A stretch of 64,000 nucleotides of DNA from Candidatus Omnitrophota bacterium. GTDB taxonomy: Bacteria; Ratteibacteria; UBA8468; B48-G9; JAFGKM01. A program made the position numbers and the translations under genes. How positions within the stretch are numbered: position 1 is the first letter of the stretch; each line of letters begins with the position of its first letter. Below are positions 1 to 64,000 of this stretch, piece by piece. The stretch is from the NCBI GenBank assembly GCA_023819375.1, contig JAMWDI010000003.1, forward strand, positions 1 through 64,000, given 5' to 3'. Under the pieces are notes generated by a model, which saw nothing but the letters and a program-made list of their open reading frames with translations, was not told where the DNA came from and made no database searches.

Positions 1-873
1 TTCATCAAGCCTTAAAGCACATATAGAAGCAACCTGTATTGGAGTAAAGACACCATAATCATAGTAACTTTTAAGTTTTGCAAGCGCTTTTATTATATAT
101 TTATTCCCTACCGCAAAACCAACTCTCCAACCAGCCATGTTATAAGTTTTTGATAATGAGTAAAATTCAATTCCTATATCTTTTGCTCCATCTACCTGCA
201 GAAAACTTGGTGGTTTATTCCCTTCAAAATATATTTCAGAATATGCAATGTCATGAATAACTATGAGACTATTTTTCTTGGCAAATTTTACCACTTCTTT
301 AAAAAAATCTAAATCAACTATTTGAGTTGTTGGATTATTGGGATAACTTAAAATCATTGCTTTTGGTTTGGGGTGTCTATCATAAATTGGCTGAGAGAGG
401 TCAGGGATAAAATTATTTTCTTTAGTTAAAGGTAGGTCGTAGACTGTTGCTCCTGCAATTATTACACTATAAAAATGGCTTGGATAAGTTGGATTTGGGA
501 CAAGAACTACATCTCCTTTATCAAATATAGCGAGGGCAAGATGACTTATTCCTTCTTTTGAGCCAATACATACAATAACTTCTTCTTCTGGATCTAATTT
601 TACTCCAAATCTTTTATCATACCAATTTGCAATTTCTCTTCTTAAATGAGGAATACCTTTTGAAGCACTATATCTGTGAACTTTAGGATCAGAAAGAACT
701 TCTTTTAATTTTTCTATTACTGGAGAAGGTGGAGGTTTATCAGGATTTCCCATACCTAAATCAATTATGTCTTTTCCATTCCTTCTTAATTCCAGTTTTC
801 TTGTATTTATTGCTTGAAACATATAAATGGGTAAGTTCTTTATCCTTTCAGATTCTATATTTTTAATTTTCAT
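1..873 (-). CDS. PLP-dependent aminotransferase, class I/II (C-terminus outside window)
   Basis: The reading frame is open from the ATG at 873 down to base 1, giving 291 residues of a family usually near 390-400 residues. The fold-type I signature SLSKTYNMAGWRVGF contains the lysine that would bind pyridoxal phosphate, and YPNNPT is the usual substrate-loop motif. Sequence style resembles the AlaC / LL-diaminopimelate aminotransferase (DapL) branch. A DapL role would suit a cell whose MurE looks DAP-specific, but the substrate cannot be fixed from this part. The start overlaps the end of the HAD gene by 11 bases, so it is the last gene visible in the dcw-led operon. Confidence 0.85.
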   Translation of the reverse strand, partial: MKIKNIESERIKNLPIYMFQAINTRKLELRRNGKDIIDLGMGNPDKPPPSPVIEKLKEVLSDPKVHRYSASKGIPHLRREIANWYDKRFGVKLDPEEEVIVCIGSKEGISHLALAIFDKGDVVLVPNPTYPSHFYSVIIAGATVYDLPLTKENNFIPDLSQPIYDRHPKPKAMILSYPNNPTTQIVDLDFFKEVVKFAKKNSLIVIHDIAYSEIYFEGNKPPSFLQVDGAKDIGIEFYSLSKTYNMAGWRVGFAVGNKYIIKALAKLKSYYDYGVFTPIQVASICALRLDE

Positions 874-1537
874 TTTTCTTTTCAAAAATTTCTATTACTT
901 TTTTAACATTTTCTAAATTTAACTCATCTATAATTATATCAGCCAATTTTAATTTTTCAAATGAAGACGTTGTTTTGACACCGGCACAAAAGATTCCACT
1001 TTTTTTGGCTGAAATTATACCTGTTTCTGAGTCCTCAAAAGCAATAAGGTTTTCCGGTGAAATATGAAGTTTCTTAGAAGTCAGAATGTATATATCAGGA
1101 AATGGTTTTGGGTTTTTTACATCGTTTTTTGTTGTTATTACATCAAAAAATTTAACAATTTTTAATTTTTCAATAACCTTGATAATAAATCTTTTCTCTG
1201 AATTTGATGCTATAGCCAGTTTAAATTTCCCTTTTAAAAATTTTAAAATTTCTTTTATTTTTTCGGAAATTTCTATATTGTCTTTTTTTACAATCTCCAA
1301 TAATTTTTCATTTTTTAATCTTACAAGTTTTTCAATTGGAATATTGTTAGGGATTTTACACTTTTCTTTTAAATTTTTTAAAAACAAATAATCTTCAACA
1401 CCAATTCCTTCTTCAAAATTTATTGAGTTAGGGTTAATATTGTACATAAGGAATACCTTTTTCCAGGCAATAACATGTAATTTTTCTGTATCAAATAGAA
1501 CACCATCACCATCAAAAATAATTCCTTTTAATTTCAT
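863..1537 (-). CDS. HAD-superfamily phosphatase / beta-phosphoglucomutase-like
   Basis: This 224-residue protein has all four HAD motifs in order: FDGDGVLFD near the N-terminus (nucleophile Asp and acid/base Asp), ASNS (motif II), the lysine in KNPKPFPD (motif III) and FEDSETG (motif IV). A helical cap lies between motifs I and II, as in the HAD-IA subfamily that includes beta-phosphoglucomutase and phosphoglycolate phosphatase. The substrate is unknown. It overlaps ftsW by 4 bases and the aminotransferase by 11, so it is translated as part of the dcw transcript. Its link to cell division is only positional. Confidence 0.85.
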   Translation of the reverse strand: MKLKGIIFDGDGVLFDTEKLHVIAWKKVFLMYNINPNSINFEEGIGVEDYLFLKNLKEKCKIPNNIPIEKLVRLKNEKLLEIVKKDNIEISEKIKEILKFLKGKFKLAIASNSEKRFIIKVIEKLKIVKFFDVITTKNDVKNPKPFPDIYILTSKKLHISPENLIAFEDSETGIISAKKSGIFCAGVKTTSSFEKLKLADIIIDELNLENVKKVIEIFEKKNEN

Positions 1538-2655
1538 TTTAAATATAGAATTTTTTCCTCTATATCTTTTGAACTTTTTTGATTTTTAACATTTTCCGAT
1601 ATTTTAAGAAGAAGTCCAAAAGATAATAAATTCATTAATAGTGAAGACCCACCAACACTGAAAAAGGGTAGAGTTGTTCCTTTAGGGGGCAAAAGACACA
1701 AGACAACACTGGTATGTAATAAAAATTGTAAACCAAAAAGTATACTTATCCCATAGGCAAGAATTTTTTCAAAAAGTTCTAAACTTAGTTTTGAAATTTC
1801 AAGACCTGAAAATATTAGGATCCCAAAAAGTATAAGAACTCCTGCTGTTCCAAAAAACCCAAATTCTTCACCAACAACAGCATAAACAAAATCTTTGTGG
1901 GCTTCTGGTAAAAATTTTAATTTTCCTGTTCCTGCACCAGGGCCTTTTCCAAAGAGACCACCAGAACTTAATGAAATTTTAGCCTGAATAGTTTGATAAT
2001 TTTTCCCAAGTGTATCTTGTTCAGGATTTAAATATATTTTGATTCTTTCAATTCTATATGGGAACATGAGAATAAAAATACAGACTAAAAGCAGAAAAAA
2101 TCCCAAGAAAGAAAAAATGTATTTTAATTTAAATCCACAGAAATATAGTATAAACACAAAAGAAAAAGTTATTATTACAAAAGTTCCAAAATCTTTTTGT
2201 AGTTGCAAAAGGCAACTTATGAGAATCCAGAAAAAAGCAGGGATTGACATTATTTTTAAATTATTTATTTCTTTAATTCTTTTTTTAAAATAACTTGAAA
2301 GATAAATAATATAAGTAAGTTTGACAAATTCAGAAGGTTGAAAAGAAAAAGGGCCAATTTTTATCCATCTTAAATTTCCTTGAATTTTTGGTAAAGGTAA
2401 TAAAATTAACGTTAAAATAAAAATAAAGAATGAGTATTCTTCAATTTTTTTTAAATTTATTTTTTGTAAGATATAGACGGCAATTAATCCAAATATAAGG
2501 TATAAAATGTGCTTTTCAAAATAAACCGTTGGATCATTTTTTTCAATTCCATAGAAAAAACTTGAACTCAAAACAAAAAGTGTTCCAAGAGTTATCAACA
2601 ACAAACCAGAAAAATAAATATTATTGTAAAGAGAGTACTTCTTTTTTGAAAACAT
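1534..2655 (-). CDS. ftsW: Lipid II polymerase / division protein FtsW (SEDS family)
   Basis: A polytopic membrane protein of about 373 residues with roughly ten hydrophobic segments. SEDS family marks are the PSEFVKL segment after the first helices, FGFFGTAGVL and the C-terminal FFSVGGSSLLMNLLSFG. SEDS proteins polymerise glycan strands together with a class B PBP, here the upstream ftsI product. I place the start at the ATG at 2655 because GAAAGAGG sits just upstream and the encoded MFSKKKYS leads into the first helix. An upstream ATG at 2688 would add 11 residues and lacks a comparable ribosome-binding site. The gene overlaps the 3' end of murD by 35 bases. Confidence 0.92.
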   Translation of the reverse strand: MFSKKKYSLYNNIYFSGLLLITLGTLFVLSSSFFYGIEKNDPTVYFEKHILYLIFGLIAVYILQKINLKKIEEYSFFIFILTLILLPLPKIQGNLRWIKIGPFSFQPSEFVKLTYIIYLSSYFKKRIKEINNLKIMSIPAFFWILISCLLQLQKDFGTFVIITFSFVFILYFCGFKLKYIFSFLGFFLLLVCIFILMFPYRIERIKIYLNPEQDTLGKNYQTIQAKISLSSGGLFGKGPGAGTGKLKFLPEAHKDFVYAVVGEEFGFFGTAGVLILFGILIFSGLEISKLSLELFEKILAYGISILFGLQFLLHTSVVLCLLPPKGTTLPFFSVGGSSLLMNLLSFGLLLKISENVKNQKSSKDIEEKILYLK

Positions 2656-3982
2656 TTCCTCTTTCCTCGTAATTTCTAAACATATCAAAAGAAGAGCATC
2701 CAGGAGAAAATAGAACTATATCTCCCCTTTTTCCAATTTTTTTTGAGAGTAAAACCGCTTCTTTTAGATTTTCAACAAATTCCATAGGTATATTTTTGGT
2801 TTTAATTTCCTTGCCAATTCTTTCTTTTGCTTCACCATATAAAATTATAAATTTTACTTTATTCTCAAAATACTTTTTTAACTGTGAATATGGAAAACCT
2901 TTGTCTTTTCCTCCCAGAATTAAAATAATATTGTTTTTTCCTTCAATACTTATAATTGAATTTTTAACTGAATGAGGATTTGTTGATTTTGAGTCATTAA
3001 TAAATAAAATGCCATCAATTTCAGCAACTTTTTCCATTCTGTGTGGTAATGGTTCAAAATTTTTAACAACATCTCTTATTATTTCCACATCTATTTTACA
3101 AATAATTGAAATTAAAGAGGAAGCCATAATATTCTCTATATTTCCTTTGCCAATTAATTTTAAATCCTCAACATTTATAAGTTTTATTATTTTTTCTCCA
3201 TTGATTTTCAAATAAATTTGCCCATTTTTAAAATATGCTCCATAAGGTATTTCTGATAAACTGAAGAAAAATTTCTGGCTTTTTATTTCCTTTAATATTC
3301 TTTTTACATAATAATTGTCAAAATTCAGAACACTTATATCCTTTTCATTCTGATTTCCAAAAATCTTTTTCTTAGCCAATACATATTCTTCCATATTTTT
3401 ATATCTATCAAAATGGTCATAATCTATATTCAAAAGACAGGCAATATATGGTTTAAAATTTTTTATTTTTTCAAGTTGAAAACTGCTTACTTCAAGAATA
3501 ATCCATGTATTATCATTTATATTTTCAAGTTCACCTATAAATGTATTTCCTATATTGCCACATATAACTGTATCATAATTTGCTTTTTTAAAAATTTTAC
3601 CTATAAGAGTAGTGGTTGTCGTTTTTCCATTTGTTCCTGTTATCCCAATTAATTTTTTACTTTTTGAAAAGTTATATGCTAGTTCTATCTCACTAATTAT
3701 TGGTATATTTTTTTTCTTTAAAAAATCTATAACTTCAATTTTCTCATCAATACCTGGGCTTATTATTAAAAGTTCAATGTCTTTAAAAAAATCTATTGAA
3801 TGATTACCAATTTCTATTTTTGCTCCCTTTTCTTTTAAAATTTCCGCCTTTTCTTTAATGTCTTCATTAAAGTTTTTCTCTGATACATAAATATCTGCTC
3901 CTTTTTCAAGTAAAAAAACTGCACTATCAAATCCACTTACGCCAAGTCCAACAATTCCTATTTTTTTACCTTTTACTTCCAT
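2621..3982 (-). CDS. murD: UDP-N-acetylmuramoylalanine--D-glutamate ligase
   Basis: 453 residues, normal length for MurD. An N-terminal Rossmann-like segment (GIVGLGVSGFDSA) binds the UDP-MurNAc part. The central ATP loop is GITGTNGKTTTTTLIG, around residue 110. The C-terminal ligase domain has the SKSTNPHS segment around residue 320 and ends in FSPGCSSFDMFRNYEERG, which is typical of MurD. It adds D-glutamate to UDP-MurNAc-L-Ala in the cytoplasm. It follows mraY directly with no gap and overlaps ftsW. Confidence 0.96.
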   Translation of the reverse strand: MEVKGKKIGIVGLGVSGFDSAVFLLEKGADIYVSEKNFNEDIKEKAEILKEKGAKIEIGNHSIDFFKDIELLIISPGIDEKIEVIDFLKKKNIPIISEIELAYNFSKSKKLIGITGTNGKTTTTTLIGKIFKKANYDTVICGNIGNTFIGELENINDNTWIILEVSSFQLEKIKNFKPYIACLLNIDYDHFDRYKNMEEYVLAKKKIFGNQNEKDISVLNFDNYYVKRILKEIKSQKFFFSLSEIPYGAYFKNGQIYLKINGEKIIKLINVEDLKLIGKGNIENIMASSLISIICKIDVEIIRDVVKNFEPLPHRMEKVAEIDGILFINDSKSTNPHSVKNSIISIEGKNNIILILGGKDKGFPYSQLKKYFENKVKFIILYGEAKERIGKEIKTKNIPMEFVENLKEAVLLSKKIGKRGDIVLFSPGCSSFDMFRNYEERGNVFKKEVLSLQ

Positions 3983-5053
3983 TTATCTTATTTTTAATGT
4001 TATTATTGTAAATAAAGCAAGAATTATCCCTATAATCCAAAATCTGACAACAACTTTAGGTTCGGGTATTCCTTTTAATTCAAAATGGTGGTGTATAGGG
4101 GTCATCAGAAAAACTCTCTTTTTTCTTTTTTTAAATGATATGACTTGAATTATTACAGATAAGGCTTCAACGAGAAAGATTCCGCCAACAAAAATTAACG
4201 AAAGCTCCTGTTTTACTATTATTGCAAGAAGTCCTACAATACCCCCAAGAGGTAGTGAACCAGTATCACCCATAAAAATTTCGGCAGGATAACAATTAAA
4301 CCATAAAAATCCGAGACAAGCACCAACAAGAGCAGAAGAAAAAACTGTTGCTTCTTCTGCACCTTTTACAAAGGGAACATTCAAATATTTTGCAAAGTTT
4401 ATATTACTAACAACATAAGAAATTATAGCATAAGCAAGACTTACAGTCATTACAAGTCCTATTGCAAGCCCATCCATACCATCTGTTAAATTTACTGCGT
4501 TTGAAGTTGCAACAATAATAAAAACAGTGAATAGAATGAAATATTCTGCAAGTGGAATAACTATTTTTTTAAAAAAAGGAATATAAAGGGAAGTGTTGAA
4601 ATTTAATGTTTGATTGTATACCAGAACTACTCCTATAATAAAACCAATAAACATCTGACTTACAACTTTTATTAAAGGTCTTACTCCTTTGTGAGATTTA
4701 TATTTCAATTTTTTATAATCATCAAAAAAACCTACAAGGCCTAAGGAAATAGTTATAAATACAAGAAGCAAAATATATAAATTATTCAAATCCGCCCATA
4801 AAATTGTAGAAGTAAGTAAACTTCCAAGGATTAAAATTCCTCCCATAGTTGGTGTTTTTTCTTTTTTTTCTTCCCTAAAATCAAGCATATTAGGATGACA
4901 AAAATTTTTTAGTTTATTTATTAATTTTCTTCCAAACAAAATAGAAAAAAGGAGTGAAGTAAAAATTGATAGAGAAGCCCTTACAGTGACATATCTGAAA
5001 ATATTAAAACCAAACCAATAATCTTTAAAAGAATAAAGGAATTTGTATAACAT
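3983..5053 (-). CDS. mraY: Phospho-N-acetylmuramoyl-pentapeptide transferase
   Basis: 356-residue polytopic membrane enzyme that moves phospho-MurNAc-pentapeptide onto undecaprenyl phosphate to make lipid I. Diagnostic motifs are GFFDDYKK (residue ~110), the NAVNLTDGMDGLA loop (~185), FMGDTGSLPLGG (~265) and the C-terminal MTPIHHHFELKG. It sits between murF and murD with only one base separating it from each, in the classical dcw order. Confidence 0.97.
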   Translation of the reverse strand: MLYKFLYSFKDYWFGFNIFRYVTVRASLSIFTSLLFSILFGRKLINKLKNFCHPNMLDFREEKKEKTPTMGGILILGSLLTSTILWADLNNLYILLLVFITISLGLVGFFDDYKKLKYKSHKGVRPLIKVVSQMFIGFIIGVVLVYNQTLNFNTSLYIPFFKKIVIPLAEYFILFTVFIIVATSNAVNLTDGMDGLAIGLVMTVSLAYAIISYVVSNINFAKYLNVPFVKGAEEATVFSSALVGACLGFLWFNCYPAEIFMGDTGSLPLGGIVGLLAIIVKQELSLIFVGGIFLVEALSVIIQVISFKKRKKRVFLMTPIHHHFELKGIPEPKVVVRFWIIGIILALFTIITLKIR

Positions 5054-5054
5054 T

Positions 5055-6395
5055 TTAAACTTCTCCTTTTAAAAAGTTTACGATTTCTTCCATTTTCAAA
5101 ATTCTTGAACCTTTAATTAGAATAGAATCTCCTGTTTTTATATTTTCTCTTAAATATTTCTTTAAATCCTCTATATTATAAAAATGTCTTCCTTTATTAC
5201 AAATATCAGAAATTAGTTTACTTTTTTCCCCAAAAGTTAAAACAATGTCAATCTTCAAGTTTTTAAGTAACTTTCCTATATAATAATGGTAAAAATTAGT
5301 AAATTTTCCAAGTTCAGCCATATCTCCTATTATAGCGATTTTTCTTTTGAATATTTTCTTTTCAAAACATAAAAGAGCATTTTTAAGAGAATTTGGATTA
5401 GAATTATAACTTTCATCAATTATAAAAATTTTCCCTTTTGTAATTTCACCTCTTCCAAAAAAAGGCTTTATTTGAGAAAGAGTATTTGCAATAAAATTTT
5501 CAGAAATTTCAAATTTTTTCCCAATAGCAATCCCAAAAAGTCCAGAATAAATAAAAGATGTATTCCAGAAATTCATTTTATATTTTTTCCCATTACATTT
5601 AAATATAAAATAATCAATTCCTTCTTCTATAATTTCACCATTTATGTCGGCTTTTTTTCTGACTCCTATTGTTGTTGTATTTTTGTCTTTTAATTTATCT
5701 TTTAAATAATTGAAAAATCTGTCATCTCTATTAAGAAAAACCTGCTTTTCACCTATAAGATTTTCAAAGATTTCACTTTTTGAATCTGCTATTTCTTTTC
5801 TATTTTTGAAAAAGCCAATATGAGCATTTCCTATATTTGTTATTACACATAGATTTGGTTGACATATTTTGCTTAAATAATATATTTCTCCTTTTTTATT
5901 CATTCCCATTTCAAAGACACCAATTTCTACTTTATTACTTGCCTGGATTATTGAAAGAGGAAGCCCTATTTCATTATTGTAATTTCCAATAGTTCCTGTT
6001 GTAATAAACTTTTCTGACAAAACATTTTTAATAATTTCTTTTGTTGTCGTTTTACCGTCACTTCCTGTTATTCCTATTACTTTCATTTTTAATTTTTCTC
6101 TATAATTTTTCCCTATATCTCCAAGGGCTTTTAATGTATCCTTAACTCTCACAAGGAGGAAAGAATTCTCATTTTTATAATCATGATTTACAATTGAAGC
6201 AATTGCTCCCTTTTCAAATGCAATTTTTACAAAATTATGTCCATCAAATTTTTCACCTTTAAGAGCAATAAATATTTCATCTTTTTTTATATTCCGTGTA
6301 TCAGTTGAAATCCCTTTAACAAAAAAATCTTTGTAATTTTTGTTTACCTTGCCATTACACCATTTTACAATCTCACTAAATTTAACATTTTCCAT
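5055..6395 (-). CDS. murF: UDP-MurNAc-tripeptide--D-Ala-D-Ala ligase
   Basis: 446 residues. The N-terminal Mur domain contains STDTRNIKKDEIFIALKGEKFDGH. The ATP loop reads GITGSDGKTTTKEI, followed by GNYNNEIGLPLS, which is typical of MurF. The C-terminal domain has DESYNSNPNS. It adds D-Ala-D-Ala to the UDP-MurNAc-tripeptide. It lies three bases after murE and one before mraY. A VanX-like D-Ala-D-Ala dipeptidase elsewhere in the window (46881) could act on the same dipeptide. Confidence 0.95.
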   Translation of the reverse strand: MENVKFSEIVKWCNGKVNKNYKDFFVKGISTDTRNIKKDEIFIALKGEKFDGHNFVKIAFEKGAIASIVNHDYKNENSFLLVRVKDTLKALGDIGKNYREKLKMKVIGITGSDGKTTTKEIIKNVLSEKFITTGTIGNYNNEIGLPLSIIQASNKVEIGVFEMGMNKKGEIYYLSKICQPNLCVITNIGNAHIGFFKNRKEIADSKSEIFENLIGEKQVFLNRDDRFFNYLKDKLKDKNTTTIGVRKKADINGEIIEEGIDYFIFKCNGKKYKMNFWNTSFIYSGLFGIAIGKKFEISENFIANTLSQIKPFFGRGEITKGKIFIIDESYNSNPNSLKNALLCFEKKIFKRKIAIIGDMAELGKFTNFYHYYIGKLLKNLKIDIVLTFGEKSKLISDICNKGRHFYNIEDLKKYLRENIKTGDSILIKGSRILKMEEIVNFLKGEV

Positions 6396-6398
6396 ATT

Positions 6399-7916
6399 TT
6401 ATAAAAGTTTTTCTTCTTTTCTTTTTTCAATTATTTCTTTTATTGCTTTTTTTGCTTCTTCTCTATCGTCAAAAGGAATTGTTACATCTCTCAATATTTG
6501 AAATGCTTCATGACCTTTCCCGGCAATTACAACACAATCATTAGTTTTTGCAAGTGAAATTCCTGTATATATGGCTTCTCTTCTGTCGGGGATTGAGACA
6601 TATTTCCTTTTTAAATAAAAAGGTATTCCACTTTCTATGTCTTTTATTATCTTTATAGGATCTTCACTTCTTGGATTATCTGAAGTTATAATGACAAAAT
6701 CAGCCATTTTAACAGCAATTTTACCCATTAAGGGTCTTTTACTTCTATCTCTATCACCGCCACAGCCGAATATTAGAATTATTCTTTTTGGTTTTAAACT
6801 TTTTACAGAAAGTAATAGATTTTTAAGAGCATGATGAGTATGGGCATAATCAACAATTACAGAGAAATCTTGTCCTTCATTTATAAACTCAAATCTTCCT
6901 GGAACATTTTCAATTTTTAAAAGGGCTCTTTGAACTATTTCAAAAGGGATTTTATAAATATAAGAAAAAGCAATTCCAGCAAGAATATTGTAAACATTTC
7001 CAAGACCATAAAGTCTACTATTAAAATTAAATGTTTTATTTCCTATTTTCACGTCAATTATATTTCCATCTTTTTCTACTCTATAATTTAAAAGTTTAAT
7101 CTGTGAATGTTTATTTTTTCCAAAAGTTATATAGTTAATTCTATTTTTTTGACATACTTTTATGAATGTTTTAGAATAAGGAGAATCAAGGTTTATAATT
7201 GCATGTTTTTCTTTCTTTGTGCTTTCTTTAAGATATTTTGAAAACAGAAGTAACTTTGCATTCAAATAATTTTTAAAAGTTTTATGATAATCAAGATGTT
7301 CATGAGAAGCAATATTTGTAAATATCCCCACGTCAAAATCAATTCCTAAAACTCTTTTTTGATCAAGTCCATGGGAAGAAACTTCAATTACTACGCTTTT
7401 GCAATTATTTTTAACCATCTCTGAGAACATTTCTATTAGGTCAAGAGATTCTGGAGTTGTATTTGTTGACATTATTTTTCTCTCTCCAATCTCATAAAAA
7501 ATTGTTCCAACAAGGCCTGCTTTCATTTTATTTTCATTTAAAATTTCTTTAATTATAAAACTTGTAGTTGTTTTTCCATTAGTTCCTGTAATTCCTATAA
7601 CATTTAATTTTTTAGAAGGATAATCAAAAAAAATGTTGCCTAATTCACTTAACGCTTCTTTTGTATCTTCAACAAGAATTTCTGTAATGTCCGCAGGAAG
7701 AACTGCTGGTCTTTTATTTACAACAATACATTTTGCTCCTCTTTCAATTGCTTCATTAATAAAATCATGACCGTCCTGTTTTGTACCTTTAATCGCAACA
7801 AAAATATAATTCTCCTTAACCTTTCTTGAGTCATAAGCAATTCCTTCAACTTCAAAATTGTTTAAATTGAAAACCTTTTTCTTTTTTATATCTTTAATCA
7901 GTTCTTTTAGTTTCAT
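6399..7916 (-). CDS. murE: UDP-MurNAc-L-Ala-D-Glu--diamino acid ligase (meso-DAP type)
   Basis: 505 residues. The ATP loop is GITGTNGKTTTSFII, and a TNTTPES segment plus the EVSSHGLDQ motif (carbamylated-lysine region nearby) follow. The motif TSDNPRSEDP contains DNPR, which in characterised MurE enzymes marks selection of meso-diaminopimelate rather than lysine. The peptidoglycan is therefore inferred to be DAP type. The start overlaps the last 23 bases of ftsI, which supports translational coupling. Confidence 0.96.
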   Translation of the reverse strand: MKLKELIKDIKKKKVFNLNNFEVEGIAYDSRKVKENYIFVAIKGTKQDGHDFINEAIERGAKCIVVNKRPAVLPADITEILVEDTKEALSELGNIFFDYPSKKLNVIGITGTNGKTTTSFIIKEILNENKMKAGLVGTIFYEIGERKIMSTNTTPESLDLIEMFSEMVKNNCKSVVIEVSSHGLDQKRVLGIDFDVGIFTNIASHEHLDYHKTFKNYLNAKLLLFSKYLKESTKKEKHAIINLDSPYSKTFIKVCQKNRINYITFGKNKHSQIKLLNYRVEKDGNIIDVKIGNKTFNFNSRLYGLGNVYNILAGIAFSYIYKIPFEIVQRALLKIENVPGRFEFINEGQDFSVIVDYAHTHHALKNLLLSVKSLKPKRIILIFGCGGDRDRSKRPLMGKIAVKMADFVIITSDNPRSEDPIKIIKDIESGIPFYLKRKYVSIPDRREAIYTGISLAKTNDCVVIAGKGHEAFQILRDVTIPFDDREEAKKAIKEIIEKRKEEKLL

Positions 7917-9672
7917 CTTTATAAACCATTTTTAAGTTTTTTTCTGGTGATATTTCATAGTAATTTATTATTCTTATAAGTATATCTCTAAAAATAGGAG
8001 CAGCAACAATTCCTCCAAAATATTTACCTTTAGGTTCATCAACATTTACAGAAATTGCAATATTTTTTTTATTACTCAACAAAAAACCCACAAAAGAAGA
8101 AACATATTTTCCTTTTACATATTTCCCATTAATTGCCTTTTGGGCAGTTCCAGTTTTTCCATATATATTGTATCCTTCAATTTTTGCAGAACTTGCTGTC
8201 CCCTCTTCGCTTACAACTTCTTTTAACATATCACGTACAATTTCAACTGTTTTTGAAGAAATTATCCTTATTTTTTCATTTTTATATCTTTCAATTTCAT
8301 ATGTTTCTTCTCCTTTTATTTCTTTTATAACATGAGGCCTTACAAGATAACCCCCATTTGCAAAAACAGAAATTGCTCTTATACCTTGAACTGCAGTTAT
8401 ACCAACCTCTTGTCCTATTGGGATTGCAGTTATTGAATATGAAGACCATTTGTAAAGTGGACGAAATATACCTGCAGTTTCACCAGGCAAATCAATTCCT
8501 GTTTTTTCGCCAAATCTAAATTTTTTGCAGTATTCATATAGTTTTTTCTCTCCAAGAGCCATCGCTATTTTTACAGTTCCAATATTACTTGATTTTGCAA
8601 CAACTTCTTTAAAAGTTAAGGCACCGTAAGGATGTACATCATGCAAATAGTGATTTCTAACAAACCATTTGCCATATTCACACATTATTATTGTATCGGG
8701 ACGGAATAGATTTTCTTCAATTGCAGAGGCAGCAGTTACAATTTTGAATATTGAACCTGGTTCAAAAAGGTCCGTTACACATTTATTTTTAATTATTGAA
8801 AAATCATATTCCCCTGGATTATTAGGATCAAAATTTGGATAATTAGCAAGGGCTATTATTTCTCCATTGTCTGCATCCATTACAATTACTGAAATATTCT
8901 TTGGATTAAATTTTTCATAACCCTTCTTAATTTCTTCTTCTACAATAAACTGAACATTTGAGTCAATTGTTAAAACTATATCCTTTCCTTTTTTCTCTCT
9001 ACTTATTTCTTTTTTAATAGATGGGATTAAATTTCCAAGTCCATCTTTTAAAACTAAATATATACCATTAGAACCCCTCAAAAAAGAATTGTAAAAATAC
9101 TCAACTCCTTCAAGGCCATTTCTGTCTGTGTCCGTATATCCAATAATATGACAAAGATGCCGTCCATATGGATAAACTCTTTTGTAACTTTTTTCTGTGT
9201 ATATACCTTTTAATTTTTTTTCTTTTATTTCAATATATTCTTCAAATTTAAGATTTTTTTTGATTAATGAATAAGGTTTGTTCATTAATTTTTCAATTTC
9301 TTCTTTTTCCATTTTTAAAATTCTAGAAAGATTTTCGCATAAATAATTAAGATAAGAAGGGTTCTTTTCTCTTAAATTTTTTATCATCCAAGTGTCAAAA
9401 TAAAGAGAATAAGAGGGTAAATCAAAAGCAAGGATTCTTCCATTTTTGTCTAAAATTTTTCCTCTCTCTCCAGGAATTATAATTTTTGCAAATTTCGTTT
9501 TTCGGTCCACTTTTTCATATTTAGGATAATTTATTATCTGAAGAGTAAATATTTTCCCAAATACAATAATGAAGCCAATAAAAAATAAAATTTTTGTAAC
9601 TTTAATTTTAAAATCAAAAATATTATCTTGTTTGACCTTCAACAATTGAGGTTTCTGGAAAAACCTCATCAT
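7894..9672 (-). CDS. ftsI: Septum-type penicillin-binding protein, class B transpeptidase (FtsI/PBP3)
   Basis: 592 residues with one membrane anchor (about residues 27-47), a PBP dimerisation/pedestal domain and a C-terminal transpeptidase domain. The active-site set is complete: SxxK as PGSIFKIV, SxN as KSSNIGT and KTGTAQ. It cross-links septal peptidoglycan with FtsW. There is no clear C-terminal PASTA domain. The gene overlaps ftsL upstream and murE downstream. Confidence 0.95.
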   Translation of the reverse strand: MMRFFQKPQLLKVKQDNIFDFKIKVTKILFFIGFIIVFGKIFTLQIINYPKYEKVDRKTKFAKIIIPGERGKILDKNGRILAFDLPSYSLYFDTWMIKNLREKNPSYLNYLCENLSRILKMEKEEIEKLMNKPYSLIKKNLKFEEYIEIKEKKLKGIYTEKSYKRVYPYGRHLCHIIGYTDTDRNGLEGVEYFYNSFLRGSNGIYLVLKDGLGNLIPSIKKEISREKKGKDIVLTIDSNVQFIVEEEIKKGYEKFNPKNISVIVMDADNGEIIALANYPNFDPNNPGEYDFSIIKNKCVTDLFEPGSIFKIVTAASAIEENLFRPDTIIMCEYGKWFVRNHYLHDVHPYGALTFKEVVAKSSNIGTVKIAMALGEKKLYEYCKKFRFGEKTGIDLPGETAGIFRPLYKWSSYSITAIPIGQEVGITAVQGIRAISVFANGGYLVRPHVIKEIKGEETYEIERYKNEKIRIISSKTVEIVRDMLKEVVSEEGTASSAKIEGYNIYGKTGTAQKAINGKYVKGKYVSSFVGFLLSNKKNIAISVNVDEPKGKYFGGIVAAPIFRDILIRIINYYEISPEKNLKMVYKDETKRTD

Positions 9673-9958
9673 TTGCTCCTTTTATTTCAAGAAAGCACCA
9701 GTTTTTTGGATTTTCAAGATAAATATTTTTTTCTTTCCTTTCTTTTTCTAAATTTTCTGGATTTAAAAGTTCAGTTATTTTTAAATTATATGTTTTGTTT
9801 AGTAAAACCAAATCTTCATATTCATTTCTCAGTTTTTCAATTCTATATCCTAATTGAATAATTTTAAGATTGAAAAAGATAAAAATTAAAATGTAAAAAC
9901 CTGCAAATAAAAGATTAAAGTTTTTTCCAAACATTTCATAATACTTCCGTTTTTTCAT
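9623..9958 (-). CDS. ftsL: Cell-division protein FtsL-like
   Basis: A small bitopic protein: basic N-terminus, one hydrophobic helix (LLFAGFYILIFIFFNL), then a heptad-like stretch (IEKLRNEYEDLVLLNK) and a short tail. Size, topology and position between rsmH and ftsI fit FtsL, which pairs with FtsB/FtsQ in the divisome. Sequence identity in this family is low, so the call depends mainly on context. The ATG at 9958 is chosen because GGAG lies six bases upstream. A TTG at 9970 would overlap that site. The gene overlaps the rsmH end by about 23 bases and ftsI by 50. Confidence 0.8.
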   Translation of the reverse strand: MKKRKYYEMFGKNFNLLFAGFYILIFIFFNLKIIQLGYRIEKLRNEYEDLVLLNKTYNLKITELLNPENLEKERKEKNIYLENPKNWCFLEIKGANDEVFPETSIVEGQTR

Positions 9959-10817
9959 TTTTTTCTCCAACCCTTAATTTTGCACTTCTACTTAAAGGAT
10001 TTTCATTAATTTCTTTTTCAGTAGGAGTAATTGGTTTTTTTGTTAAAATTTTTATTTCTTCTTTCTCTTTAAAAAAATTTTTAACTATTCTGTCTTCAAG
10101 TGAATTAAAACTTATAACAAGCATTCTCCCTTTTTCTTTCAAAATTTTTAAACCTTCCTCAAGCCCCTTTTTTAGACATTCAAGTTCAGAGTTAGTAGCA
10201 ATTCTCAAAGAGAGGAAAAATCTTGTTGCTGGATGAATTTTTTTTCTCTCTTTAAAATGCTTACATATAAAATCAGAAAATTCTCTTGTTGTTCTAAATG
10301 GTTTTTTCTTTCTTCTTTCTATAATTTTATTCACTATCCTTTCACAGTTTTTTATTTCACCATAATTTTTGAAGATATATATTAAATCTTTTTTGTTCCA
10401 TTTATTTAAAATTTCATAAGCAGTTAATTTTGAGTTTCTATCATATCTCATATCAAGTGGTCCATCGACTTGAAAACTAAAGCCTCTTTCTGGATCTTTT
10501 AATTGAATACTTGAAACTCCAAGGTCAAATAAAATACCATCAACTTTTTCGATATCTTTTTCTTTTAATAATTCACTTAAATTTTCAAAACCACCTTTTA
10601 TAAAAATAACATTTGAATAATTTTTTAAATTTTCCTGTGCTATTTCTATCATTTTTTCATCTTTATCAATACAAATTAATAAAATTTTCTTTCCAGATAA
10701 AAGTAAATATTTACTGTGGCCACCACAACCACATGTAGAATCTACATATATACCTCCATCTTTTAAATTGATCCATCTTAAAACTTCTTCTTTCAAAACA
10801 GGATAGTGCTGATTCAT
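9936..10817 (-). CDS. rsmH: 16S rRNA (cytosine-1402-N4)-methyltransferase
   Basis: 293 residues, usual size for RsmH (MraW). The N-terminus MNQHYPVLKEEVL and the SAM-binding loop DSTCGCGGHSKYLL are typical, followed by FDLGVSSIQLKDPERGFSF and the C-terminal NPLSRSAKLRV. It methylates C1402 in the 30S decoding centre. Its ATG overlaps the mraZ stop (ATGA), as in many dcw clusters. Confidence 0.97.
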   Translation of the reverse strand: MNQHYPVLKEEVLRWINLKDGGIYVDSTCGCGGHSKYLLLSGKKILLICIDKDEKMIEIAQENLKNYSNVIFIKGGFENLSELLKEKDIEKVDGILFDLGVSSIQLKDPERGFSFQVDGPLDMRYDRNSKLTAYEILNKWNKKDLIYIFKNYGEIKNCERIVNKIIERRKKKPFRTTREFSDFICKHFKERKKIHPATRFFLSLRIATNSELECLKKGLEEGLKILKEKGRMLVISFNSLEDRIVKNFFKEKEEIKILTKKPITPTEKEINENPLSRSAKLRVGEKNEKTEVL

Positions 10818-11251
10818 TCAAAGATCTTTTCTGAAATTTCTCCATAAAATGAAAAATGCTGGTTGTAAAAATTTTCCCAGTTTTTTTCATCCCAGATTTC
10901 TATCCTTTTTCCTGCACCAATTATTACAATATTTTCTTTTATTTCTGCATATTCAATTAATTTAGAAGGTATTAAAATTCTTCCTTGTCCATCAATTTTT
11001 TCCTTATAGGAACCTGAATAGAAAAATCTGGTAAAGATTCTTGGATTTCCTTTTGTAAAAGAAAGGTCATTTATTTTCTCTCCCTGTTCTTCAAATATTT
11101 TTTCAGTAAATACAAAAAGGCACTTTTCAATTCCTTTTGTAATATAAACATTATTACTTCCATCTTTTTTAATTAATTCTCTTAATTTAGAAGGAATAAC
11201 AACACGGCCTTGTTTATCTATTTTTCCCCTATATTCACCAAAATATACCAT
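10814..11251 (-). CDS. mraZ: Transcriptional regulator / SpoVT-AbrB protein MraZ
   Basis: 145 residues containing two tandem AbrB-like repeats: GKIDKQGRVVIPSKLREL in the first half and EKIDGQGRILIPSKLIEY in the second. Each carries the DxxGRxxxP signature. MraZ binds DNA in front of its own operon in the species studied. It is the first gene of the dcw operon, downstream of a consensus-like promoter. Confidence 0.96.
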   Translation of the reverse strand: MVYFGEYRGKIDKQGRVVIPSKLRELIKKDGSNNVYITKGIEKCLFVFTEKIFEEQGEKINDLSFTKGNPRIFTRFFYSGSYKEKIDGQGRILIPSKLIEYAEIKENIVIIGAGKRIEIWDEKNWENFYNQHFSFYGEISEKIFE

Positions 11252-11270
11252 TTCATACCTTTTTTATAAA

Positions 11271-11299
11271 ATTAAATATCCACTTTTAAATTTTGTCAA
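11271..11299 (-). promoter_or_regulatory. Promoter of the dcw operon
   Basis: On the minus strand TTGACA (11299-11294), a 17-base spacer and TTTAAT (11276-11271) precede the mraZ ATG at 11251. The spacing and the perfect -35 box fit a sigma-70 type promoter. No other promoter of this quality is seen within the cluster. I did not recognise the TGGG-type direct repeats used by MraZ in other bacteria. Confidence 0.65.
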
Positions 11300-11333
11300 A
11301 TTTTGTTTTAAAAGAGATAAATGATAATAAAAA

Positions 11334-12560
11334 TTATTTCCTTTCTTCTTCTATCTTTTTCTGATACCCACTTTCAATATATGCTTTCAGAGGGTCGTAG
11401 GGAAGGCCTTTTTCAAGTCTTGCTTTATAAACAATAGGTCTTACATCACATAAAGATATGGCTTTGTTAAATTCCCTATTTGCAAGAATTATTTCGTCAT
11501 CTTTTTGAAACTTTTCAATTTTTTCAGAATTTACAAGAATACTTCTTGCGAGAGAAATCTGTAAAGAATCTATAGAATTGAGAATTGAATGAAATCTATT
11601 TTCTCTACTACAGGCTTGATCTATCATATATGCCCAGTTTTTTTCTTCATCTTTATTACAGACTACATTTCCTTTTACAAGTTCATAGAAAATCCTTGCC
11701 ATCTGTAAATTTGGTTCAACTGATAAATCATCATCTGCTGAATATCTTGTATTGAAATGAAAACCACCATAAATATCTTCTGCTATAAGTGTTGCCACAA
11801 TCTGTTCAATATTTACTCCATGTGGATGATGTCCAAGATCTATTAATACTCCAGCATTTTTGCCAAGGGATTTTGCAAGAATATAAGAAGTTCCCCAATC
11901 AGGTATTGTTGTACTATATGTTCCAGGTTCAAAAAGTTTATATTCAATCAAAATCTTAACATCTTTTGATATTTTTTCATAACATTCTATTAAAGAAAGT
12001 TTCATTCTTTCATAGTTTCTTTTAAGATCAATTTCACCTGGATAAAGGGAACCATCTGGAAACCACAAAGTTAAAAGTTTATTTGCATATTTTTTGGCTA
12101 TTTCTGCACCAAAAATTGTTTGTTCAATATATCTTTTTCTTATTTCTTTATCAATAGATGTAAAACTTCCACGATGCGAACCTACAAGAAAATAAGTTGG
12201 ACTTATTGCACCAAGAGAAATATTTTTTTCTTTTACATAGTTATAAACATTTTCAACAATTTTAATATCAGGAAAAATGCCATCATTTGAGAAATCCCAT
12301 AAAATATGAGTTGCTAACCTTGGAGTTGCTCCTGTTAATTTATGAACAAAACTTGCATCATCTATTTTCTCATAAATATTTCTTGCAAAGCCAGGAGGTG
12401 TATAACTCCCAAATCTACCACCCCCAAAATTACCAAAAACCCAACTCGGAATTTCAACTTCAAAATTTTTAACAAAATTTAATGCTTTTTCAACTAAATC
12501 TTCTCCAAATTCTTCCTTTAACTGTTCAATTCCTTTTTCAATCCATTTCTCTATGTTCAT
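11334..12560 (-). CDS. L-rhamnose isomerase-like sugar isomerase (TIM barrel)
   Basis: 408 residues from the ATG at 12560. The protein resembles the RhaI-type (Pseudomonas/Thermotoga-type) L-rhamnose isomerases: a TIM barrel with LWFPDGSLYPGE, EYKLFEPG, IDLGHHPHGVNIEQIVA and GGFHFNTRYSADDDLS, which carry the Glu, His and Asp residues expected as metal ligands. It would interconvert an aldose and ketose; rhamnose is the best guess, and related enzymes accept several sugars. A longer open frame to 12686 runs antisense to nothing but straight through the RNase P RNA, so its 42 extra codons are rejected. The ATG is only 14 bases after the rnpB 3' end and has no clear ribosome-binding site. Confidence 0.75.
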   Translation of the reverse strand: MNIEKWIEKGIEQLKEEFGEDLVEKALNFVKNFEVEIPSWVFGNFGGGRFGSYTPPGFARNIYEKIDDASFVHKLTGATPRLATHILWDFSNDGIFPDIKIVENVYNYVKEKNISLGAISPTYFLVGSHRGSFTSIDKEIRKRYIEQTIFGAEIAKKYANKLLTLWFPDGSLYPGEIDLKRNYERMKLSLIECYEKISKDVKILIEYKLFEPGTYSTTIPDWGTSYILAKSLGKNAGVLIDLGHHPHGVNIEQIVATLIAEDIYGGFHFNTRYSADDDLSVEPNLQMARIFYELVKGNVVCNKDEEKNWAYMIDQACSRENRFHSILNSIDSLQISLARSILVNSEKIEKFQKDDEIILANREFNKAISLCDVRPIVYKARLEKGLPYDPLKAYIESGYQKKIEEERK

Positions 12561-12573
12561 TTTTATAAAAAAC

Positions 12574-12933
12574 GCTGAAGGAGTGGACCGTAAGCCGGAT
12601 TCTGTTTTAGGTGCCCATTCATCTTGGTCAAAAGTCGCCTTTTGACTCAAGCGGTCTACCCGAACCCTTTGGGGCAGGGAACCCATGGGTTCTACTTGAC
12701 CTTGCTCCGGGTGGGGTTTGCCTTGCTCTGCTGGTCACCCAGCAGACGGTGAGCTCTTACCTCGCCTTTTCACCCTTATCCACCATAAAATAATTATGGT
12801 GGACGGTATTTTTTCTGTGGCACTTTCCAGGTATTGCTACCTGTTCCTGTTAGGAACCACCCTCCCTGCAGGAGTCCGGACTTTCCTCCTGTCAGTAGAA
12901 CCTGACAGGTGGACACCCGTCCACTCCTTCAGA
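12574..12933 (-). ncRNA. rnpB: RNase P RNA, class A
   Basis: Read on the minus strand, the RNA begins with CTGAAGGAGTGGAC and ends with its exact complement, forming a 14-bp P1 helix (12919-12932 with 12575-12588). Between them are universal core elements: GAGGAAAGTCCGGACTCC (P3/P4 side), AAGGGTGAAAAGG, GTAAGAGCTCACC, ACCCGGAGCAAGG and the 3' P4 strand in AGAATCCGGCTTACGG. At about 360 nt it fits the ancestral class A form. T-rich DNA follows the 3' end, so it may terminate there. It processes the 5' ends of tRNA precursors. Confidence 0.96.
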
Positions 12934-13336
12934 ATAATAACTCTTTTTCAATGAACGTATTTGCAACTTTATCAGCAATTTTATTCTCTTCTCTTGGAAT
13001 ATATTTTATTGCAATTTTATTATACCTTGAAATAAGTCCATCTGCAATAAACTTCAATATTTTCAATTGTGGATCGGCAATTTTATATTCTTTGTTTATT
13101 TGCTTTACAAGAAGTTGACTATCACTTTTTATTTCTATTTCTTCATTTGCAAATTCTAAACATTCTATTAAAGCAAAAATTAAAGAAAGGTATTCTGCGA
13201 CATTATTTGTTGTAATACCTATGTAATTTCCTAATTTTTTATAAATTTTCCCATTTTTAAAGATTACAATCCCGTAAGCACTTTTCCCTGGATTTCCTTT
13301 TGATGAGCCATCTATATAAACTTCAATTTTGTCCAT
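12929..13336 (-). CDS. rnhA: Ribonuclease HI
   Basis: 135 residues, compact RNase HI. The four acidic catalytic residues are visible in order: Asp in YIDGSSKGNPG, Glu in NVAEYLSLI, Asp in IKSDSQLLVKQ and Asp in ENKIADKVAN. The enzyme cuts RNA in RNA-DNA hybrids. The stop codon lies inside the 5' strand of the rnpB P1 helix, so the two genes overlap by several bases and probably share a transcript. The start overlaps the stop of the upstream zinc-ribbon gene. Confidence 0.93.
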   Translation of the reverse strand: MDKIEVYIDGSSKGNPGKSAYGIVIFKNGKIYKKLGNYIGITTNNVAEYLSLIFALIECLEFANEEIEIKSDSQLLVKQINKEYKIADPQLKILKFIADGLISRYNKIAIKYIPREENKIADKVANTFIEKELLF

Positions 13337-14037
13337 TAATATAAGATTCTACTACAATTTTCACACTGAACTATTTTCTCTTTCTTTTTTACCATTTCTA
13401 CTATATAGGTAGGGAGAGACATATGACATCCCCCACAAATTCCATCTTCAACTTTGGCAATTGCTTTATTATCTTTTTTTGTTTTTCTAATTTTTTCATA
13501 AAGTTGAAAAAGTTCCACTGGTGCTTCCTCAGCAATTTTTTTTCTTTCTGCTTCTTTTAATTCTATTTCTTTTTTTAATTCTTCTGTTTTTTTCCTTTCT
13601 TCTTCAATTTTATTAGTTATCTCTTCTTTAATTTTTTTTAGTTCCTCTTCAAGTATCTTTTCCTTTTTTAAAATATCATCTTCTTTTTCCATTAATAACA
13701 AAAGTTCGTCCTCTAATTCTGATATTTTCTTTTTTGTATTTGCTATTTCAATAAGAAGTGCTTCATACTCTTTATTTGTTTTTACATTGTCAAGTTTTTT
13801 ATTTAATTCTTTTACTGTTTCTTCATAACTTTTAATTTCAAGTTCTTTTTCTTTTTTGTCAAGTTGAATTTTTTTTAGATCATTTTTTGTTTCTTTTATT
13901 TCTTTTTCTTTTTCAGCAATTTTTTTGTTTAGTTCTTTTTCCTTTTTGTCAAAAGATTTCACTTCTTCTAATTTTTCAAAAATTTCATTATCAATTTTCT
14001 GAAGTTCTATTAATTTTTCAATATTTTCACTTATCAT
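13336..14037 (-). CDS. Coiled-coil zinc-ribbon protein (COG1579 family)
   Basis: 233 residues: about 165 residues of Glu/Lys-rich antiparallel coiled coil, then a C4 zinc ribbon made of CGGCHMSLP and CENCSRILY. This is the architecture of the COG1579 (CT398/DUF164) family, whose function is not settled; roles as nucleic-acid- or secretion-associated scaffolds have been proposed. It is the first gene of the rnhA-rnpB unit and is divergent from ribBA. Confidence 0.85.
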   Translation of the reverse strand: MISENIEKLIELQKIDNEIFEKLEEVKSFDKKEKELNKKIAEKEKEIKETKNDLKKIQLDKKEKELEIKSYEETVKELNKKLDNVKTNKEYEALLIEIANTKKKISELEDELLLLMEKEDDILKKEKILEEELKKIKEEITNKIEEERKKTEELKKEIELKEAERKKIAEEAPVELFQLYEKIRKTKKDNKAIAKVEDGICGGCHMSLPTYIVEMVKKKEKIVQCENCSRILY

Positions 14038-14065
14038 TTTTTATCCGATTTTTACTTAAATTTAA

Positions 14066-14094
14066 AAATTACTACAAATTTTCTTTTAAGTCAA
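14066..14094 (-). promoter_or_regulatory. Promoter of the zinc-ribbon/rnhA/rnpB unit
   Basis: Minus strand TTGACT (14094-14089), 17 bases, then TAATTT (14071-14066), 29 bases before the ATG at 14037. The -10 box is weak. It shares the intergenic space with the divergent ribBA promoter. Confidence 0.45.
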
Positions 14095-14115
14095 ATTTTT
14101 TGGTTTTTTTTAAAA

Positions 14116-14124
14116 TGGTATAAT
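14116..14124 (+). promoter_or_regulatory. Extended -10 promoter of ribBA
   Basis: TGG immediately before TATAAT forms an extended -10 element, about 20 bases before the ATG of ribBA. No good -35 box is present. There is no room between here and the start codon for an FMN riboswitch. Confidence 0.55.
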
Positions 14125-14143
14125 AAAATTTAGACAAAAATCT

Positions 14144-15406
14144 ATGGAAAACAAAATTTTTAGTTCAGTAGAAGAGGTTATTGAAGATATTAAAAAGGGA
14201 AGACCTGTTATTGTTGTGGATGATGAAAATAGAGAAAATGAAGGGGATATTGTTGTTGCTTCTGAAAAAGTTACTCCAGAAATAATAAATTTTATGGCAA
14301 AAGAAGCAAGGGGTCTTATATGTGTTGCTTTGCTTCCAGAAAGAATAAAACAGTTAAAACTTCAGCCTATGGTTTCTGATAATACTGCCTTACACGAAAC
14401 TGATTTTATGGTAAGTGTAGATGCCAAATTTGGTGTTACAACTGGTATTTCTGCTTATGATAGAGCATTCACAATAAAACTTCTTATAGATGAAAAAACA
14501 AAACCAGATGATCTTGCAAAGCCAGGCCATGTATTTCCAATAAGAGCAAAAGAAGGAGGAGTTCTTATAAGAGCAGGTCATACTGAAGCAGCAGTAGATT
14601 TAGCAAAAATTGCTGGCCTTTATCCTTCTGGTGTTATATGTGAAATTATGAATGATGATGGAACTATGGCGCGATTGCCAGATCTTATTAAATTTGCAGA
14701 AAAACACAATCTGAAAATTATTTCAATAAGGGATTTAATTGAATATAGAAGAAAAAGAGAAAAACTTGTTGAAAGAGTTGTTGAAACATTTTTACCTACT
14801 GAATTTGGTGATTTTAAGTTGATACTCTATAAAGACAAAATAGAAAAAAATTACCATATAGCACTGGTAAAAGGAGATCTTAAACTTAAAGATGAAAAAG
14901 ATAGTGTACTTGTAAGAGTTCATTCACAATGTATAACAGGAGATATTTTTCATTCAAAAAGATGTGATTGTGGCAAACAACTTCATAAAGCCCTTGAAAT
15001 GATTGAAAAAGAAAAAAGAGGTGTTCTTGTCTATTTGCCTCAGGAGGGAAGAGGGATTGGGCTTGCTAATAAAATAATGGCTTATAAACTTCAAGATGAG
15101 GAAAAAATTGATACTGTTGAAGCAAATATAAAACTTGGATTTCCACCTGATTTAAGGGATTATGGTATTGGAGCCCAGATTCTTGTTGACCTTGGACTTA
15201 CAAGAATTCGTCTTTTAACAAATAATCCAAGAAAAATTGTTGGACTTGAGGGCTATGGAATTGAAATAGTTGAAAGGGTTCCTATTGAAATAGAGCCAAA
15301 TCCATATATTGAAAATTATCTTAAAGCAAAGAAAGAAAAACTTGGGCATTTGATAAAAATAAAAGAAAAAAGTGATTATAGTGATGAACTTGAAAAAGGA
15401 GGATAA
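14144..15406 (+). CDS. ribBA: Bifunctional 3,4-dihydroxy-2-butanone-4-phosphate synthase / GTP cyclohydrolase II
   Basis: 420 residues in two domains. The DHBP-synthase half (1-~200) has [12 protein letters not shown] and [16 protein letters not shown]. The GTP cyclohydrolase II half (~205-400) has [21 protein letters not shown], in which three Cys would bind zinc, and [13 protein letters not shown]. The protein supplies both precursors of the riboflavin pathway. It is followed two bases later by ribH. ribD and ribE are not in the window. The ATG has no Shine-Dalgarno and lies close to the inferred transcript start. Confidence 0.97.
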
Positions 15407-15408
15407 AG

Positions 15409-15870
15409 ATGAAAATAATAGAAGGTTACCTTGATGCAAAAGGTAAAAGATTTGGAATAATTGTAAGTAGATTTAATGAATTTATATCAAAACGACTTCT
15501 TGAAGGAGCACTTGATTGTTTAAAAAGGCATAATGCTGATGAAGAAAATGTTGAAATTATTTGGGTTCCTGGAGCAGTTGAAATGGTATATGTGATTGGT
15601 AAATTATCTGAAAGTAATAAATATGATGCAATTATATGTCTTGGAGCAGTAATAAGAGGGGATACACCTCATTTTGAATATGTGGCAAGTCAAATAACAA
15701 GAGGTATATCTCAGGCAAATTATACAGGAAAAACGCCTGTAACTTTTGGTATAATCACTGCAGATAGTGTAGATCAAGCAATAGAAAGGGCAGGGACAAA
15801 GGCAGGAAATAAAGGATGGCAGGCAGCACTTTCAGCAATTGAAATGGCAAATTTGAAAGAAAAAATTTGA
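15409..15870 (+). CDS. ribH: 6,7-dimethyl-8-ribityllumazine synthase
   Basis: 153 residues, normal length. Family motifs are the N-terminal FGIIVSRFNEFIS, WVPGAVEM (substrate loop), GAVIRGDTPHFEYV with the catalytic His, and GIITADSVDQAIERAGTKAGNKG. It condenses the RibBA product with the pyrimidine intermediate and usually forms 60-mer shells. It is translated from ATG at 15409 after AAAGGAGGATAAAG and overlaps nothing. Confidence 0.97.
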   Translation: MKIIEGYLDAKGKRFGIIVSRFNEFISKRLLEGALDCLKRHNADEENVEIIWVPGAVEMVYVIGKLSESNKYDAIICLGAVIRGDTPHFEYVASQITRGISQANYTGKTPVTFGIITADSVDQAIERAGTKAGNKGWQAALSAIEMANLKEKI

Positions 15871-15882
15871 AAAGGAGGGAGT

Positions 15883-17247
15883 TTGAAAAAAATAATCATT
15901 TTATTTCTATTTCTCTTTTCTCTCTTGAAGTCAGAAAAAAAAGATGTGAAGATGATAATTTATAATCAAAATTTTGCTGTCTGTGAGGAAATGAGAGAAA
16001 CTGAAGTACCATCTGGAAAAACAGAGATTATCTTTTCAGATATACCAAAATTTATTGAACCAGCAAGTATTCAAATTTCTTTTTTAGATTTTCCTTCAAA
16101 TTTCATTATTTTAGAACAAGTTTTTGTTTCAGATATTTTTAATTTAGAGAAATTATTTTCTAAAAATATTGGAGAGAAAATTGAAATAATAAGTAAGATG
16201 GGAGAAGTTTATAGTGGAAATCTTTTATTTTATGATGGAAGAAACCTAACAATAGAAGCAAAAGATAAAATTTTGGTTTTAAATAGAGAAGATTTAAAGG
16301 AAATCAGATTTCCAAAAATTGAAGCAATTGATTTAAAACCAAAACTTAAATTTCTTATTCAAAGTGAGAAAAAAGGCTATTATAAAATTTTGCTTAAATA
16401 TATAACTTCTAACATAAACTGGAAAGCAGATTACATTGGAGAATTTAATGAAGCAAAAAATAAACTTCAATTGACTGGTTTAATAACAATTGAAAATAAA
16501 AGTGGATTGGACTATAAAAATGTTTCATTAGTTCTTATTGCTGGCGAAGTAAAAAAAATAACAGGAAGTACATCTTTAAGAAAATTTGATTTAAGTGCTG
16601 TCGGTGTAAGAGAAGAAAGTAAAGGGTTTTTTGAGGAAAGTCCAGTTTTTGAATATTATAAATATCTCTTAAAAGGGAAAACAGATATAAATGAAGGTGA
16701 AGTAAAACAAATAAAGTTTATCAGTGAAAGTGATATAAAAGTTGAAAAAAAATATGTTTATATAGGAAATATTCAAACTTACTATCACTATGATAACTGG
16801 AGAAATTTACCATATAATGAAAAAGTAGAAGTTATAATAGAATTTAAAAATGAAAAAGAGCCATTACCATCTGGAAAAATCAGAATTTTCAAAACTGAAA
16901 AAGAAGGAAGTTTCTTTATAGGCGAGGATACAATTTCTCATGTCCCTTCAGGTGAAAAAGTAAAATTATCTCTTGGCAATGCTTTTGATATTAAAGGTGA
17001 GAGAAAAATAATATCACATGAAAAAATTACAGCCAATTTTTATAAGGATACTTATGAGATAAAAATTAAAAATTTCAAAGATTCAGATATTATTGTTGAA
17101 GTTATTGAGAAATTATATGGAACATGGGATATTATTGAAAAAACTCACAATTATGAAAAAATTGATGCTTATACAGTAAAGTTTCCAGTTAAAGTTAAAG
17201 CAAAAGATGAAACTATACTTAGATACACAGTAACAACAAAATTTTAA
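15883..17247 (+). CDS. Secreted DUF4139-type protein
   Basis: 454 residues beginning at a TTG codon chosen because AAAGGAGGGAG lies just upstream and the product starts with a clear signal peptide (MKKIIILFLFLFSLLKSE). The rest is beta-rich. The segment ENKSGLDYKNVSLVLIAGEV and the C-terminal immunoglobulin-like part match the DUF4139 family. No catalytic motif is evident and the function is unknown; these proteins are probably periplasmic or surface bound. It follows ribH by 12 bases and so shares its transcript. Its stop faces the next gene's stop with only three bases between. Confidence 0.7.
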   Translation: MKKIIILFLFLFSLLKSEKKDVKMIIYNQNFAVCEEMRETEVPSGKTEIIFSDIPKFIEPASIQISFLDFPSNFIILEQVFVSDIFNLEKLFSKNIGEKIEIISKMGEVYSGNLLFYDGRNLTIEAKDKILVLNREDLKEIRFPKIEAIDLKPKLKFLIQSEKKGYYKILLKYITSNINWKADYIGEFNEAKNKLQLTGLITIENKSGLDYKNVSLVLIAGEVKKITGSTSLRKFDLSAVGVREESKGFFEESPVFEYYKYLLKGKTDINEGEVKQIKFISESDIKVEKKYVYIGNIQTYYHYDNWRNLPYNEKVEVIIEFKNEKEPLPSGKIRIFKTEKEGSFFIGEDTISHVPSGEKVKLSLGNAFDIKGERKIISHEKITANFYKDTYEIKIKNFKDSDIIVEVIEKLYGTWDIIEKTHNYEKIDAYTVKFPVKVKAKDETILRYTVTTKF

Positions 17248-17250
17248 GTA

Positions 17251-18063
17251 TTACCTTCTTTCTTTAAGAAATTCTTCAAGGTCAATATCTTTTCTAACAG
17301 GATGGTTTTTGCCAAAATAATAACTTTCAATAATATTTCCTTCTTTATCAACTGTAATAACAAATTCATCCTCATAATATATTTTATAAAATCCTTCTTT
17401 TAAATTAAATCTTCTGCACAATTCAAGTGCCAAATTACAAGGAAAATATGTATATGTATATTTAATTTCAGGGTTTGGTTTACAGAATTCAGCAATTATT
17501 TTAACAATTTCTTCTTCTTTTTTCTTTTTATCAACATTGCTTGATTTAATATTTTCTATTTTAGTCTTTAAATCTACTAATGGAGAAGCAAATTTTACTT
17601 GTGATATATCTTTTGTCAATATTGTCAAATCTTTAAGGTAAATAATTCTCCAGTCTATTTGTAATTCTTCAATTTTTGGTTTTGAAATATTCAGTATTAA
17701 TATATAACCAAGATTTAGATTTTCAAACCACTTTTTAGAATTTTCAACATTTATCTCTGTTATATTTTTTATACCAAGGAATGAACTATCAACTATTTCA
17801 AACTTTTCTGATTTGAGAAATTTTTTTATAAGTAAATTTTCAAGTTCTTTACTGATTTTTATCAAATCTGGAGAGGAATATTGAACAATAACTGTTAATC
17901 TCTTATTGCCAAATTTACCTGAAAATTCTTCCAGATTATTTAAAATTTGTTCTGAAAGAGTATCAAAACTATTTACTTTTTCTCCTGCAGATAAAAAGTT
18001 AAAAAATAGAAGAAAAATGAAAGGTGAAACCCAAAAATTAAAAAAATTTTTTTTGATTTTCAT
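17251..18063 (-). CDS. Secreted protein of unknown function
   Basis: 270 residues with a signal peptide (FWVSPFIFLLFFNFLSAG) and AAAGGAGAAA before the ATG. The segment RLTVIVQYSSPDLIKISKEL, then KSEKFEIVDSSFLG and NLGYILILNISKP, has the rhythm of the CsgG/FlgO-like 'small lipoprotein with a nucleotide-free Rossmann' group, but no lipobox Cys is present and I do not claim that assignment. It is the last gene of the dnaX-recR-lpxL-mazG transcript. Confidence 0.5.
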   Translation of the reverse strand: MKIKKNFFNFWVSPFIFLLFFNFLSAGEKVNSFDTLSEQILNNLEEFSGKFGNKRLTVIVQYSSPDLIKISKELENLLIKKFLKSEKFEIVDSSFLGIKNITEINVENSKKWFENLNLGYILILNISKPKIEELQIDWRIIYLKDLTILTKDISQVKFASPLVDLKTKIENIKSSNVDKKKKEEEIVKIIAEFCKPNPEIKYTYTYFPCNLALELCRRFNLKEGFYKIYYEDEFVITVDKEGNIIESYYFGKNHPVRKDIDLEEFLKERR

Positions 18064-18088
18064 AAAATTTCTCCTTTTAAAGCAAGAT

Positions 18089-18481
18089 TTAAATTATTTC
18101 ATTTTTCAAATATTTTTCCTTTTTCTTTATTTCTTCCCAAGATTTAACAATGTCCTTATCTTTTTCTAATTTTTTATTTCCAAAAACATGTGGATGTCTC
18201 CTTATCATCTTTTTACATAAATTATCAATAACATCATCAATTGTAAAAATATTCTTTTCACTCATTATTTGAGAATGAAATAAAACCTGCAATAGAATAT
18301 CTCCCAATTCTTCCTTCATCCCCTCATAATCTTTATCTTTAACTTCTTTTATAAATTCCTTAACCTCTTCTTTTAAATATTTTAAAATTGATTCATTTGT
18401 TTGTTTACTATCCCAAGGACATTTTTTTCTTAATTTTTCAACAATTTTCACTGCATCTTTAAAATTATATTTTTTCTTCAT
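18089..18481 (-). CDS. mazG: Nucleoside triphosphate pyrophosphohydrolase, MazG type
   Basis: 130 residues, a single MazG domain (the E. coli protein has two). Motifs are CPWDSKQTNESI, the EExxE-type metal site KYLKEEVKEFI and EELGDILLQVLFHS, then RRHPHVFG. It hydrolyses NTPs to NMP and pyrophosphate in house-cleaning roles. Its start overlaps lpxL by 17 bases. Confidence 0.9.
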   Translation of the reverse strand: MKKKYNFKDAVKIVEKLRKKCPWDSKQTNESILKYLKEEVKEFIKEVKDKDYEGMKEELGDILLQVLFHSQIMSEKNIFTIDDVIDNLCKKMIRRHPHVFGNKKLEKDKDIVKSWEEIKKKEKYLKNEII

Positions 18482-19343
18482 TCTTGTTTACCCATATATT
18501 CTGAAAATTTAACCATTGAGTTGGATATTGTAATATAACCCTTTCTATTATTTTGGCACTTTGATTAAGAAGATAGTCAATTTTTTTTTCTTCATCCCAG
18601 TCAGGTTCTGGATAATTAATTTTTTCAAAAAATAATCTGTAATTGTTTTTATTTTCCCTTACAAGAAATCCAGCAATAAATTCTGTTTTTAGTTTAATAG
18701 CAAGTGTTGCAGGGCCCCTTGGAAAGATTGCTTTTCTACCCATAAAATCTATTATAGTTCCTTTTTCTGTAAAAACTCTATCACCTAATATTGCCATAAT
18801 TTTATTTTCTTTTTTAAATTTTACAAAATCTTTTGGATTTGATCCTGTGAGAATCACTTCTACTCCTTTACTTTCTCTTATTTTTTTATAAATCTCTGTT
18901 ATTTTAGGGGTTAAATAAGGTATTGCAATTGCACAAATTTTATATCCCAAAATTGAAGTGACAACTCCAGCAAGTTCCCAATTTCCAATATGGGCGGTAA
19001 GGGCAATTACTCCTTTTTTTTTCAAAAGGGCTTCATTTAATAATTCTATATTTTCAATTCTTACATTTTTTTTAACTTTCTTGTAATTCAATTTTGGAAT
19101 TGTAAAAAATTCAACCATATATCTACCAAAATTATGATAGGTTTCCTTCAGGTATTTATTTAAATCCTCTTTTTTAAAATTTTCCCCATATTTATAAGTT
19201 AAAATTATTTTAAGATTTTTTTTCATTACTCTTTTCAAATGTGGTGTAAAAATATATCTCAACTCTGTAAGAATATCAGCAATTAAATAACAAAGTTTTT
19301 CTGGAAAGTATCTACCCATAAATGAAAAAAGAATATATGTCAA
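18465..19343 (-). CDS. Lipid A biosynthesis acyltransferase family (LpxL/HtrB-like)
   Basis: 292 residues. The N-terminal region is hydrophobic, and the HX4(D/E) acyltransferase motif appears as HIGNWE around residue 120, followed by GDRVFTEKGTIIDFMGRKAIFPRGPATLA, characteristic of LpxL/LpxM. These enzymes place secondary acyl chains on lipid A, which points to an outer membrane. The start is uncertain: a TTG at 19343, or the ATG at 19319; neither has a good ribosome-binding site. Confidence 0.85.
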   Translation of the reverse strand: MTYILFSFMGRYFPEKLCYLIADILTELRYIFTPHLKRVMKKNLKIILTYKYGENFKKEDLNKYLKETYHNFGRYMVEFFTIPKLNYKKVKKNVRIENIELLNEALLKKKGVIALTAHIGNWELAGVVTSILGYKICAIAIPYLTPKITEIYKKIRESKGVEVILTGSNPKDFVKFKKENKIMAILGDRVFTEKGTIIDFMGRKAIFPRGPATLAIKLKTEFIAGFLVRENKNNYRLFFEKINYPEPDWDEEKKIDYLLNQSAKIIERVILQYPTQWLNFQNIWVNKNEEKI

Positions 19344-19357
19344 ATTTTGTAAAAACT

Positions 19358-19951
19358 TTATAATTCCTTCCTCCCTTCTATTGCTTTTTTTAATGTATGA
19401 ATATCTATGTATTCAATTTCGCTTCCCAGTGGAACTCCTATAGCAAGCCGTGAGTGTTTGATCCCAATTTTTTTTAACATTTCAGAAATGTAATTTGCTG
19501 TATTTTCTCCTTCTGGCGTCGGATTTGTAGCAATTATTACTTCTTTTACATTTTCTTTTTTAACCCTCTCAATCAATTGTGGGATTTTTAAATCTTCTGG
19601 TTTTATATTTTCAAGCATTGATATTCTTCCCCATAAGACATGATATTTACCTTTGAAATTTGTTTTTTCTATTGAAATTAAATCTTTAACTTCTTCAACT
19701 ACACATATAATATTTTCTCTTTTGCTATCAAGACATATGTCGCACAATTCTTTTATGGAAAAATTGTAACATTTTTGACAGAGTTTCACTTCTCTTTTTA
19801 AGGAAATAATTGCTTCCCCAAGTGAAATTACTTCAATATCTGATGCCTGTATCAAATAATAAACAATTCTTTCTGCACTTTTAGGACCAATTCCAGGTAA
19901 TTTTTTCAGTTTTTCTATCAATTTTTCAATTATTTCAGGATAGATAGCCAT
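19358..19951 (-). CDS. recR: Recombination protein RecR
   Basis: 197 residues. The helix-hairpin-helix LPGIGPKSAERIVYYL, a C4 zinc finger (CQKCYNFS ... CDICLD) and a TOPRIM domain (ICVVEEVKDLISIE ... EVIIATNPTPEGENTA) appear in the standard order. It works with RecF/RecO in loading RecA on gaps. It lies in the widely conserved dnaX-ebfC-recR order, five bases after ebfC. Confidence 0.97.
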   Translation of the reverse strand: MAIYPEIIEKLIEKLKKLPGIGPKSAERIVYYLIQASDIEVISLGEAIISLKREVKLCQKCYNFSIKELCDICLDSKRENIICVVEEVKDLISIEKTNFKGKYHVLWGRISMLENIKPEDLKIPQLIERVKKENVKEVIIATNPTPEGENTANYISEMLKKIGIKHSRLAIGVPLGSEIEYIDIHTLKKAIEGRKEL

Positions 19952-19956
19952 AATTT

Positions 19957-20253
19957 TTAAAATGGAAAAAGGCCTATCGCAGATTTTATCTCTTCCTTAA
20001 TCATTTTTTCAATTTCTTTTTGGGCTGTTTGGAAAGTTTTTTTTAACAATTTTTCAATATAACTTTTATTTTCTGGTTTAAGAATGCTTTCTGATATCTC
20101 TATATTTAAAATTTCCATCTTCCCATTTATTCTCAACTTTATCTCGTTATTTGGGGAAGAAACGTCAACAATTTTTGATTCAAGTAATTTCTGAAACTGT
20201 GATGCTTGTTGTTTTAGTTGTGCTATTTGCTTTAAACTATCAAATATTCCCAT
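19957..20253 (-). CDS. ebfC: Nucleoid-associated protein YbaB/EbfC
   Basis: 98 residues, typical size. Pattern MGIFDSLKQIAQLKQQASQ, a central beta hairpin (VSSPNNEIKLRINGKMEILNIEI) and a C-terminal helix (QKEIEKMIKEEIKSAIG) fit YbaB/EbfC, which binds DNA as a dimer. It sits one base after dnaX and just before recR. Confidence 0.93.
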   Translation of the reverse strand: MGIFDSLKQIAQLKQQASQFQKLLESKIVDVSSPNNEIKLRINGKMEILNIEISESILKPENKSYIEKLLKKTFQTAQKEIEKMIKEEIKSAIGLFPF

Positions 20254-20254
20254 T

Positions 20255-21724
20255 TTATTCCTCCACTTTTAAAATGTCTCCATTAAAAAATTCTATAATT
20301 TTTTTTACTTCTGGATTTTCAACAATTGATTTTTTATTTTCATCAAGAACTGGTATTATTTTATATTTTTTTCCAGTATAGTCAAAAATTATTTTTTCTA
20401 TTTTACTTGAGTGTTTTTCAACCATAGATTTATGAAAGTTAAATTTTCTATCAAATACTACATAAATAGAATTTCCTTCTATTTTTTCAAATTTCCCTTC
20501 TCTTAACGCTGCTTCAAGAGTTGGTTTTATCTTTTTTATTTCTTTTAGTATCTCATCCCAATTGAACTCTTTATATTTTTTTTCTTCAGATTCATCAAAT
20601 TTAATATCAAATATAGTTTCTGCTTTTATTTCTTTTTCTTCTATTTTTCTCTTTTCCTGACCCCAGAGTTGACAAAGTTTAAGTAATAAAATTTCACACA
20701 TCAAAAGTGGTTCTCTGTCTCTTCTTATCCTATCTTTAAATTCAATTATATAATTAATGCCTTCAAATATTTTCTCAATTTCAATTCTTTTAAATTCTTC
20801 AATAATTTTTTCTTCTAAAACAGGAGATTCTTTACCAAATCTAACTTCAACTACATTTTTAACTTTTCCTGTCATACTTTCAAGGATTAAACCTGGATCT
20901 TTACCATCAGAAATCAAATTATGGAATGTTTCAAGACAATTTATATAATTTTTATCAAGTATGTATTTTAAGATTTCTTCTATTTTTTTAGTTTCTGGAA
21001 AACCAAGTAAATTTCTAACATCTTCATATTTTACTTTTTCATCAGAAAATATTATCAATTGCTCAAGCAGGCTTATTGCATCTCTTAGAGATCCCTCACA
21101 AAAATCATATATTTCATCTATTGCTTTTTCTTCTATTTTAATATTTTCTTTCTCACAAATTTCAATTAATTTCTTTTTCACGTCTTCTCTTTTTAGCGGT
21201 TTAAGATTAAATCTTTGACACCTTGAAATAATTGTTGGAGGAATTTTTTCTGGTGCGGTGGTTGCAAAAAAGAATTTAATATAATCTGGTGGTTCTTCAA
21301 GTGTTTTCAATAAAGCATTAAATGCCTCATTGGTTAACATATGGACTTCATCTATTATATAAATTTTAAATCTTGATTTGGCTGGAAGTAAATTGACATT
21401 CTCTCTCAAATTTCTTATTTCGTCAATTCCTCTATTTGAAGCACCATCAATTTCAAGAACATCAAGAGAAGAGCCATTTGTTATTTCTATACAACTATCA
21501 CATTTATTACATGGAGTTTCAATAGGACCGTTAGCACAATTTAACGCTTTTGCAAATATTCTTGCAATTGTCGTTTTTCCCACTCCTCTTGGACCAGAAA
21601 AAAGATAAGCATGTGTAACTCTATTTATTCTTATTGCTTTCTTTAATGTCTCAACTATTTCTTCCTGACCAACAACCTCTTCAAATACTTGAGGCCTATA
21701 TTTTCTTGCAAGAGTTTTATACAT
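20255..21724 (-). CDS. dnaX: DNA polymerase III subunit gamma/tau
   Basis: 489 residues: AAA+ domain with Walker A GPRGVGKTTIARIF, a zinc module (CANGPIETPCNKCDSC), Walker B IYIIDEVHML, and sensor 1 FFFATTAPEKIPPTI with SRCQRF. The collar domain follows, then a short Lys/Glu-rich C-terminal region, so the tau-specific part is reduced. It is the clamp-loader motor. The ATG has no ribosome-binding site and sits nine bases after TAAAAT (see promoter). Confidence 0.97.
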   Translation of the reverse strand: MYKTLARKYRPQVFEEVVGQEEIVETLKKAIRINRVTHAYLFSGPRGVGKTTIARIFAKALNCANGPIETPCNKCDSCIEITNGSSLDVLEIDGASNRGIDEIRNLRENVNLLPAKSRFKIYIIDEVHMLTNEAFNALLKTLEEPPDYIKFFFATTAPEKIPPTIISRCQRFNLKPLKREDVKKKLIEICEKENIKIEEKAIDEIYDFCEGSLRDAISLLEQLIIFSDEKVKYEDVRNLLGFPETKKIEEILKYILDKNYINCLETFHNLISDGKDPGLILESMTGKVKNVVEVRFGKESPVLEEKIIEEFKRIEIEKIFEGINYIIEFKDRIRRDREPLLMCEILLLKLCQLWGQEKRKIEEKEIKAETIFDIKFDESEEKKYKEFNWDEILKEIKKIKPTLEAALREGKFEKIEGNSIYVVFDRKFNFHKSMVEKHSSKIEKIIFDYTGKKYKIIPVLDENKKSIVENPEVKKIIEFFNGDILKVEE

Positions 21725-21733
21725 TTATTTATA

Positions 21734-21742
21734 ATTTTACCA
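21734..21742 (-). promoter_or_regulatory. Extended -10 promoter of dnaX; likely leaderless start
   Basis: On the minus strand TGG-TAAAAT lies in the 32-base gap between the URO-D gene and dnaX. The -10 hexamer (21739-21734) is nine bases from the A of the dnaX ATG, so the transcript would start within about three bases of the start codon. Confidence 0.5.
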
Positions 21743-21756
21743 TTTAATTTTGAAAT

Positions 21757-22815
21757 TTAAAGTAGTGGGAATTTATTAATAATTTCAGAAATACACATTA
21801 AATTTTTTTGCCATCTATCTCTTGGAATATCCTCTGTGATACCTATAATTAATCTTAAATCTTTCTTGGCAATTTTAATAAATTTCTCAACTGTTTCTTT
21901 AATTTTTTCTTCAGAAGATAAATGTAAAGAAGAGGGAAAATTTATCCATAAAATTTTATCTTTCCATAGATTATATGCTTCTTCAAATTCCATATCTGTA
22001 TCAGGATAGGGAGAGAATGCTTCAATATAATCAATAGGTGCTTTAGCAATTAAGTCTGCCCAGATTTTGTTATTTCCATCAAGATGTGGACCAAAAACCT
22101 TTCCTTTTTTGTGTAATATCTCACCTGCTTCATAATAAAGAGGTATAACATATTTTTCAAACCTTTCTCTTCCCATTACATCTCCAGTTTCATTACCACC
22201 AAAATTAAAAGCAAAACAAGGAGATTCAGCAAGAATTGGATAAATTTCTCTTAATTTTTCTACCATCACATTGTATAATTTTTCAATTTCGTCTCTTCTT
22301 TCTATCCATTCCTCAGAAAATTTTTCTAAACCCATAAAATCAACCATAATCTGATGTAGTGGGGTAGGAGCAATATTTCCTCTCAGGAAAACGTCATTTC
22401 CACATTCTTTTTCAAGTTTAATAAATTCTTCATAACATGGTAAATATTTAGCATCTTTTATCATAAAAATTATTTTTTTATAATCTTCTGGTGACTTAAA
22501 TATATGTGAGACCTTCCAAGTTGTAAAATCACCTGTCTCAGATGTTTTTCTATTTGTTGTTTCAAGTTCTCCCAAAGGTGTTTCAATTATTGTTTTTACA
22601 TATTCAATTCCTTCTTCACAGTATGTAATAGTTTTAAAGGAAATATTTGGATAAACAGTTTTATAAACAGAAACTCTTTTGACTATACATAATCCATCAT
22701 TTCTCAAAATTCTTTCAATTGTACACTGTGGCAACTTGTTTTCATAAATTGTAAAAGGTATTTTATCTACTTTTTCTCTTTTTAAAACTCTTTCAACTCT
22801 TTCTTTTGGTTCCAT
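21757..22815 (-). CDS. Uroporphyrinogen decarboxylase (URO-D) family protein
   Basis: 352 residues. The N-terminal MEPKERVERVLKREKVDKIP and the C-terminal barrel (GPHLDGNNKIWADLI, APIDYIEAFSPYPDTDM, EFEEAYNLW) fit the URO-D superfamily. The paralogues expanded in many anaerobes are often corrinoid- or methyl-transfer related rather than haem enzymes. No haem genes are near, so true uroporphyrinogen decarboxylation is unlikely. It follows the small HEAT-like gene by two bases. Confidence 0.75.
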   Translation of the reverse strand: MEPKERVERVLKREKVDKIPFTIYENKLPQCTIERILRNDGLCIVKRVSVYKTVYPNISFKTITYCEEGIEYVKTIIETPLGELETTNRKTSETGDFTTWKVSHIFKSPEDYKKIIFMIKDAKYLPCYEEFIKLEKECGNDVFLRGNIAPTPLHQIMVDFMGLEKFSEEWIERRDEIEKLYNVMVEKLREIYPILAESPCFAFNFGGNETGDVMGRERFEKYVIPLYYEAGEILHKKGKVFGPHLDGNNKIWADLIAKAPIDYIEAFSPYPDTDMEFEEAYNLWKDKILWINFPSSLHLSSEEKIKETVEKFIKIAKKDLRLIIGITEDIPRDRWQKNLMCISEIINKFPLL

Positions 22816-22817
22816 AT

Positions 22818-23276
22818 TTATTTAATTTTCTCTAAATACTCAAAACATTCCTCAATATTTTCAAAATTTTTTCCTGTAATCTTTGAGACAATTGAAATTA
22901 TTTTAATTTCTATTTTTTCATCAATTTCAACATAAGGATATTTTTCATTTAGAAGATCATAAATATATCCAAGAGATTTTTCTCCAATTTTAACGATTGC
23001 CTCTTCTGCTTCTTTATCAATCCTTGTCCATTTTCCATCTGAATTATATTGAAGATAAACTATTGATGTATCATTTAAAAATTTTAGTAATATAGGAACA
23101 CCCTTTTCTATCTTTTTTTCACCAATATTGTAAATTCCTTTTACTACTTCTTCAGGATTTAAAGAAAAAATTTTTTTAATTTCCTCATAAAATTTTTCAT
23201 AATTGTCTTTTCTTCCCTCCTTTGAGAAAACAAAAATAGAGAATATAAAAAGGAACAAGAAAATCTTCTTGAACAT
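22818..23276 (-). CDS. Small secreted HEAT-like protein
   Basis: 152 residues with a signal peptide (KIFLFLFIFSIFVFS) and AAAGGAGAAA before the ATG. The remainder is helical, with segments such as KGIYNIGEKKIEKGVPILLKFL and EEAIVKIGEKSLGYIYDLL that resemble one or two degenerate HEAT repeats. No function can be assigned. It leads a two-gene unit with the URO-D protein. Confidence 0.5.
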   Translation of the reverse strand: MFKKIFLFLFIFSIFVFSKEGRKDNYEKFYEEIKKIFSLNPEEVVKGIYNIGEKKIEKGVPILLKFLNDTSIVYLQYNSDGKWTRIDKEAEEAIVKIGEKSLGYIYDLLNEKYPYVEIDEKIEIKIISIVSKITGKNFENIEECFEYLEKIK

Positions 23277-23302
23277 AATTTCTCCTTTTTAGCCCTTTTC
23301 TT

Positions 23303-23330
23303 ATTTTACTCTTCTTTTTTAGTCTGTCAA
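23303..23330 (-). promoter_or_regulatory. Promoter of the HEAT-like/URO-D unit
   Basis: Minus strand TTGACA (23330-23325), 16 bases, TAAAAT (23308-23303), then AAAGGAG and the ATG at 23276. Confidence 0.65.
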
Positions 23331-23374
23331 AAATTTTGGCTTTTTGGGGGCTTTGATTTAAAATAAAATTTAAA

Positions 23375-24286
23375 ATGAGGCTTTACTATAAGTTTTCTGA
23401 ATATTTAAAAAATAAATTTAACTGTAGAGTTCATAAAATCCCTGTTTATGCTGGTTTTACTTGTCCCAATCTTGATGGCACTAAAAGTTTTAAAGGATGT
23501 ATTTATTGCAACAATTATGCTTTTAGCCCATCTTTAAAATATTCAGAAAGTCTGGAAGAACAGATTAAAAAAGGAATTGAACATGGAAAAAAAAGATTTA
23601 AAGCAGAAAAATTCATTGTTTATTTTCAACCATATACTAATACCTATGCACCTGTTGAAATTTTGAGAGAAAAATTTGATGTTGTCAAAAAATTCCAAGA
23701 GGTTGTTGGGATTTCCATAGGAACAAGACCTGACTGTATAGATGAAAAAAAACTTGATCTTATTGAAAGTTATAGTATAAATTATGAAGTATGGATTGAA
23801 TACGGATTACAGAGTATTCACGAAAAGACATTGAAACTTATAAATAGAAATCATACATACATGGATTTTTTAAAAAGTATTGAAATGACAAGAAAAAGAA
23901 ATATAAAAATATGTGCTCATGTAATAATAGGATTGCCTGGAGAGAATAAAGAGGAAATAATTGAAACGGCAAAGGAGTGTGGAAGATTAAAACTTGATGG
24001 TATAAAAATTCATCCTTTACATGTTCTTAGAAATACAGAACTTGAAAAAATGTATTATGATGGTAAAGTTAAACTTTTAAATATGGAAGAATATATAGAA
24101 ATCCTTGCAGATTTTATTTCTTTTTTACATCCTGAAACTGTTATACAGAGATTGACTGCTGATTGTAAGAGAGAATACCTTGTTGCTCCTATTTGGCTAC
24201 TTGAAAAACAAAAAATGTTAAAACATCTTGAATTGAAAATGGAAAAAGAAAGTATTTATCAGGGGAAAAATTATAAAGAAAATTGA
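23375..24286 (+). CDS. Radical SAM protein, YhcC/TIGR01212 family
   Basis: 303 residues. The cluster-binding region reads FTCPNLDGTKSFKGCIYCNN, giving the C-x12-14-C-x2-C arrangement typical of the TIGR01212 (YhcC) radical SAM proteins, followed by FQPYTNTYAP, SIGTRPDCI and EYGLQSIHEKTL. The reaction is unknown. The ATG has no Shine-Dalgarno and lies five bases after TAAAAT, so it may be leaderless. The next gene follows by 13 bases. Confidence 0.85.
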   Translation: MRLYYKFSEYLKNKFNCRVHKIPVYAGFTCPNLDGTKSFKGCIYCNNYAFSPSLKYSESLEEQIKKGIEHGKKRFKAEKFIVYFQPYTNTYAPVEILREKFDVVKKFQEVVGISIGTRPDCIDEKKLDLIESYSINYEVWIEYGLQSIHEKTLKLINRNHTYMDFLKSIEMTRKRNIKICAHVIIGLPGENKEEIIETAKECGRLKLDGIKIHPLHVLRNTELEKMYYDGKVKLLNMEEYIEILADFISFLHPETVIQRLTADCKREYLVAPIWLLEKQKMLKHLELKMEKESIYQGKNYKEN

Positions 24287-24299
24287 GAGGAGGAATTTT

Positions 24300-26162
24300 A
24301 TGAAGGCATTAATATTATGTGCTGGTTATGCCACAAGGATGTACCCACTTACACTTACAAAATCAAAGAACTTACTTCAAATAGGTGGTAAAGTTATGGT
24401 TGAACATATAGTGGAAAAGTTAAATAAAATTCCAAATCTGGATAAAATTTATATTATTTCAAATGCAAAATTTTATGAAGATTTTAGATTATGGGCTAAA
24501 AAACAAGAAAAGATAGTTGTTTTAAATGATGGCACTTGGAATGATAAAGAAAGACTTGGTGCAATAGGAGATATAAAATTTGCAATTGAAAATATTGAAG
24601 ATGATGAATTTTTAATAATTGCAGGAGACAACCTTTTTGAGTTTGATCTATTTGATTTTGTTAGTTATGGTAAGAAGAATGGTATAACTGTTGGAATTAA
24701 AAAAATAGAGAATTTAGATTTGATAAAAAAATACAGTCAAGTTTTACTTGATAAAGAAAAAAGAATTATATACTTTGAAGAAAAACCACAAAATCCAACT
24801 TCCAATTTAACTGCAATATGTTTATATTATTTTCCAAAAGGTTTTCTTAAAAAATATATAAATGAATACATAAAGGAAGGAAAAAATCCAGACCAAGCAG
24901 GGCTTTTTATTCAATTTTTACATAAAAAGATTGATGTTTATGGTTTTATTTTTGAAGATACATGGTTTGACATAGGAGATATAGGTCAATTTCATTGTGC
25001 CAATTTTTATTTGCTTGAAAAGGAACTACAAAAGATTTTTGGAAAAGGAGAAAGGCCCCTATTTTTTATCGCTCCTGGTAGAGTGAATATAATTGGGGAA
25101 CACACAGATTATAATGGTGGATATGTAATGCCATTTGCAGTAGATAGATTTATTTATCTTGGAGCAAGAAAAAATCATACAAATAAAGTTAATTTTATAT
25201 CTTTACAGTTTAAAGATGCAATTTCAGTCAATCTTGATGATATTCGTGTAACAAAAACATGGGTTGATTATCCACTTGGAGTTATAAGTGTTTTAAAAGA
25301 ATATGGCTATAAAGTGGATGGAGTTGATCTTATATATGAAAGCAATATTCCTATTGGCGGTGGATTATCTTCTTCAGGTGCAATTGAAGTTATAACTTTA
25401 ACTGCTTTAAATGAAATTTTTGATTTTAAAATTGAAAAACAAAAAATACCAATTCTGTGTCAAAAAGCAGAAAATGAATTTGTTGGAGCGAGATGTGGAA
25501 TTATGGATCAGTTTATAATTACAATGGCTAAAAAAGAAAGAGCAATTCTTCTTAATTGTAGAAATTTAGAATTTGATTATGTTCCTGTAAATTTAGGAGA
25601 ATTTTATTTTTTGATTTCTTCCACAAATGTTTCACACTCAATAGCATCAGGAGAATACAACAAAAGAAGAGCAGAATGTGAGGAAGGGCTGAGGATATTG
25701 AAAAATTTTATTGATATAGAGACAATCTCTGACTTAAAAAAAAGAGAATTTGAAAAATATAAAAATAAATTACCTGAAAATATAAGAAAAAGAATAAAGC
25801 ATGTTGTTGAAGAAAATCAAAGGGTTTTAGAAGCAAAAGAAGCATTATTAAAAGGAGATGTGGTTAAACTTGGGGATTTATTAAATGCCTCTCACATTTC
25901 TTTAAGAGATTTATATGAGGTGAGTTGTAAAGAGGTAGAAATTATGAGAGAAGAATCTTTAAAAATAGATGGAGTTTTAGGTTGTAGAATTACAGGTGGT
26001 GGATTTGGTGGATGTTTAATTTCTCTAATTCATAAAGATTCTATTGAAAAGTATATAAAAGAAGTTAGAAAGAATTATACAGAAAAAACAGGAATAATTC
26101 CTGAATTTCATGTATGTCAAATAGTTGATGGTTGTTCTATTTTTAATTTTAAATGCACTTAA
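24300..26162 (+). CDS. Fusion: sugar-1-phosphate nucleotidyltransferase + galactokinase (GHMP kinase)
   Basis: 620 residues in two enzymes. Residues 1-~245 form an NTP-transferase: GYATRMYPLT is the nucleotide loop, IIAGDNLFEF carries the metal Asp, and FEEKP and WFDIGD complete the fold. Residues ~252-620 form a full galactokinase: GRVNIIGEHTDYNGGYVMP (signature, ~259), GGGLSSSGAIEV (ATP loop), CGIMDQFI (catalytic Asp) and GGGFGGCLISL. The pair would make galactose-1-phosphate and then an NDP-sugar in one polypeptide. The acceptor nucleotide and exact sugar are inferences. AGGAGG precedes the ATG. No galT or galE is in the window. Confidence 0.88.
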   Translation: MKALILCAGYATRMYPLTLTKSKNLLQIGGKVMVEHIVEKLNKIPNLDKIYIISNAKFYEDFRLWAKKQEKIVVLNDGTWNDKERLGAIGDIKFAIENIEDDEFLIIAGDNLFEFDLFDFVSYGKKNGITVGIKKIENLDLIKKYSQVLLDKEKRIIYFEEKPQNPTSNLTAICLYYFPKGFLKKYINEYIKEGKNPDQAGLFIQFLHKKIDVYGFIFEDTWFDIGDIGQFHCANFYLLEKELQKIFGKGERPLFFIAPGRVNIIGEHTDYNGGYVMPFAVDRFIYLGARKNHTNKVNFISLQFKDAISVNLDDIRVTKTWVDYPLGVISVLKEYGYKVDGVDLIYESNIPIGGGLSSSGAIEVITLTALNEIFDFKIEKQKIPILCQKAENEFVGARCGIMDQFIITMAKKERAILLNCRNLEFDYVPVNLGEFYFLISSTNVSHSIASGEYNKRRAECEEGLRILKNFIDIETISDLKKREFEKYKNKLPENIRKRIKHVVEENQRVLEAKEALLKGDVVKLGDLLNASHISLRDLYEVSCKEVEIMREESLKIDGVLGCRITGGGFGGCLISLIHKDSIEKYIKEVRKNYTEKTGIIPEFHVCQIVDGCSIFNFKCT

Positions 26163-26360
26163 AAATTTAATTGTCAATTTATAAATTGAAGAAATAAAGA
26201 GTTTTGATAGATCTGAAATTTCTTATTTTACTTCCATGATTTATGAAAATCCTCCAAAAAGAATTTTTAGAAAGGATAATTGATTTTGTAGATGAAAGAA
26301 AAATTACGAGAATAAATAATTATGCGGTTTATGGTGAAAGTAACATTCTATAAAAGTAAG
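26163..26360 (+). other. Intergenic stretch with a short possible gene remnant
   Basis: Between the fusion gene and the promoter of the outer-membrane protein there is no intact gene. A 36-codon frame beginning ATGAAAATCCTCC near 26243 reads FLERIIDFVDERKIT, which recalls the start of AAA ATPases of the DUF4143 group, but the ATP loop that should follow is unrecognisable. It is probably a decayed fragment. Confidence 0.25.
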
Positions 26361-26368
26361 AGAAAAGT

Positions 26369-26397
26369 TTGACAAAAATAAAGTACCTTTTTATAAT
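26369..26397 (+). promoter_or_regulatory. Promoter of the outer-membrane protein gene
   Basis: Perfect TTGACA, 17-base spacer and perfect TATAAT, followed about 32 bases later by the ATG with AAAGGAGGTGAT before it. This is the most consensus-like promoter in the window and suggests high expression. Confidence 0.8.
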
Positions 26398-26428
26398 TTT
26401 AAAAATTTTAGAAAGGAGGTGATAAATA

Positions 26429-26905
26429 ATGAAGAGAGTCATTTTGGGATTATTAACAATAGGTTTACTCTTTGGATTTATATCAGTAACTTCTGCAGAG
26501 GAAAAACAAAATAATACAACCTTCTGTATATCTCTCGGTTACGGATATTTATTTAATGAAACAAATGAATGGGATGGTTCAGTAGGAATAACCTTTGGAT
26601 ATTTTTTCACAGAGCAATTTCAGATGGAATTGGGAGTTTTAGGGAATTGGAATACTCTTGGAGATAAAATGAAAGTTCTTGTAAGGCCAAATTTTTATTC
26701 TACTTCTGAAGGATCTGTCATGCCTTATTTTGGTGTCTCTTTGGGTGCAGAATTTGGCGATGGAACTTCTTTTGCCTATGGAGCCCAAATCGGAGCAAAA
26801 CAACTTTTAAGTGGAAATGCCTTTATCAATTATGAACTTAACTATTTGAGAGCAGATGAACAGAATTCAATTTCATTTATGATAGGTTTAGGGTTTAGGT
26901 TTTAA
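26429..26905 (+). CDS. Small outer-membrane beta-barrel protein
   Basis: 158 residues with a signal peptide (VILGLLTIGLLFGFISVTSA) and then alternating amphipathic strands rich in Gly and aromatic residues (FCISLGYGYLFNE, VGITFGYFFTEQFQMELGVLG, AYGAQIGAKQLL). The last strand ends FMIGLGFRF, with the terminal aromatic residue typical of BAM substrates. Size fits an eight-stranded barrel like OmpW/OmpX. It has a strong promoter, a near-perfect ribosome-binding site and its own terminator, so it is likely abundant. Confidence 0.75.
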   Translation: MKRVILGLLTIGLLFGFISVTSAEEKQNNTTFCISLGYGYLFNETNEWDGSVGITFGYFFTEQFQMELGVLGNWNTLGDKMKVLVRPNFYSTSEGSVMPYFGVSLGAEFGDGTSFAYGAQIGAKQLLSGNAFINYELNYLRADEQNSISFMIGLGFRF

Positions 26906-26912
26906 GATAATT

Positions 26913-26943
26913 AAAGGGGGGCAATTTATTATGCCCCCCCTTT
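26913..26943 (+). terminator. Hairpin terminator after the beta-barrel gene
   Basis: GGGGGGCA and TGCCCCCC form a GC-rich stem of at least eight pairs with an eight-base loop, flanked by AAA and TTT. The T tract is short, but the position just after the stop and before tRNA-Arg fits a terminator. Confidence 0.7.
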
Positions 26944-26964
26944 CCCGCCTTTTAAAAATAAAAA

Positions 26965-26993
26965 TTGAAAAAAATTTTAAACTGCTTTAATAT
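26965..26993 (+). promoter_or_regulatory. Promoter of tRNA-Arg
   Basis: TTGAAA, 17 bases, TAATAT, ending ten bases before the tRNA. The downstream GYD/lipoate-ligase genes may be read from the same promoter. Confidence 0.5.
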
Positions 26994-27003
26994 TATTTAT
27001 AAA

Positions 27004-27078
27004 GCCCCTGTAGCTCAGGAAGGATAGAGCAGCGGTTTCCTAAACCGCGTGTCGCCCGTTCAAGTCGGGCCAGGGGCA
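27004..27078 (+). tRNA. tRNA-Arg (anticodon CCU)
   Basis: GCCCCTG/CAGGGGC acceptor stem, GCTC/GAGC D stem, GCGGT-TTCCTAA-ACCGC anticodon arm with CCT at the anticodon position, and GCCCG/CGGGC T stem with TTCAAGT. Discriminator is A. CCA is not encoded. Confidence 0.95.
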
Positions 27079-27106
27079 AGAAATAAATTAAAAAGGGGGT
27101 GATAAT

Positions 27107-27391
27107 ATGAAAACTTTTGTTATGATAAGTTCATTAACAAGTCAGGGAGCAAGAACAATAAAAACAAAACCAGAAAGGATAAAGGAAGTTAATGAAGAAG
27201 TTGAGAAAATGGGAGGAAAAATTTTGTGTCAATATGCAATTCTTGGCCCATTTGATTTCATAACAATAATTTCTGCTCCTGATGAAAAAACAGCAGCAAA
27301 AATTTCTCTTGAAATATCTCAAAGAGGAAGTGTGAAAATAACAACTTATCCAGCAATAGATGTAGATGAATTTATAAAAAGTTTAAAATAG
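27107..27391 (+). CDS. GYD-domain protein
   Basis: 94 residues. The ferredoxin-like pattern (MKTFVMISSLTSQGARTIK, ILCQYAILGPFDFITIISAP) and length match the GYD domain family, small cytoplasmic proteins of unknown function. AAGGGGGTGAT precedes the ATG. It follows tRNA-Arg and sits one base before the lipoate-ligase-like gene. Confidence 0.75.
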   Translation: MKTFVMISSLTSQGARTIKTKPERIKEVNEEVEKMGGKILCQYAILGPFDFITIISAPDEKTAAKISLEISQRGSVKITTYPAIDVDEFIKSLK

Positions 27392-27392
27392 A

Positions 27393-28166
27393 ATGAAAGT
27401 TAGGCTGATTTTGGATAAGAATTATGAGCCATATTGGAATATGGCATTTGATTTTTATTTCTGGAAAAAAAATACTGACTGGAAGTTTTTTCCAGTTTTG
27501 AGGTTTTATAAGTGGAATCCAAGTAGTGTTTCTTTTGGTTATAATCAAAGAATAGAAAGATTAATAAATGTTGAATTTTGCAATAAAAATAATATTCCAA
27601 TGGTAATGAGACCAACTGGTGGAAGTGCAATATTCCATGACATTGAAATTACTTATTCTTTCTCTTCAAATATAAAACATAATAAATTTTTCCTTTCTCC
27701 CTATATTTCTTATATTAAAATTGCTGAAAGCATAATAAAAGGGCTTGAAAAATTAGGTCTTAAACTTAAAATAAGAGGTGTTTCTGATAATAAAGAACCT
27801 TCTTTCACTGATATTCCCTGTTTTTCCCTATTTTCAAGACATGATATAGTTTTTGAAAATAAAAAAATTGTTGGTTCTGCTCAGAGAAGAAATAGTTTTT
27901 CTTTTTTGCAGCATGGTTCTATTTTAATTGATATAAGAAAAGATTTGTGGGAAAATATTTTCTTTAAAAAAGTTAATTTTAATGGAATAGGTTGTTTGAA
28001 AGAATTGGTTGGTAATTTTGATGAAGAAGAATTAATTAAATTCTTAAAAAATGGTTTTGAGGAAGTTTTAGAATGTGAGATTTTTGAGGATAAACTGGAA
28101 ATAAAAGAAAAAAAGGAAATTGAAAATATAAAGGGAAAATTGCAAAAGGAGGGGAGATATGAATGA
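27393..28166 (+). CDS. Lipoate-protein ligase A-like protein
   Basis: 257 residues of the biotin/lipoate A/B transferase fold. Motifs are NMAFDFYFW near the N-terminus, RFYKWNPSSVSFGYNQ, MRPTGGSAIFHDIEITYS (the RRxxGGGxVxHD equivalent) and KIVGSAQRRNSFSFLQHGSILID, which holds the catalytic-type Lys. It attaches lipoate or octanoate to a carrier protein. Without a separate C-terminal LplA domain it may be LipM- or LplA-N-like. Confidence 0.8.
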   Translation: MKVRLILDKNYEPYWNMAFDFYFWKKNTDWKFFPVLRFYKWNPSSVSFGYNQRIERLINVEFCNKNNIPMVMRPTGGSAIFHDIEITYSFSSNIKHNKFFLSPYISYIKIAESIIKGLEKLGLKLKIRGVSDNKEPSFTDIPCFSLFSRHDIVFENKKIVGSAQRRNSFSFLQHGSILIDIRKDLWENIFFKKVNFNGIGCLKELVGNFDEEELIKFLKNGFEEVLECEIFEDKLEIKEKKEIENIKGKLQKEGRYE

Positions 28167-28902
28167 TTTAAAGGAAAATATTGGTGTACAAAGTTATTGT
28201 TTCAGAAATTTTAAAGATAATAGGGATGTTGCAAAAATGGTTAAAGAATTAGGTTTAAATAAGATTGAATTGTGTGGAGTTCATGTTGATTTTCTTGATG
28301 TTAATAAATTTAAAGAAGTTATTTCAATTTATGAAAATGAAGGAGTTAAAATTTTCTCAATAGGAGTCCAATATTTTTCAAGTAATGAAAAAAATGAAAG
28401 GAAATATTTTGAATTTGTTAAAATATGTGGAGCAAAATTTATAAGTGCTGATTTTGATATAAATAAAATTTTTGATTGTTTTAAAATTGCTGAAAAACTT
28501 GCTGAAGAGTATGATGTAAAAATTGCAATTCATAATCATGGAGGATGGCACTGGCTTGGTAATATTCAAACACTTGAATATGTTTTTAAAAATACCTCAG
28601 ATAGAATTGGTTTATGTCTTGATACTGCCTGGTCTCTTGATTCCAATATAGAACCAATCAAAATGATAGAGACTTTTAAGGATAGGCTTTATTCTTTACA
28701 TTTAAAAGATTTCATTTTTGAAAAAAATAGAAAACCTGTTGATGTTATTTTAGGAGAGGGTAACATTGATTTAAAAAAACTCGTGAATAAATTGAAGGAA
28801 ATAAATTTTTCAGGTCCACTTATAATTGAGTATGAAGGAGAACCAGAAAATCCAATCCCAAGTATTAAAAAAGGGATAGAAAATTTAATTAAAGAATTAT
28901 AA
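28159..28902 (+). CDS. Sugar phosphate isomerase/epimerase-like TIM barrel
   Basis: 247 residues of the xylose-isomerase-like (AP endonuclease 2) barrel. IELCGVHVDF, AIHNHGGWHW, GLCLDTAWSLDSN, LHLKDFIFE and EYEGEPENP carry the Glu, His and Asp metal ligands at expected positions. The substrate is unknown; inosose dehydratase and hydroxypyruvate isomerase are relatives. The ATG overlaps the end of the lipoate-ligase-like gene by eight bases after a GGAGG. Confidence 0.7.
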   Translation: MNDLKENIGVQSYCFRNFKDNRDVAKMVKELGLNKIELCGVHVDFLDVNKFKEVISIYENEGVKIFSIGVQYFSSNEKNERKYFEFVKICGAKFISADFDINKIFDCFKIAEKLAEEYDVKIAIHNHGGWHWLGNIQTLEYVFKNTSDRIGLCLDTAWSLDSNIEPIKMIETFKDRLYSLHLKDFIFEKNRKPVDVILGEGNIDLKKLVNKLKEINFSGPLIIEYEGEPENPIPSIKKGIENLIKEL

Positions 28903-28911
28903 GGAGGAAGA

Positions 28912-30537
28912 TTGCAGATAAAAGGAGTTATTTTTGATTTTGATGGCACACTTGTAAATCTTTCAATTCCTTTTAAAAAAATTAAAGAAAAGATTTTAAA
29001 AGAAGCCAAAAAGAGAAATTTAAAATTTAAAGAAAATCTTCCTATACTTGAGTTGCTTGACTATATAAAAAGAAAAAATGGTAAAAAAGGGAAAATATTT
29101 TTCTTTCTTGGACATAGAATTTTGAAAGAAGAAGAAATAAAAGCAAGTAAAAGAACTTATCCAAAATATCATGTTTTAAAAACACTTAAAAACCTGAAGA
29201 AAAACAATATCAAAATTGGAATAATTACAAGGAATTGTAGAGAATCAGTAGAAAATGTTATAAGGAAATTTTCAATCCATTATGATGTTCTCCTAACAAG
29301 GGATGATGTTAAAAAAGTAAAACCAGACGTATATCATATAAAGAAATGCTTGAAATTACTTAAATTAAAGAAAAATGAGGTAATTATTGTTGGAGACCAT
29401 CCTTTTGATATAAGATGTGGAAAGAAAATAGGGATTAAAAGTGTAGGAATTAGAAGTTCATATATTAAAGATGAATTATTTTATAAAGAAGGAAGTGATT
29501 TTCTTTTTGACAGGATAGAGGATATAGAATTTTTAATTGGTTTAAAAAGTTTTAAACCTGGCAAACTTCCAAATAGATTTTTAACTTATCTTCTTGAAAA
29601 ATATACAGATAAGGATAAGAATGTTATTTTTGGGTCAAAAATAGGAACTGATTGTGCAATTTTTAAAACTAAGACAAAAACAATTTTTTCAAAAACTGAT
29701 CCAATAACTCTCACTTCAAAAGATATTGGTTTTTATCTTGTTAATATTAACGTAAATGATATTGTTGTTATGGGTGGAGTACCAACCTATTTTCTCTGTA
29801 CACTTTTATTTCCAGAAAATACTAAATTTTATGAGATTGAAGATGTTTTTTTACAGATAAGTAATGAATGTAAAAAATTCAATATAAAATGGATTGGAGG
29901 CCATACTGAAATTATATCAGGAATAAAAAACCCTTTTGCGATTGGATTTCTTATTGGAGAAAGAATAAAAAAATTGGAATTTTCTGAGATAAAAATTGGA
30001 GATAGAGTTTTCCTTGTTAAACAAATAGGAATAGAGGCAACTTCAATATTGGTAAGAGAAAAATACCTTTATTTAAAAAAATATTTTTCAGAGAATTATC
30101 TAAATAGAATTAAAAATTCAATTAAAAATCCAGGTATAAGTGTTTTCAGAGAAGGTGTTATTTTATGGGAAAATTTAAAGGTAAAATGTATGCATGATCC
30201 AACTGAAGGTGGAATATCAACAGGTCTTTATGAACTATCAGAAAATAAAAATATAGGGCTTTTAATTGATATTAAAAAATTGATTTTTTATTCTCCAGTG
30301 TTGAAATTATGTAAAATATTTAAATTGAATCCACTCGGAATAATATCTTCCGGCTGTATAATTGGAATTATAGATAAAAAAGATGAAAAAAAATTTTTTA
30401 AATTTTGTAGATCAAAAAATATTAAAGGTGAAATAATAGGTGAAGTTATTGAAGAAAAAGGAGTTTATTATTTAAAGAATGGCAAAAAGTTTCCCTTTCC
30501 AAGATTTGATAGGGATGAAATAAATAAAATTCTATAA
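28912..30537 (+). CDS. Fusion: HAD phosphatase + AIR-synthase-related (HypE/PurM-like) domain
   Basis: 541 residues from a TTG codon, chosen because AAGGAGGAAG lies just before it and no ATG is near. Residues 1-~210 are a HAD-IA hydrolase: FDFDGTLVN, IITRNCRESV, Lys in VKKVKPD and IIVGDHPFDIRCG. Residues ~215-541 are an ATP-binding AIR-synthase-like module: SKIGTDCAIF, FSKTDPIT, VNINVNDIVVMGGVP, WIGGHTEII and MHDPTEGGISTGLYEL. The layout resembles HypE and related archaeal proteins, but the C-terminus ends NKIL and lacks the PRxC tail that HypE uses for cyanide-group chemistry. No hydrogenase genes are near. The combined function is unknown. Confidence 0.75.
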   Translation: MQIKGVIFDFDGTLVNLSIPFKKIKEKILKEAKKRNLKFKENLPILELLDYIKRKNGKKGKIFFFLGHRILKEEEIKASKRTYPKYHVLKTLKNLKKNNIKIGIITRNCRESVENVIRKFSIHYDVLLTRDDVKKVKPDVYHIKKCLKLLKLKKNEVIIVGDHPFDIRCGKKIGIKSVGIRSSYIKDELFYKEGSDFLFDRIEDIEFLIGLKSFKPGKLPNRFLTYLLEKYTDKDKNVIFGSKIGTDCAIFKTKTKTIFSKTDPITLTSKDIGFYLVNINVNDIVVMGGVPTYFLCTLLFPENTKFYEIEDVFLQISNECKKFNIKWIGGHTEIISGIKNPFAIGFLIGERIKKLEFSEIKIGDRVFLVKQIGIEATSILVREKYLYLKKYFSENYLNRIKNSIKNPGISVFREGVILWENLKVKCMHDPTEGGISTGLYELSENKNIGLLIDIKKLIFYSPVLKLCKIFKLNPLGIISSGCIIGIIDKKDEKKFFKFCRSKNIKGEIIGEVIEEKGVYYLKNGKKFPFPRFDRDEINKIL

Positions 30538-30560
30538 ATATTTTGCCATAATTAAAATTG

Positions 30561-30588
30561 TAGACATAAAAGGAAAAAATGGTAAAAT
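30561..30588 (+). promoter_or_regulatory. Promoter of the receiver-domain gene; likely leaderless start
   Basis: TAGACA, 16 bases, TAAAAT preceded by TGG (extended -10). The ATG follows nine bases after the -10 box and has no Shine-Dalgarno. Confidence 0.5.
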
Positions 30589-30597
30589 TATTTATAA

Positions 30598-30969
30598 ATG
30601 GAACCTAAAAAAATACTTATAATTGAGGATGACCCAGAAGAAAGAATAATATTGACCAGAGAATTGAAAAAGCAAGGTTATATTGTTTATGAGGCACCAA
30701 CAGGAGAGGAAGGGTTAAGAATTTTTAGGGAAGATAGACCCGATTTGGTTATACTTGATATAATGTTGCCTGGTATTGATGGATGGGAAGTTTTGAGAAG
30801 GATAAAGAAGGGTCCTATCAGTAGAAGAGTTCCTGTTATGATGTTGACAGGAAAGACAGAAGATAAAGATAAGATAAAAGGATATGACTTTGGAGCAGAT
30901 TATTATGTAACAAAACCTTATAATATCTCAAAATTGTTGCCTGTTATAAAAAGTTTGATTGAAGAATAG
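30598..30969 (+). CDS. Single-domain response regulator (receiver domain only)
   Basis: 123 residues, one CheY-like receiver. Acidic pair in IIEDDPEE, phospho-acceptor Asp in LVILDIMLPG, Thr in MMLTGKTED and Lys in YYVTKPYN are all present. There is no output domain and no kinase gene in the window, so it acts in trans or through protein contacts. It ends 5 bases before the ATG of the TGS GTPase. Confidence 0.92.
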   Translation: MEPKKILIIEDDPEERIILTRELKKQGYIVYEAPTGEEGLRIFREDRPDLVILDIMLPGIDGWEVLRRIKKGPISRRVPVMMLTGKTEDKDKIKGYDFGADYYVTKPYNISKLLPVIKSLIEE

Positions 30970-30973
30970 AAAA

Positions 30974-31942
30974 ATGGTTGTAAATTTACCTCCCCAGTAT
31001 CACGAAAAAGAGGCAGAATTGAAAAAAGCAAAAACTATTGAAGAAAAAATTAATATTCTTGAGGAGATGCTTGCCATAATGCCAAAACATAAATCAAGTG
31101 AAAAATTACAGGCATTATTAAAAAGTAAAATTTCTAAATATAGAAAAATGTTAGAAGAACAGACGAAAACAAAGAAAAAATCTCCTGTTCCAATTATACA
31201 AAAAGAAGGGGCAGGACAAATTGGTATATGTGGTCCACCAAATTCGGGTAAATCTACATTATTGTCAAAACTTACAAAAGCGACACCGGAAATTGGAGAT
31301 TATCCATTTACAACAAAAATTCCTATCCCAGGGATGATGGATTACGAAGATATTAAAATTCAACTTATTGATACACCTTCTTTATCAACAGAATTTACTG
31401 AAAACTGGGTTGGTGATATATTGAGGAAGGCAGATTCTCTTATTTTTCTTTTTGATATTTCAAGTGATTTCCTTCTTGAAGAATTAGAAGATTCAATCAA
31501 AGTTCTTGAAAAATTTAAAATAAAAATAGAAAATGAATTTGTCTTTACAAAAAATATAATATGGGTAGGAAATAAAATTGATATTCCATCTGCGAAAGAT
31601 ATTAAAGAAATCTTTTGTGAGTTTTATGGAAGTAAAATTCCTGAATTTGTTGAAATTTCAGCCAGAGAGGGAATTAATCTTGATATTTTAAAAGAAAAAA
31701 TGTTTAAATCCCTTGAGATTATAAGAGTTTATACGAAAATACCAGGTAAGCCACCCGATTTTGAAAGCCCATATACTTTAAGAAAAAACACAACTGTAAT
31801 TGAACTTGCTGAAATTATCCATAAAGAATTTGTAAAAAATTTTAAATATGCTAGATTATGGAGAGATGGAAGTGACAAACCTATAATTGCTGGTAGAGAT
31901 TATATCCTTCAAGATAAAGACATTATAGAGATACATATTTAA
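30974..31942 (+). CDS. TGS-domain GTPase of the Obg/DRG group
   Basis: About 322 residues from ATG 30974; a TTG at 30959 would overlap the upstream gene. An N-terminal helical region (residues 1-70) precedes the G domain: G1 CGPPNSGKSTLL, FTTKIPIPGMM (switch I), LIDTPSL (G3) and VGNKIDIPSA (G4). The C-terminal TGS domain is YTLRKNTTVIELAEIIHKEFVKNF. Bacterial proteins of this DRG-like type are ribosome- or RNA-associated GTPases by analogy. Exact role unknown. Confidence 0.82.
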   Translation: MVVNLPPQYHEKEAELKKAKTIEEKINILEEMLAIMPKHKSSEKLQALLKSKISKYRKMLEEQTKTKKKSPVPIIQKEGAGQIGICGPPNSGKSTLLSKLTKATPEIGDYPFTTKIPIPGMMDYEDIKIQLIDTPSLSTEFTENWVGDILRKADSLIFLFDISSDFLLEELEDSIKVLEKFKIKIENEFVFTKNIIWVGNKIDIPSAKDIKEIFCEFYGSKIPEFVEISAREGINLDILKEKMFKSLEIIRVYTKIPGKPPDFESPYTLRKNTTVIELAEIIHKEFVKNFKYARLWRDGSDKPIIAGRDYILQDKDIIEIHI

Positions 31943-31950
31943 AACATCAA

Positions 31951-31978
31951 TTGACTTTTTGGATTTTCTGAATATAAT
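31951..31978 (+). promoter_or_regulatory. Promoter of the rpsF-ssb-rpsR-rplI-dnaB operon
   Basis: TTGACT, 16 bases, perfect TATAAT, then AAGGAGG and the rpsF ATG at 32003. The nine genes downstream are closely spaced or overlapping to radA, so this may drive all of them. Confidence 0.7.
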
Positions 31979-32002
31979 TAAAAGTAATAAGGAGGAATAA
32001 TT

Positions 32003-32335
32003 ATGGTAAGAAATTATGAAATATGTTTTTTGATAAGAGCAGATTTGTCAGAAGAGGATTTTAACAAAGAGATTGATTTTATAGAGAGAAGTATTTTAAA
32101 AGAAGGTGGTGAAATTGTCAAAAAAGAAAACTGGGGAAGGAAAACCCTTGCTTATCCAATAAAGAAAAAAGAAGAAGCAATTTATTACCTTTTTTATATA
32201 AGATCTTTGCCAGAAAATATTTCAAAGATAGAATCTCATTTTTATCGCAGAGAAAATATTTTGAGATATCTTATTCTACAGAGAAAAAGGTTAAAATTTG
32301 AGGAGGAGGTAAGTGCCGGGTCCGTTTCTGAATAA
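32003..32335 (+). CDS. rpsF: 30S ribosomal protein S6
   Basis: 110 residues. MVRNYEICFLIRADLSEEDF and the RKTLAYPIKKKEEAIYYLF stretch are typical of S6, which pairs with S18 on the 30S platform. The C-terminus overlaps the ssb start by 23 bases. The order rpsF-ssb-rpsR-rplI is the common bacterial arrangement. Confidence 0.97.
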   Translation: MVRNYEICFLIRADLSEEDFNKEIDFIERSILKEGGEIVKKENWGRKTLAYPIKKKEEAIYYLFYIRSLPENISKIESHFYRRENILRYLILQRKRLKFEEEVSAGSVSE

Positions 32336-32711
32336 AGTTTTTCTTATAGGAAGATTAACAAGAGACCCTGAATTGAGATATACACCAAGTGGGAAGGCAG
32401 TTGCTACTTTTGGTTTTGCAGTTAATAGAGAATATATATCAAAAGGAGAAAAAAAAGAAGAGACCTGTTATTTGAATATGGTTGTATGGGGAAGACAGGC
32501 AGAAATATGTGCTGAATATTTAAAAAAGGGGAACTTAATATTTGTTGAAGGAAGACTTCAATATAGAACATGGGAAACTGAAGATAGTGAAAAAAAATCA
32601 GTTATAGAAATAAGAGTTGAGAGGTTTCAATTTCTTGAAAAACCTTCACCAATAGAAATTATTGAAGAAAAGGAGGAAATGGAAAATGGCGAAGAAACAG
32701 AAGGTTTGTAA
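32313..32711 (+). CDS. ssb: Single-stranded DNA-binding protein
   Basis: 132 residues beginning at GTG after GGAGGAGG. OB-fold residues are clear: NKVFLIGRLTRDPELRYTPSG, FGFAVNREY, CYLNMVVWGRQAEICAEYLKKG and VEGRLQYRTWE. The C-terminal tail is acidic but ends GEETEGL and not the usual DDDIPF tip that recruits partner proteins. It overlaps rpsF and rpsR. Confidence 0.96.
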   Translation: MPGPFLNKVFLIGRLTRDPELRYTPSGKAVATFGFAVNREYISKGEKKEETCYLNMVVWGRQAEICAEYLKKGNLIFVEGRLQYRTWETEDSEKKSVIEIRVERFQFLEKPSPIEIIEEKEEMENGEETEGL

Positions 32712-32898
32712 GTTCTGTCAGGATAAAATTGATGAGATTGATTACAAGGATATTGGAAGAATAAGGAGATATATTACACCCAGAGGGAAAATAATATCAG
32801 CAAAGCAAACAGGAACTTGTTCAAAACATCAAAGGGTTCTTGCTAAAGCCATTAAAAGGGCAAGATTTGTTGGACTTTTACCATTTGTTAAGATTTAA
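32686..32898 (+). CDS. rpsR: 30S ribosomal protein S18
   Basis: 70 residues from the ATG at 32686, nine bases after AGGAGG. The frame opens further upstream at a TTG, but that would place the start ahead of the ribosome-binding site. CKFC near the N-terminus and a later Cys give the zinc-binding form of S18. The core YKDIGRIRRYITPRGKI and CSKHQRVLAKAIKRARFVGLLPF is characteristic. It overlaps the ssb end by 26 bases. Confidence 0.96.
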   Translation: MAKKQKVCKFCQDKIDEIDYKDIGRIRRYITPRGKIISAKQTGTCSKHQRVLAKAIKRARFVGLLPFVKI

Positions 32899-32910
32899 GG
32901 AGATTAAACT

Positions 32911-33360
32911 ATGAAAGTTCTTTTTATAAAAGATTATAAAGATAAAGGAAAATGTGGAGAGATTAAAGAGGTTAAAGATGGTTTTGCAAGAAACTATCTC
33001 ATACCTTATGGATATGCAATTGAAGCGACAGAGGAAAATTTAAAAGTGTTTGAGGAAAGAAAAAAAGCGCAGGAATTAAAAAGAAAAAAAATAATAGAAG
33101 AAGCGAAAAAAATTATAAATATCCTAAAAGAAAAATCTGTTACTATAGAAGCAAAAGCAGGAAGGGATGAAAAACTTTTTGGTGCAATAACAAATGAGGA
33201 GATAGCAGAAGAAATAAAAAAACAATTCAATATAGAAATAGATAAACATCAAATACTTCTCGAAGAACCAATAAAAAAACTTGGTATTTATAAACTACCT
33301 ATCAAATTCCCTGAAGGCCTTGAAGGAGAAATAAAAGTATGGGTTGTTAGGGGAAAATAA
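32911..33360 (+). CDS. rplI: 50S ribosomal protein L9
   Basis: 149 residues. The N-terminal domain [21 protein letters not shown], the long connecting helix ([21 protein letters not shown]) and the C-terminal domain ([18 protein letters not shown]) form the typical dumbbell of L9. dnaB begins one base after its stop. Confidence 0.97.
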
Positions 33361-33361
33361 G

Positions 33362-34717
33362 ATGCCGAGAAAAAAAATTGAATTTCCAGTTGACAAAATT
33401 CCACCTCAAAGTATAGAAGCAGAAAGGGCTCTTCTTGGTTGTATGCTTATTGATGAAGAAGCAAAAATTAAAGTTCTTGAAAATTTTAAAAAAGATTTTT
33501 TTTACAGTGAAGTCCATCAAAAAATTTTTTCCACAATTGCAAAACTTTTTGAAAATGGACAACCGTGCGATCTTATAACTCTTACAGAATCACTAAAAGC
33601 GGAAAATATTCTTGAAGAGGTAGGAGGGCCTCAATATCTATCTGGACTTGTTGAAAGTGTTCCTACATCTGCATATGTTGATGAATATATGAAAATTGTG
33701 AGAGATAAATATATATTGAGGGCTTTAATTTCAAATGCAACAAAAATTATAACTGAAGCTTATAACCAACAGGATGATGTGGAATCCCTTCTTGACAAAG
33801 CAGAGTCTTTGATTTTTGAAGTAAGTCAGAATAAAGTTGAGAAAGAAGCGTATCCATTGAGAGTTCTTGTTGAGCAAGCAATTGAAAATATAGAGAATAT
33901 AAGACAAAAAAAAGGATATGTCACAGGATTACAAACAGGATTTATTGATCTTGATAGAATAACGACAGGTTTTCATCCTGGTGATTTTATTATAATTGCA
34001 TCAAGACCTTCTATGGGAAAGACTGCTTTTGCTTGCAATATTGCCTTAAATCTAAATAGTGGCTTTGAAAAAGTTCCTGTTTTATTTTTTTCCCTTGAAA
34101 TGAGTAAAGAACAAATAGTTCAAAGAATGTTGTGTTGTGAAGCAAAAGTTAATAGCACAAAATTAAGACAAGGAGTTTTAAGTGATAAAGAAATAGGAGA
34201 ACTTTTACGTGCTGCAGCAAGACTTGAAGAGATGCCAATCTTTATAGATGATACCCCATCTTTAAATGTTTTTGAATTAAAAGCAAGAGCAAGAAGACTA
34301 AAAGCCAAAGAAAATATTCAATTGATAATTATTGATTATTTACAACTTATGAGAGGAAGTGGAAAAGCAGAAAATAGGCAACAGGAAATAAGTGAAATCT
34401 CTGCAGCATTGAAATCATTGGCAAAAGAATTGAATATTCCTGTTATTGCTGTTTCTCAATTGAGTAGAGCGGCAGAGCAGAGAGCAGATAAAAGACCTCA
34501 ACTTGCAGATTTAAGAGAAAGTGGGTCAATTGAACAAGATGCAGATCTTGTTTTATTACTTTACAGAGAGGAATTCTATAACAGAACAGAAGAAAATAAA
34601 GGGAAAGTAGAGGTTATTATTGCAAAACAGAGGAATGGTCCAACAGATACAAAAATATTAACTTTTTTGGAAGAATATACAAGATTTGAAAATTATTCTC
34701 CCAGAGAGGAAATGTGA
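33362..34717 (+). CDS. dnaB: Replicative DNA helicase
   Basis: About 451 residues from the ATG at 33362; a TTG at 33344 would overlap rplI. The N-terminal domain starts PPQSIEAERALLGCMLID. RecA-like motor motifs are Walker A ASRPSMGKTAFA, Walker B LIIIDYLQLM and the arginine-finger region VSQLSRAAEQRADKRPQLADLRESGSIEQDAD. No intein is present. It shares four bases (GTGA) with mlaE. Confidence 0.97.
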   Translation: MPRKKIEFPVDKIPPQSIEAERALLGCMLIDEEAKIKVLENFKKDFFYSEVHQKIFSTIAKLFENGQPCDLITLTESLKAENILEEVGGPQYLSGLVESVPTSAYVDEYMKIVRDKYILRALISNATKIITEAYNQQDDVESLLDKAESLIFEVSQNKVEKEAYPLRVLVEQAIENIENIRQKKGYVTGLQTGFIDLDRITTGFHPGDFIIIASRPSMGKTAFACNIALNLNSGFEKVPVLFFSLEMSKEQIVQRMLCCEAKVNSTKLRQGVLSDKEIGELLRAAARLEEMPIFIDDTPSLNVFELKARARRLKAKENIQLIIIDYLQLMRGSGKAENRQQEISEISAALKSLAKELNIPVIAVSQLSRAAEQRADKRPQLADLRESGSIEQDADLVLLLYREEFYNRTEENKGKVEVIIAKQRNGPTDTKILTFLEEYTRFENYSPREEM

Positions 34718-35487
34718 AAAAAATTTTTGAGTATATTGGTGAAAAAATAATTTTTTTAGTCAATTATCTTGGAAATCTATCAATTCTTATTATTACCTCT
34801 CTTAAAAAAACAATAAAACTTAAAAAGAAAGAAGACATTTTAAAATATATTAAAGAAATAGGTTCAGAATCCATGCCTCTGGTTGGAATAATTGCCTTAT
34901 TTACAGGTATGGTGCTTGTTATGGAGACTGCAAGTGCCTTAAAGAAATTTGGAGCAGAAATGTATTCTGGAGGACTTGTAAGTATCTCAATGATAAGAGA
35001 ACTTGGACCAGTTTTAATTGCGTTGATAGTTGCTGGTAGAGTTGGTGCTTCAATTGCTGCAGAAATAGGTGTTATGAAAATTACAGAACAGATAGATGCT
35101 TTATATGTTATGGCAGTTGATCCTGTTGAATACCTTGTTAGTCCAAGAGTTTTAGCAGGTTTAATTTCTTTACCTTCTCTTTTTATTTTGAGTTTTTTTA
35201 TTTCAATCTTTGGAGGATATTTAGTTGGCGTATATACAGTTGGTATTTCATCTGGTGTCTTTTTATATCAAAGTTTTAAGTATGTTGGAATAAAAGATTT
35301 TCTTATAGGACTTCTTAAAGTTTTAGTTTTTTCAATTATTATAATAAATGTTTCTTCTTATCAAGGACTTAATGCTTATGGAGGAGCAGAAGGTGTGGGA
35401 AGAGCATCTACTTATGCTGTAGTTTCTTCTTTTTTCTTTATTATACTTGCAAATCTTATTATAACAGGGCTTTTTTATTTTATCTGA
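34714..35487 (+). CDS. mlaE: Phospholipid ABC transporter permease, MlaE family
   Basis: 257 residues with five or six hydrophobic helices, starting at a GTG that overlaps the dnaB stop and follows AGAGAGGAAAT. The core MIRELGPVLIALIVAGRVGASIAAEIGVMK is diagnostic of MlaE/YrbE permeases. Together with the next two genes it forms an inner-membrane complex that moves phospholipids between inner and outer membranes, which supports a diderm envelope. Confidence 0.93.
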   Translation: MKKIFEYIGEKIIFLVNYLGNLSILIITSLKKTIKLKKKEDILKYIKEIGSESMPLVGIIALFTGMVLVMETASALKKFGAEMYSGGLVSISMIRELGPVLIALIVAGRVGASIAAEIGVMKITEQIDALYVMAVDPVEYLVSPRVLAGLISLPSLFILSFFISIFGGYLVGVYTVGISSGVFLYQSFKYVGIKDFLIGLLKVLVFSIIIINVSSYQGLNAYGGAEGVGRASTYAVVSSFFFIILANLIITGLFYFI

Positions 35488-35490
35488 AAA

Positions 35491-36231
35491 ATGGAGAACA
35501 TTATTGAGGTTAAAAATTTGTATGTCAAACTTGGGAACAGGGAGATTTTGAAAGATATAAATTTTGAGATAAAAAAGGGTGAATCAGTAGTAATTATTGG
35601 ACCCTCAGGATGTGGAAAAACAGTTCTTATTAAGACAATACTTGGTATTATAAAACCTGTTAAAGGTGAAATATATATATTTGGTCAAAATATACTTAAA
35701 CTTGAAGAGGAAGAAATAAAAAAAATAAGATCAAAAATTGGTATGGTTTTTCAAAATTCTGCTTTATTTGATTCATTAAAGGTATGGGAAAATGTTGGTT
35801 TTTACTATCTTTACCATTCTGAAAAAACCCAATCAGAAATAAAGGAATTATCACTTGCAATATTGAAAAAACTTGGATTTGATGAGAGTGTGATAGATAT
35901 GATGCCAGAACAGTTAAGTGGGGGGATGAAAAAAAGAGTTTCAATTGCAAGGGCTTTAATTTCAAATCCTGAAATTATTTTTTATGATGAACCTACAACA
36001 GGATTAGATCCTATAACAAGTGAAAGCCTTACAGAATTGATAAAAAATATTCATAATGATTTTAATACAACAGATATAACTGTAACCCATGATGTTAAAC
36101 TTGCAAGCAGAATTGGAAAAAGATTAATTTTAATAGATGAAGGTAAAATAATTGAAAGTGGGACATATGAAGAGTTAAAAAAGAAAAGTAATCATCCTTT
36201 AATTAAAAGTTATGTTGAAATAGGAGGATAA
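35491..36231 (+). CDS. mlaF: Phospholipid ABC transporter ATPase, MlaF family
   Basis: 246 residues. Walker A GPSGCGKTVLIK, Q-loop VFQNSALF, ABC signature LSGGMKKRVSIARAL, Walker B IIFYDEPTTGLDP and H-loop VTHDVK are complete. SGGM in place of SGGQ is usual in MlaF-type ATPases. It begins three bases after mlaE and ends three before mlaD. Confidence 0.93.
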   Translation: MENIIEVKNLYVKLGNREILKDINFEIKKGESVVIIGPSGCGKTVLIKTILGIIKPVKGEIYIFGQNILKLEEEEIKKIRSKIGMVFQNSALFDSLKVWENVGFYYLYHSEKTQSEIKELSLAILKKLGFDESVIDMMPEQLSGGMKKRVSIARALISNPEIIFYDEPTTGLDPITSESLTELIKNIHNDFNTTDITVTHDVKLASRIGKRLILIDEGKIIESGTYEELKKKSNHPLIKSYVEIGG

Positions 36232-36234
36232 TAA

Positions 36235-37296
36235 ATGGAAAAAAAACTTTCAATTGAAATAAAAGTTGGAATATTTGTTTTCTTGGCTATACTCGCAGTA
36301 ATTGGATTTATTTTTACCCAAACAAAATTTGGTAAGGTGAAAGGATATGAAATTGGAGTTCTTTTTGATTATGTTGGTGGTCTTGAAATAGGAAGTCCTG
36401 TTAGAGTAAGTGGGGTTAGAGTAGGAGAGGTTAAAAAGATAGAGATAATATATGATGTTCAACCAAAAGTTTTAGTGAAACTTAAAATTAATCCAAATGT
36501 TAAACTTGGAAGACACAGTAGAATTACAATAAGAACACTTGGAATAATTGGAGAAAAGTATGTTGAAATAATACCTGTTTACGAGAAGAATTTTATAAAA
36601 GCAGGAGAAATTGTTGAGGGTGAAAATCCTCTGTCTCTTGAAAGAATTGCAAATATAGGAGAAGAAATTGCTGTTAATTTAAATAAAATCTTGTCAGATT
36701 TAAGTAAAATAACAGGAGATGAAAAGTTTCAAAAGGATTTAAAACAGATTATAGCAGATTCAAAAATTGCAGTTGTCAAAATAAATAATTCTTTTGATAA
36801 AATAAATAATCTTATAGATGAATTTTCTGAAACAACAATTGCCTTGAAAACTTTCTTAAACACCGGAAATAAGGAAATAACCAGAACAATGGAAGATATA
36901 AGAGATTTTCTTAAAATTAAAGATAAAACAGAAAAAGCAATAGCAAATTTTTCGGATACAGTTATTGAATTTAAAAATACAGCAGTTGAAATAAAAGAAT
37001 TTTTTGAAAAAATAGAAAATAAGGGTTTAATTGCAAAAATTATGAAAGAAGAAGAGATTATAGATGATATTAAGGAAGAAATAAAGATTTTGAAAGAAAC
37101 AACTGAAAAAATTGGAATGGCTTCAGAAAAATTTTGGAAAACACTTGATAGTTTTAATTCTTTAATATATTTGGCAAAATCAGAAAAATCAACAGTTGGA
37201 AAACTTTTATATACAGATGAACTCTATAAAGAAATTCTTGAATTTGTTAAAGATATAAAAGAAAATCCATGGAAACTTTTGTTTAGAAGAAAATGA
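36235..37296 (+). CDS. mlaD: MCE-domain lipid-binding protein, MlaD family
   Basis: 353 residues. One N-terminal membrane helix (VGIFVFLAILAVIGFIF), then a single MCE domain (FDYVGGLEIGSPVRVSGVRVGEVKKI), followed by about 230 residues of helical coiled-coil, longer than E. coli MlaD. The extended tail may span periplasmic distance, as in LetB/PqiB-type proteins, although only one MCE domain is present. GGAGGATAAT precedes the ATG. Confidence 0.9.
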   Translation: MEKKLSIEIKVGIFVFLAILAVIGFIFTQTKFGKVKGYEIGVLFDYVGGLEIGSPVRVSGVRVGEVKKIEIIYDVQPKVLVKLKINPNVKLGRHSRITIRTLGIIGEKYVEIIPVYEKNFIKAGEIVEGENPLSLERIANIGEEIAVNLNKILSDLSKITGDEKFQKDLKQIIADSKIAVVKINNSFDKINNLIDEFSETTIALKTFLNTGNKEITRTMEDIRDFLKIKDKTEKAIANFSDTVIEFKNTAVEIKEFFEKIENKGLIAKIMKEEEIIDDIKEEIKILKETTEKIGMASEKFWKTLDSFNSLIYLAKSEKSTVGKLLYTDELYKEILEFVKDIKENPWKLLFRRK

Positions 37297-38642
37297 AAAA
37301 GGGAAAAAGTATATTTGTTTGTTCTGAATGTGGATATCAATCTATAAAATTACTTGGTAAATGCCCAAATTGTGGAAGTTGGAATAGTTTTATTGAAGAG
37401 TATTACACCGTTCCTGTAAGTGCAGTAAAAGAGATAGTTGAACCGACTAAATTTTCTGAAATTGAAACAGAAGAAATTGATAGAATAAAAACAGGAATTG
37501 GAGAATTTGATAGAGTTCTTGGAGGTGGTATTGTTAAAAAGAGTTTTATATTAATTGCTGGTGAACCAGGGATAGGAAAATCAACACTTCTTTTGAGTGT
37601 CAGTGGGAAACTCTCAAGAAATAAATATAAAGTTCTTTATATAAGTGGAGAAGAATCCTTGACACAAATTAAAATGAGAGGTAAAAGAATTGGTATTGAC
37701 TCGGAGAATATTTATTTACTTACAAGTTCAGATATAAATTCAATAAAGAATGCTATTGAGAAAATAAATCCCCAATTTATAATTGTTGATTCAATTCAGA
37801 CAGTTTATAATCCAGAAATACCAACAATTCCAGGTTCAGTAACTCAAATTAGAGAAAATGCAATATTTTTTATGAAATATACAAAGAATAATAATTGTTC
37901 AACTTTTCTTGTAGGCCATATAACCAAAGAAGGAATTATTGCAGGCCCTAAAATTCTTGAGCACATGGTTGATGCTGTAGTTTATTTTGAAGGTGAATTG
38001 AGGACAAATTTAAGAATTTTAAGATGTCTTAAAAATAGATTTGGTTCAACAAATGAAATTGGTGTATTCTCTATGGAAGAAGATGGACTTAAAGAGATTC
38101 CAGATGCCTCAAAAATATTTATTCAGGATATAGAAAAATCAACAACAGGACTTACAATTTATCCTGCTCTTGAAGGGACGAGAACAATTCTTGTTGAAAT
38201 TGAAAGCCTTGTTACACCAACATATTATGGAATTCCTAAAAGAACCGTTTCTGGCCTTGATTATAACAGAATTTCTTTAATAATTGCTGTCCTTGAAAAA
38301 AAATTAAAATTTAATTTCAATACTTATGATGTTTATGTAAATGTAGGAGGTGGATTAAAGATCAATGAAGTTGGTTCTGATTTAGCAGTTGCAATTTCAT
38401 GTATTTCTTCTTTAAAAGATTTATTACCATTGAAAAAATGTGTTTACATTGGAGAAATAGGACTTACAGGAGAAATAAGGGGGGTGGAAAACATAAATTT
38501 AAGATTGAAAGAATGTGAACGGCTTGGAATAGAAAAAGCAATAATACCTGAAAAAAATAAGAATGATGTATCAGTAAAAAATATAAAAATCTATCCAGTA
38601 AAATTTTTAATAGACGCAGTTAAAATTTCCCTGAACCTTTGA
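37293..38642 (+). CDS. radA: DNA repair protein RadA
   Basis: 449 residues. Zinc finger CSECGYQSIKLLGKCPNCGSW, Walker A AGEPGIGKSTLLL, KNRFG motif LKNRFGSTNE and a C-terminal Lon-like domain (YDVYVNVGGGLKINEVGSDLAVA) occur in the standard order. It promotes branch migration during recombination. Its ATG overlaps the mlaD stop, closing the long operon. Confidence 0.97.
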   Translation: MKKGKSIFVCSECGYQSIKLLGKCPNCGSWNSFIEEYYTVPVSAVKEIVEPTKFSEIETEEIDRIKTGIGEFDRVLGGGIVKKSFILIAGEPGIGKSTLLLSVSGKLSRNKYKVLYISGEESLTQIKMRGKRIGIDSENIYLLTSSDINSIKNAIEKINPQFIIVDSIQTVYNPEIPTIPGSVTQIRENAIFFMKYTKNNNCSTFLVGHITKEGIIAGPKILEHMVDAVVYFEGELRTNLRILRCLKNRFGSTNEIGVFSMEEDGLKEIPDASKIFIQDIEKSTTGLTIYPALEGTRTILVEIESLVTPTYYGIPKRTVSGLDYNRISLIIAVLEKKLKFNFNTYDVYVNVGGGLKINEVGSDLAVAISCISSLKDLLPLKKCVYIGEIGLTGEIRGVENINLRLKECERLGIEKAIIPEKNKNDVSVKNIKIYPVKFLIDAVKISLNL

Positions 38643-38667
38643 TTTTTCAATAAAATTAAAAAAAAAC

Positions 38668-38696
38668 TTGACAAAATTTTTTATATGAGTTTTAAT
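38668..38696 (+). promoter_or_regulatory. Promoter of the GntR/LacI-like regulator gene
   Basis: TTGACA, 17 bases, TTTAAT, about 30 bases before the ATG at 38726. A candidate operator lies just downstream of the expected transcript start. Confidence 0.65.
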
Positions 38697-38703
38697 TATG
38701 TGT

Positions 38704-38713
38704 AGTATATACT
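38704..38713 (+). promoter_or_regulatory. Candidate operator palindrome
   Basis: AGTATATACT is a perfect 10-base palindrome positioned 8-17 bases after the -10 box and 12 bases before the regulator's ATG. Such a position suits autorepression by the encoded GntR-type protein. No second copy was noticed upstream of the pseudopilin or glycosidase genes. Confidence 0.35.
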
Positions 38714-38725
38714 GTTGCATATAAA

Positions 38726-39793
38726 ATGGAAAAATTAATATTAAAAAAGGGACTGATTTTACATCCAAAATATAAAGACATAGCAGAAGAGATATACCGT
38801 AAAATAGAGGAAAATGAATATTTTTATAGATTACCAAGTTTAAGAAAACTTTCCGAAGAATACAATGCTAACGTAAGAACAATTTGGAAGGCAATAAAAT
38901 TACTTGAGAAAAAGGGAGTAGTTAGAATCATTCCAAATAAAGGCATAGAAATAATAGGTAAAAAAACTATTTCAATAGGAATTATTGGTCTGTTAGATGA
39001 GAGATTTTTTTATCAAGAAAAAATTGAACCAGTTGATTATGAAGGTATTATATTAAATTATTTTTTTCCAAAAATCAGTGAGAAAGGAGATATATTAATT
39101 TATAAGAGAAATACACCTGATTTTCGTTATTCTGATTTATTAAAAAACCACACAAATATAGATGGTCTTGTAATAATCATTCCATGGAATAGGACAAAAA
39201 AAGAACTTTTAAGTTTTAGAAAAAACAATATTCCTTATATTACTATAGGAAATACTTTTGAAGAACCAATAAATTATGTTGATTCAGATAATGTAAATGA
39301 TACAAAAGAAGCAGTTAATTATTTAATTAAGAAAGGGCACAGAAGAATTTTATTTATTGGATTTACACAAGATAAGAATATACCACAATTAAGATTGGAA
39401 GGATATAAACTTGCTTTAAAGGAGAATAATATTCCAGTAGATAAAAATTTTATTATTATGGAGAATAGAGAAGATCCAACTTTTGAGAAAAAGATTAAAA
39501 AAATATTTTCCCAAAAGAATTTGCCCACAGCAATATTTGGAGCAGATATACCAAATACAATAGGACTTTTTGAGATTATAGGTGATTTAAAAGAAAAATT
39601 AGATGTTATTGTTTATGATGATTTTGGAGATATTATTGGTAGATATAAAAATTATTATGGAGTGATACAGCAACCACTTAAAGAGATTTCTGAAACAGCG
39701 ATTGATTCACTTTATAAAATGATAAAAGAAAAAAGATGCACTCTAATACAGATAAAATTAAAATCAAAATTAATTTTTAAAGAAAGGGGGTGA
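38726..39793 (+). CDS. GntR-type DNA-binding domain fused to LacI/PBP1-like sensor (AraR-like regulator)
   Basis: 355 residues. The N-terminal winged helix is GntR-like ([37 protein letters not shown], then [20 protein letters not shown]). Residues ~85-355 form a LacI/GalR-type periplasmic-binding fold ([50 protein letters not shown]). AraR of Bacillus has the same architecture. It likely senses a sugar and controls the following genes. It overlaps the pseudopilin frame by a few bases. Confidence 0.85.
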
Positions 39794-39798
39794 ATAAT

Positions 39799-40527
39799 AT
39801 GAAAAGAAATGGTTTTACACTAATAGAACTTCTTGTTGTAGTAGCAATAATCTCAATTTTGGCTGCGATGTTGCTACCAGCCTTAAGCAAGGCACGTGAA
39901 AGAGCTCGTCAAGCACTTTGTATGAATAATTTAAAACAACTTGGATTGGCTTTGTCAATGTATGCAGAAGATTATAATGGTTGGATCTTATGTGCTAATA
40001 ATTATGTAGAAGGGGGTTATCGTGAATGGACATCTAAATTGTATTATTTTGGTTATGTTAAAAATTGGGATTGTTATATATGTCCATCTTTCCCACCATA
40101 TAGAACAAGAAAAGGTCCTTATGAATGGGAAATGAAATATTTAACTTATGGTATGTGTTCTGGTTATCAGTATTCTAATTATATAAATATTAGGTGGGCT
40201 TATATGCCTCATAAATCAGAATTACTTGTCGATAGTATTAATGTTTCACCCCCAAGTTGGGTCAAAGATCATTTTGGTATAAATGGTCCTGTCCAATACC
40301 ATTATGTATTAAAATTTAGATCATATACTGAAAATCCTAAAATTCATTTTAGACATAACAAAAGAGCAAATTTTTTATTTTTAGATGGACATGTTGAATC
40401 AGTTAACAAAGATTATAAAATAACTGCATGGTATGATAAAAGAACAGCAGATTATTACAGAAGTTTATATCCACCAGATGGTTTAGTCCCTGTAAAAATT
40501 GCTTATCCCAATTATATTGAGCAATAA
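39799..40527 (+). CDS. Pseudopilin-like protein with H-X9-DG C-terminus
   Basis: 242 residues from the ATG at 39799, nine bases after AAAGGGGG; a GTG at 39790 lies too close to that site. The type IV prepilin signal is [20 protein letters not shown], with cleavage expected after Gly and Glu at +5. The C-terminus has [11 protein letters not shown], the H-X9-DG/DUF1559-like motif of the short pseudopilins abundant in PVC and Omnitrophota-type genomes. No secretion apparatus is nearby. It may be exported with, or help display, the adjacent large secreted enzyme. Confidence 0.8.
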
Positions 40528-40553
40528 ATAGAAAAATAAATAAAGGAGGAAAG

Positions 40554-43500
40554 ATGAAAAAATGGATTGCATTTGTATTTTTATTTAGTTTAAATTTATT
40601 TTCAGGGGAGATTTTTACTGATATTGAACAGGATGAGATTAAATACTGGAAAGGAGAAAAAGGACAAGCAATAGTTCCTCCCAAAGTCAGTATTTCTTAT
40701 GATTGTGTAGTTGGTAAAAATTCAATTAAAGCAGAAGCAATAGATAAGGGAGCCTATCAGGGAATCAGTTTAAATTTATCAGAACCAGTTGATTTAAAAG
40801 AATATGAAGGGATAGTTTTTTATATAAAACAAGGGTACTATCCAAAAAAGAATGCAAATTGTGTTTTTCGTATTAATTATAAAGATTGGTTTATTTATAC
40901 TGATTTTAACTCAGGAGATGGCGAATGGACAAAAATTTATATACCATTTGATACAGCAAGGTGGAAAGGTGCTGGTAACAGAGAAGTTCAATTTGAAAAA
41001 GCAATATCATTTGTTTGGTATCCTTATTCTATAATGAACGAACCAGGAAAATTTATAATGATAGATGGACTTGAATTGAAGGAGAAAAAAGAAAGTTCAA
41101 ATAAAATAATTATAAAAGAATACAAATATCTTTCCCAGATTCCTGAAAAGGATGTAAATTGTAAACTATTAATAGATGAAAAACTTGACAAAGAAAACCA
41201 AATAGTGTGTCCTGCATATTCTGAAAATCCTGATATTTTGTTTGATTTAGGAGGAATATATAAAATTGAAAGAATTAAAATTGAAGCAATAGCAGTTCCT
41301 TCTCATAATATTTCAAATGTAATAATATTTAGTAGTTTTGATGGTGAAAGGTGGGAACAAGTAGAAAACATAATAAATGAAAGTTCTGAAAGCCAAGAAA
41401 CATATCAAATAATAGAAAAAATAAATTCTGAAATAGTTGGTAAATATATAAGATTAAAATTTGATAGATTAAGAAGTGATTTCCCTATTTATATTGGAGA
41501 GATTTCTTTTTATGGTAAAATTGCGAGTGAAGAAGATATGAAAAAATTTGTATTAAAGAAATATTCGTTAGGACCATCTATACCTGAATTAAATAAAGAA
41601 AATTATTGGATGTTAAAGGAAAAAGATTTAGAAGTTTGGATAGACAAGAATACAGGGGTAATAGGTGGAATTTTTAAAAATGGACATAAAATTGTTGAAA
41701 GATTTTTTAATTCTTATATAATAGCAGAAAGAAATATAAGATATAAAAGTGATGGATATAAAGATAAAGTAATAGAAATTATTGATGTAAAAGATAACTG
41801 TGTAGGATTTAAGGTTAAAAATAGTGAAATACCTTATGTAGAAATTGAAAAAGAATATATTTTAAAAGATGATCGCCTAGAACAAAAACTAAATTTTAAA
41901 AATTTGATAGAGAAGAAGTATGTTATTTATAATATTACAGAAGTTGTTTTATCAAAAGAATACAGACAAAATGGAGTTTATGAGAGTTGGGGAGGCGGGC
42001 ATAAACTTGAAAGAAAATTTGCAGATGAAATTATAATTGATTTTCCTGCTGAATATGTTCCATGCTTAAGTTTTGAGAATTTTAAAGAAAATCAAGTTTT
42101 ATTTTATTACAGATATAAAAAAGATGAAAATTATGTTCCTTTAAGTTATTCTACTGGTGGACTCGGTTGTCTTGAAAAATACTCTGTAGTTTTTACATCA
42201 ACAGGATGGAGAGTTGGAGATTCAACATTTTTAATGAACAAAAAAGAAGATATTCATTCACTTGAAACACATCTATCTATTTTAAATGGCACTATTTTAA
42301 ATGCATATGATAGTTATTTAAATTTACCGGAAGTTAAAAAATTTAGAAGTGAAATAAAAAGGCCTAAATGGTTGAAAGATATAAAGTGTCAAGGAGATTT
42401 TGGATGGGAGGGTTTGTGGAGAAGCGCCAAAGAAAGAATTTTACAAAGATATCTTTCATTATTAAGAGAAGGTTTTATTGTTTTTCCAGCATTATATGAT
42501 CTAAATTTTACATGGGGAGAATTGCCTGTTGAGGGAGAAATTAGAAATTTATTTGGAGGAGTTCAAAAAGCAGAAGAATTAAAAAAAGAAATAGAAAAAT
42601 TAAAAGAAATTGGTAAAGGTAGAATAAAAATTGGAATATATACTTGGTTGTGGAGTGATAATCCTTATTCTAAACCTTTCAGAGAACATCCAGAATGGTA
42701 TATCACAAAAAGTGAAAGCGGGACAGATTTAAATTTCTTCACGGGTGTTCTTGAAAATTATTATAGAATGGCATCCAATGAAGATTCAAGGAAGGAAATG
42801 TTTGTCAGAATTTATAAAATGATTAATTATTACAATCTTGATATTTGGTATCTTGATGGAGGAGGAGCGTTTGAAATTATTGATTGGGAAAATATGCGAC
42901 TTGATGATCATTCTGGATGGCATAAACTTTATCTTGATTTGAGGAATGCTTTACAAAAAGACGATCCTAATAAAATAGTTTTTTTTAATCATCCAGAAAA
43001 TCCTTTATGTGATTTGGGTTATTATGAATCATTTGGAGGTATTTTGCAAAAAAACTGGCGACCTGGAGCAAATTGGATATGGAAATTCAAACTTTTTCAG
43101 TATAAAGATCCTTTACATTATCCATGCTTTATTTACTGGACCCCGAGTACAGAAGGATATTTTGAAGATTATATAGTAGGGGCAGGAGTAATTCCATGTT
43201 TTAATTCAAGAATAATTTCACCAAAAGATGTTGCATATGTCTCTGCCGGTTGGGAGATTAGACCTTTGGAAATTGCTGAAGCAAATCTCAAGCCTAACTG
43301 GAGATTTGATAAAAATACAAATATAGAAGGATATACTTTTAAAAAAAATTCATGTGGAGTGATATTTTTAAAATCTCATTATGAAAAACCGATAGAAGCA
43401 AAAATAGAAGTTGATTTAGAACCTCTTGGAATTATTGATAAAAATAAAAAAGTTTATTCCTGGTTGTTTCGGATAAATAATGCGAAAAACTGGAATGGAA

Positions 43501-45527
43501 GATTTGGTGAAATTGAACTTGAGGATATATATAAAAATACGGGATGGATATTTGATAGAGTTATAACACCTGTTTTTTTAAGTAATGACTTTTGGAAAGA
43601 AAGGTTAGAAAAAAATATAAAGTTAAATCCAGAAGAAGGAACTCTATGGATAATAACTCAATCACCTGTTTTTATTTACAGTATAGATAACCTACCAACC
43701 CAACTTTGGCTACCTGAAATTCGTAATGTGAAAGTAGAAGGTGAAATGGATGAAAACCAGATAAAAATTAAAGTGAAATCAGATAGAGGAAAAGTTGAAA
43801 TAGGATGCTTATTACCTGACAATATGAATGTTAAAAATGTTTATATTGGAAAAGAAAAAATAATCCCAAAACTTAATATAATAGAAAATATAAGGTTCAT
43901 TGTTTTTCCTGTTGAAAGGGGTGAATGGAATATTATTTGTGAGTTAGAAAAAGAAAAGCAAGAAATTTTAAGTTTACCTGAAATAAGTTATACAAATCCA
44001 ATCCCTGGTACAAATATGATTATCAAAATAAAATTTACACCTGAATGGATGGACAAAACATTTGTTTTACAATTTGAAAAAGAAAATAAAATATATTATG
44101 TAGAAAATTGCTTTGTAGATAAATTGAATTTTGAAAAAAGTATTTATATACCTCAACAGATAGAAAAAGGAATTTATAATTTAATTATTTCAGATACAAC
44201 AGGTAAAATTAAAAAAACTGTTAATATAGAATTTCCTGAAGGAAAGTCAAAGATTTATCTTCCACCTACCTTACTTCCTTTGTCGACAGAATTTGGAATA
44301 AAAGAAGTTAATATAAGGAAGGGAAATATTGAAATTTATTCTTATGGATGGGAATTTTCTAAGGGAGCAGGTGGATACAAAGTTGATCCTGATAAATTAA
44401 TAATTACTATTTATTCTCTCCCGATGTATGAAAGCCATTGGAATCTAATAGCTGCTGGGTTTGAAATGAAAGTAGAAAGGTATTTAAAAATTAAGATAAA
44501 AGGTAATTTCCAATTTTTCAACAGATATCAAGTATATTATAAAAAACATTCTCCAAGATGGAGTGACCCTAATTATTTTATAGGATTTATGCTTGATTTT
44601 CATACAAAGGATGGATATGTAAAAAGATCTGCAGTAGGCCTTGGAATTATAAAAAAAGAAAGATACTCATACGCACCTACTATATACGGATGTAAAAAAA
44701 ATCCGGATGAATATTTCTCTCTTTCAGATTTTGTAATAAGAGATGATATTGAAGAAGAAATAATGTGGATTGATTTAAAACAACTGGGAGCTCCTGAAAA
44801 CTGGGATGGTAAAATTTGGCTATCTCCTTTAATGCAAATTATATGTCCTGATAGAAAACTCTCTATTGAAATTTTGGCAACATCAACTACTATACAGAAA
44901 GAAAAAATAAAAGAGGGAATTATCTTAGGAGAAAAAATAGAAGGAAGGAAAAACTTTAAAGTCCCTAAGGTAAAAGACGGAATTGTAATTGATGGGAAAC
45001 TTGATGAATTTGATTGGAAAAATGCTTTAAAATTTGACGATTTTTCTCTTCTTTATTTTCCTATGATAAAAGCAAATCAAAAAACAGAAGCTTATTTACT
45101 TTATGATAATAGGCATCTTTATATAGGATTTTTATGCGAAGAAAAAGACAAAGAGATTTTAAATATTGAAAATTCAAAACCATGGTCAAATGATGGAATA
45201 GAATTTTTACTTGAGCTATATAAAGAAGACGGATTTTTTCATGGTATAATAGATGCCGGCGGTAGATATTATCAAGAAATTAAAAAGAATGGTAAAAAAG
45301 ACCAAATAATATTTTCTTTATTTAATTTTGCGGTTAACAAGGAAAAGGATTTTTTTATAATTGAAATAAAAATACCATTTAATATTATAAATATAGAAAA
45401 TCCAGAAGGGAAAAAAATTGGTTTTAACCTTATGAGAAATAGATTGTTTAAAGGAGATATACAGTATATTACACTTGTTCCTGGAAATAGTTATTTTGTG
45501 AAAGATAGATATTTTTTAGAGTTTTAG
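40554..45527 (+). CDS. Giant secreted glycosidase-like multidomain protein
   Basis: 1657 residues with a signal peptide (WIAFVFLFSLNLFSG) and AAAGGAGGAAAG before the ATG. Reading along: a jelly-roll domain (~20-185, ending FIMIDGLELKEK), a discoidin/F5-8C-like domain (~200-325), a beta sandwich (~335-600), then a TIM-barrel-like region (~610-900) with IKIGIYTWLWSDNPYS and LDIWYLDGGGAFEII, reminiscent of clan GH-D/GH31-type barrels whose Asp serves as nucleophile. Further beta domains follow, and ~1475-1657 (DGIVIDGKLDEFDWKNA) resembles a CBM9/DOMON-type carbohydrate-binding module. The exact GH family and substrate are not clear. It is probably controlled by the upstream regulator. Confidence 0.65.
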   Translation: MKKWIAFVFLFSLNLFSGEIFTDIEQDEIKYWKGEKGQAIVPPKVSISYDCVVGKNSIKAEAIDKGAYQGISLNLSEPVDLKEYEGIVFYIKQGYYPKKNANCVFRINYKDWFIYTDFNSGDGEWTKIYIPFDTARWKGAGNREVQFEKAISFVWYPYSIMNEPGKFIMIDGLELKEKKESSNKIIIKEYKYLSQIPEKDVNCKLLIDEKLDKENQIVCPAYSENPDILFDLGGIYKIERIKIEAIAVPSHNISNVIIFSSFDGERWEQVENIINESSESQETYQIIEKINSEIVGKYIRLKFDRLRSDFPIYIGEISFYGKIASEEDMKKFVLKKYSLGPSIPELNKENYWMLKEKDLEVWIDKNTGVIGGIFKNGHKIVERFFNSYIIAERNIRYKSDGYKDKVIEIIDVKDNCVGFKVKNSEIPYVEIEKEYILKDDRLEQKLNFKNLIEKKYVIYNITEVVLSKEYRQNGVYESWGGGHKLERKFADEIIIDFPAEYVPCLSFENFKENQVLFYYRYKKDENYVPLSYSTGGLGCLEKYSVVFTSTGWRVGDSTFLMNKKEDIHSLETHLSILNGTILNAYDSYLNLPEVKKFRSEIKRPKWLKDIKCQGDFGWEGLWRSAKERILQRYLSLLREGFIVFPALYDLNFTWGELPVEGEIRNLFGGVQKAEELKKEIEKLKEIGKGRIKIGIYTWLWSDNPYSKPFREHPEWYITKSESGTDLNFFTGVLENYYRMASNEDSRKEMFVRIYKMINYYNLDIWYLDGGGAFEIIDWENMRLDDHSGWHKLYLDLRNALQKDDPNKIVFFNHPENPLCDLGYYESFGGILQKNWRPGANWIWKFKLFQYKDPLHYPCFIYWTPSTEGYFEDYIVGAGVIPCFNSRIISPKDVAYVSAGWEIRPLEIAEANLKPNWRFDKNTNIEGYTFKKNSCGVIFLKSHYEKPIEAKIEVDLEPLGIIDKNKKVYSWLFRINNAKNWNGRFGEIELEDIYKNTGWIFDRVITPVFLSNDFWKERLEKNIKLNPEEGTLWIITQSPVFIYSIDNLPTQLWLPEIRNVKVEGEMDENQIKIKVKSDRGKVEIGCLLPDNMNVKNVYIGKEKIIPKLNIIENIRFIVFPVERGEWNIICELEKEKQEILSLPEISYTNPIPGTNMIIKIKFTPEWMDKTFVLQFEKENKIYYVENCFVDKLNFEKSIYIPQQIEKGIYNLIISDTTGKIKKTVNIEFPEGKSKIYLPPTLLPLSTEFGIKEVNIRKGNIEIYSYGWEFSKGAGGYKVDPDKLIITIYSLPMYESHWNLIAAGFEMKVERYLKIKIKGNFQFFNRYQVYYKKHSPRWSDPNYFIGFMLDFHTKDGYVKRSAVGLGIIKKERYSYAPTIYGCKKNPDEYFSLSDFVIRDDIEEEIMWIDLKQLGAPENWDGKIWLSPLMQIICPDRKLSIEILATSTTIQKEKIKEGIILGEKIEGRKNFKVPKVKDGIVIDGKLDEFDWKNALKFDDFSLLYFPMIKANQKTEAYLLYDNRHLYIGFLCEEKDKEILNIENSKPWSNDGIEFLLELYKEDGFFHGIIDAGGRYYQEIKKNGKKDQIIFSLFNFAVNKEKDFFIIEIKIPFNIINIENPEGKKIGFNLMRNRLFKGDIQYITLVPGNSYFVKDRYFLEF

Positions 45528-45532
45528 TGTAA

Positions 45533-46090
45533 ATGAAAATAATGATTGGGGATGCACACAAGTTTTAAAGGCAGAAGTAGAAATTTACATAACAGGGTTT
45601 ATATACCTTACAGAGTGGGCGGTAAAAAATGATGGAAAGTGTTCCAAGATGGTCTGTTTCAAGAAGTTGGTCTTTCAATTTTAGGAGATGGATTTAATAT
45701 TATTTATAGAAGACCAAAACCAATTTTTAAACCCGAAGGTAAGAATTGGCCAGAAGTTGAAGGAATAAAAGATCCAAGAATAAATAAGATAAGAGATACA
45801 TATTACTTACATTATTTATGTCATTATAAGTTTTACATGGACAAAATTGTTTTTGGAACAACAAAAAATTTTAATAAAATTTAATTATTCAAAAATAATT
45901 TTAACACTTAATATTCTTCTGTGATGTAAGAAAAAAATAAAAATTCGTGATCCACCAATTTAAAAGGTGATAAATGGATTATGTTTTTTCACAGTGTTAA
46001 TAGAAATGAAATATATTAAAGTTAGAATATATTGGCTGAATGGGAAAAAAATCCATATTAAAGTTATAAAAATTCAAAAAAGCAGTTTTA
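45533..46090 (+). pseudogene. Decayed GH130-type glycoside phosphorylase
   Basis: Pieces of one gene lie in several frames. Near 45600 YRVGGKK is followed by a stop. The frame 45639-45884 gives GDGFNIIYRRPKPIFKPEG and GIKDPRINKIRDTYYLHY, matching the GH130 pattern of SxDGxxF, PxxxP and EDPRxxxIxxxYYxxY with a Lys replacing the usual Glu. Around 45945-46035 DPPI and then, in another frame, WIMFFHSVNRNEIY match the C-terminal GxPPI and GWxxIYHGV region. Frameshifts, stops and an internal deletion make it non-functional. GH130 enzymes act on mannosides, so the neighbouring island once handled such glycans. Confidence 0.65.
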
Positions 46091-46301
46091 GAAACTAAGA
46101 TACAAGTATTTGTTTTGCATATGTTCTTTCTATTCCTTTATTCTATTAACTGCTTTGTTTTTTTATTTTCATTTTTACCTAAAATATTTGCATTTCTTGT
46201 TAAAGCAAGCCACTATAACAATACTTAATTCCAATATAAAACTCAAAAATTCAGAATAACATCTTTTCTGTTAAAAAATTAGAATTTTATTTGAGAATTT
46301 A
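46091..46301. other. Gene-free stretch before tRNA-Leu
   Basis: About 210 bases of AT-rich sequence with no open frame of note and no recognisable remnant. Confidence 0.5.
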
Positions 46302-46330
46302 TTGATTATTTGAATAAACTAAAATATAAT
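46302..46330 (+). promoter_or_regulatory. Promoter of tRNA-Leu
   Basis: TTGATT, 17 bases, perfect TATAAT, ending nine bases before the mature tRNA. Confidence 0.65.
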
Positions 46331-46339
46331 TTTAAAAAA

Positions 46340-46420
46340 GCGAGGGTGGCGGAATGGAAGACGCGCTGGACTTAGGATCCAGTGGGGAAACCCGTGAGGG
46401 TTCAAATCCCTCCCCTCGCA
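46340..46420 (+). tRNA. tRNA-Leu (anticodon UAG)
   Basis: GCGAGGG/CCCTCGC acceptor stem with discriminator A. Anticodon arm CTGGA-CTTAGGA-TCCAG gives anticodon TAG. The long variable arm (GGGGAAACCC region) is that of a class II tRNA, and the T loop is TTCAAAT. CCA is not encoded. Confidence 0.95.
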
Positions 46421-46880
46421 ATTTCTTGAAAAACCAATAATAACTTACAAAATTTTTTAACGTATTTTATTTTTATAAAAAGTAAGCCAATTTTTTGCTA
46501 ACTTTAAGAAATCCTATAGTTATTGTGGGAGAAGGCGATTTAATAGATTATAAAGATTGTCTTAATATAAAAGTTTGAACTAAAATTGATTAAAATTTCT
46601 TCCAGATTTTCAAAATAAAACTTAAAGAAGAAAAATCTCAAAAAAAAACCTATAAATTAAAAATGGGAAGGGTAATGCATAATTTTAAAAGAAAAATATT
46701 TCAGTTTTGGAGATTAAATTTAAAAATAAAATAGAAAAACTCAATTCTTTTATTTGAGCAGATAGTGAAATTGAATATTCTGATTAAATCTTTAGAATTA
46801 AAACAAACCTTTTATACTTTTTAAATTTTTATAATTTTGCCAAGAAATCCTTACTTTAAAACAATACAGAGAGATTAATT
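46421..46880. other. Gene-free stretch after tRNA-Leu
   Basis: 460 bases without an intact gene. One short plus-strand frame near 46500-46577 reads RNPIVIVGEGDLIDYKDCL before a stop, which may be a scrap of a decayed protein gene, but it is too short to identify. The position next to a tRNA and among other gene remnants fits an old insertion site. Confidence 0.35.
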
Positions 46881-47495
46881 CTAAAAGTTGATAAGATTTT
46901 CAATGGGAATGTCAAGAATTGGCTTGTCTTTATAATTTTTATAATTAAAATGCCACCATTCAGTTTTTGCAGGTATAAAACCATATTTTTTCATTACCTC
47001 ATGGAGAATTTTGCGATGTTTTATTGCAAGAGGTGGTAAATTGTTGTAATTTGAATATGCCTTTTTAGAAAATTCATCATAATCTGTAGGCATTAAAACA
47101 TCTTTACCATTCAAATCAACTAAACTAATATCAACAGCATAACCTTTACAATGGACAGGATTTTTTTCAGGATTGGCTATAAATTTAGGATTTGGGCAAA
47201 ATTCCCACAATATTTTTTGAACAGATAATGGTCTATATCCGTCGAATATCTTGAGTTTGTATCCATATTTTTTTAATTCATTATTAACCTTTCTTAAAGC
47301 GATAGCAACTTCTTCAGCAACAAAGCAAACAGGTAACGGGTAGAGAACTTTTTTTGTAAAATTTTTTTCTGTTGCATATCTTATATCAAGAACTATATCA
47401 GGAATGAAATCTTTTATGTTTACAAGTTTTGTTTCAGAAGAAACAAATAGACGAAAAACTAAAAAAATTAAAATTAAGGATTTAACCCATTTCAT
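46881..47495 (-). CDS. D-alanyl-D-alanine dipeptidase, VanX family, secreted
   Basis: About 204 residues from the ATG at 47495, which begins a signal peptide (WVKSLILIFLVFRLFVSS). The frame extends to 47609, but the upstream part adds a non-signal-like leader. Family motifs are DIVLDIRYATEKNF, FDGYRPLSVQ, HCKGYAVDISLVD (zinc His and Asp) and EWWHFNY (Glu and zinc His). VanX-type enzymes cut D-Ala-D-Ala. An exported form without other van genes suggests peptidoglycan turnover rather than glycopeptide resistance. It has no clear ribosome-binding site. Confidence 0.85.
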   Translation of the reverse strand: MKWVKSLILIFLVFRLFVSSETKLVNIKDFIPDIVLDIRYATEKNFTKKVLYPLPVCFVAEEVAIALRKVNNELKKYGYKLKIFDGYRPLSVQKILWEFCPNPKFIANPEKNPVHCKGYAVDISLVDLNGKDVLMPTDYDEFSKKAYSNYNNLPPLAIKHRKILHEVMKKYGFIPAKTEWWHFNYKNYKDKPILDIPIENLINF

Positions 47496-48205
47496 AATAT
47501 TTATTTTAAAACAATTCTGAGTAATTTCATAATTCAAAAATTTTTTACCTATAACAGGCATTTTTGAGCGTCTTATAAAATTTTTTTGAGAATATTTGTT
47601 TTCCATCAATTTTATTTTTTTTAATTATTGAATGTTTGATTTTCTTAAAGTATTTTTGATTATAAGTTGACAAAAGAAAATTTATTTTTGTGAAAATCAA
47701 CAAATTTTTCATAATTTAGATTTTTAAGTAGGATTTCTTAATTGAGCAAAAGTAAAAATTCTCATGAGATAATCTGTTTAAATATTGTCACCTGATCTTT
47801 TTCATTTCCAACCAAAAATAAAAAATTTTTTATCATTTCAGTAAAAAGCCAATATTTTTCTACAATTGAATTATTTTTTACAGATTTTTGTTGAACTAAT
47901 ATAAAGAAGAGTTGTCAATTTATTTCTTCTTTAAAAATTTTATAATTTCTTCAGAAGAATATTTCAACTTTTCCTCTTAAATCAATTTTGCTCCTTTTGA
48001 ATTTATTTTTTGAGGATTTTTTAAGATTATTATGTTTTTTTCTGGAACGCCACGATTTGTTTCGGGATAGATAGTAATATAATCAACTGGTTTATTTATA
48101 AAAATCGTCATTTAATAATTTCGCCATTATATTTAACTGGTTTGTAAAACATTTTTTAAGTTTATTTCATAATTAAATTTCCTTTATCAAAAAGGTTTTA
48201 AAAAT
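47496..48205 (-). pseudogene. Gene-free stretch holding a decayed glycosyltransferase-like gene
   Basis: No intact gene is present. On the minus strand between about 48165 and 47935 one frame, broken by stops and a shift, reads FYKPVKYNGEIIK, PVDYITIYPETNRG and IILKNPQKINSKGAKLI. The DYITIYPE...G...K segment is like the N-terminal half of glycosyltransferases that carry 'DxYIxIYPExxxGNPxxAKxVVRWxLN'. Further downstream on that strand (about 47880-47760) another open piece has no recognisable match. The assignment is tentative. Confidence 0.35.
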
Positions 48206-48210
48206 TAAAT

Positions 48211-48238
48211 TTGACTTTTTTGAAATTTGTGATATAAT
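48211..48238 (+). promoter_or_regulatory. Promoter of the cas operon
   Basis: TTGACT, 16 bases, perfect TATAAT. The cas6 ATG follows 12 bases after the -10 box without a Shine-Dalgarno, so the mRNA would have a leader of about six bases or none. Confidence 0.65.
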
Positions 48239-48250
48239 AAATATAATAAA

Positions 48251-49000
48251 ATGAGATTTTTAGTAAAATTTCTTTCTGAAAAAGAAGTCCCTCTTCCTCT
48301 AAATATTAGAAGTTTTTTTATTTCGTTTATAAAAAAGACCTTTGAAAGTGAAGATAAGAATTTTTATAGGATTTTATTTGAAAATAAAAAAGCAAAACCA
48401 TATGTTTTTTCTCCATTTTTTGGTAAAGAATTTGAAAAGGGAAAAGTGGGAAAAGATATTTCCTTTATTTTTTCAAGTGGGGATTTTAAAGTAATTTCAA
48501 ATTTTTGGAATGGGCTAATAATTTTAAAAAAGAAAAAAGAAGACTTTATAGAAATAAAAAATGAAAAATTTTATTTGAGAGATATTAAACTTTTGCCAAA
48601 TAAAAAAATAAATAGTGGAAGGATTCTTCTTAAAACTATCGGGATTTCAGTTCTTTCAAATCCTGAAAGTTCTGCGAAAAATTTTAAAGAATGGTATATA
48701 ATTCCAGAAAGAGAAAATATGGAAAAATTCAATGAAATTTTGAGAAAAAGAACAGAGGAAAGGATAAAATTTATAGAGGGGATTGATAGGAAAATAAATC
48801 TTAAATTTTTATTTTCTGACAATTACGAAAATTCAATTAATGAGACAATTGTTCCACATTATAATGGATTTGTAAGAGGTTTTAGAGGGATATTTATTTT
48901 AGAAGGAGATATTGAAGTTTTACAGTTTTTGTATGACTATGGCTTTGGAGTGAGGACAGGACAAGGCTTTGGTCTTCTTGAAATAGTAAAAGAATTATGA
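48251..49000 (+). CDS. cas6: CRISPR RNA endonuclease Cas6
   Basis: 249 residues, two ferredoxin-like halves as in Cas6. The C-terminal glycine-rich stretch (NGFVRGFRGIFILEG, then YDYGFGVRTGQGFGLLEI) is the Cas6 signature. A catalytic His is not obvious from family alignment; His in VPHYNG is one candidate. It cuts the pre-crRNA in the repeat to leave an eight-base 5' tag, here expected to be ATTTAAAC. It is the first gene of the operon and overlaps the next gene by four bases (ATGA). Confidence 0.9.
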   Translation: MRFLVKFLSEKEVPLPLNIRSFFISFIKKTFESEDKNFYRILFENKKAKPYVFSPFFGKEFEKGKVGKDISFIFSSGDFKVISNFWNGLIILKKKKEDFIEIKNEKFYLRDIKLLPNKKINSGRILLKTIGISVLSNPESSAKNFKEWYIIPERENMEKFNEILRKRTEERIKFIEGIDRKINLKFLFSDNYENSINETIVPHYNGFVRGFRGIFILEGDIEVLQFLYDYGFGVRTGQGFGLLEIVKEL

Positions 49001-49317
49001 AAAAACATTTAATAAACGAAACAAAAATTAAAAATAAATTAAAAGGTGTACTTTCAGGTTATGATATTGACAGAATTTCTTTCAAAAGAGATAAAAGATT
49101 AATTATTGAAAATGTTTTAAATCATGGCCGAGATAAAGAAATAAAATGGGTTTTGAAAAATTATAAAAAGGATGACATTATTTCTGTTCTTAAAAATCCA
49201 TCAAAGGGCTTCTGGAACAAAAAATCATTGAATTTCTGGTTAACTATATTTAATGTAAAAATTGAAAAAGAAAAATATGAAAGAGCAATCAGAAAAATCA
49301 TTTTTGAAGCCAGATAA
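48997..49317 (+). CDS. DUF6922-like small protein, probable antitoxin partner
   Basis: 106 residues, basic, helical. It resembles the small proteins that precede AbiEii-type nucleotidyltransferase toxins, with the pattern LNHGRDKEIKWVLKNYKKDDIISVLKNP and KSLNFWLTIF. In such pairs it is the likely antitoxin, although that is inferred from position. Its start overlaps cas6 and its end overlaps the toxin remnant, so it is translationally tied to the cas operon. Confidence 0.65.
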   Translation: MKKHLINETKIKNKLKGVLSGYDIDRISFKRDKRLIIENVLNHGRDKEIKWVLKNYKKDDIISVLKNPSKGFWNKKSLNFWLTIFNVKIEKEKYERAIRKIIFEAR

Positions 49318-49667
49318 TACTGAAATTTTAAGTAAGCATCAGAAAGAAATTCTAAAATTACTTGATTTTACAAAAAAATTTAATTTTTATCTTGCTGGTG
49401 GAACAGGACTTGCTTTATATTTAGGGCATAGAAGTTCAATTGATTTTGATTTTTATACAGAAAAAAATTTAAAGATTTATCAATATATTTTAAAGAAGGA
49501 GAAATAGTAATGAATTCTGAAGATACTTTTGAAATAATTTTAAAAGAGATAAGTCAGCCAAAGAAAACGAAAAAAGAATTAAAATATTTGAAAATGTGAA
49601 ATGGGGCGATATGAAAAAATTTATAAAAAAAGAAGTTGAGTTATTCTTGAAGAAGGAGATAAAATGA
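49277..49667 (+). pseudogene. Broken AbiEii/AbiGii-type nucleotidyltransferase toxin gene
   Basis: The first frame (ATG 49277 to stop 49507) reads LSKHQKEILKLLDFTKKFNFYLAGGTGLALYLGHR and SIDFDFYT, the GG-x-A...DxDF core of the AbiEii nucleotidyltransferase fold. Near 49490 the sequence continues in another frame as FKEGEIVMNSEDTFEIILKEIS, the next conserved segment. After a deletion of most of the middle, the C-terminal piece KIFENVKWGDMKKFIKKEV follows and its stop overlaps the cas8b start (ATGA). The gene was once complete and coupled to cas8b, and is now inactive. Confidence 0.75.
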
Positions 49668-51451
49668 ACGACAAAATTATTCTCTATCCCTCAAACTGGC
49701 TCTACAACGCCGGAGTAGTCGGTTTTTTAAGAATACTAGAGTTTGCAGGAAAGGGAGATACTTTTGAATTTAAAGATGATGGGAGTGTTGAGATACAGAA
49801 AGTAGCATTGGATAATTTTGAAATTTGCTATTTCGAATACGTCTCCAAGTTATATTTAATACAAAGATTTTCTTTAAAAGAGCTGACAAGTTTTGTTAAA
49901 AATCTTAAGAATAAAGGGAGCGAGGAGGAGAAAAATGAAATAGGGAAAGTAGAAAGCAAAGTAAAAGAAAGCGAAAATGAAATTCAGAATAAAATTCTTA
50001 GTGTTAATGCGAATAAAGATTGGAATGGTTTTGCAAAAATGATATACGAGATACAAAATACTTTGTCTCAAAAAATCAATGAAATTAAGGAAGAATTAAA
50101 AAATATCCTTAAAAAAGAGACAGACAAAAAGATAGAACAAAACATTAATAAGATTGAGAAAAATTTTAAGAAAGTTTTTAATTCCATTTTTGAATTTAAA
50201 GCTCAAGCTGATTTTTTGGGTAATTTTTATTTTAACAAAAGTGAGGTTGCAAATCCAAAAGGAAGGAGATTAGAAAGATCCCAAAAATTTAAGGAAAAGT
50301 ATTTACTTCCTGTAATAGGATCTAAATCTGGAGATATATTATGTATCTTTTGTGGTAATAGATATTCCGAAGAAAATATTTCAGAACTTGCTGAGGGAGA
50401 TTTTTCTATTTTGGGTATCAGTAGTAAAAAATTTGCCAATTTCTATAATTATTACAGCAAAAATGGTATTTCTTACAATAGAAAATGCTCCTTATGTCAA
50501 TTAATTCTTCTTTGTGCATTTGCAGGTTTTAATTTGAAACCATTTTCACTTAGAGAATTGGATGAAACAGATTATATTTTTGTGAATTATCCGTCTTTCA
50601 AAGAAGCATTTAATGTGAACAATAAAATTCAAGAAGAATTTAAAAACTACCAGTTTGGGACAATGGGTGAAAAAATTAACACCTATATGAAATCCCTTGA
50701 ATTAATCTTAACTATTTCAGAAAAAAAGACAAGATGGTTATTGGAAAATACTTACTTTGCAGAAATAAAGACATCGCCGAATAAGAAAGAAGGAAAACCT
50801 AAATTTGTATATTTCAATATTGATAAAGCATTTGCAGAGGTATTTAATGAATTTGATATTGGTAAACTTTTCAAGGATCTTTCATTCTGGTATGAGGTTT
50901 ATAAAAATAATAGAGTATATCTTTCAACTGAGATATTAAAAAGATTGTTAGAGAAAAAACCTTTAATTTATATTGCTTTTAAAATGTTCTCGGAGAAAAT
51001 CAGGGATAAAGATACTTACATGCTTCCTATATGGAGCATAATTTTATTAGAATTTTTGATAAACCAAAAAAGGAGGTTAAACATGGATGCTAAAAAATCG
51101 TATGGGATATTAAAAAGTATCCAGGAGGAGGGCAGGAGGAGTTTTTCTCTTGAGGAGATTGATAAGGACAAGCGATTTCATATTTCTCAAAGGTTCTTAA
51201 CATTAATTAGAGGAGCCAGAAAGGAAGATTTTTATAATGAACTTCTAAGGCTTTTTGTAGTATATGAAAAACCTGTTCCAGAAACTCTTTTTTCATTGTT
51301 AACAGAAAGTGAAGAAATTTCCTTTCAAGAAAAAGCCTTAGCTTTTTTAACAGGATTTATAAATCCTGAAGAAACAGAAATTTTAGAGATAAATAAAAAG
51401 GAGGAGGTGAAAAATGAAGAGGCCATCTCTAACAATAACTTATATTGTTAA
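49664..51451 (+). CDS. cas8b: Type I-B Cascade large subunit Cas8b (Cst1, CXXC-CXXC)
   Basis: 595 residues. The N-terminal IILYPSNWLYNAGVVGFLRIL and the two Cys pairs CIFC (residue ~226) and CSLC (~275) are the signature of the Cst1/CXXC-CXXC family that serves as large subunit in the Tneap branch of type I-B. The Cys pairs likely bind zinc. It recognises the PAM and helps load the target by analogy. A helical C-terminal part (~440-580) may supply the small-subunit role. GAAGGAGATAAA precedes the ATG. Confidence 0.9.
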   Translation: MNDKIILYPSNWLYNAGVVGFLRILEFAGKGDTFEFKDDGSVEIQKVALDNFEICYFEYVSKLYLIQRFSLKELTSFVKNLKNKGSEEEKNEIGKVESKVKESENEIQNKILSVNANKDWNGFAKMIYEIQNTLSQKINEIKEELKNILKKETDKKIEQNINKIEKNFKKVFNSIFEFKAQADFLGNFYFNKSEVANPKGRRLERSQKFKEKYLLPVIGSKSGDILCIFCGNRYSEENISELAEGDFSILGISSKKFANFYNYYSKNGISYNRKCSLCQLILLCAFAGFNLKPFSLRELDETDYIFVNYPSFKEAFNVNNKIQEEFKNYQFGTMGEKINTYMKSLELILTISEKKTRWLLENTYFAEIKTSPNKKEGKPKFVYFNIDKAFAEVFNEFDIGKLFKDLSFWYEVYKNNRVYLSTEILKRLLEKKPLIYIAFKMFSEKIRDKDTYMLPIWSIILLEFLINQKRRLNMDAKKSYGILKSIQEEGRRSFSLEEIDKDKRFHISQRFLTLIRGARKEDFYNELLRLFVVYEKPVPETLFSLLTESEEISFQEKALAFLTGFINPEETEILEINKKEEVKNEEAISNNNLYC

Positions 51452-52319
51452 GGCATTTCCATGTAATTATGATGAAGGATATGGAAATGTCTCTGTAGCA
51501 AAGAAAGTCCATAGAGGAAGTGGAGAAACATATCTTTTTACATCTCGTCAGGCATTGAGATATTCTATAGTGAATTGGTTAGTAGAACACAATATATGGA
51601 AATATGCACAATTAACACCAGCTGAGGGTGTAATACAATATACTCCTGATCAATTAATAAAAGAATTTCCAGAAGAAGCGGATATTTTTGGCTATATGAT
51701 AACTACTGGAAGAAAACAACAAGCACAAACAAGAGCAGCAGTTGCCAAATTAACACATTTGATTTCTCTGGAACCATGGTATGGTGATCAGGAGCTTCTG
51801 ACAAATAAAAATTTTGCGGATAGATTAAAAAGAAATCCTGATATGGCAAACATTGAAACGGGATATAATTATTACAAATATACCCTTTCCGTTGATTTAG
51901 ATAGAGTTGGTGAAGATGAGAATTTCAACCATCATCTCACAAAGAAAGAAAAAATAAAAAGAGTATGCGACTTGATAGAAGCAACTAAATTTTTATTTCG
52001 CGACATACGAGGAAAAAGAGAAAGTTTAATACCTCTCTTTATAATTGGTGGAGTATATCATATAAAATCTCCATTTTTCCATAACGCTGTAAATATAGAG
52101 TTTAAAGGTTTTAAACCTTACATAAAATGGGAAGGAGTAAAACAAGTCCTTGAAACAGAATATAAGATTGATGAAAAAAATAAAATAAAAATAGAAAATT
52201 TCACATTCAAAGGAATCCAAAAAGGAGAATTTGGTGACGATTTGGGCATTAATGAATCCCCTTTTGAGATTTTGGACAAAATTAAAGAGGAGGTAGTAAA
52301 GGCATATAATGAACAATAG
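51414..52319 (+). CDS. cas7: Cascade backbone protein Cas7 (Cst2/DevR family)
   Basis: 301 residues, start at ATG 51414 after GGAGGTGAAA, overlapping the cas8b end by 38 bases. LTITYIVKAFPCNYDEGYGN, KVHRGSGETYLFTSRQALRYSIVNWL and the C-terminal LIPLFIIGGVYHIKSPFF fit DevR/Cst2 Cas7. Multiple copies coat the crRNA spacer. Confidence 0.92.
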   Translation: MKRPSLTITYIVKAFPCNYDEGYGNVSVAKKVHRGSGETYLFTSRQALRYSIVNWLVEHNIWKYAQLTPAEGVIQYTPDQLIKEFPEEADIFGYMITTGRKQQAQTRAAVAKLTHLISLEPWYGDQELLTNKNFADRLKRNPDMANIETGYNYYKYTLSVDLDRVGEDENFNHHLTKKEKIKRVCDLIEATKFLFRDIRGKRESLIPLFIIGGVYHIKSPFFHNAVNIEFKGFKPYIKWEGVKQVLETEYKIDEKNKIKIENFTFKGIQKGEFGDDLGINESPFEILDKIKEEVVKAYNEQ

Positions 52320-52998
52320 AATAATAAAACTCAAAACATTCCAGGAAAAAGCAGTTTTTAGGGTTCCATACTCAATGGAAGTAATAGAGACTTATCCATT
52401 ACCACCTTATTCTACAATTCTTGGTTTAGTTCATAATGTTCTTTCAAGTTTAACCATCATAAATGATATAAATATTTCTGTTCAAGGTAAATATGGGAAT
52501 TTAGTTCGCGAGTTTGTCAGGTATCACAAATATGAAAAAGATAAAAAGGAAGGGAAGCGCTATCCTATTATTGTTACATCTTTAATTGATCTTGAATTGA
52601 TAATTCATATTAAAATGCCAAATGAAGAACTTCACAGTAAACTTTTATGTTCTCTTTCAAATCCTCCTTACTTTTTATATCTTGGAAGTTCAGAAGATTT
52701 AATAATTGAGATGAAAGTTTGCGAAAGTGAAGAAAGTGAACTTGATCCCTTAGAAACAGAAAAGGGTGGAATAACTCTTCCATATAATTGTTATATACCT
52801 TTTGGAATTGCTCAGGATTTAGAATTAGATGGAATACCTTATTTGATACCTTCTTACTATCGACTTTTATCAAAATCTACAAAAGAAATCTTTAGAAATT
52901 TTGAAATGATAAAAGTCAAATATGCTCATGCAGGACAAACAGTTATAAAAAAATTAATAGTGGATAAGGATGGAATACCAATATGGTGGATGAAATAA
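52309..52998 (+). CDS. cas5: Cascade protein Cas5 (Cas5t/Cas5h type)
   Basis: 229 residues. The N-terminal FQEKAVFRVPYSMEVIETYPLPPYSTILGLVHNVL is typical of Cas5, which caps the 5' tag of the crRNA and touches Cas8. AGGAGG precedes the ATG. It overlaps cas7 by 11 bases and cas3 by 16. Confidence 0.92.
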   Translation: MNNRIIKLKTFQEKAVFRVPYSMEVIETYPLPPYSTILGLVHNVLSSLTIINDINISVQGKYGNLVREFVRYHKYEKDKKEGKRYPIIVTSLIDLELIIHIKMPNEELHSKLLCSLSNPPYFLYLGSSEDLIIEMKVCESEESELDPLETEKGGITLPYNCYIPFGIAQDLELDGIPYLIPSYYRLLSKSTKEIFRNFEMIKVKYAHAGQTVIKKLIVDKDGIPIWWMK

Positions 52999-55199
52999 TG
53001 GATGGAATAATAGCCAAATCATATCCTCAAAAGACATTGAAAGAACATACTAAAGATGTTATGAATTTATTTGATGAGTTAAAGAGATTAAGTGATAAAT
53101 TGGGTATAAAACTTGCAGAAGAGGATTGGAAGACATTGGAGTTAGCGTGTTTTTACCATGATTTTGGTAAAGCAAATTCGGTTTTTCAGAAAAAGATCAC
53201 AAAATCTCTCAATCTTTCAGATATCCCACATAATTTTTTATCAATCTTTTTCTTACAAAATAAAAATGAGATGCTTTTAAAACTTGTGGCTTTCCATCAC
53301 TGGAGAGATTTTCCTGATTTAAGAGAAGAGATGATAGAGCAAATTCGTGGTGATATTTCCTGCTATATTTCAAAAATACAAGAATATTTCAATAAATCTT
53401 TCAACTTAAGGAAAAGTCTTGAATTCAAAAAAGATTTGGAAAAACTTCAGAGATATTATTTTCGTAGAATAGATGGAAGCATTGATTTAAAAAAGGAATC
53501 CAAATTCATTATCCTTTTGGGTTTATTAAATAGAATAGACCATTCAGCCTCTGCTGGAGTTCCAGTTGAAATCGAGCCAATCAATAAATATGAAATAACT
53601 CAAAATTTTTTGCTAAAGAAGACTGCCGAACCATGGCAGTTATCAGAATTAAGTAAAGATTATAAAGATAAGAATGGAATTGTTACAGCATCTACTGGAA
53701 TGGGTAAAACAGAAATGTCTTTATTGTGGAGTAATTCCCAAAAGACTTTTTATACCCTACCTGTAAGAACCTCGGTAACTGCTATGTTTAGAAGATTGAA
53801 GGGACTATTTGGAGAGAAGAAAGTTGGATTGCTTTATTCAGATGCATTAAGCAATTTATTTCTTGAGGAAAACAAGTTATCAACAGATGATATTTTCTAT
53901 CATTATGATATAGCTAAAAATTTATCTTATCCATTGATAGTTTCTACAGCTGATCAAATTTTTACTGCAACTTTGAAATATTTAGGTTTTGAAAAAATTT
54001 ATGCAACCTTATCTTATTCAAGAGTTATAGTTGATGAGATACAAGCCTATTCACCGCAAACGATGGCTATAATAATTCATGGTTTAAATGAGATAGCTTC
54101 TATAGGTGGAAAATTTTTGATAGTTACAGCTACTTTTCCATCTTTCGTAAAAGATGAACTTCCACTTGATTTCTCAATAACTAAAATTCCAAATTTAAAA
54201 AAACATAATGTTAAGTTAGTGGATGAACCTTTAGCAGAAAATACCATAATAAAAAAACTACTATCAAAATTAATAAGCAAAGGAATAGGTAAAATTCTAA
54301 TTGTCTGTAATACTGTTGAAAAAGCCCAAGAGTTATATAAAATTTTAAAAGATTTAAAAGAATTTTCACCCTTATTACTTCATTCCAGATTTACGCGGTT
54401 TGATAGGAATTTTAAAGAAAATACTGTGCTAAGAGAAAATTTTAATGGAATTTTAATCTCTACTCAGGTTATTGAAGTTTCTCTTGATATTGATTTTGAT
54501 ATTTTAATCACTGAAATGGCTCCTTTGGATGTTTTAGTACAAAGAATGGGCAGAATTTATAGAAGATTTAAAAGTGATGGTGAATTTTATCCTTCAGAAC
54601 CTAATGTGTATATTTTTACAGAAGACCCTTCAGGAATTGGAACAGTTTATGAAAAGGAGATTATAGAAAAATCTAAAGATTTTCTAAAGAGTGGAATCTT
54701 ATCTGAGAAAGATAAGTATCAAATGACAAAAGAATTTTATTCTAAAAGGAATATACAAAATACAAAATATTGGACAAAATTTAATAATGCGCTAAATGGT
54801 ATTAAATCCTATTCAGTTAATAAAAAAACAGAGGCGCAGGAAATATTTCGTGATATAAGTCAAATTGAGGTTATTCCTCAAGGTTTGTTAGAATATGAAG
54901 TTCAAAATGAAAGAATACTAAAGAAACTTGGTTTTGACAAAGGGCCTTTTAGAAACGTTATTGAAAAAATAAAAATAGAAGATAGAAAAGAAAAAATCTT
55001 ATTTATAGAATTGATCAAAGATTTTATGGTACCAATTCCTCTTTATAGAATTAAAAAAAATTTTTTATCTCTTTGTAATTACATCCAAAATAGTAAACTA
55101 AAAGAATTTTTAACCAATGTTAAAGTAGTTGACTATAAATATAATAATGAATTAGGGCTTTTATGTGAAAAAGACGAAGACGCTATGGGAATTATTTAA
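52983..55199 (+). CDS. cas3: CRISPR nuclease-helicase Cas3 (HD + DExH)
   Basis: 738 residues. The N-terminal HD nuclease has the HD in CFYHDFGK (residue ~57) and AFHHWRD further on. The helicase has Walker A STGMGKTEMS (~236), DEIQAY (DExH box, ~350), VTATFPS (motif III) and QRMGRIYRR (motif VI, ~520). It unwinds and shreds target DNA recruited by Cascade. The start could also be the in-frame ATG at 52998. All catalytic motifs are intact, so the interference module looks functional. Confidence 0.94.
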   Translation: MVDEIMDGIIAKSYPQKTLKEHTKDVMNLFDELKRLSDKLGIKLAEEDWKTLELACFYHDFGKANSVFQKKITKSLNLSDIPHNFLSIFFLQNKNEMLLKLVAFHHWRDFPDLREEMIEQIRGDISCYISKIQEYFNKSFNLRKSLEFKKDLEKLQRYYFRRIDGSIDLKKESKFIILLGLLNRIDHSASAGVPVEIEPINKYEITQNFLLKKTAEPWQLSELSKDYKDKNGIVTASTGMGKTEMSLLWSNSQKTFYTLPVRTSVTAMFRRLKGLFGEKKVGLLYSDALSNLFLEENKLSTDDIFYHYDIAKNLSYPLIVSTADQIFTATLKYLGFEKIYATLSYSRVIVDEIQAYSPQTMAIIIHGLNEIASIGGKFLIVTATFPSFVKDELPLDFSITKIPNLKKHNVKLVDEPLAENTIIKKLLSKLISKGIGKILIVCNTVEKAQELYKILKDLKEFSPLLLHSRFTRFDRNFKENTVLRENFNGILISTQVIEVSLDIDFDILITEMAPLDVLVQRMGRIYRRFKSDGEFYPSEPNVYIFTEDPSGIGTVYEKEIIEKSKDFLKSGILSEKDKYQMTKEFYSKRNIQNTKYWTKFNNALNGIKSYSVNKKTEAQEIFRDISQIEVIPQGLLEYEVQNERILKKLGFDKGPFRNVIEKIKIEDRKEKILFIELIKDFMVPIPLYRIKKNFLSLCNYIQNSKLKEFLTNVKVVDYKYNNELGLLCEKDEDAMGII

Positions 55200-55501
55200 A
55201 AAATTTTGATTAGATAACTTTATTCATTTAAATGAATTGAGAATTATATGTATTCAAATTGTGTATTGTATTATTTGCCCAAAAATCATAATTATTTTTG
55301 TGTCAAATACAGATATAAAATTTTTTTATTGTAATGATGTTTCAAATTTGTTCAATTATATTTTAAATTTTTGTTATGAATTTGTAAAAAGGAAATGACA
55401 GAAAGGTAAAATCTATGCAATATCAAAAATATAAAGGTTCTGAAGTTGATTTTGTTCTTAATGGAAATTTGCTTTTGAGGTTAAGTAATAAACTATGATT
55501 T
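55200..55501 (+). other. Scar between cas3 and cas4 with palindrome and DUF4143-ATPase remnant
   Basis: 302 bases with no intact gene. ATTCATTTAAATGAAT (55222-55237) is a perfect 16-base palindrome just after cas3. Near 55420-55498 a frame reads YQKYKGSEVDFVLNGNLLL before a stop, which matches the C-terminal nuclease-like region (EVDFV) of DUF4143 AAA ATPases. This is the 3' scrap of a lost mobile or defence ATPase gene. No strong promoter for cas4 was recognised. Confidence 0.55.
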
Positions 55502-56014
55502 ATGATTGAATTAATTGAAGAAAGAATAACAGGGACACAGGTTGCTTATTATATTGTATGTAAAAGGAAGTTGTGGCTTTTTTCTCATCAGATACAAATG
55601 GAAGAGTTTTCTGATTATGTGATAATTGGAAAGATTATAAGTGAGGAAAGTTTTAAAAGAGAAAAATATAAAGAGGTAAATATTGAAAATTTAAAAATTG
55701 ATTATATAAAGGTTGGAAATGAGATAATAGTAAATGAAGTAAAAAAATCAAGAAAACTTGAAGAAAGTCATATATGGCAGGTGAAATATTATATTTATAG
55801 GTTAAGGAATTTAGGTTTGAATTGTTCTCGCGGCATAATACATTATCCAAAAATTTTTAAAAAGATTGATGTTGAATATAAAGAAGATGATACTGAAAAA
55901 ATTGAAGAGGCACTATTAAAAATAAAAGAAATTATAAATATGGAAAAGATACCAGAGGTTATAAATAAACCATATTGCAGAAGATGTTCTTATTTTGAAC
56001 TTTGTTATATATGA
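55502..56014 (+). CDS. cas4: CRISPR adaptation exonuclease Cas4
   Basis: 170 residues, a Cas4a-type RecB-family nuclease. The first cluster Cys is in YIVCKRKLWLF and the last three in CRRCSYFELC, which would hold an iron-sulfur cluster. Nuclease residues include the Glu-x-Lys in VNEVKKSRK and Gln in HIWQVKYYIYRL. It trims prespacers and checks the PAM with Cas1-Cas2. It overlaps the frame of cas1 only if cas1 used an upstream TTG. Confidence 0.93.
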   Translation: MIELIEERITGTQVAYYIVCKRKLWLFSHQIQMEEFSDYVIIGKIISEESFKREKYKEVNIENLKIDYIKVGNEIIVNEVKKSRKLEESHIWQVKYYIYRLRNLGLNCSRGIIHYPKIFKKIDVEYKEDDTEKIEEALLKIKEIINMEKIPEVINKPYCRRCSYFELCYI

Positions 56015-56018
56015 AGAC

Positions 56019-56990
56019 ATGAAGACATATTACATTTTTTCTAATGGTGTTTTAAGAAGAAAGGAAAATACGATTGTTTTTGAGACAACTGGTGGTGAGA
56101 AGAAGTTTATCCCGGTTGAAAATATTGAGCAGATTTTTGTTTTTGGAGAAGTTGATTTTAATAATAAATTTTTAAATTTTATAGGTCAGAATAATATATG
56201 CCTTCATATTTTTAATTATTATGGATGGTATTCAGGAACATTTTATCCAAGAGAGACAAATATTTCAGGGGATTTAATTATAAGTCAGGCAAGTTATTAC
56301 ATAGATTATGAAAAAAGGATTAATCTTGCCAAAAAATTTGTTGAAGGGGCAATACATAATATAAAAAGGAATTTACAAAAAAGAGATGGTTTTAAGAATG
56401 AAGAAAATCAAATAACTGAATATGAAAATCAAATAAAGTATGCAAAAAATATTAATCAACTTATGAGTATAGAGGCACATGTAAGAAAATTGTATTATGA
56501 TTGTTTTGAAAAATTGACTGGTTGGAATTTTGAAGAAAGGACTATTCAACCACCTAAAAATCCTCTAAATGCCTTAATATCTTTTGGAAATTCTCTTGTT
56601 TATAGTGTAGTTTTAAAAGAAATATATTTAACACCTTTAAGTCCATTTATAAGTTTCTTACATGAACCGAGTGAAAGAAGATATTCTTTATCTCTTGATG
56701 TTTCTGAAATTTTCAAACCGGTTCTATCAGATAGATTAATTTTAAAATTAATTGATTTAAAAATGATTAAAGAGGAAAATTTTGTAAAGGAAATGGGTGG
56801 TACTTATTTGAATGAAGAAGGTAGAAAAATTTTTGTTGAGGAATTTGATAAACAATTGGAAACAACTATTTTACACAGAAAGTTGAGAAAAAAAGTTAAG
56901 TATAAGACATTGATAAAACTTGAACTTTATAAAATAGTGAAACATATACTTGGTGAAAAGGAGTATCAACCATTAAAGGTTTGGTGGTAA
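56019..56990 (+). CDS. cas1: CRISPR integrase Cas1
   Basis: About 323 residues from the ATG at 56019, four bases after cas4. An upstream TTG at 55995 is less likely. Metal-site residues fall in SIEAHVRKLYYDCF (Glu), SFLHEPSERRYSLSLDVSEIFKP (His, Asp). Subtype I-B style Cas1 sequence. It integrates spacers at the leader end. Confidence 0.95.
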   Translation: MKTYYIFSNGVLRRKENTIVFETTGGEKKFIPVENIEQIFVFGEVDFNNKFLNFIGQNNICLHIFNYYGWYSGTFYPRETNISGDLIISQASYYIDYEKRINLAKKFVEGAIHNIKRNLQKRDGFKNEENQITEYENQIKYAKNINQLMSIEAHVRKLYYDCFEKLTGWNFEERTIQPPKNPLNALISFGNSLVYSVVLKEIYLTPLSPFISFLHEPSERRYSLSLDVSEIFKPVLSDRLILKLIDLKMIKEENFVKEMGGTYLNEEGRKIFVEEFDKQLETTILHRKLRKKVKYKTLIKLELYKIVKHILGEKEYQPLKVWW

Positions 56991-56991
56991 A

Positions 56992-57273
56992 ATGAAAGTA
57001 ATTTTTATATATGACATTGAACTTAAAGAGAAAAAGGACCAAAAAAGATTAAATAAAGTTAAAAAGATTGGAAGGAAATATTTAATACATATTCAGAAAT
57101 CAGTTTTTGAAGGTGAATTAACTGAAAGTCAGATATATAGAATGGAAAATGATGTTTTGAAAGTGATTGATAAAAATAGGGACAGTGTAATCTTTTATAT
57201 TTTGCCTGATGGAGTGAAGTTGGAAAGAAAAATTTTAAGTAATTTACCAGACAAGACTAAAAATGTGTTATGA
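56992..57273 (+). CDS. cas2: CRISPR adaptation protein Cas2
   Basis: 93 residues, a ferredoxin fold starting MKVIFIYDIELKEKKDQKRLNKV, with the core Asp and the IGRKYLIHIQKSVFEGELT strand typical of Cas2. It bridges two Cas1 dimers. It begins one base after cas1. Confidence 0.94.
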   Translation: MKVIFIYDIELKEKKDQKRLNKVKKIGRKYLIHIQKSVFEGELTESQIYRMENDVLKVIDKNRDSVIFYILPDGVKLERKILSNLPDKTKNVL

Positions 57274-57405
57274 AGTAAAATTGATCTTTGAAAATTTGTG
57301 GTTTCTGGCAGATTGAAAATCAATAAGTTGCAGAGTTGGGGGTTTGACGCAAAATTTGAATAAAAAATTTGACAGGCCCCTTAATTTTATTATAAAATTT
57401 TTACG
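57274..57405 (+). promoter_or_regulatory. CRISPR leader
   Basis: 132 AT-rich bases between cas2 and the first repeat. The promoter TTGACA (57369-57374), 16 bases, TATAAA (57391-57396) would start transcription at the first repeat (57406). GCAGATTG in the leader near 57308 resembles the repeat core CAATCTGC in reverse complement, a possible integration or structural element. Orientation is supported by decay of the distal repeat. Confidence 0.75.
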
Positions 57406-60400
57406 GTTTCAATCTGCCAAAGAGGAATTTAAACCCCAAGAAGTTAAGAATCTCCTTTCTAAGTATCCCTTCCTGTTTCAATCTGCCAAAGAGGAATTTA
57501 AACCTTTTGCTCCCACGCCTTTTGCTTGCGTTTTGCGTTTGTTTCAATCTGCCAAAGAGGAATTTAAACCCTGTAAGTTTAATTTTCATTTTTCACCTCC
57601 TTCTATGTTTCAATCTGCCAAAGAGGAATTTAAACGAAGTAAAGAAGGACAGCAGCAACAAGGAGTTTGAAGTGTTTCAATCTGCCAAAGAGGAATTTAA
57701 ACGGGAAAGCGAATTACAAGGACATTGTAGCTATTTTGGATGGGTTTCAATCTGCCAAAGAGGAATTTAAACCAACTCGCTGCGGCGGGCGGGCTCTGGG
57801 CATTGTAGTAAGTTTCAATCTGCCAAAGAGGAATTTAAACTTTACTTTTGCCATGCTTTACCTCCTTTCTGTTTTGTGTGTTTCAATCTGCCAAAGAGGA
57901 ATTTAAACGGAAAATATGAATTGTACCCTTGTACTCCAGAGGGAGTTGTTTCAATCTGCCAAAGAGGAATTTAAACAAGGAGGAAAAAGATGAGAAAGAT
58001 TTTAGTAATAACAATGTTTCAATCTGCCAAAGAGGAATTTAAACCCTAAAAAAGTTAAATCAGTAGTTATAAAAATAGAAAAGTTTCAATCTGCCAAAGA
58101 GGAATTTAAACTTAAAGAAATGTTCCCCATTCCACATTGTGTCCCTAACTACGTTTCAATCTGCCAAAGAGGAATTTAAACTGACGGTAATGTGGGGTGA
58201 AAAAGTATCCTCTTTTGTAAACGTTTCAATCTGCCAAAGAGGAATTTAAACATACCACGCACCTCCCCTACTCTTATAAACCCTGCCCTGGTTTCAATCT
58301 GCCAAAGAGGAATTTAAACTTTGAAGTTTTGGTTAAATGACAAGATACAGAATTAACATCGTTTCAATCTGCCAAAGAGGAATTTAAACAAGAAAAAAAA
58401 AAGAAAAAAAAGAGATATAAAAAAATAAGTTTCAATCTGCCAAAGAGGAATTTAAACTTTTTTACCTCCTTTCTGCTTTTTGTTTTGCTATTGTTATGTT
58501 TCAATCTGCCAAAGAGGAATTTAAACAGAAATCTCTCAACAGCATCTCTCTTACCAACATCTCTGTTTCAATCTGCCAAAGAGGAATTTAAACGAAGCAA
58601 GCCCTGTTAGCTGAAATGTCCATTTTTTAAGTGTTTCAATCTGCCAAAGAGGAATTTAAACATACCACGCACCTCCCCTACTCTTATAAACCCTGCCCTG
58701 GTTTCAATCTGCCAAAGAGGAATTTAAACTACGCCAACGGGAGCACGGTAGGGGGGAGTAAAAATAAGTTTCAATCTGCCAAAGAGGAATTTAAACTTGT
58801 TTTTTTCTTGTAATAATTCCCTTTATTCATCTTTGTTTCAATCTGCCAAAGAGGAATTTAAACTCTTGTTCCACTATTCCAAGCAACACGCTCCATTTTT
58901 CTGTTTCAATCTGCCAAAGAGGAATTTAAACATATCTAAGGACATAATGCAATATCAGGATTATTCAGTTTCAATCTGCCAAAGAGGAATTTAAACCTGT
59001 GATTTGTTTGCGTTTTGCGTTTTTCGCTGTTGCGTTTCAATCTGCCAAAGAGGAATTTAAACACCGCTTGATTTCTCGCAGGGCATCTGTAATATGAAGT
59101 GTTTCAATCTGCCAAAGAGGAATTTAAACCCTTTACTTCTTGCGCGGAAATGTAGAACCACATTATGTTTCAATCTGCCAAAGAGGAATTTAAACCTTTT
59201 GCTCCCACGTTTTTTGGTTGTGTTTTGCGTTTTTGTTTCAATCTGCCAAAGAGGAATTTAAACGTTTCCAATTAAGTAGATTTTTTCTGGAGCCATGAGT
59301 AGTTTCAATCTGCCAAAGAGGAATTTAAACCGGTGTGATGCCACTAGCCACACTTTTGCAATTCCCACGTTTCAATCTGCCAAAGAGGAATTTAAACACC
59401 CCTTCCGGAGTGCAGGGGTCCAAATTGTACTTCCGTTTCAATCTGCCAAAGAGGAATTTAAACAAAAGGATTTCAAGTTTCAAAGAAACAGATTGCCTTG
59501 GGTTTCAATCTGCCAAAGAGGAATTTAAACTTGCTTTCAGAATGTGGTTTTTCTGTTTCATTTGAGACAGTTTCAATCTGCCAAAGAGGAATTTAAACGT
59601 GTGTTTTTAGAGAGTGTTGCTTATCAGATTCTGTCTTGTTTCAATCTGCCAAAGAGGAATTTAAACGGCTCTTCTGCTGCTGCACGTAAGCAGTAGTAGA
59701 AGTATAGTTTCAATCTGCCAAAGAGGAATTTAAACTGAAAAAGTGGACATTTCAGATTACAGGCCTTGCTTCCGTTTCAATCTGCCAAAGAGGAATTTAA
59801 ACACAAGGGAGGATGATGTTTTAATTCAATAAGTAGAAGTTTCAATCTGCCAAAGAGGAATTTAAACATCCCACCACGGGGCACCCTTCCCGCCCCTTTT
59901 TTTTTAGTTTCAATCTGCCAAAGAGGAATTTAAACAAGCAACCTGAAAAACTTCAAGATATGTTAAATCTTGGTTTCAATCTGCCAAAGAGGAATTTAAA
60001 CTCCTTTCTATCGTTGGACACCAAGCAACTGCGGAAGTTTCAATCTGCCAAAGAGGAATTTAAACTAAGGGAGAAGATTGTTCAATTTGTGGAGGAAATA
60101 AAAGAGTTTCAATCTGCCAAAGAGGAATTTAAACCGGTGTGATGCCACTAGCCACACTTTTGCAATTCCCACGTTTCAATCTGCCAAAGAGGAATTTAAA
60201 CACCCCTTCCGGAGTGCAGGGGTCCAAATTGTACTTCCGTTTCAATCTGCCAAAGAGGAATTTGAACCCATTAAGTACTGTAGTTTATATGCCTGGTTCT
60301 GGGTGTTTCAATCTGCCAAAGAGGAATTTAAACTTTGAATGGGGGTGGAGGGCAGACTATGAAAGATGGGTATGTTTCAATCTGCCAAAGAGGAATTTAA

Positions 60401-60808
60401 ACGAAGCAATAAAACTTTATGAGAGTATGGAATATGATGTTTCAATCTGCCAAAGAGGAATTTAAACACAAGGAGATTTATGGATAACTATAACACCACT
60501 CTACTCTGTTTCAATCTGCCAAAGAGGAATTTAAACTTCCTGCGGGCACGCGCGGAAATGAAAAGAATTTTAAGTGTTTCAATCTGCCAAAGAGGAATTT
60601 AAACGAGGACGCAGGGGCGACGTTGTACTACGGAACAAGCAAGTTTCAATCTGCCAAAGAGGAATTTAAACAACACATACCGAAGAATCACACCAATCTT
60701 CCGCCCCAGTTTCAATCTGCCAAAGAGGAATTTAAACTTTTTTATTATTTCTCTAAATAATTTTGGAGATTTTAAAATGGTTTCAATCTGTCAAAGAAAA
60801 TTTGGATG
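57406..60808 (+). CRISPR. Type I-B CRISPR array: 50 full repeats, one degenerate terminal repeat, 50 spacers
   Basis: The repeat is 29 bases, begins GTTTCAATCTGCC, has AAAGAGG in the middle and ends AATTTAAAC; GTTT and AAAC ends are complementary. Full copies begin at 57406, 57475, 57541, 57607 and so on to 60709. All were read as identical except the copy at 60239, which has ATTTGAAC at its end. A decayed copy at 60780 (TCTGTCAAAGAAAATT) marks the leader-distal end. Spacers are 35-42 bases, mostly 37-40. Three spacers occur twice: the one at 58252 recurs at 58662, and the neighbours at 59331 and 59398 recur together at 60135 and 60202. Expected crRNA 5' tag is ATTTAAAC. Confidence 0.98.
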
Positions 60809-60850
60809 ATTTGGTTAGGGTATGTTTTGTAAAAAATTACAATTTTTTTG

Positions 60851-60856
60851 TATAAT
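60851..60856 (+). promoter_or_regulatory. -10 element upstream of the secreted glycosidase-like gene
   Basis: Perfect TATAAT lies 23 bases before the ATG at 60880, between it and the end of the CRISPR array. No convincing -35 was found. Confidence 0.4.
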
Positions 60857-60879
60857 AAGACATAATAGTAGAGTTAAAT

Positions 60880-61881
60880 ATGGTAAATTTTGTGAAAATA
60901 ATTTCAAATTTTTTGGTTTTTACATTTTTGATTTTTGGACTATTTGGAGAAAGCAAATTAGGCATCCACTTAATAGGAAATTATAGTGATGGAGCGCGTA
61001 AAATTATTTCTTCTTGTCCACAAGTTATAAAAGTTCTTGATCCTCAAACAAATAAGGAGATGTTAGAAGCAATACGTGATTATAAAAAGAAGTATCCAAA
61101 AGGCATTGTTATTATGAGAGTTTGGGAAGGAACTTCTCAAATTCGTTATAAAATTACAGAAGACCCCTTTAATTGTGCAGAGGATTTTTGGAATAGAGTA
61201 TTGAAACCTGCAATAAATTCTCTTTCAATATTTGACCGCAAATTGATTGATTTTCTTGAAGGTCCTAATGAGGGTGAAAATACACCAACATGGGAAAGTG
61301 TTGAATCTGCAAGGTGGTTTGGAAAGTTTTGGGAGCGATTGGCAATTTTAATTTCAGAAGCAGGATTTAAGCCATGTGTAGGAAGTATTGCTGTTGGTAA
61401 TCCATCCGGAAGTTTAGAAGAAATTTATGAAAAATTAAAAGAATTTGTTCAGGCGCTTAAAATAACAAAACAACTAAAAGGAGTATGGTGTTATCATGCA
61501 TATTCAATTGAATATACAACTGATTTAAAAATTGAAATTTGGTATTCCTTAAGATATAGAATATTTTACGAGTTTTTAAGAAAATATTACCCAGAAGTTG
61601 CAGATTTGCCAATTATTTTGACAGAAGGGGGAATTGATAGAAGAGGCAATCCCAGAACTGATGGTTGGCGTGCAAGAGGTGATATTGAGAAATTTAAGAA
61701 ATGGTTAAAATGGTTTGATGAGGAATTGTGTAAGGATAAAGAAGTTATTGGTGTTACTCTCTTTCAAATAGGAGACCAGCAGAACTGGTGGTCTTTTAAT
61801 CTTGAACCAATTGCTGACTGGCTTTCAGATTACTTACTGAAGAGAAAAAGTAGACCAAGCACTGAGATTAACTTCTTTTAG
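60880..61881 (+). CDS. Secreted TIM-barrel glycoside-hydrolase-like protein
   Basis: 333 residues with a signal peptide (FLVFTFLIFGLFGES). Two Glu-bearing motifs stand where clan GH-A enzymes place the acid/base and nucleophile: FLEGPNEGEN (residue ~128) and IILTEGGID (~250), and GVWCYHAYS lies between them. This is compatible with a GH39/GH5-like barrel, but the family is not certain. It is alone, directly after the array. Confidence 0.6.
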   Translation: MVNFVKIISNFLVFTFLIFGLFGESKLGIHLIGNYSDGARKIISSCPQVIKVLDPQTNKEMLEAIRDYKKKYPKGIVIMRVWEGTSQIRYKITEDPFNCAEDFWNRVLKPAINSLSIFDRKLIDFLEGPNEGENTPTWESVESARWFGKFWERLAILISEAGFKPCVGSIAVGNPSGSLEEIYEKLKEFVQALKITKQLKGVWCYHAYSIEYTTDLKIEIWYSLRYRIFYEFLRKYYPEVADLPIILTEGGIDRRGNPRTDGWRARGDIEKFKKWLKWFDEELCKDKEVIGVTLFQIGDQQNWWSFNLEPIADWLSDYLLKRKSRPSTEINFF

Positions 61882-61911
61882 TTAAATTTGGAATTTAAAC
61901 AGTAAAAGTTA

Positions 61912-61917
61912 TATAAT
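61912..61917 (+). promoter_or_regulatory. -10 element of the HD-GYP gene; likely leaderless start
   Basis: TATAAT ends seven bases before the ATG at 61925, so transcription would begin at or next to the start codon. The -35 region is weak (TTGGAA with 18 bases). Confidence 0.45.
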
Positions 61918-61924
61918 TAGAGTA

Positions 61925-63022
61925 ATGAAAAAAAAGCAAGAAAATTCAAAAAAGTTTTTGTATTTTTTTTACGATATTCTCCGTTATGCTACTCTAAATA
62001 TTTTTAAAGAAAGAAAAGAATTGTTAAATCATATTTTACGAAAGATAGTAATTTTTATGGGGGGGACTGCTGGGAATATCAGGATTTATAATTCAAAAAC
62101 AAAAAGTTTAGTGCTTATAGGGAGTTATGGAACAAGTAAAAGGTATAAAGGGGATAAAAAAAGTTTAAAAATTGGAGAAAGTATTTCAGGAGTTGTTTTT
62201 CAAAAAAATAAACTTGTTGTTGTTAAGGACTTAAGAAAAAGTAAGAGATATTTAAAATTGTCGCTTGCTTTAGAGAGTAAAATGATTTCTCTTATATCAG
62301 CACCTTTAACAATATTTAACAAAAAATTAGGCGTTTTTAGTTTGTATTATTCTTATCCTAAAAATTTTACACAGCTGGAAAAAGAAATTTTTAAATTGCT
62401 TGCAAATTTTGTGTCTCTTATAATAAGCACCCAAAACATTTACTATGAACTTAGTGATGCTTATGTTGGAATAATAAAGATGATAATTAAAGCGCTTGAA
62501 GAAAAAGATTTATATTTAAAAGGACATTCGGAAAAGGTTAAAAAGTATGCCCTTCTAATAGGGAAAAAAATTGGACTTGATGAATTTCAATTAGAACAAC
62601 TCTCTGACCTTACTACATTACATGATACAGGGAAATTGCTTATTGATGAAAAAATTTTAAATAAACCAGGAACACTTGATAATAAGGAATGGGAAATAAT
62701 AAAAAAACATCCTGAAACGGGAGCAAAAATAATTTCACAGATAAGAAGATTTAAAAATGGAATAAGCATAATAAAACATCATCATGAAAGAGTAAATGGA
62801 AAAGGGTATCCAAATGGTATAAATGGTTCTAAAATACCTCTTCTGGCTAAAATTGTTTCAGTTGCAGATGCTATTGATGCTATGCTATCACCAAGACCTT
62901 ATAGAAAACCCCTATCTATAGAAGAAGTTAAACAGGAATTAATAAAAAATAGTGGGACGCAATTCGATCCTCAAATTGTTAAAGTGGCTCTTGAACTTAT
63001 AAATGAAGGAAAGATAAAATAG
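61925..63022 (+). CDS. GAF + HD-GYP cyclic-dinucleotide phosphodiesterase-like protein
   Basis: 365 residues. A GAF domain (~30-170) has GESISGVVFQKNKLVVVKDLRKS and PLTIFNKKLGVFSLYYSYPKNFT. The C-terminal HD-GYP domain (~185-360) has the HD pair in LHDTGKLLIDEKILNK, HPETGAKI, and HHHERVNGKGYP, in which Asn replaces the common Asp before Gly. Such proteins usually hydrolyse c-di-GMP or related dinucleotides. No GGDEF protein is in the window. Confidence 0.88.
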   Translation: MKKKQENSKKFLYFFYDILRYATLNIFKERKELLNHILRKIVIFMGGTAGNIRIYNSKTKSLVLIGSYGTSKRYKGDKKSLKIGESISGVVFQKNKLVVVKDLRKSKRYLKLSLALESKMISLISAPLTIFNKKLGVFSLYYSYPKNFTQLEKEIFKLLANFVSLIISTQNIYYELSDAYVGIIKMIIKALEEKDLYLKGHSEKVKKYALLIGKKIGLDEFQLEQLSDLTTLHDTGKLLIDEKILNKPGTLDNKEWEIIKKHPETGAKIISQIRRFKNGISIIKHHHERVNGKGYPNGINGSKIPLLAKIVSVADAIDAMLSPRPYRKPLSIEEVKQELIKNSGTQFDPQIVKVALELINEGKIK

Positions 63023-63087
63023 TAATTAAATCTTCTGTTTATTTTCAGGTAAAATTTTAAATAAATTATTTGAGAAAAGGATATAAT

Positions 63088-64000
63088 ATGAAAGCAATAT
63101 TTAAAAATTTATGTCCCAATTGTGGTGGAGATATAAGTTCTGAGCGATTTGAAAAGGCCTTACCCTGTGAGAAATGTTTATTAAATGAAGGTAAACTGGG
63201 TGAAATTATTTCTTTAAAAGAAGAAATAAGAGCTTGGGAAGAACATTTTGAAAAGGGAATAGGATTTAAACCATGGGGATTACAGATAACTTGGGCAAAA
63301 AGAGTTTTAAGGGGTGTTTCTTTTGCTCTTCTTGCACCAACCGGTATTGGTAAGACTTCTTTTGGAATTTCTATGGCTGCATTTCTTGCAAAAAAAGGGA
63401 AAAAATCTTATATTGTTGCACCAACAAAATTACTTGTTGAACAGATTTTTGAGAGAACAAAAAATTTTGATATAAGTGAGGAAAAAATTTTGTTTTTTGG
63501 AGATGAAACAGGTAAAAGCAAAAGGGAAAAGTTAGAAAAACTTAAAAATGGAAATTTTAATATACTTATTACAACTTCAATGTTTCTTTATAAAAATTAT
63601 CAATTTATTCCCAAAAATTTTGATTTTATTTTTGTTGATGATGTTGATTCTTTTCTTAAAACGGCAAAGAATGTTGATAAATGTCTTATATTATTGGGTT
63701 TTGATGAAGATGATATTAAAAATGCCTTTGAATTAATAAAAATTAAAGGGGAAAAAGAAAAAAGTGATGAGGACTGGCAAAAAATAGAAATTATTTCAAA
63801 TAAATTGAAAGAAAAAAAAGAAAAAGTTAAAGGAGTTTTTGTTGTATCATCAGCAACTTCAAATCCAAAATCTAATCGTGTTAAATTGTTTAGAGAATTA
63901 CTTGGTTTTGAAGTAGGTGTTCCTACTTTTTATCTAAGAAATGTTGTTGATGTTTACACAGAAGAAAATTTGTTGATTGAATATATAAAAAAATTAGGGA
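63088..64000 (+). CDS. rgy: Reverse gyrase (N-terminal third, continues beyond window)
   Basis: The frame opens at ATG 63088 after AAAAGGAT and is still open at 64000, giving 304 residues of a protein usually over 1000. The N-terminal zinc finger is CPNCGG with CEKC. The helicase part has FKPWGLQITWAKRVLRG, Walker A APTGIGKTSFG, KSYIVAPTKLL and FVDDVDSFLK, the DDVD box peculiar to reverse gyrase, and SSAT (motif III). The topoisomerase half lies outside. Reverse gyrase introduces positive supercoils and is a hallmark of life at high temperature. Confidence 0.95.
   Translation, partial: MKAIFKNLCPNCGGDISSERFEKALPCEKCLLNEGKLGEIISLKEEIRAWEEHFEKGIGFKPWGLQITWAKRVLRGVSFALLAPTGIGKTSFGISMAAFLAKKGKKSYIVAPTKLLVEQIFERTKNFDISEEKILFFGDETGKSKREKLEKLKNGNFNILITTSMFLYKNYQFIPKNFDFIFVDDVDSFLKTAKNVDKCLILLGFDEDDIKNAFELIKIKGEKEKSDEDWQKIEIISNKLKEKKEKVKGVFVVSSATSNPKSNRVKLFRELLGFEVGVPTFYLRNVVDVYTEENLLIEYIKKLG

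Follow-up and report, generated by a model that had tools for sequence, protein, structure and literature searches.

Why does a single H-X9-DG pseudopilin gene stand between a sugar-type regulator and a giant secreted protein, and what kind of enzyme is that giant? Single genomes of PVC and related bacteria encode pseudopilins of this type by the dozen, annotated but unexplained. Pseudopilin expansions have been reported before, with 79 PulG-type genes for Fimbriimonas (PMC4072686) and 74 DUF1559 genes for Rhodopirellula (PMC2754498). Searching the literature for a general function of H-X9-DG pilins returned nothing. The locus described here lies in a stretch of 64,000 nucleotides, referred to as the window, which is part of contig C8 of an AT-rich genome of 1.73 Mb (G000) encoding about 41 H-X9-DG pilins; the phylum was sampled with 35 genomes.

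Regulator, pseudopilin and giant form one tight operon, with an overlap of 4 bases between the first two genes and a gap of 26 bases between the last two (Table 1). Both the coordinates and the Pfam and TIGR04294 matches agree with the first-pass annotation, which had described a GntR/LacI-like sensor and one H-X9-DG pseudopilin preceding the giant in the same orientation. The pseudopilin may start at GTG 39790 or at ATG 39799, and its assignment to the H-X9-DG group follows from a TIGR04294 score of 24.9 bits against a cut-off of 19 together with the N_methyl motif (PF07963). The giant reading frame has an ATG start, an AGGAGG ribosome binding site and a signal-type N-terminus, MKKWIAFVFLFSLNLFSG. 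Directly downstream lies a decayed GH130-like gene. Since GH130-like genes, intact ones included, adjoin giant-family relatives at six other homolog loci, this remnant probably represents a former fourth gene of the operon unit. At another locus (L205), the enzyme is flanked by two GH130-like genes, one (4673-5686) separating it from the pilin and the other following the enzyme. Elsewhere in the window (48251-60740), a Type I-B CRISPR-Cas system is encoded (Cas6b, Cas8b, Cas7b, Cas5b, Cas3b, Cas4b and Cas1b), with an array of about 50 repeats, GTTTCAATCTGCCAAAGAGGAATTTAAAC, downstream of the Cas genes. Within the array, a 163-base stretch (59301-59463) is repeated with 99% identity at 60105-60267.

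Table 1 Features of the regulator-pseudopilin-giant operon (positions in the window).
Feature	Position	Strand	Evidence
Transcriptional regulator, 355 aa, GntR-type HTH and LacI-type periplasmic-binding-like sensor domain	38726..39793	+	PF00392 E 2.1e-8; PF13377 E 2.4e-10
H-X9-DG (DUF1559/SBP_bac_10-type) pseudopilin	39790..40527	+	PF07963 E 1.1e-9; PF07596 E 1.1e-10; TIGR04294 E 1.2e-5
Giant: secreted multidomain glycosidase-type protein, 1657 aa, unclassified family	40554..45527	+	ORF; 40% full-length homolog in G019; 47-member core alignment
Putative signal peptide of giant, about residues 1-18	40554..40607	+	Sequence itself; heuristic only
F5/8 type C-like (galactose-binding-like) domain, residues 207-291	41172..41426	+	PF22633 E 5e-4, under Pfam cut-off
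Beta-supersandwich N-terminal to barrel, residues 352-591	41607..42326	+	AlphaFold2 model; mutarotase/supersandwich folds Z 16-17
(beta/alpha)8 catalytic-type barrel, residues about 601-921	42354..43316	+	AlphaFold2 model; alpha-galactosidase barrels Z about 15
D768, predicted nucleophile, directly after barrel strand 4	42855..42857	+	Invariant, 47/47; profile-aligned to 1zy9 Asp339
E825, predicted acid/base, in barrel strand 6	43026..43028	+	Invariant, 47/47
CBM9-like carbohydrate-binding domain, residues 1479-1630	44988..45443	+	PF06452 E 6.8e-9; 1i82 CBM9 E 1.3e-4
Decayed GH130-like gene remnant	45528..45884 (at widest 45528-46000)	+	PF04041 E 9e-7; in-frame stops

Sequence searches place the giant in no known enzyme family. 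CBM9_1 is its sole Pfam match above cut-off and no NCBIfam model matches it, as expected from the earlier statement that the protein fits no family that could be named. Searching the 47-member core alignment against Pfam and NCBIfam likewise gave no convincing family; a minority of the members give marginal matches to GHL6, Melibiase, GHL15 and GH66. The profile searches, proposed earlier as a check, yielded no confident match to a known GH family.

The core of the giant (residues 352-1145) was modeled with AlphaFold2 from the alignment of 47 members, which come from PVC and Armatimonadota-type genomes. The resulting model is confident (pLDDT 91.8, pTM 0.91); an earlier model built from 5 sequences was poor (pLDDT 53) and was discarded. 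The predicted fold consists of a β-supersandwich, a (β/α)8 barrel and a C-terminal β-domain, bearing out the TIM-barrel-like core with β-domains and the glycosidase-like character that the first-pass annotation had read from the sequence. In clan GH-D enzymes, the nucleophile is found after barrel strand 4 and the acid/base at strand 6. Four residues are kept by all 47 core members, D768, N812, E825 and P914, and the first and third of these are predicted to be the catalytic pair. A profile match to the Thermotoga alpha-galactosidase 1zy9 (E 4e-5) ends exactly at its Asp339, which we take to be nucleophile D327 plus a 12-residue tag. Based on the fold and the invariant strand-4 Asp and strand-6 Glu, the model suggests that the giant represents an unclassified glycosidase family of putative retaining alpha type.

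Structural comparisons (Foldseek, VIA-align) returned GH31, GH66, GH97 and GH129 among the neighbours, with GH36 nearest. The closest structure is the GH36 alpha-galactosaminidase from Flavonifractor plautii (9ayu; Foldseek E 3e-18), which aligns to the core model over 587 residues with a VIA Z of 18.1 and an rmsd of 4.6. The GH36 fold, supersandwich plus (β/α)8 barrel, is therefore present in the giant, which shares with FpGalNase (9awt/9ayu) the C-terminal β-domain, the Asp after strand 4 and a stretch around S-x2-S-x4-HP-[ED]-W. However, overall identity is about 10%, the giant is far larger and multidomain, and the GH36 Melibiase model (PF02065) does not match the window protein and is marginal in 6 of the 47 members (best E 4e-5). 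GH36 enzymes combine an Asp at strand 4 with an Asp at strand 6, whereas the giant family, compared by strand position, has an invariant Glu at strand 6 (47/47). This replacement sets the giant family apart from GH36 and resembles GH129, in which the catalytic pair is Asp/Glu. The GH129 alpha-N-acetylgalactosaminidase NagBb (5wzn) is similar to the core model in fold (Z 15.7, rmsd 4.1, 530 residues aligned), and the predicted D768/E825 pair, judged by strand position, would fit an Asp nucleophile and a Glu acid/base as in GH129; identity is 8%, and there was no match at the sequence level.

A scan with the single giant protein found no close relatives, while an alignment-based scan recovered 11 loci with relatives, from Kiritimatiellota, Zipacnadia, Armatimonadetes and a rumen bacterium. 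One genome of the same family as the window genome (G019) encodes one full-length relative with 40% identity and several partial ones, and the giant family occurs in 32 of the 197 genomes sampled from one class of Kiritimatiellota type. Two genomes from the same family (G040 and G043; L148, L149, L152-L160), including one rumen MAG, encode five and six giant-family paralogs or fragments, some of them in tandem.

Pairing of pilins with secreted enzymes was quantified in genome stretches covering the pilins, comparing 42 pilin-type genes with 454 other genes and calling signal peptides by a hydrophobicity rule rather than by SignalP. A same-strand gene follows 40 of the 42 pilins, at a median gap of 20 bases, and for 37 of 42 this next gene encodes a signal-peptide protein. 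Signal-peptide proteins of at least 500 aa come next after 24/42 pilins and after 17/454 other genes (odds ratio 34, Fisher p 6e-19), an association far from random that substantiates the repeated pairing suspected in the first-pass annotation. Giant enzymes are one class of partner: small secreted proteins, further pilins and cytosolic enzymes also occur downstream, so the pairing stands as non-random but not as exclusive to giants. Downstream genes match GH123, GH42, DUF4838, GH67N, NAGLU, GH39 and CBM9 families. Upstream, regulators of sugar type predominate: among 32 neighbours, 14 match Peripla_BP_3 (LacI-type sugar-binding), and GntR (8), LacI (6), AraC (2) and ROK (2) matches form overlapping sets. 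The regulator-pilin-secreted enzyme layout is a strong tendency and not a law, because it is weaker in two further genomes from this phylum (same-strand next gene for 16/19 pilins, with 9 signal-peptide proteins and 3 pilins) and because several pilins precede cytosolic enzymes in a sample of one pilin per genome.

Further observations concern individual pilin loci. In one genus of the phylum (L235, L236, L237, L241 and L246), H-X9-DG pilins repeatedly pair with a non-secreted enzyme: the protein encoded next lacks a signal peptide, and its start, KKVLVADGAWGTE, resembles homocysteine methyltransferases by eye. In six Kiritimatiellota-type pilin genes (L191, L192, L219, L314, L334 and L339), FTLIELLV is directly followed by an in-frame insertion of some 28-69 residues, behind which the motif recurs. 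The insertions belong to a few sequence types, which looks as though the conserved prepilin motif were the recurrent target of some element. An apparent pilin-enzyme gene fusion (C3:2561-6451, 1297 aa) was rejected as an artefact arising from a run of N.

Within two genes upstream of 22 of 46 giant homologs, a same-strand pilin is encoded, and several of these are preceded by LacI/GntR genes. Stripped of its conserved N-terminal helix, the window pilin scores at best 83 bits against pilins that accompany this enzyme in other phyla and at best 26 bits against its own-genome paralogs (local comparison). For a less biased test, 197 genomes of another phylum were searched with the C-terminal 190 residues of the pilin. 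The seven best matches as well as ranks 9 and 11, that is 9 of the top 11, sit directly upstream of enzyme homologs, with a GH130-like gene between pilin and enzyme homolog in match 4. Searching the same 197 genomes with the window regulator gave 19 matches, none at enzyme-homolog loci, and within the local set this regulator is most closely related to others from its own genome. A second pilin (C9:33905), located before a 1162-aa CBM9-bearing protein, behaves similarly, with 4 of 5 matches upstream of relatives of that protein, while a third (C12:138337) proved generic, with no enzyme co-inheritance in the same test. As pilin matches lie at enzyme-homolog loci and regulator matches elsewhere, pilin and enzyme are co-inherited across phyla in two of the three cases tested. 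In the window operon, for which the regulator was tested as well, it is the regulator that has been exchanged while the pilin stays with the enzyme. In a tree of 98 pilins, enzyme-linked pilins cluster more than in shuffles (8 changes vs 19.9), with the window pilin placed in a polytomy.

Our best reading, held with middling confidence, is that the operon represents a sugar-inducible three-gene unit coupling a retaining alpha-glycosidase to an enzyme-linked minor pseudopilin, where partnership, export and substrate are predicted features. The regulator, judged by its family, would sense a sugar product and control the operon. The giant would be exported by Sec and held on a polysaccharide by its flanking CBM9-, F5/8C- and other β-domains, and it would hydrolyze or transfer a terminal alpha-linked sugar by a retaining mechanism, D768 serving as the nucleophile and E825 as the acid/base. 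The GH130-like genes near the enzyme hint weakly at an alpha-decorated beta-mannoside as substrate. The pseudopilin, in turn, most likely joins, as a minor subunit, the pseudopilus of the type II secretion or type IV pilus apparatus of the cell, where it would help its cognate enzyme to leave the periplasm or keep it at the surface. Such a pseudopilus could be built, given the ATPases, platform proteins and secretins encoded in this genome (T2SSE x3, T2SSF x2, Secretin x2, T2SSG x1). Operon structure and co-inheritance are compatible with both surface display and dedicated export, the two arrangements suggested in the first-pass annotation, but are no proof that pilin and enzyme touch.

Several observations count against this best reading. 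Co-inheritance of adjacent genes can stem from linked transfer without any contact between the products, and about half of the giant homologs are pilin-free within two genes. Within the enzyme family, a mirror-tree comparison gives a weak signal of strict coevolution, similarity among pilins correlating only weakly with similarity among enzymes (Mantel 0.14, p 0.03). Among the pilins of the window genome, similarity does not predict similarity of the downstream genes (p 0.3), and similar pilins can precede unrelated enzymes. The last point, together with the generic third pilin, would also follow from plain linkage, with the pilin being part of a standard operon layout and the pilin-enzyme unit moving between lineages by transfer; transfer was reported for the Verruconatronum alginate-cluster genes including the pseudopilin gene (PMC13274419). 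We nevertheless consider plain linkage without a specific partnership improbable: the regulator is equally adjacent and does not follow the enzyme, and the pilin does so in two of three cases.

As the main alternative, the pilin could be a substrate-capturing or sensing minor pilin whose C-terminal domain binds the glycan cut by the enzyme and tethers the cell to the polymer; it would then follow the enzyme because both match one substrate and not through contact. This would account for co-inheritance with one enzyme family and for the position after a sugar-type regulator, and it fits the pilins located before cytosolic enzymes, which the best reading accommodates poorly. Glycan-binding minor pilins are known from Streptococcus sanguinis (PMC9934059). 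On the other hand, the window pilin has no binding-domain match and the enzyme already possesses CBM-like domains of its own, making a capture or sensing role somewhat doubtful.

Polysaccharide utilisation loci of Bacteroidota (SusC/SusD) combine a substrate-specific regulator with neighbouring secreted enzymes in many modular copies per genome. The operons described here are similar in these respects, except that the conserved adjacent position is taken by a pseudopilin; no SusC/SusD-type genes were seen among the best-scoring neighbour families of the pilins. The closest precedent, from a 2026 paper, is the verrucomicrobial alginate cluster of Verruconatronum alginivorum, in which a PulG-like pseudopilin gene likewise lies within a polysaccharide-degradation cluster (PMC13274419). 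There, a pseudopilin is over-expressed on alginate, 67 pseudopilin paralogs are encoded and T2SS export is proposed. That system differs from the window operon in being a lyase cluster of another phylum, and the text consulted describes neither an enzyme-specific co-inheritance test nor a regulator-pilin-enzyme rule. Within the literature searched, what appears to be new is this family of enzymes, the quantification of the pairing across a genome, and the evidence for a pilin that, unlike the regulator, travels with the enzyme between phyla.

The giant defines an uncatalogued glycosidase-type family, and its conserved pairing with a pilin, under an exchanged regulator, suggests that these orphan pilins, abundant as they are, each act in concert with particular enzymes. 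We tentatively hypothesize that H-X9-DG pseudopilins are cognate adaptors, each for one enzyme family, that would guide or hold the enzyme at the pseudopilus and thereby provide modular, sugar-by-sugar display or export in a role similar to that of SusC/SusD. If pilins do follow specific enzymes through evolution, they could serve as predictors of what an enzyme does and whether it is exported, and a single pair would suffice for a direct test of the role of the pilin.

Follow-up and report, generated by a model that had tools for sequence, protein, structure and literature searches.

A type I-B cas operon in the 64,000-nt stretch of DNA that we analysed (the window) carries, between cas6 and cas8b, the remains of a DUF6922-AbiEii gene pair. 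We find it on balance probable that this is a decayed member of a recurrent class of toxin-antitoxin (TA) pairs in type I cas operons, and that the intact pairs of this class make the operon hard to lose.

The decayed pair of the window and a related relic

The window locus is a complete type I-B system, with the gene order cas6-cas8b-cas7-cas5-cas3-cas4-cas1-cas2 and a CRISPR array (Table 1). The initial annotation had placed a DUF6922 gene and an AbiEii remnant between cas6 and cas8b, and profile searches bore this out: the DUF6922 ORF scored 41.6 bits with PF21956 (cut-off, 27) and the N-terminal piece of the toxin 23.1 bits with PF08843, just above the cut-off of 22.5. Because the 1.73 Mb assembly yielded no other AbiEii or DUF6922 match, the pair is more than a chance occurrence. 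Both outer joints are ATGA overlaps, as had been claimed; one joins the stop of cas6 to the start of DUF6922 at 48997-49000, and the other joins the stop of the last toxin piece to the start of cas8b at 49664-49667. Within the pair, DUF6922 and the start of the toxin overlap by 41 nt. Embedded pairs often share such short overlaps with their neighbours and so are probably co-translated with the cas genes. In the array of the window, the segments 59301-59463 and 60105-60267, which hold two spacers each and lie 804 nt apart, are 99% identical and represent a duplication; a further spacer occurs twice, at 58213-58320 and at 58623-58730 (97%).

Table 1. Positions of the features of the window locus and of the I-A-like operon loci from the same phylum
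Feature	Position	Strand	Evidence or remark
cas6	48251..49000	+	PF01881, E 1.2e-18; upstream border of the slot
Open-framed DUF6922 gene (putative antitoxin)	48997..49317	+	PF21956, E 8.6e-11
AbiEii remnant, N-terminal piece, GGT and DFD motifs	49277..49507	+	PF08843, E 8.1e-5; frameshift closes the frame early
AbiEii second piece, other frame, YFKEGEIVMNSEDTFEIIL	49486..49542	+	homology to the G018 relic stops here
AbiEii C-terminal piece, third frame	49557..49667	+	40% over 30 aa to the C-terminus of the L005 toxin
cas8b	49664..51451	+	PADLOC Cas8b, E 2.3e-35; downstream border of the slot
cas7, cas5, cas3, cas4, cas1, cas2	51414..57273	+	remainder of the type I-B operon (including TIGR02585, TIGR01895)
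CRISPR array, about 50 repeats GTTTCAATCTGCCAAAGAGGAATTTAAAC	57406..60808	+	
I-A-like operon, MNT-HEPN	L075 520-867 and upstream		
I-A-like operon, HEPN fragment	L242 5317-5550		
I-A-like operon, nothing at the junction	L074		

Alignment to the intact AbiEii toxins of the same phylum (212-216 aa) confirmed that the window toxin has suffered both a frameshift and a large internal deletion. The toxin lies in three pieces in three frames. The segment from 49277 to about 49480 matches the intact toxin of L005 with 68% identity over 47 aa, and about 95 mid-protein residues are gone, including the second half of the catalytic domain and the second motif block. A complete catalytic domain in a single frame, absent here, was found in G017, G026, L086 and L089. 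The frameshift of the assembled sequence may be an assembly error, but the deletion of about 95 residues would not be explained by one. The window copy is a dead or dying module and, since its toxin is dead, the module there is unable to exert addiction.

In the AbiE type IV systems (AbiEi-AbiEii), the antitoxin is an AbiEi-type protein with a winged-helix DNA-binding domain. The partner of the toxin here matches DUF6922 and no AbiEi family, and we infer its putative antitoxin role only from position and overlap in the sequence. The antitoxin and the cas genes had been described as intact. This holds for the cas genes, all of which have open frames, but the DUF6922 gene is only open-framed; it lacks a Trp residue conserved in 16 of 17 aligned DUF6922 proteins. 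A scan of the genome contigs with the window DUF6922 as query returned no relative. Its predicted model consists of six helices (pLDDT 87), for which no confident PDB match was found. No PDB match thus supported DUF6922 as a DNA-binding protein, although such an absence is not proof. The suggestion that the surviving antitoxin was kept as a regulator is thus unsupported, given the lack of a confident DNA-binding fold match, the loss of the near-invariant residue and the decay of the DUF6922 copy in G018. The window ORF is probably on its way out.

G018 belongs to the genus of G015 and G017, and neither Cas6 nor Cas5 was detected in its genome (79% complete). Beside pyrK, at the site that holds the cas loci in G015 and G017, we found 528 nt with 74% identity to window positions 49019-49536. 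This relic comprises a DUF6922 gene interrupted by stops and an AbiEii piece that breaks off where the second piece of the window toxin does, and the 18-nt sequence directly before it matches the end of the G017 cas6 at 17 of 18 positions. The simplest reading of these sequences would be that a cas operon with a window-type TA pair once stood at this site and has since been lost; we infer the order of the losses. Together, the two relics suggest how a cas operon may become free for loss once the toxin is dead.

Pairs in other cas operons

We searched 35 genomes of the window's phylum for comparable pairs. In G017, cas6 is followed by a DUF6922-like gene (90 aa), an intact AbiEii gene (192 aa) and cas8b. 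In G015, a frameshifted toxin of the same subfamily is followed by an 84-nt leftover of a cas8b start, an intact MNT-HEPN pair and the working cas8b. This remnant of a second cas8b (L051 8757-8840), about 38 nt of which match the beginning of the working cas8b exactly, is a scar left when effector modules were exchanged at the conserved 5' end of cas8b. Within the window's own genus, G023 carries a 69-aa ORF and a DUF6036-type nucleotidyltransferase in the slot between cas6 and cas8b, and in G026 cas7 and cas5 flank a DUF6922-AbiEii pair that is intact. The slots of G003 and G008 are empty. An I-A-like operon of the same phylum has MNT-HEPN before cas7 in G005, a HEPN fragment at the same junction in G010 and nothing in G009. 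The PF21956 scores of the slot DUF6922 copies in G017, G015 and L089 do not reach the cut-off. DUF6922 and AbiEii also recur together elsewhere as adjacent, overlapping genes, with the gene order reversed in L004-L006. In addition, a 255-aa open frame at L007 967-1734 (G032:C77) combines AbiEii and DUF6922 parts in an apparent toxin-antitoxin fusion.

We collected further cas6 loci in two ways, scanning genome contigs with a Cas6 alignment and searching 395 Nitrospirota genomes with PF01881; they were read by ORF lists and profiles, and the junctions were counted by hand. DUF6922-AbiEii occupies the slot after cas6 in L086, L089, L096, L107 and L205. L096 carries two such pairs in tandem, and the toxin of the second has an internal deletion; the toxin is frameshifted in L107 and deleted in L205. 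In L123 (G045), a Cas6b-type gene and cas1 enclose a DUF6922 gene and an AbiEii gene with a frameshift. The initial annotation had allowed that the pair might be a one-off insertion, but related cas operons do carry such pairs (G017, G015, G023, G026, the Nitrospirota loci L086, L089, L096 and L205, and L107), and the window pair is, as judged from these sequences, not a one-off.

Other slots hold different genes. There is a MenAT1-like pair with an Rv0078B-type antitoxin (PF18993) in L087 of the Nitrospirota, Phd-ParE in L106 and AbrB/MazE-PIN in L212. In the Nitrospirota, the slot after cas6 includes MenAT1-like, Phd-ParE and VapBC pairs as well. ORF6N stands alone in L101 (6774-7298), L110 (6419-6967) and L217, and 23S-IVP, a four-helix-bundle gene, stands alone in L084 (6957-7421), L108 (6834-7286), L100 and L223. 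ORF6N also occurs together with the TA pairs after cas6 in L106 and L087.

A TA pair was present at 12 of 44 junctions between cas6 and the next gene, compared with one of 108 cas8|cas7, cas7|cas5 and cas5|cas3 junctions (p ~1e-6), in a set whose loci are phylogenetically non-independent and which came in part from a scan seeded with the Cas6 of TA-bearing loci. The remaining slots contained an ORF6N or 23S-IVP gene alone (seven) or were empty (25). The Nitrospirota loci alone gave 7/25 against 0/51 (p 2e-4); in several of them, gene order and size served to identify cas8, cas7 and cas5. By a rough gene-share estimate, AbiEii genes occur in cas operons far above chance. A slot placed strictly between cas6 and cas8 was rejected, given the pairs at cas7|cas5 in G026, before cas3 in L205 and between the Cas6b-type gene and cas1 in L123.

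We also compared the decay of AbiEii inside and outside cas loci. Six of 11 copies in cas loci are broken (window, G015, the second pair of L096, L107, L205 and L123), compared with 15 of 158 outside (p 6e-4). The contrast is only suggestive, because the outside copies were judged by frame lengths and stops alone and badly broken ones are harder to find there. Breakage is frequent, which shows that many cas operons survive although their toxin no longer works. DUF6922 is open beside all six broken toxins and decayed only in the G018 relic, a pattern that would be expected if the antitoxin can be lost only after the toxin. At the level of sequence, then, such pairs recur, unrelated pairs share the slot, its content turns over and AbiEii is frequently broken.

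Subfamilies and the role of intact pairs

The cas-embedded AbiEii toxins fall into three subfamilies (a, b and c). Subfamily b (G026, L086, the first pair of L096 and L107) forms a clade with 100/99 support that contains cas-embedded copies only, from the window's phylum, the Nitrospirota and a third small phylum. In the 395 Nitrospirota genomes, only the two cas copies of this subfamily scored above 360 bits, and the next AbiEii scored 164. Subfamily a is mostly cas-embedded, with non-cas relatives in G122 and G010; its exclusivity to cas operons was rejected, as the G122 copy lies between radical-SAM and redox genes and the G010 copy lies away from cas. Subfamily c, to which the window toxin belongs, is nearest to reverse-order pairs elsewhere in the phylum and also has non-cas relatives. 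Between G015 and G017, the toxins are 68% and the cas1 genes 88% identical, yet cas7 is only 31% identical; between G015 and the window, cas7 (77%) and cas8b (65%) are similar, but the TA pairs differ. By these identities, slot contents change independently of the genes around them, and TA pairs and effector modules are exchanged separately at the slot boundary.

No close relative of subfamily a or b was found in viral contigs. Distant AbiEii genes do occur on mobile elements, in one phage record (31.8%) and on plasmid ece1 of Aquifex aeolicus (38.6%). On this plasmid (NC_001880.1; L276 3814-5641), an 82-aa ORF overlaps the AbiEii gene; behind it come an AbrB antitoxin and a PIN toxin whose sequence is divided between two ORFs. 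The gene group is a plasmid parallel of the cas-embedded pairs, and the 82-aa ORF has no Pfam match, including to PF21956.

The predicted model of the intact G026 toxin (pLDDT 91) matches JHP933, MenT1 and MenT4. MenT/AbiEii enzymes add nucleotides to tRNA or target some other component of translation. We propose that an intact AbiEii/MenT-like nucleotidyltransferase, probably with such a target, would be held in check by the co-expressed DUF6922. If the operon were lost or its expression stopped, the toxin would outlive the antitoxin and arrest the cell, and the cas operon would be hard to lose while an intact pair is embedded in it; silencing by a phage would lead to abortive infection instead. 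Addiction appears to be the likeliest role of the intact pairs. We place it slightly ahead of selfish insertion, since subfamily b accompanies cas operons in different phyla and at different junctions. The initial annotation had offered, as one reading of the window pair, a protein-based and partly lost addiction or guard module. A protein module at the CreTA junction is indeed real and recurrent, whereas addiction or guarding of Cas by these pairs is a proposal. Counting against addiction are the ORF6N and 23S-IVP genes at the same junction, which are not known as TA pairs, the 25 empty slots among 44, the non-cas relatives of subfamilies a and c, and the frequent breakage of the toxin. The small intact pairs of G017, G026 and L086 are material on which addiction can be tested. 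It is doubtful, but conceivable, that an AbiEii subfamily and DUF6922 form a more specialised device, a dedicated protein guard found only in cas operons of at least three phyla, which would arrest any cell from which Cas is lost or taken and would have arisen independently of the RNA-based CreTA, mostly at the same cas6|cas8 junction.

The junction after cas6 may also be a tolerant, recombination-prone hot spot that catches small mobile genes, where TA pairs linger by punishing their own loss and render no service to Cas. We consider this a serious possibility, short of probable. The slots with ORF6N or 23S-IVP alone (7/44) are a sign of a tolerant insertion point, and slot content varies among loci with 70-80% identical Cas6 (L087, L089, L106 and L110). 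Effector genes were swapped at the slot boundary too, as indicated by the cas8b leftover in G015, and over half of the embedded AbiEii genes are broken. However, a property of one junction would not explain why subfamily b is restricted to cas operons in three phyla and is also found at cas7|cas5, and the other effector junctions are nearly free of inserts.

The name AbiEii derives from abortive infection systems, and the pair is co-directional with the cas genes and overlaps them, as would suit a back-up suicide in which the labile antitoxin disappears once a phage has silenced host expression or Cas has failed, and the toxin then halts translation. A coupling of immunity and suicide is, moreover, an older idea (PMC3506569). 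Nevertheless, this role seems unlikely, as no creA-like repeat near the slot ties the pair to Cas activity, a plain TA pair is simpler given the embedded antitoxin, and the window toxin is dead. It also seems highly improbable to us that the remaining DUF6922 persists because of a separate function, whether in regulating the cas operon or as an anti-addiction factor that counters newly arriving AbiEii pairs. The open frames beside the six dead toxins would fit such a role, but the antitoxin must outlive the toxin anyway, so that this pattern is the default. The lost Trp of the window copy, the decayed G018 copy and the failure to match a DNA-binding fold also speak against it, and the codon-position differences between the window and G018 copies are too few to decide.

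Comparison with known systems

TA genes in cas loci have been known for years as scattered cases. VapBC and other type II TA pairs are interspersed in the cas gene cassettes of Sulfolobales, for which a maintenance role was suggested (PMC4390879), and Phd, MazE and 23S-IVP genes in bacterial type I cas loci were reported in 2013 (PMC3936711). The pairs described here are likewise protein TA pairs within cas loci. The accessible portions of these two reports make no mention of DUF6922-AbiEii, and our survey adds the cas6|effector preference, the turnover and the cas-confined AbiEii clade.

Also known is CreTA of Haloarcula hispanica, a CRISPR-regulated RNA toxin-antitoxin that separates cas6 from cas8 in a type I-B operon (PMC8501985). 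It has been described as an addiction module and proposed to make the effector genes addictive (PMC12737573), and the same intergenic region contains a strong promoter that serves the cas genes behind it (PMC9458426). The window pair occupies the same location. However, CreTA consists of RNA and needs Cascade and the crRNA-like CreA, whereas both members of the window pair are proteins. A CreTA-like repeat beside the window slot was rejected, because the best match to a creA-like repeat (17/29) was no better than in shuffled sequence (mean best, 17.4), although strongly degenerate repeats could escape this search.

The AbiE and MenAT systems share the toxin family and fold, and the Nitrospirota pair of L087 even has a MenAT1-type antitoxin (PF18993), but the partner here is DUF6922, the pair lies inside a cas operon and the window toxin is dead. 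MNT-HEPN (MntA-HepT) likewise occurs as an intact pair between cas genes in G015 and G005; its toxin and antitoxin are unrelated to those of the window, and it is not the window's pair. DUF6922 was not found by name in the literature searched. Within that literature, and as far as shown here, it is new that DUF6922-AbiEii pairs reside in cas operons, that the cas6|effector junction is preferred, that unrelated pairs replace one another there and that one AbiEii clade is confined to cas operons. If our explanation is true, a preferred slot with rapidly replaced, unrelated pairs at the junction used by CreTA would mean that the keeping of CRISPR by addiction arose repeatedly.
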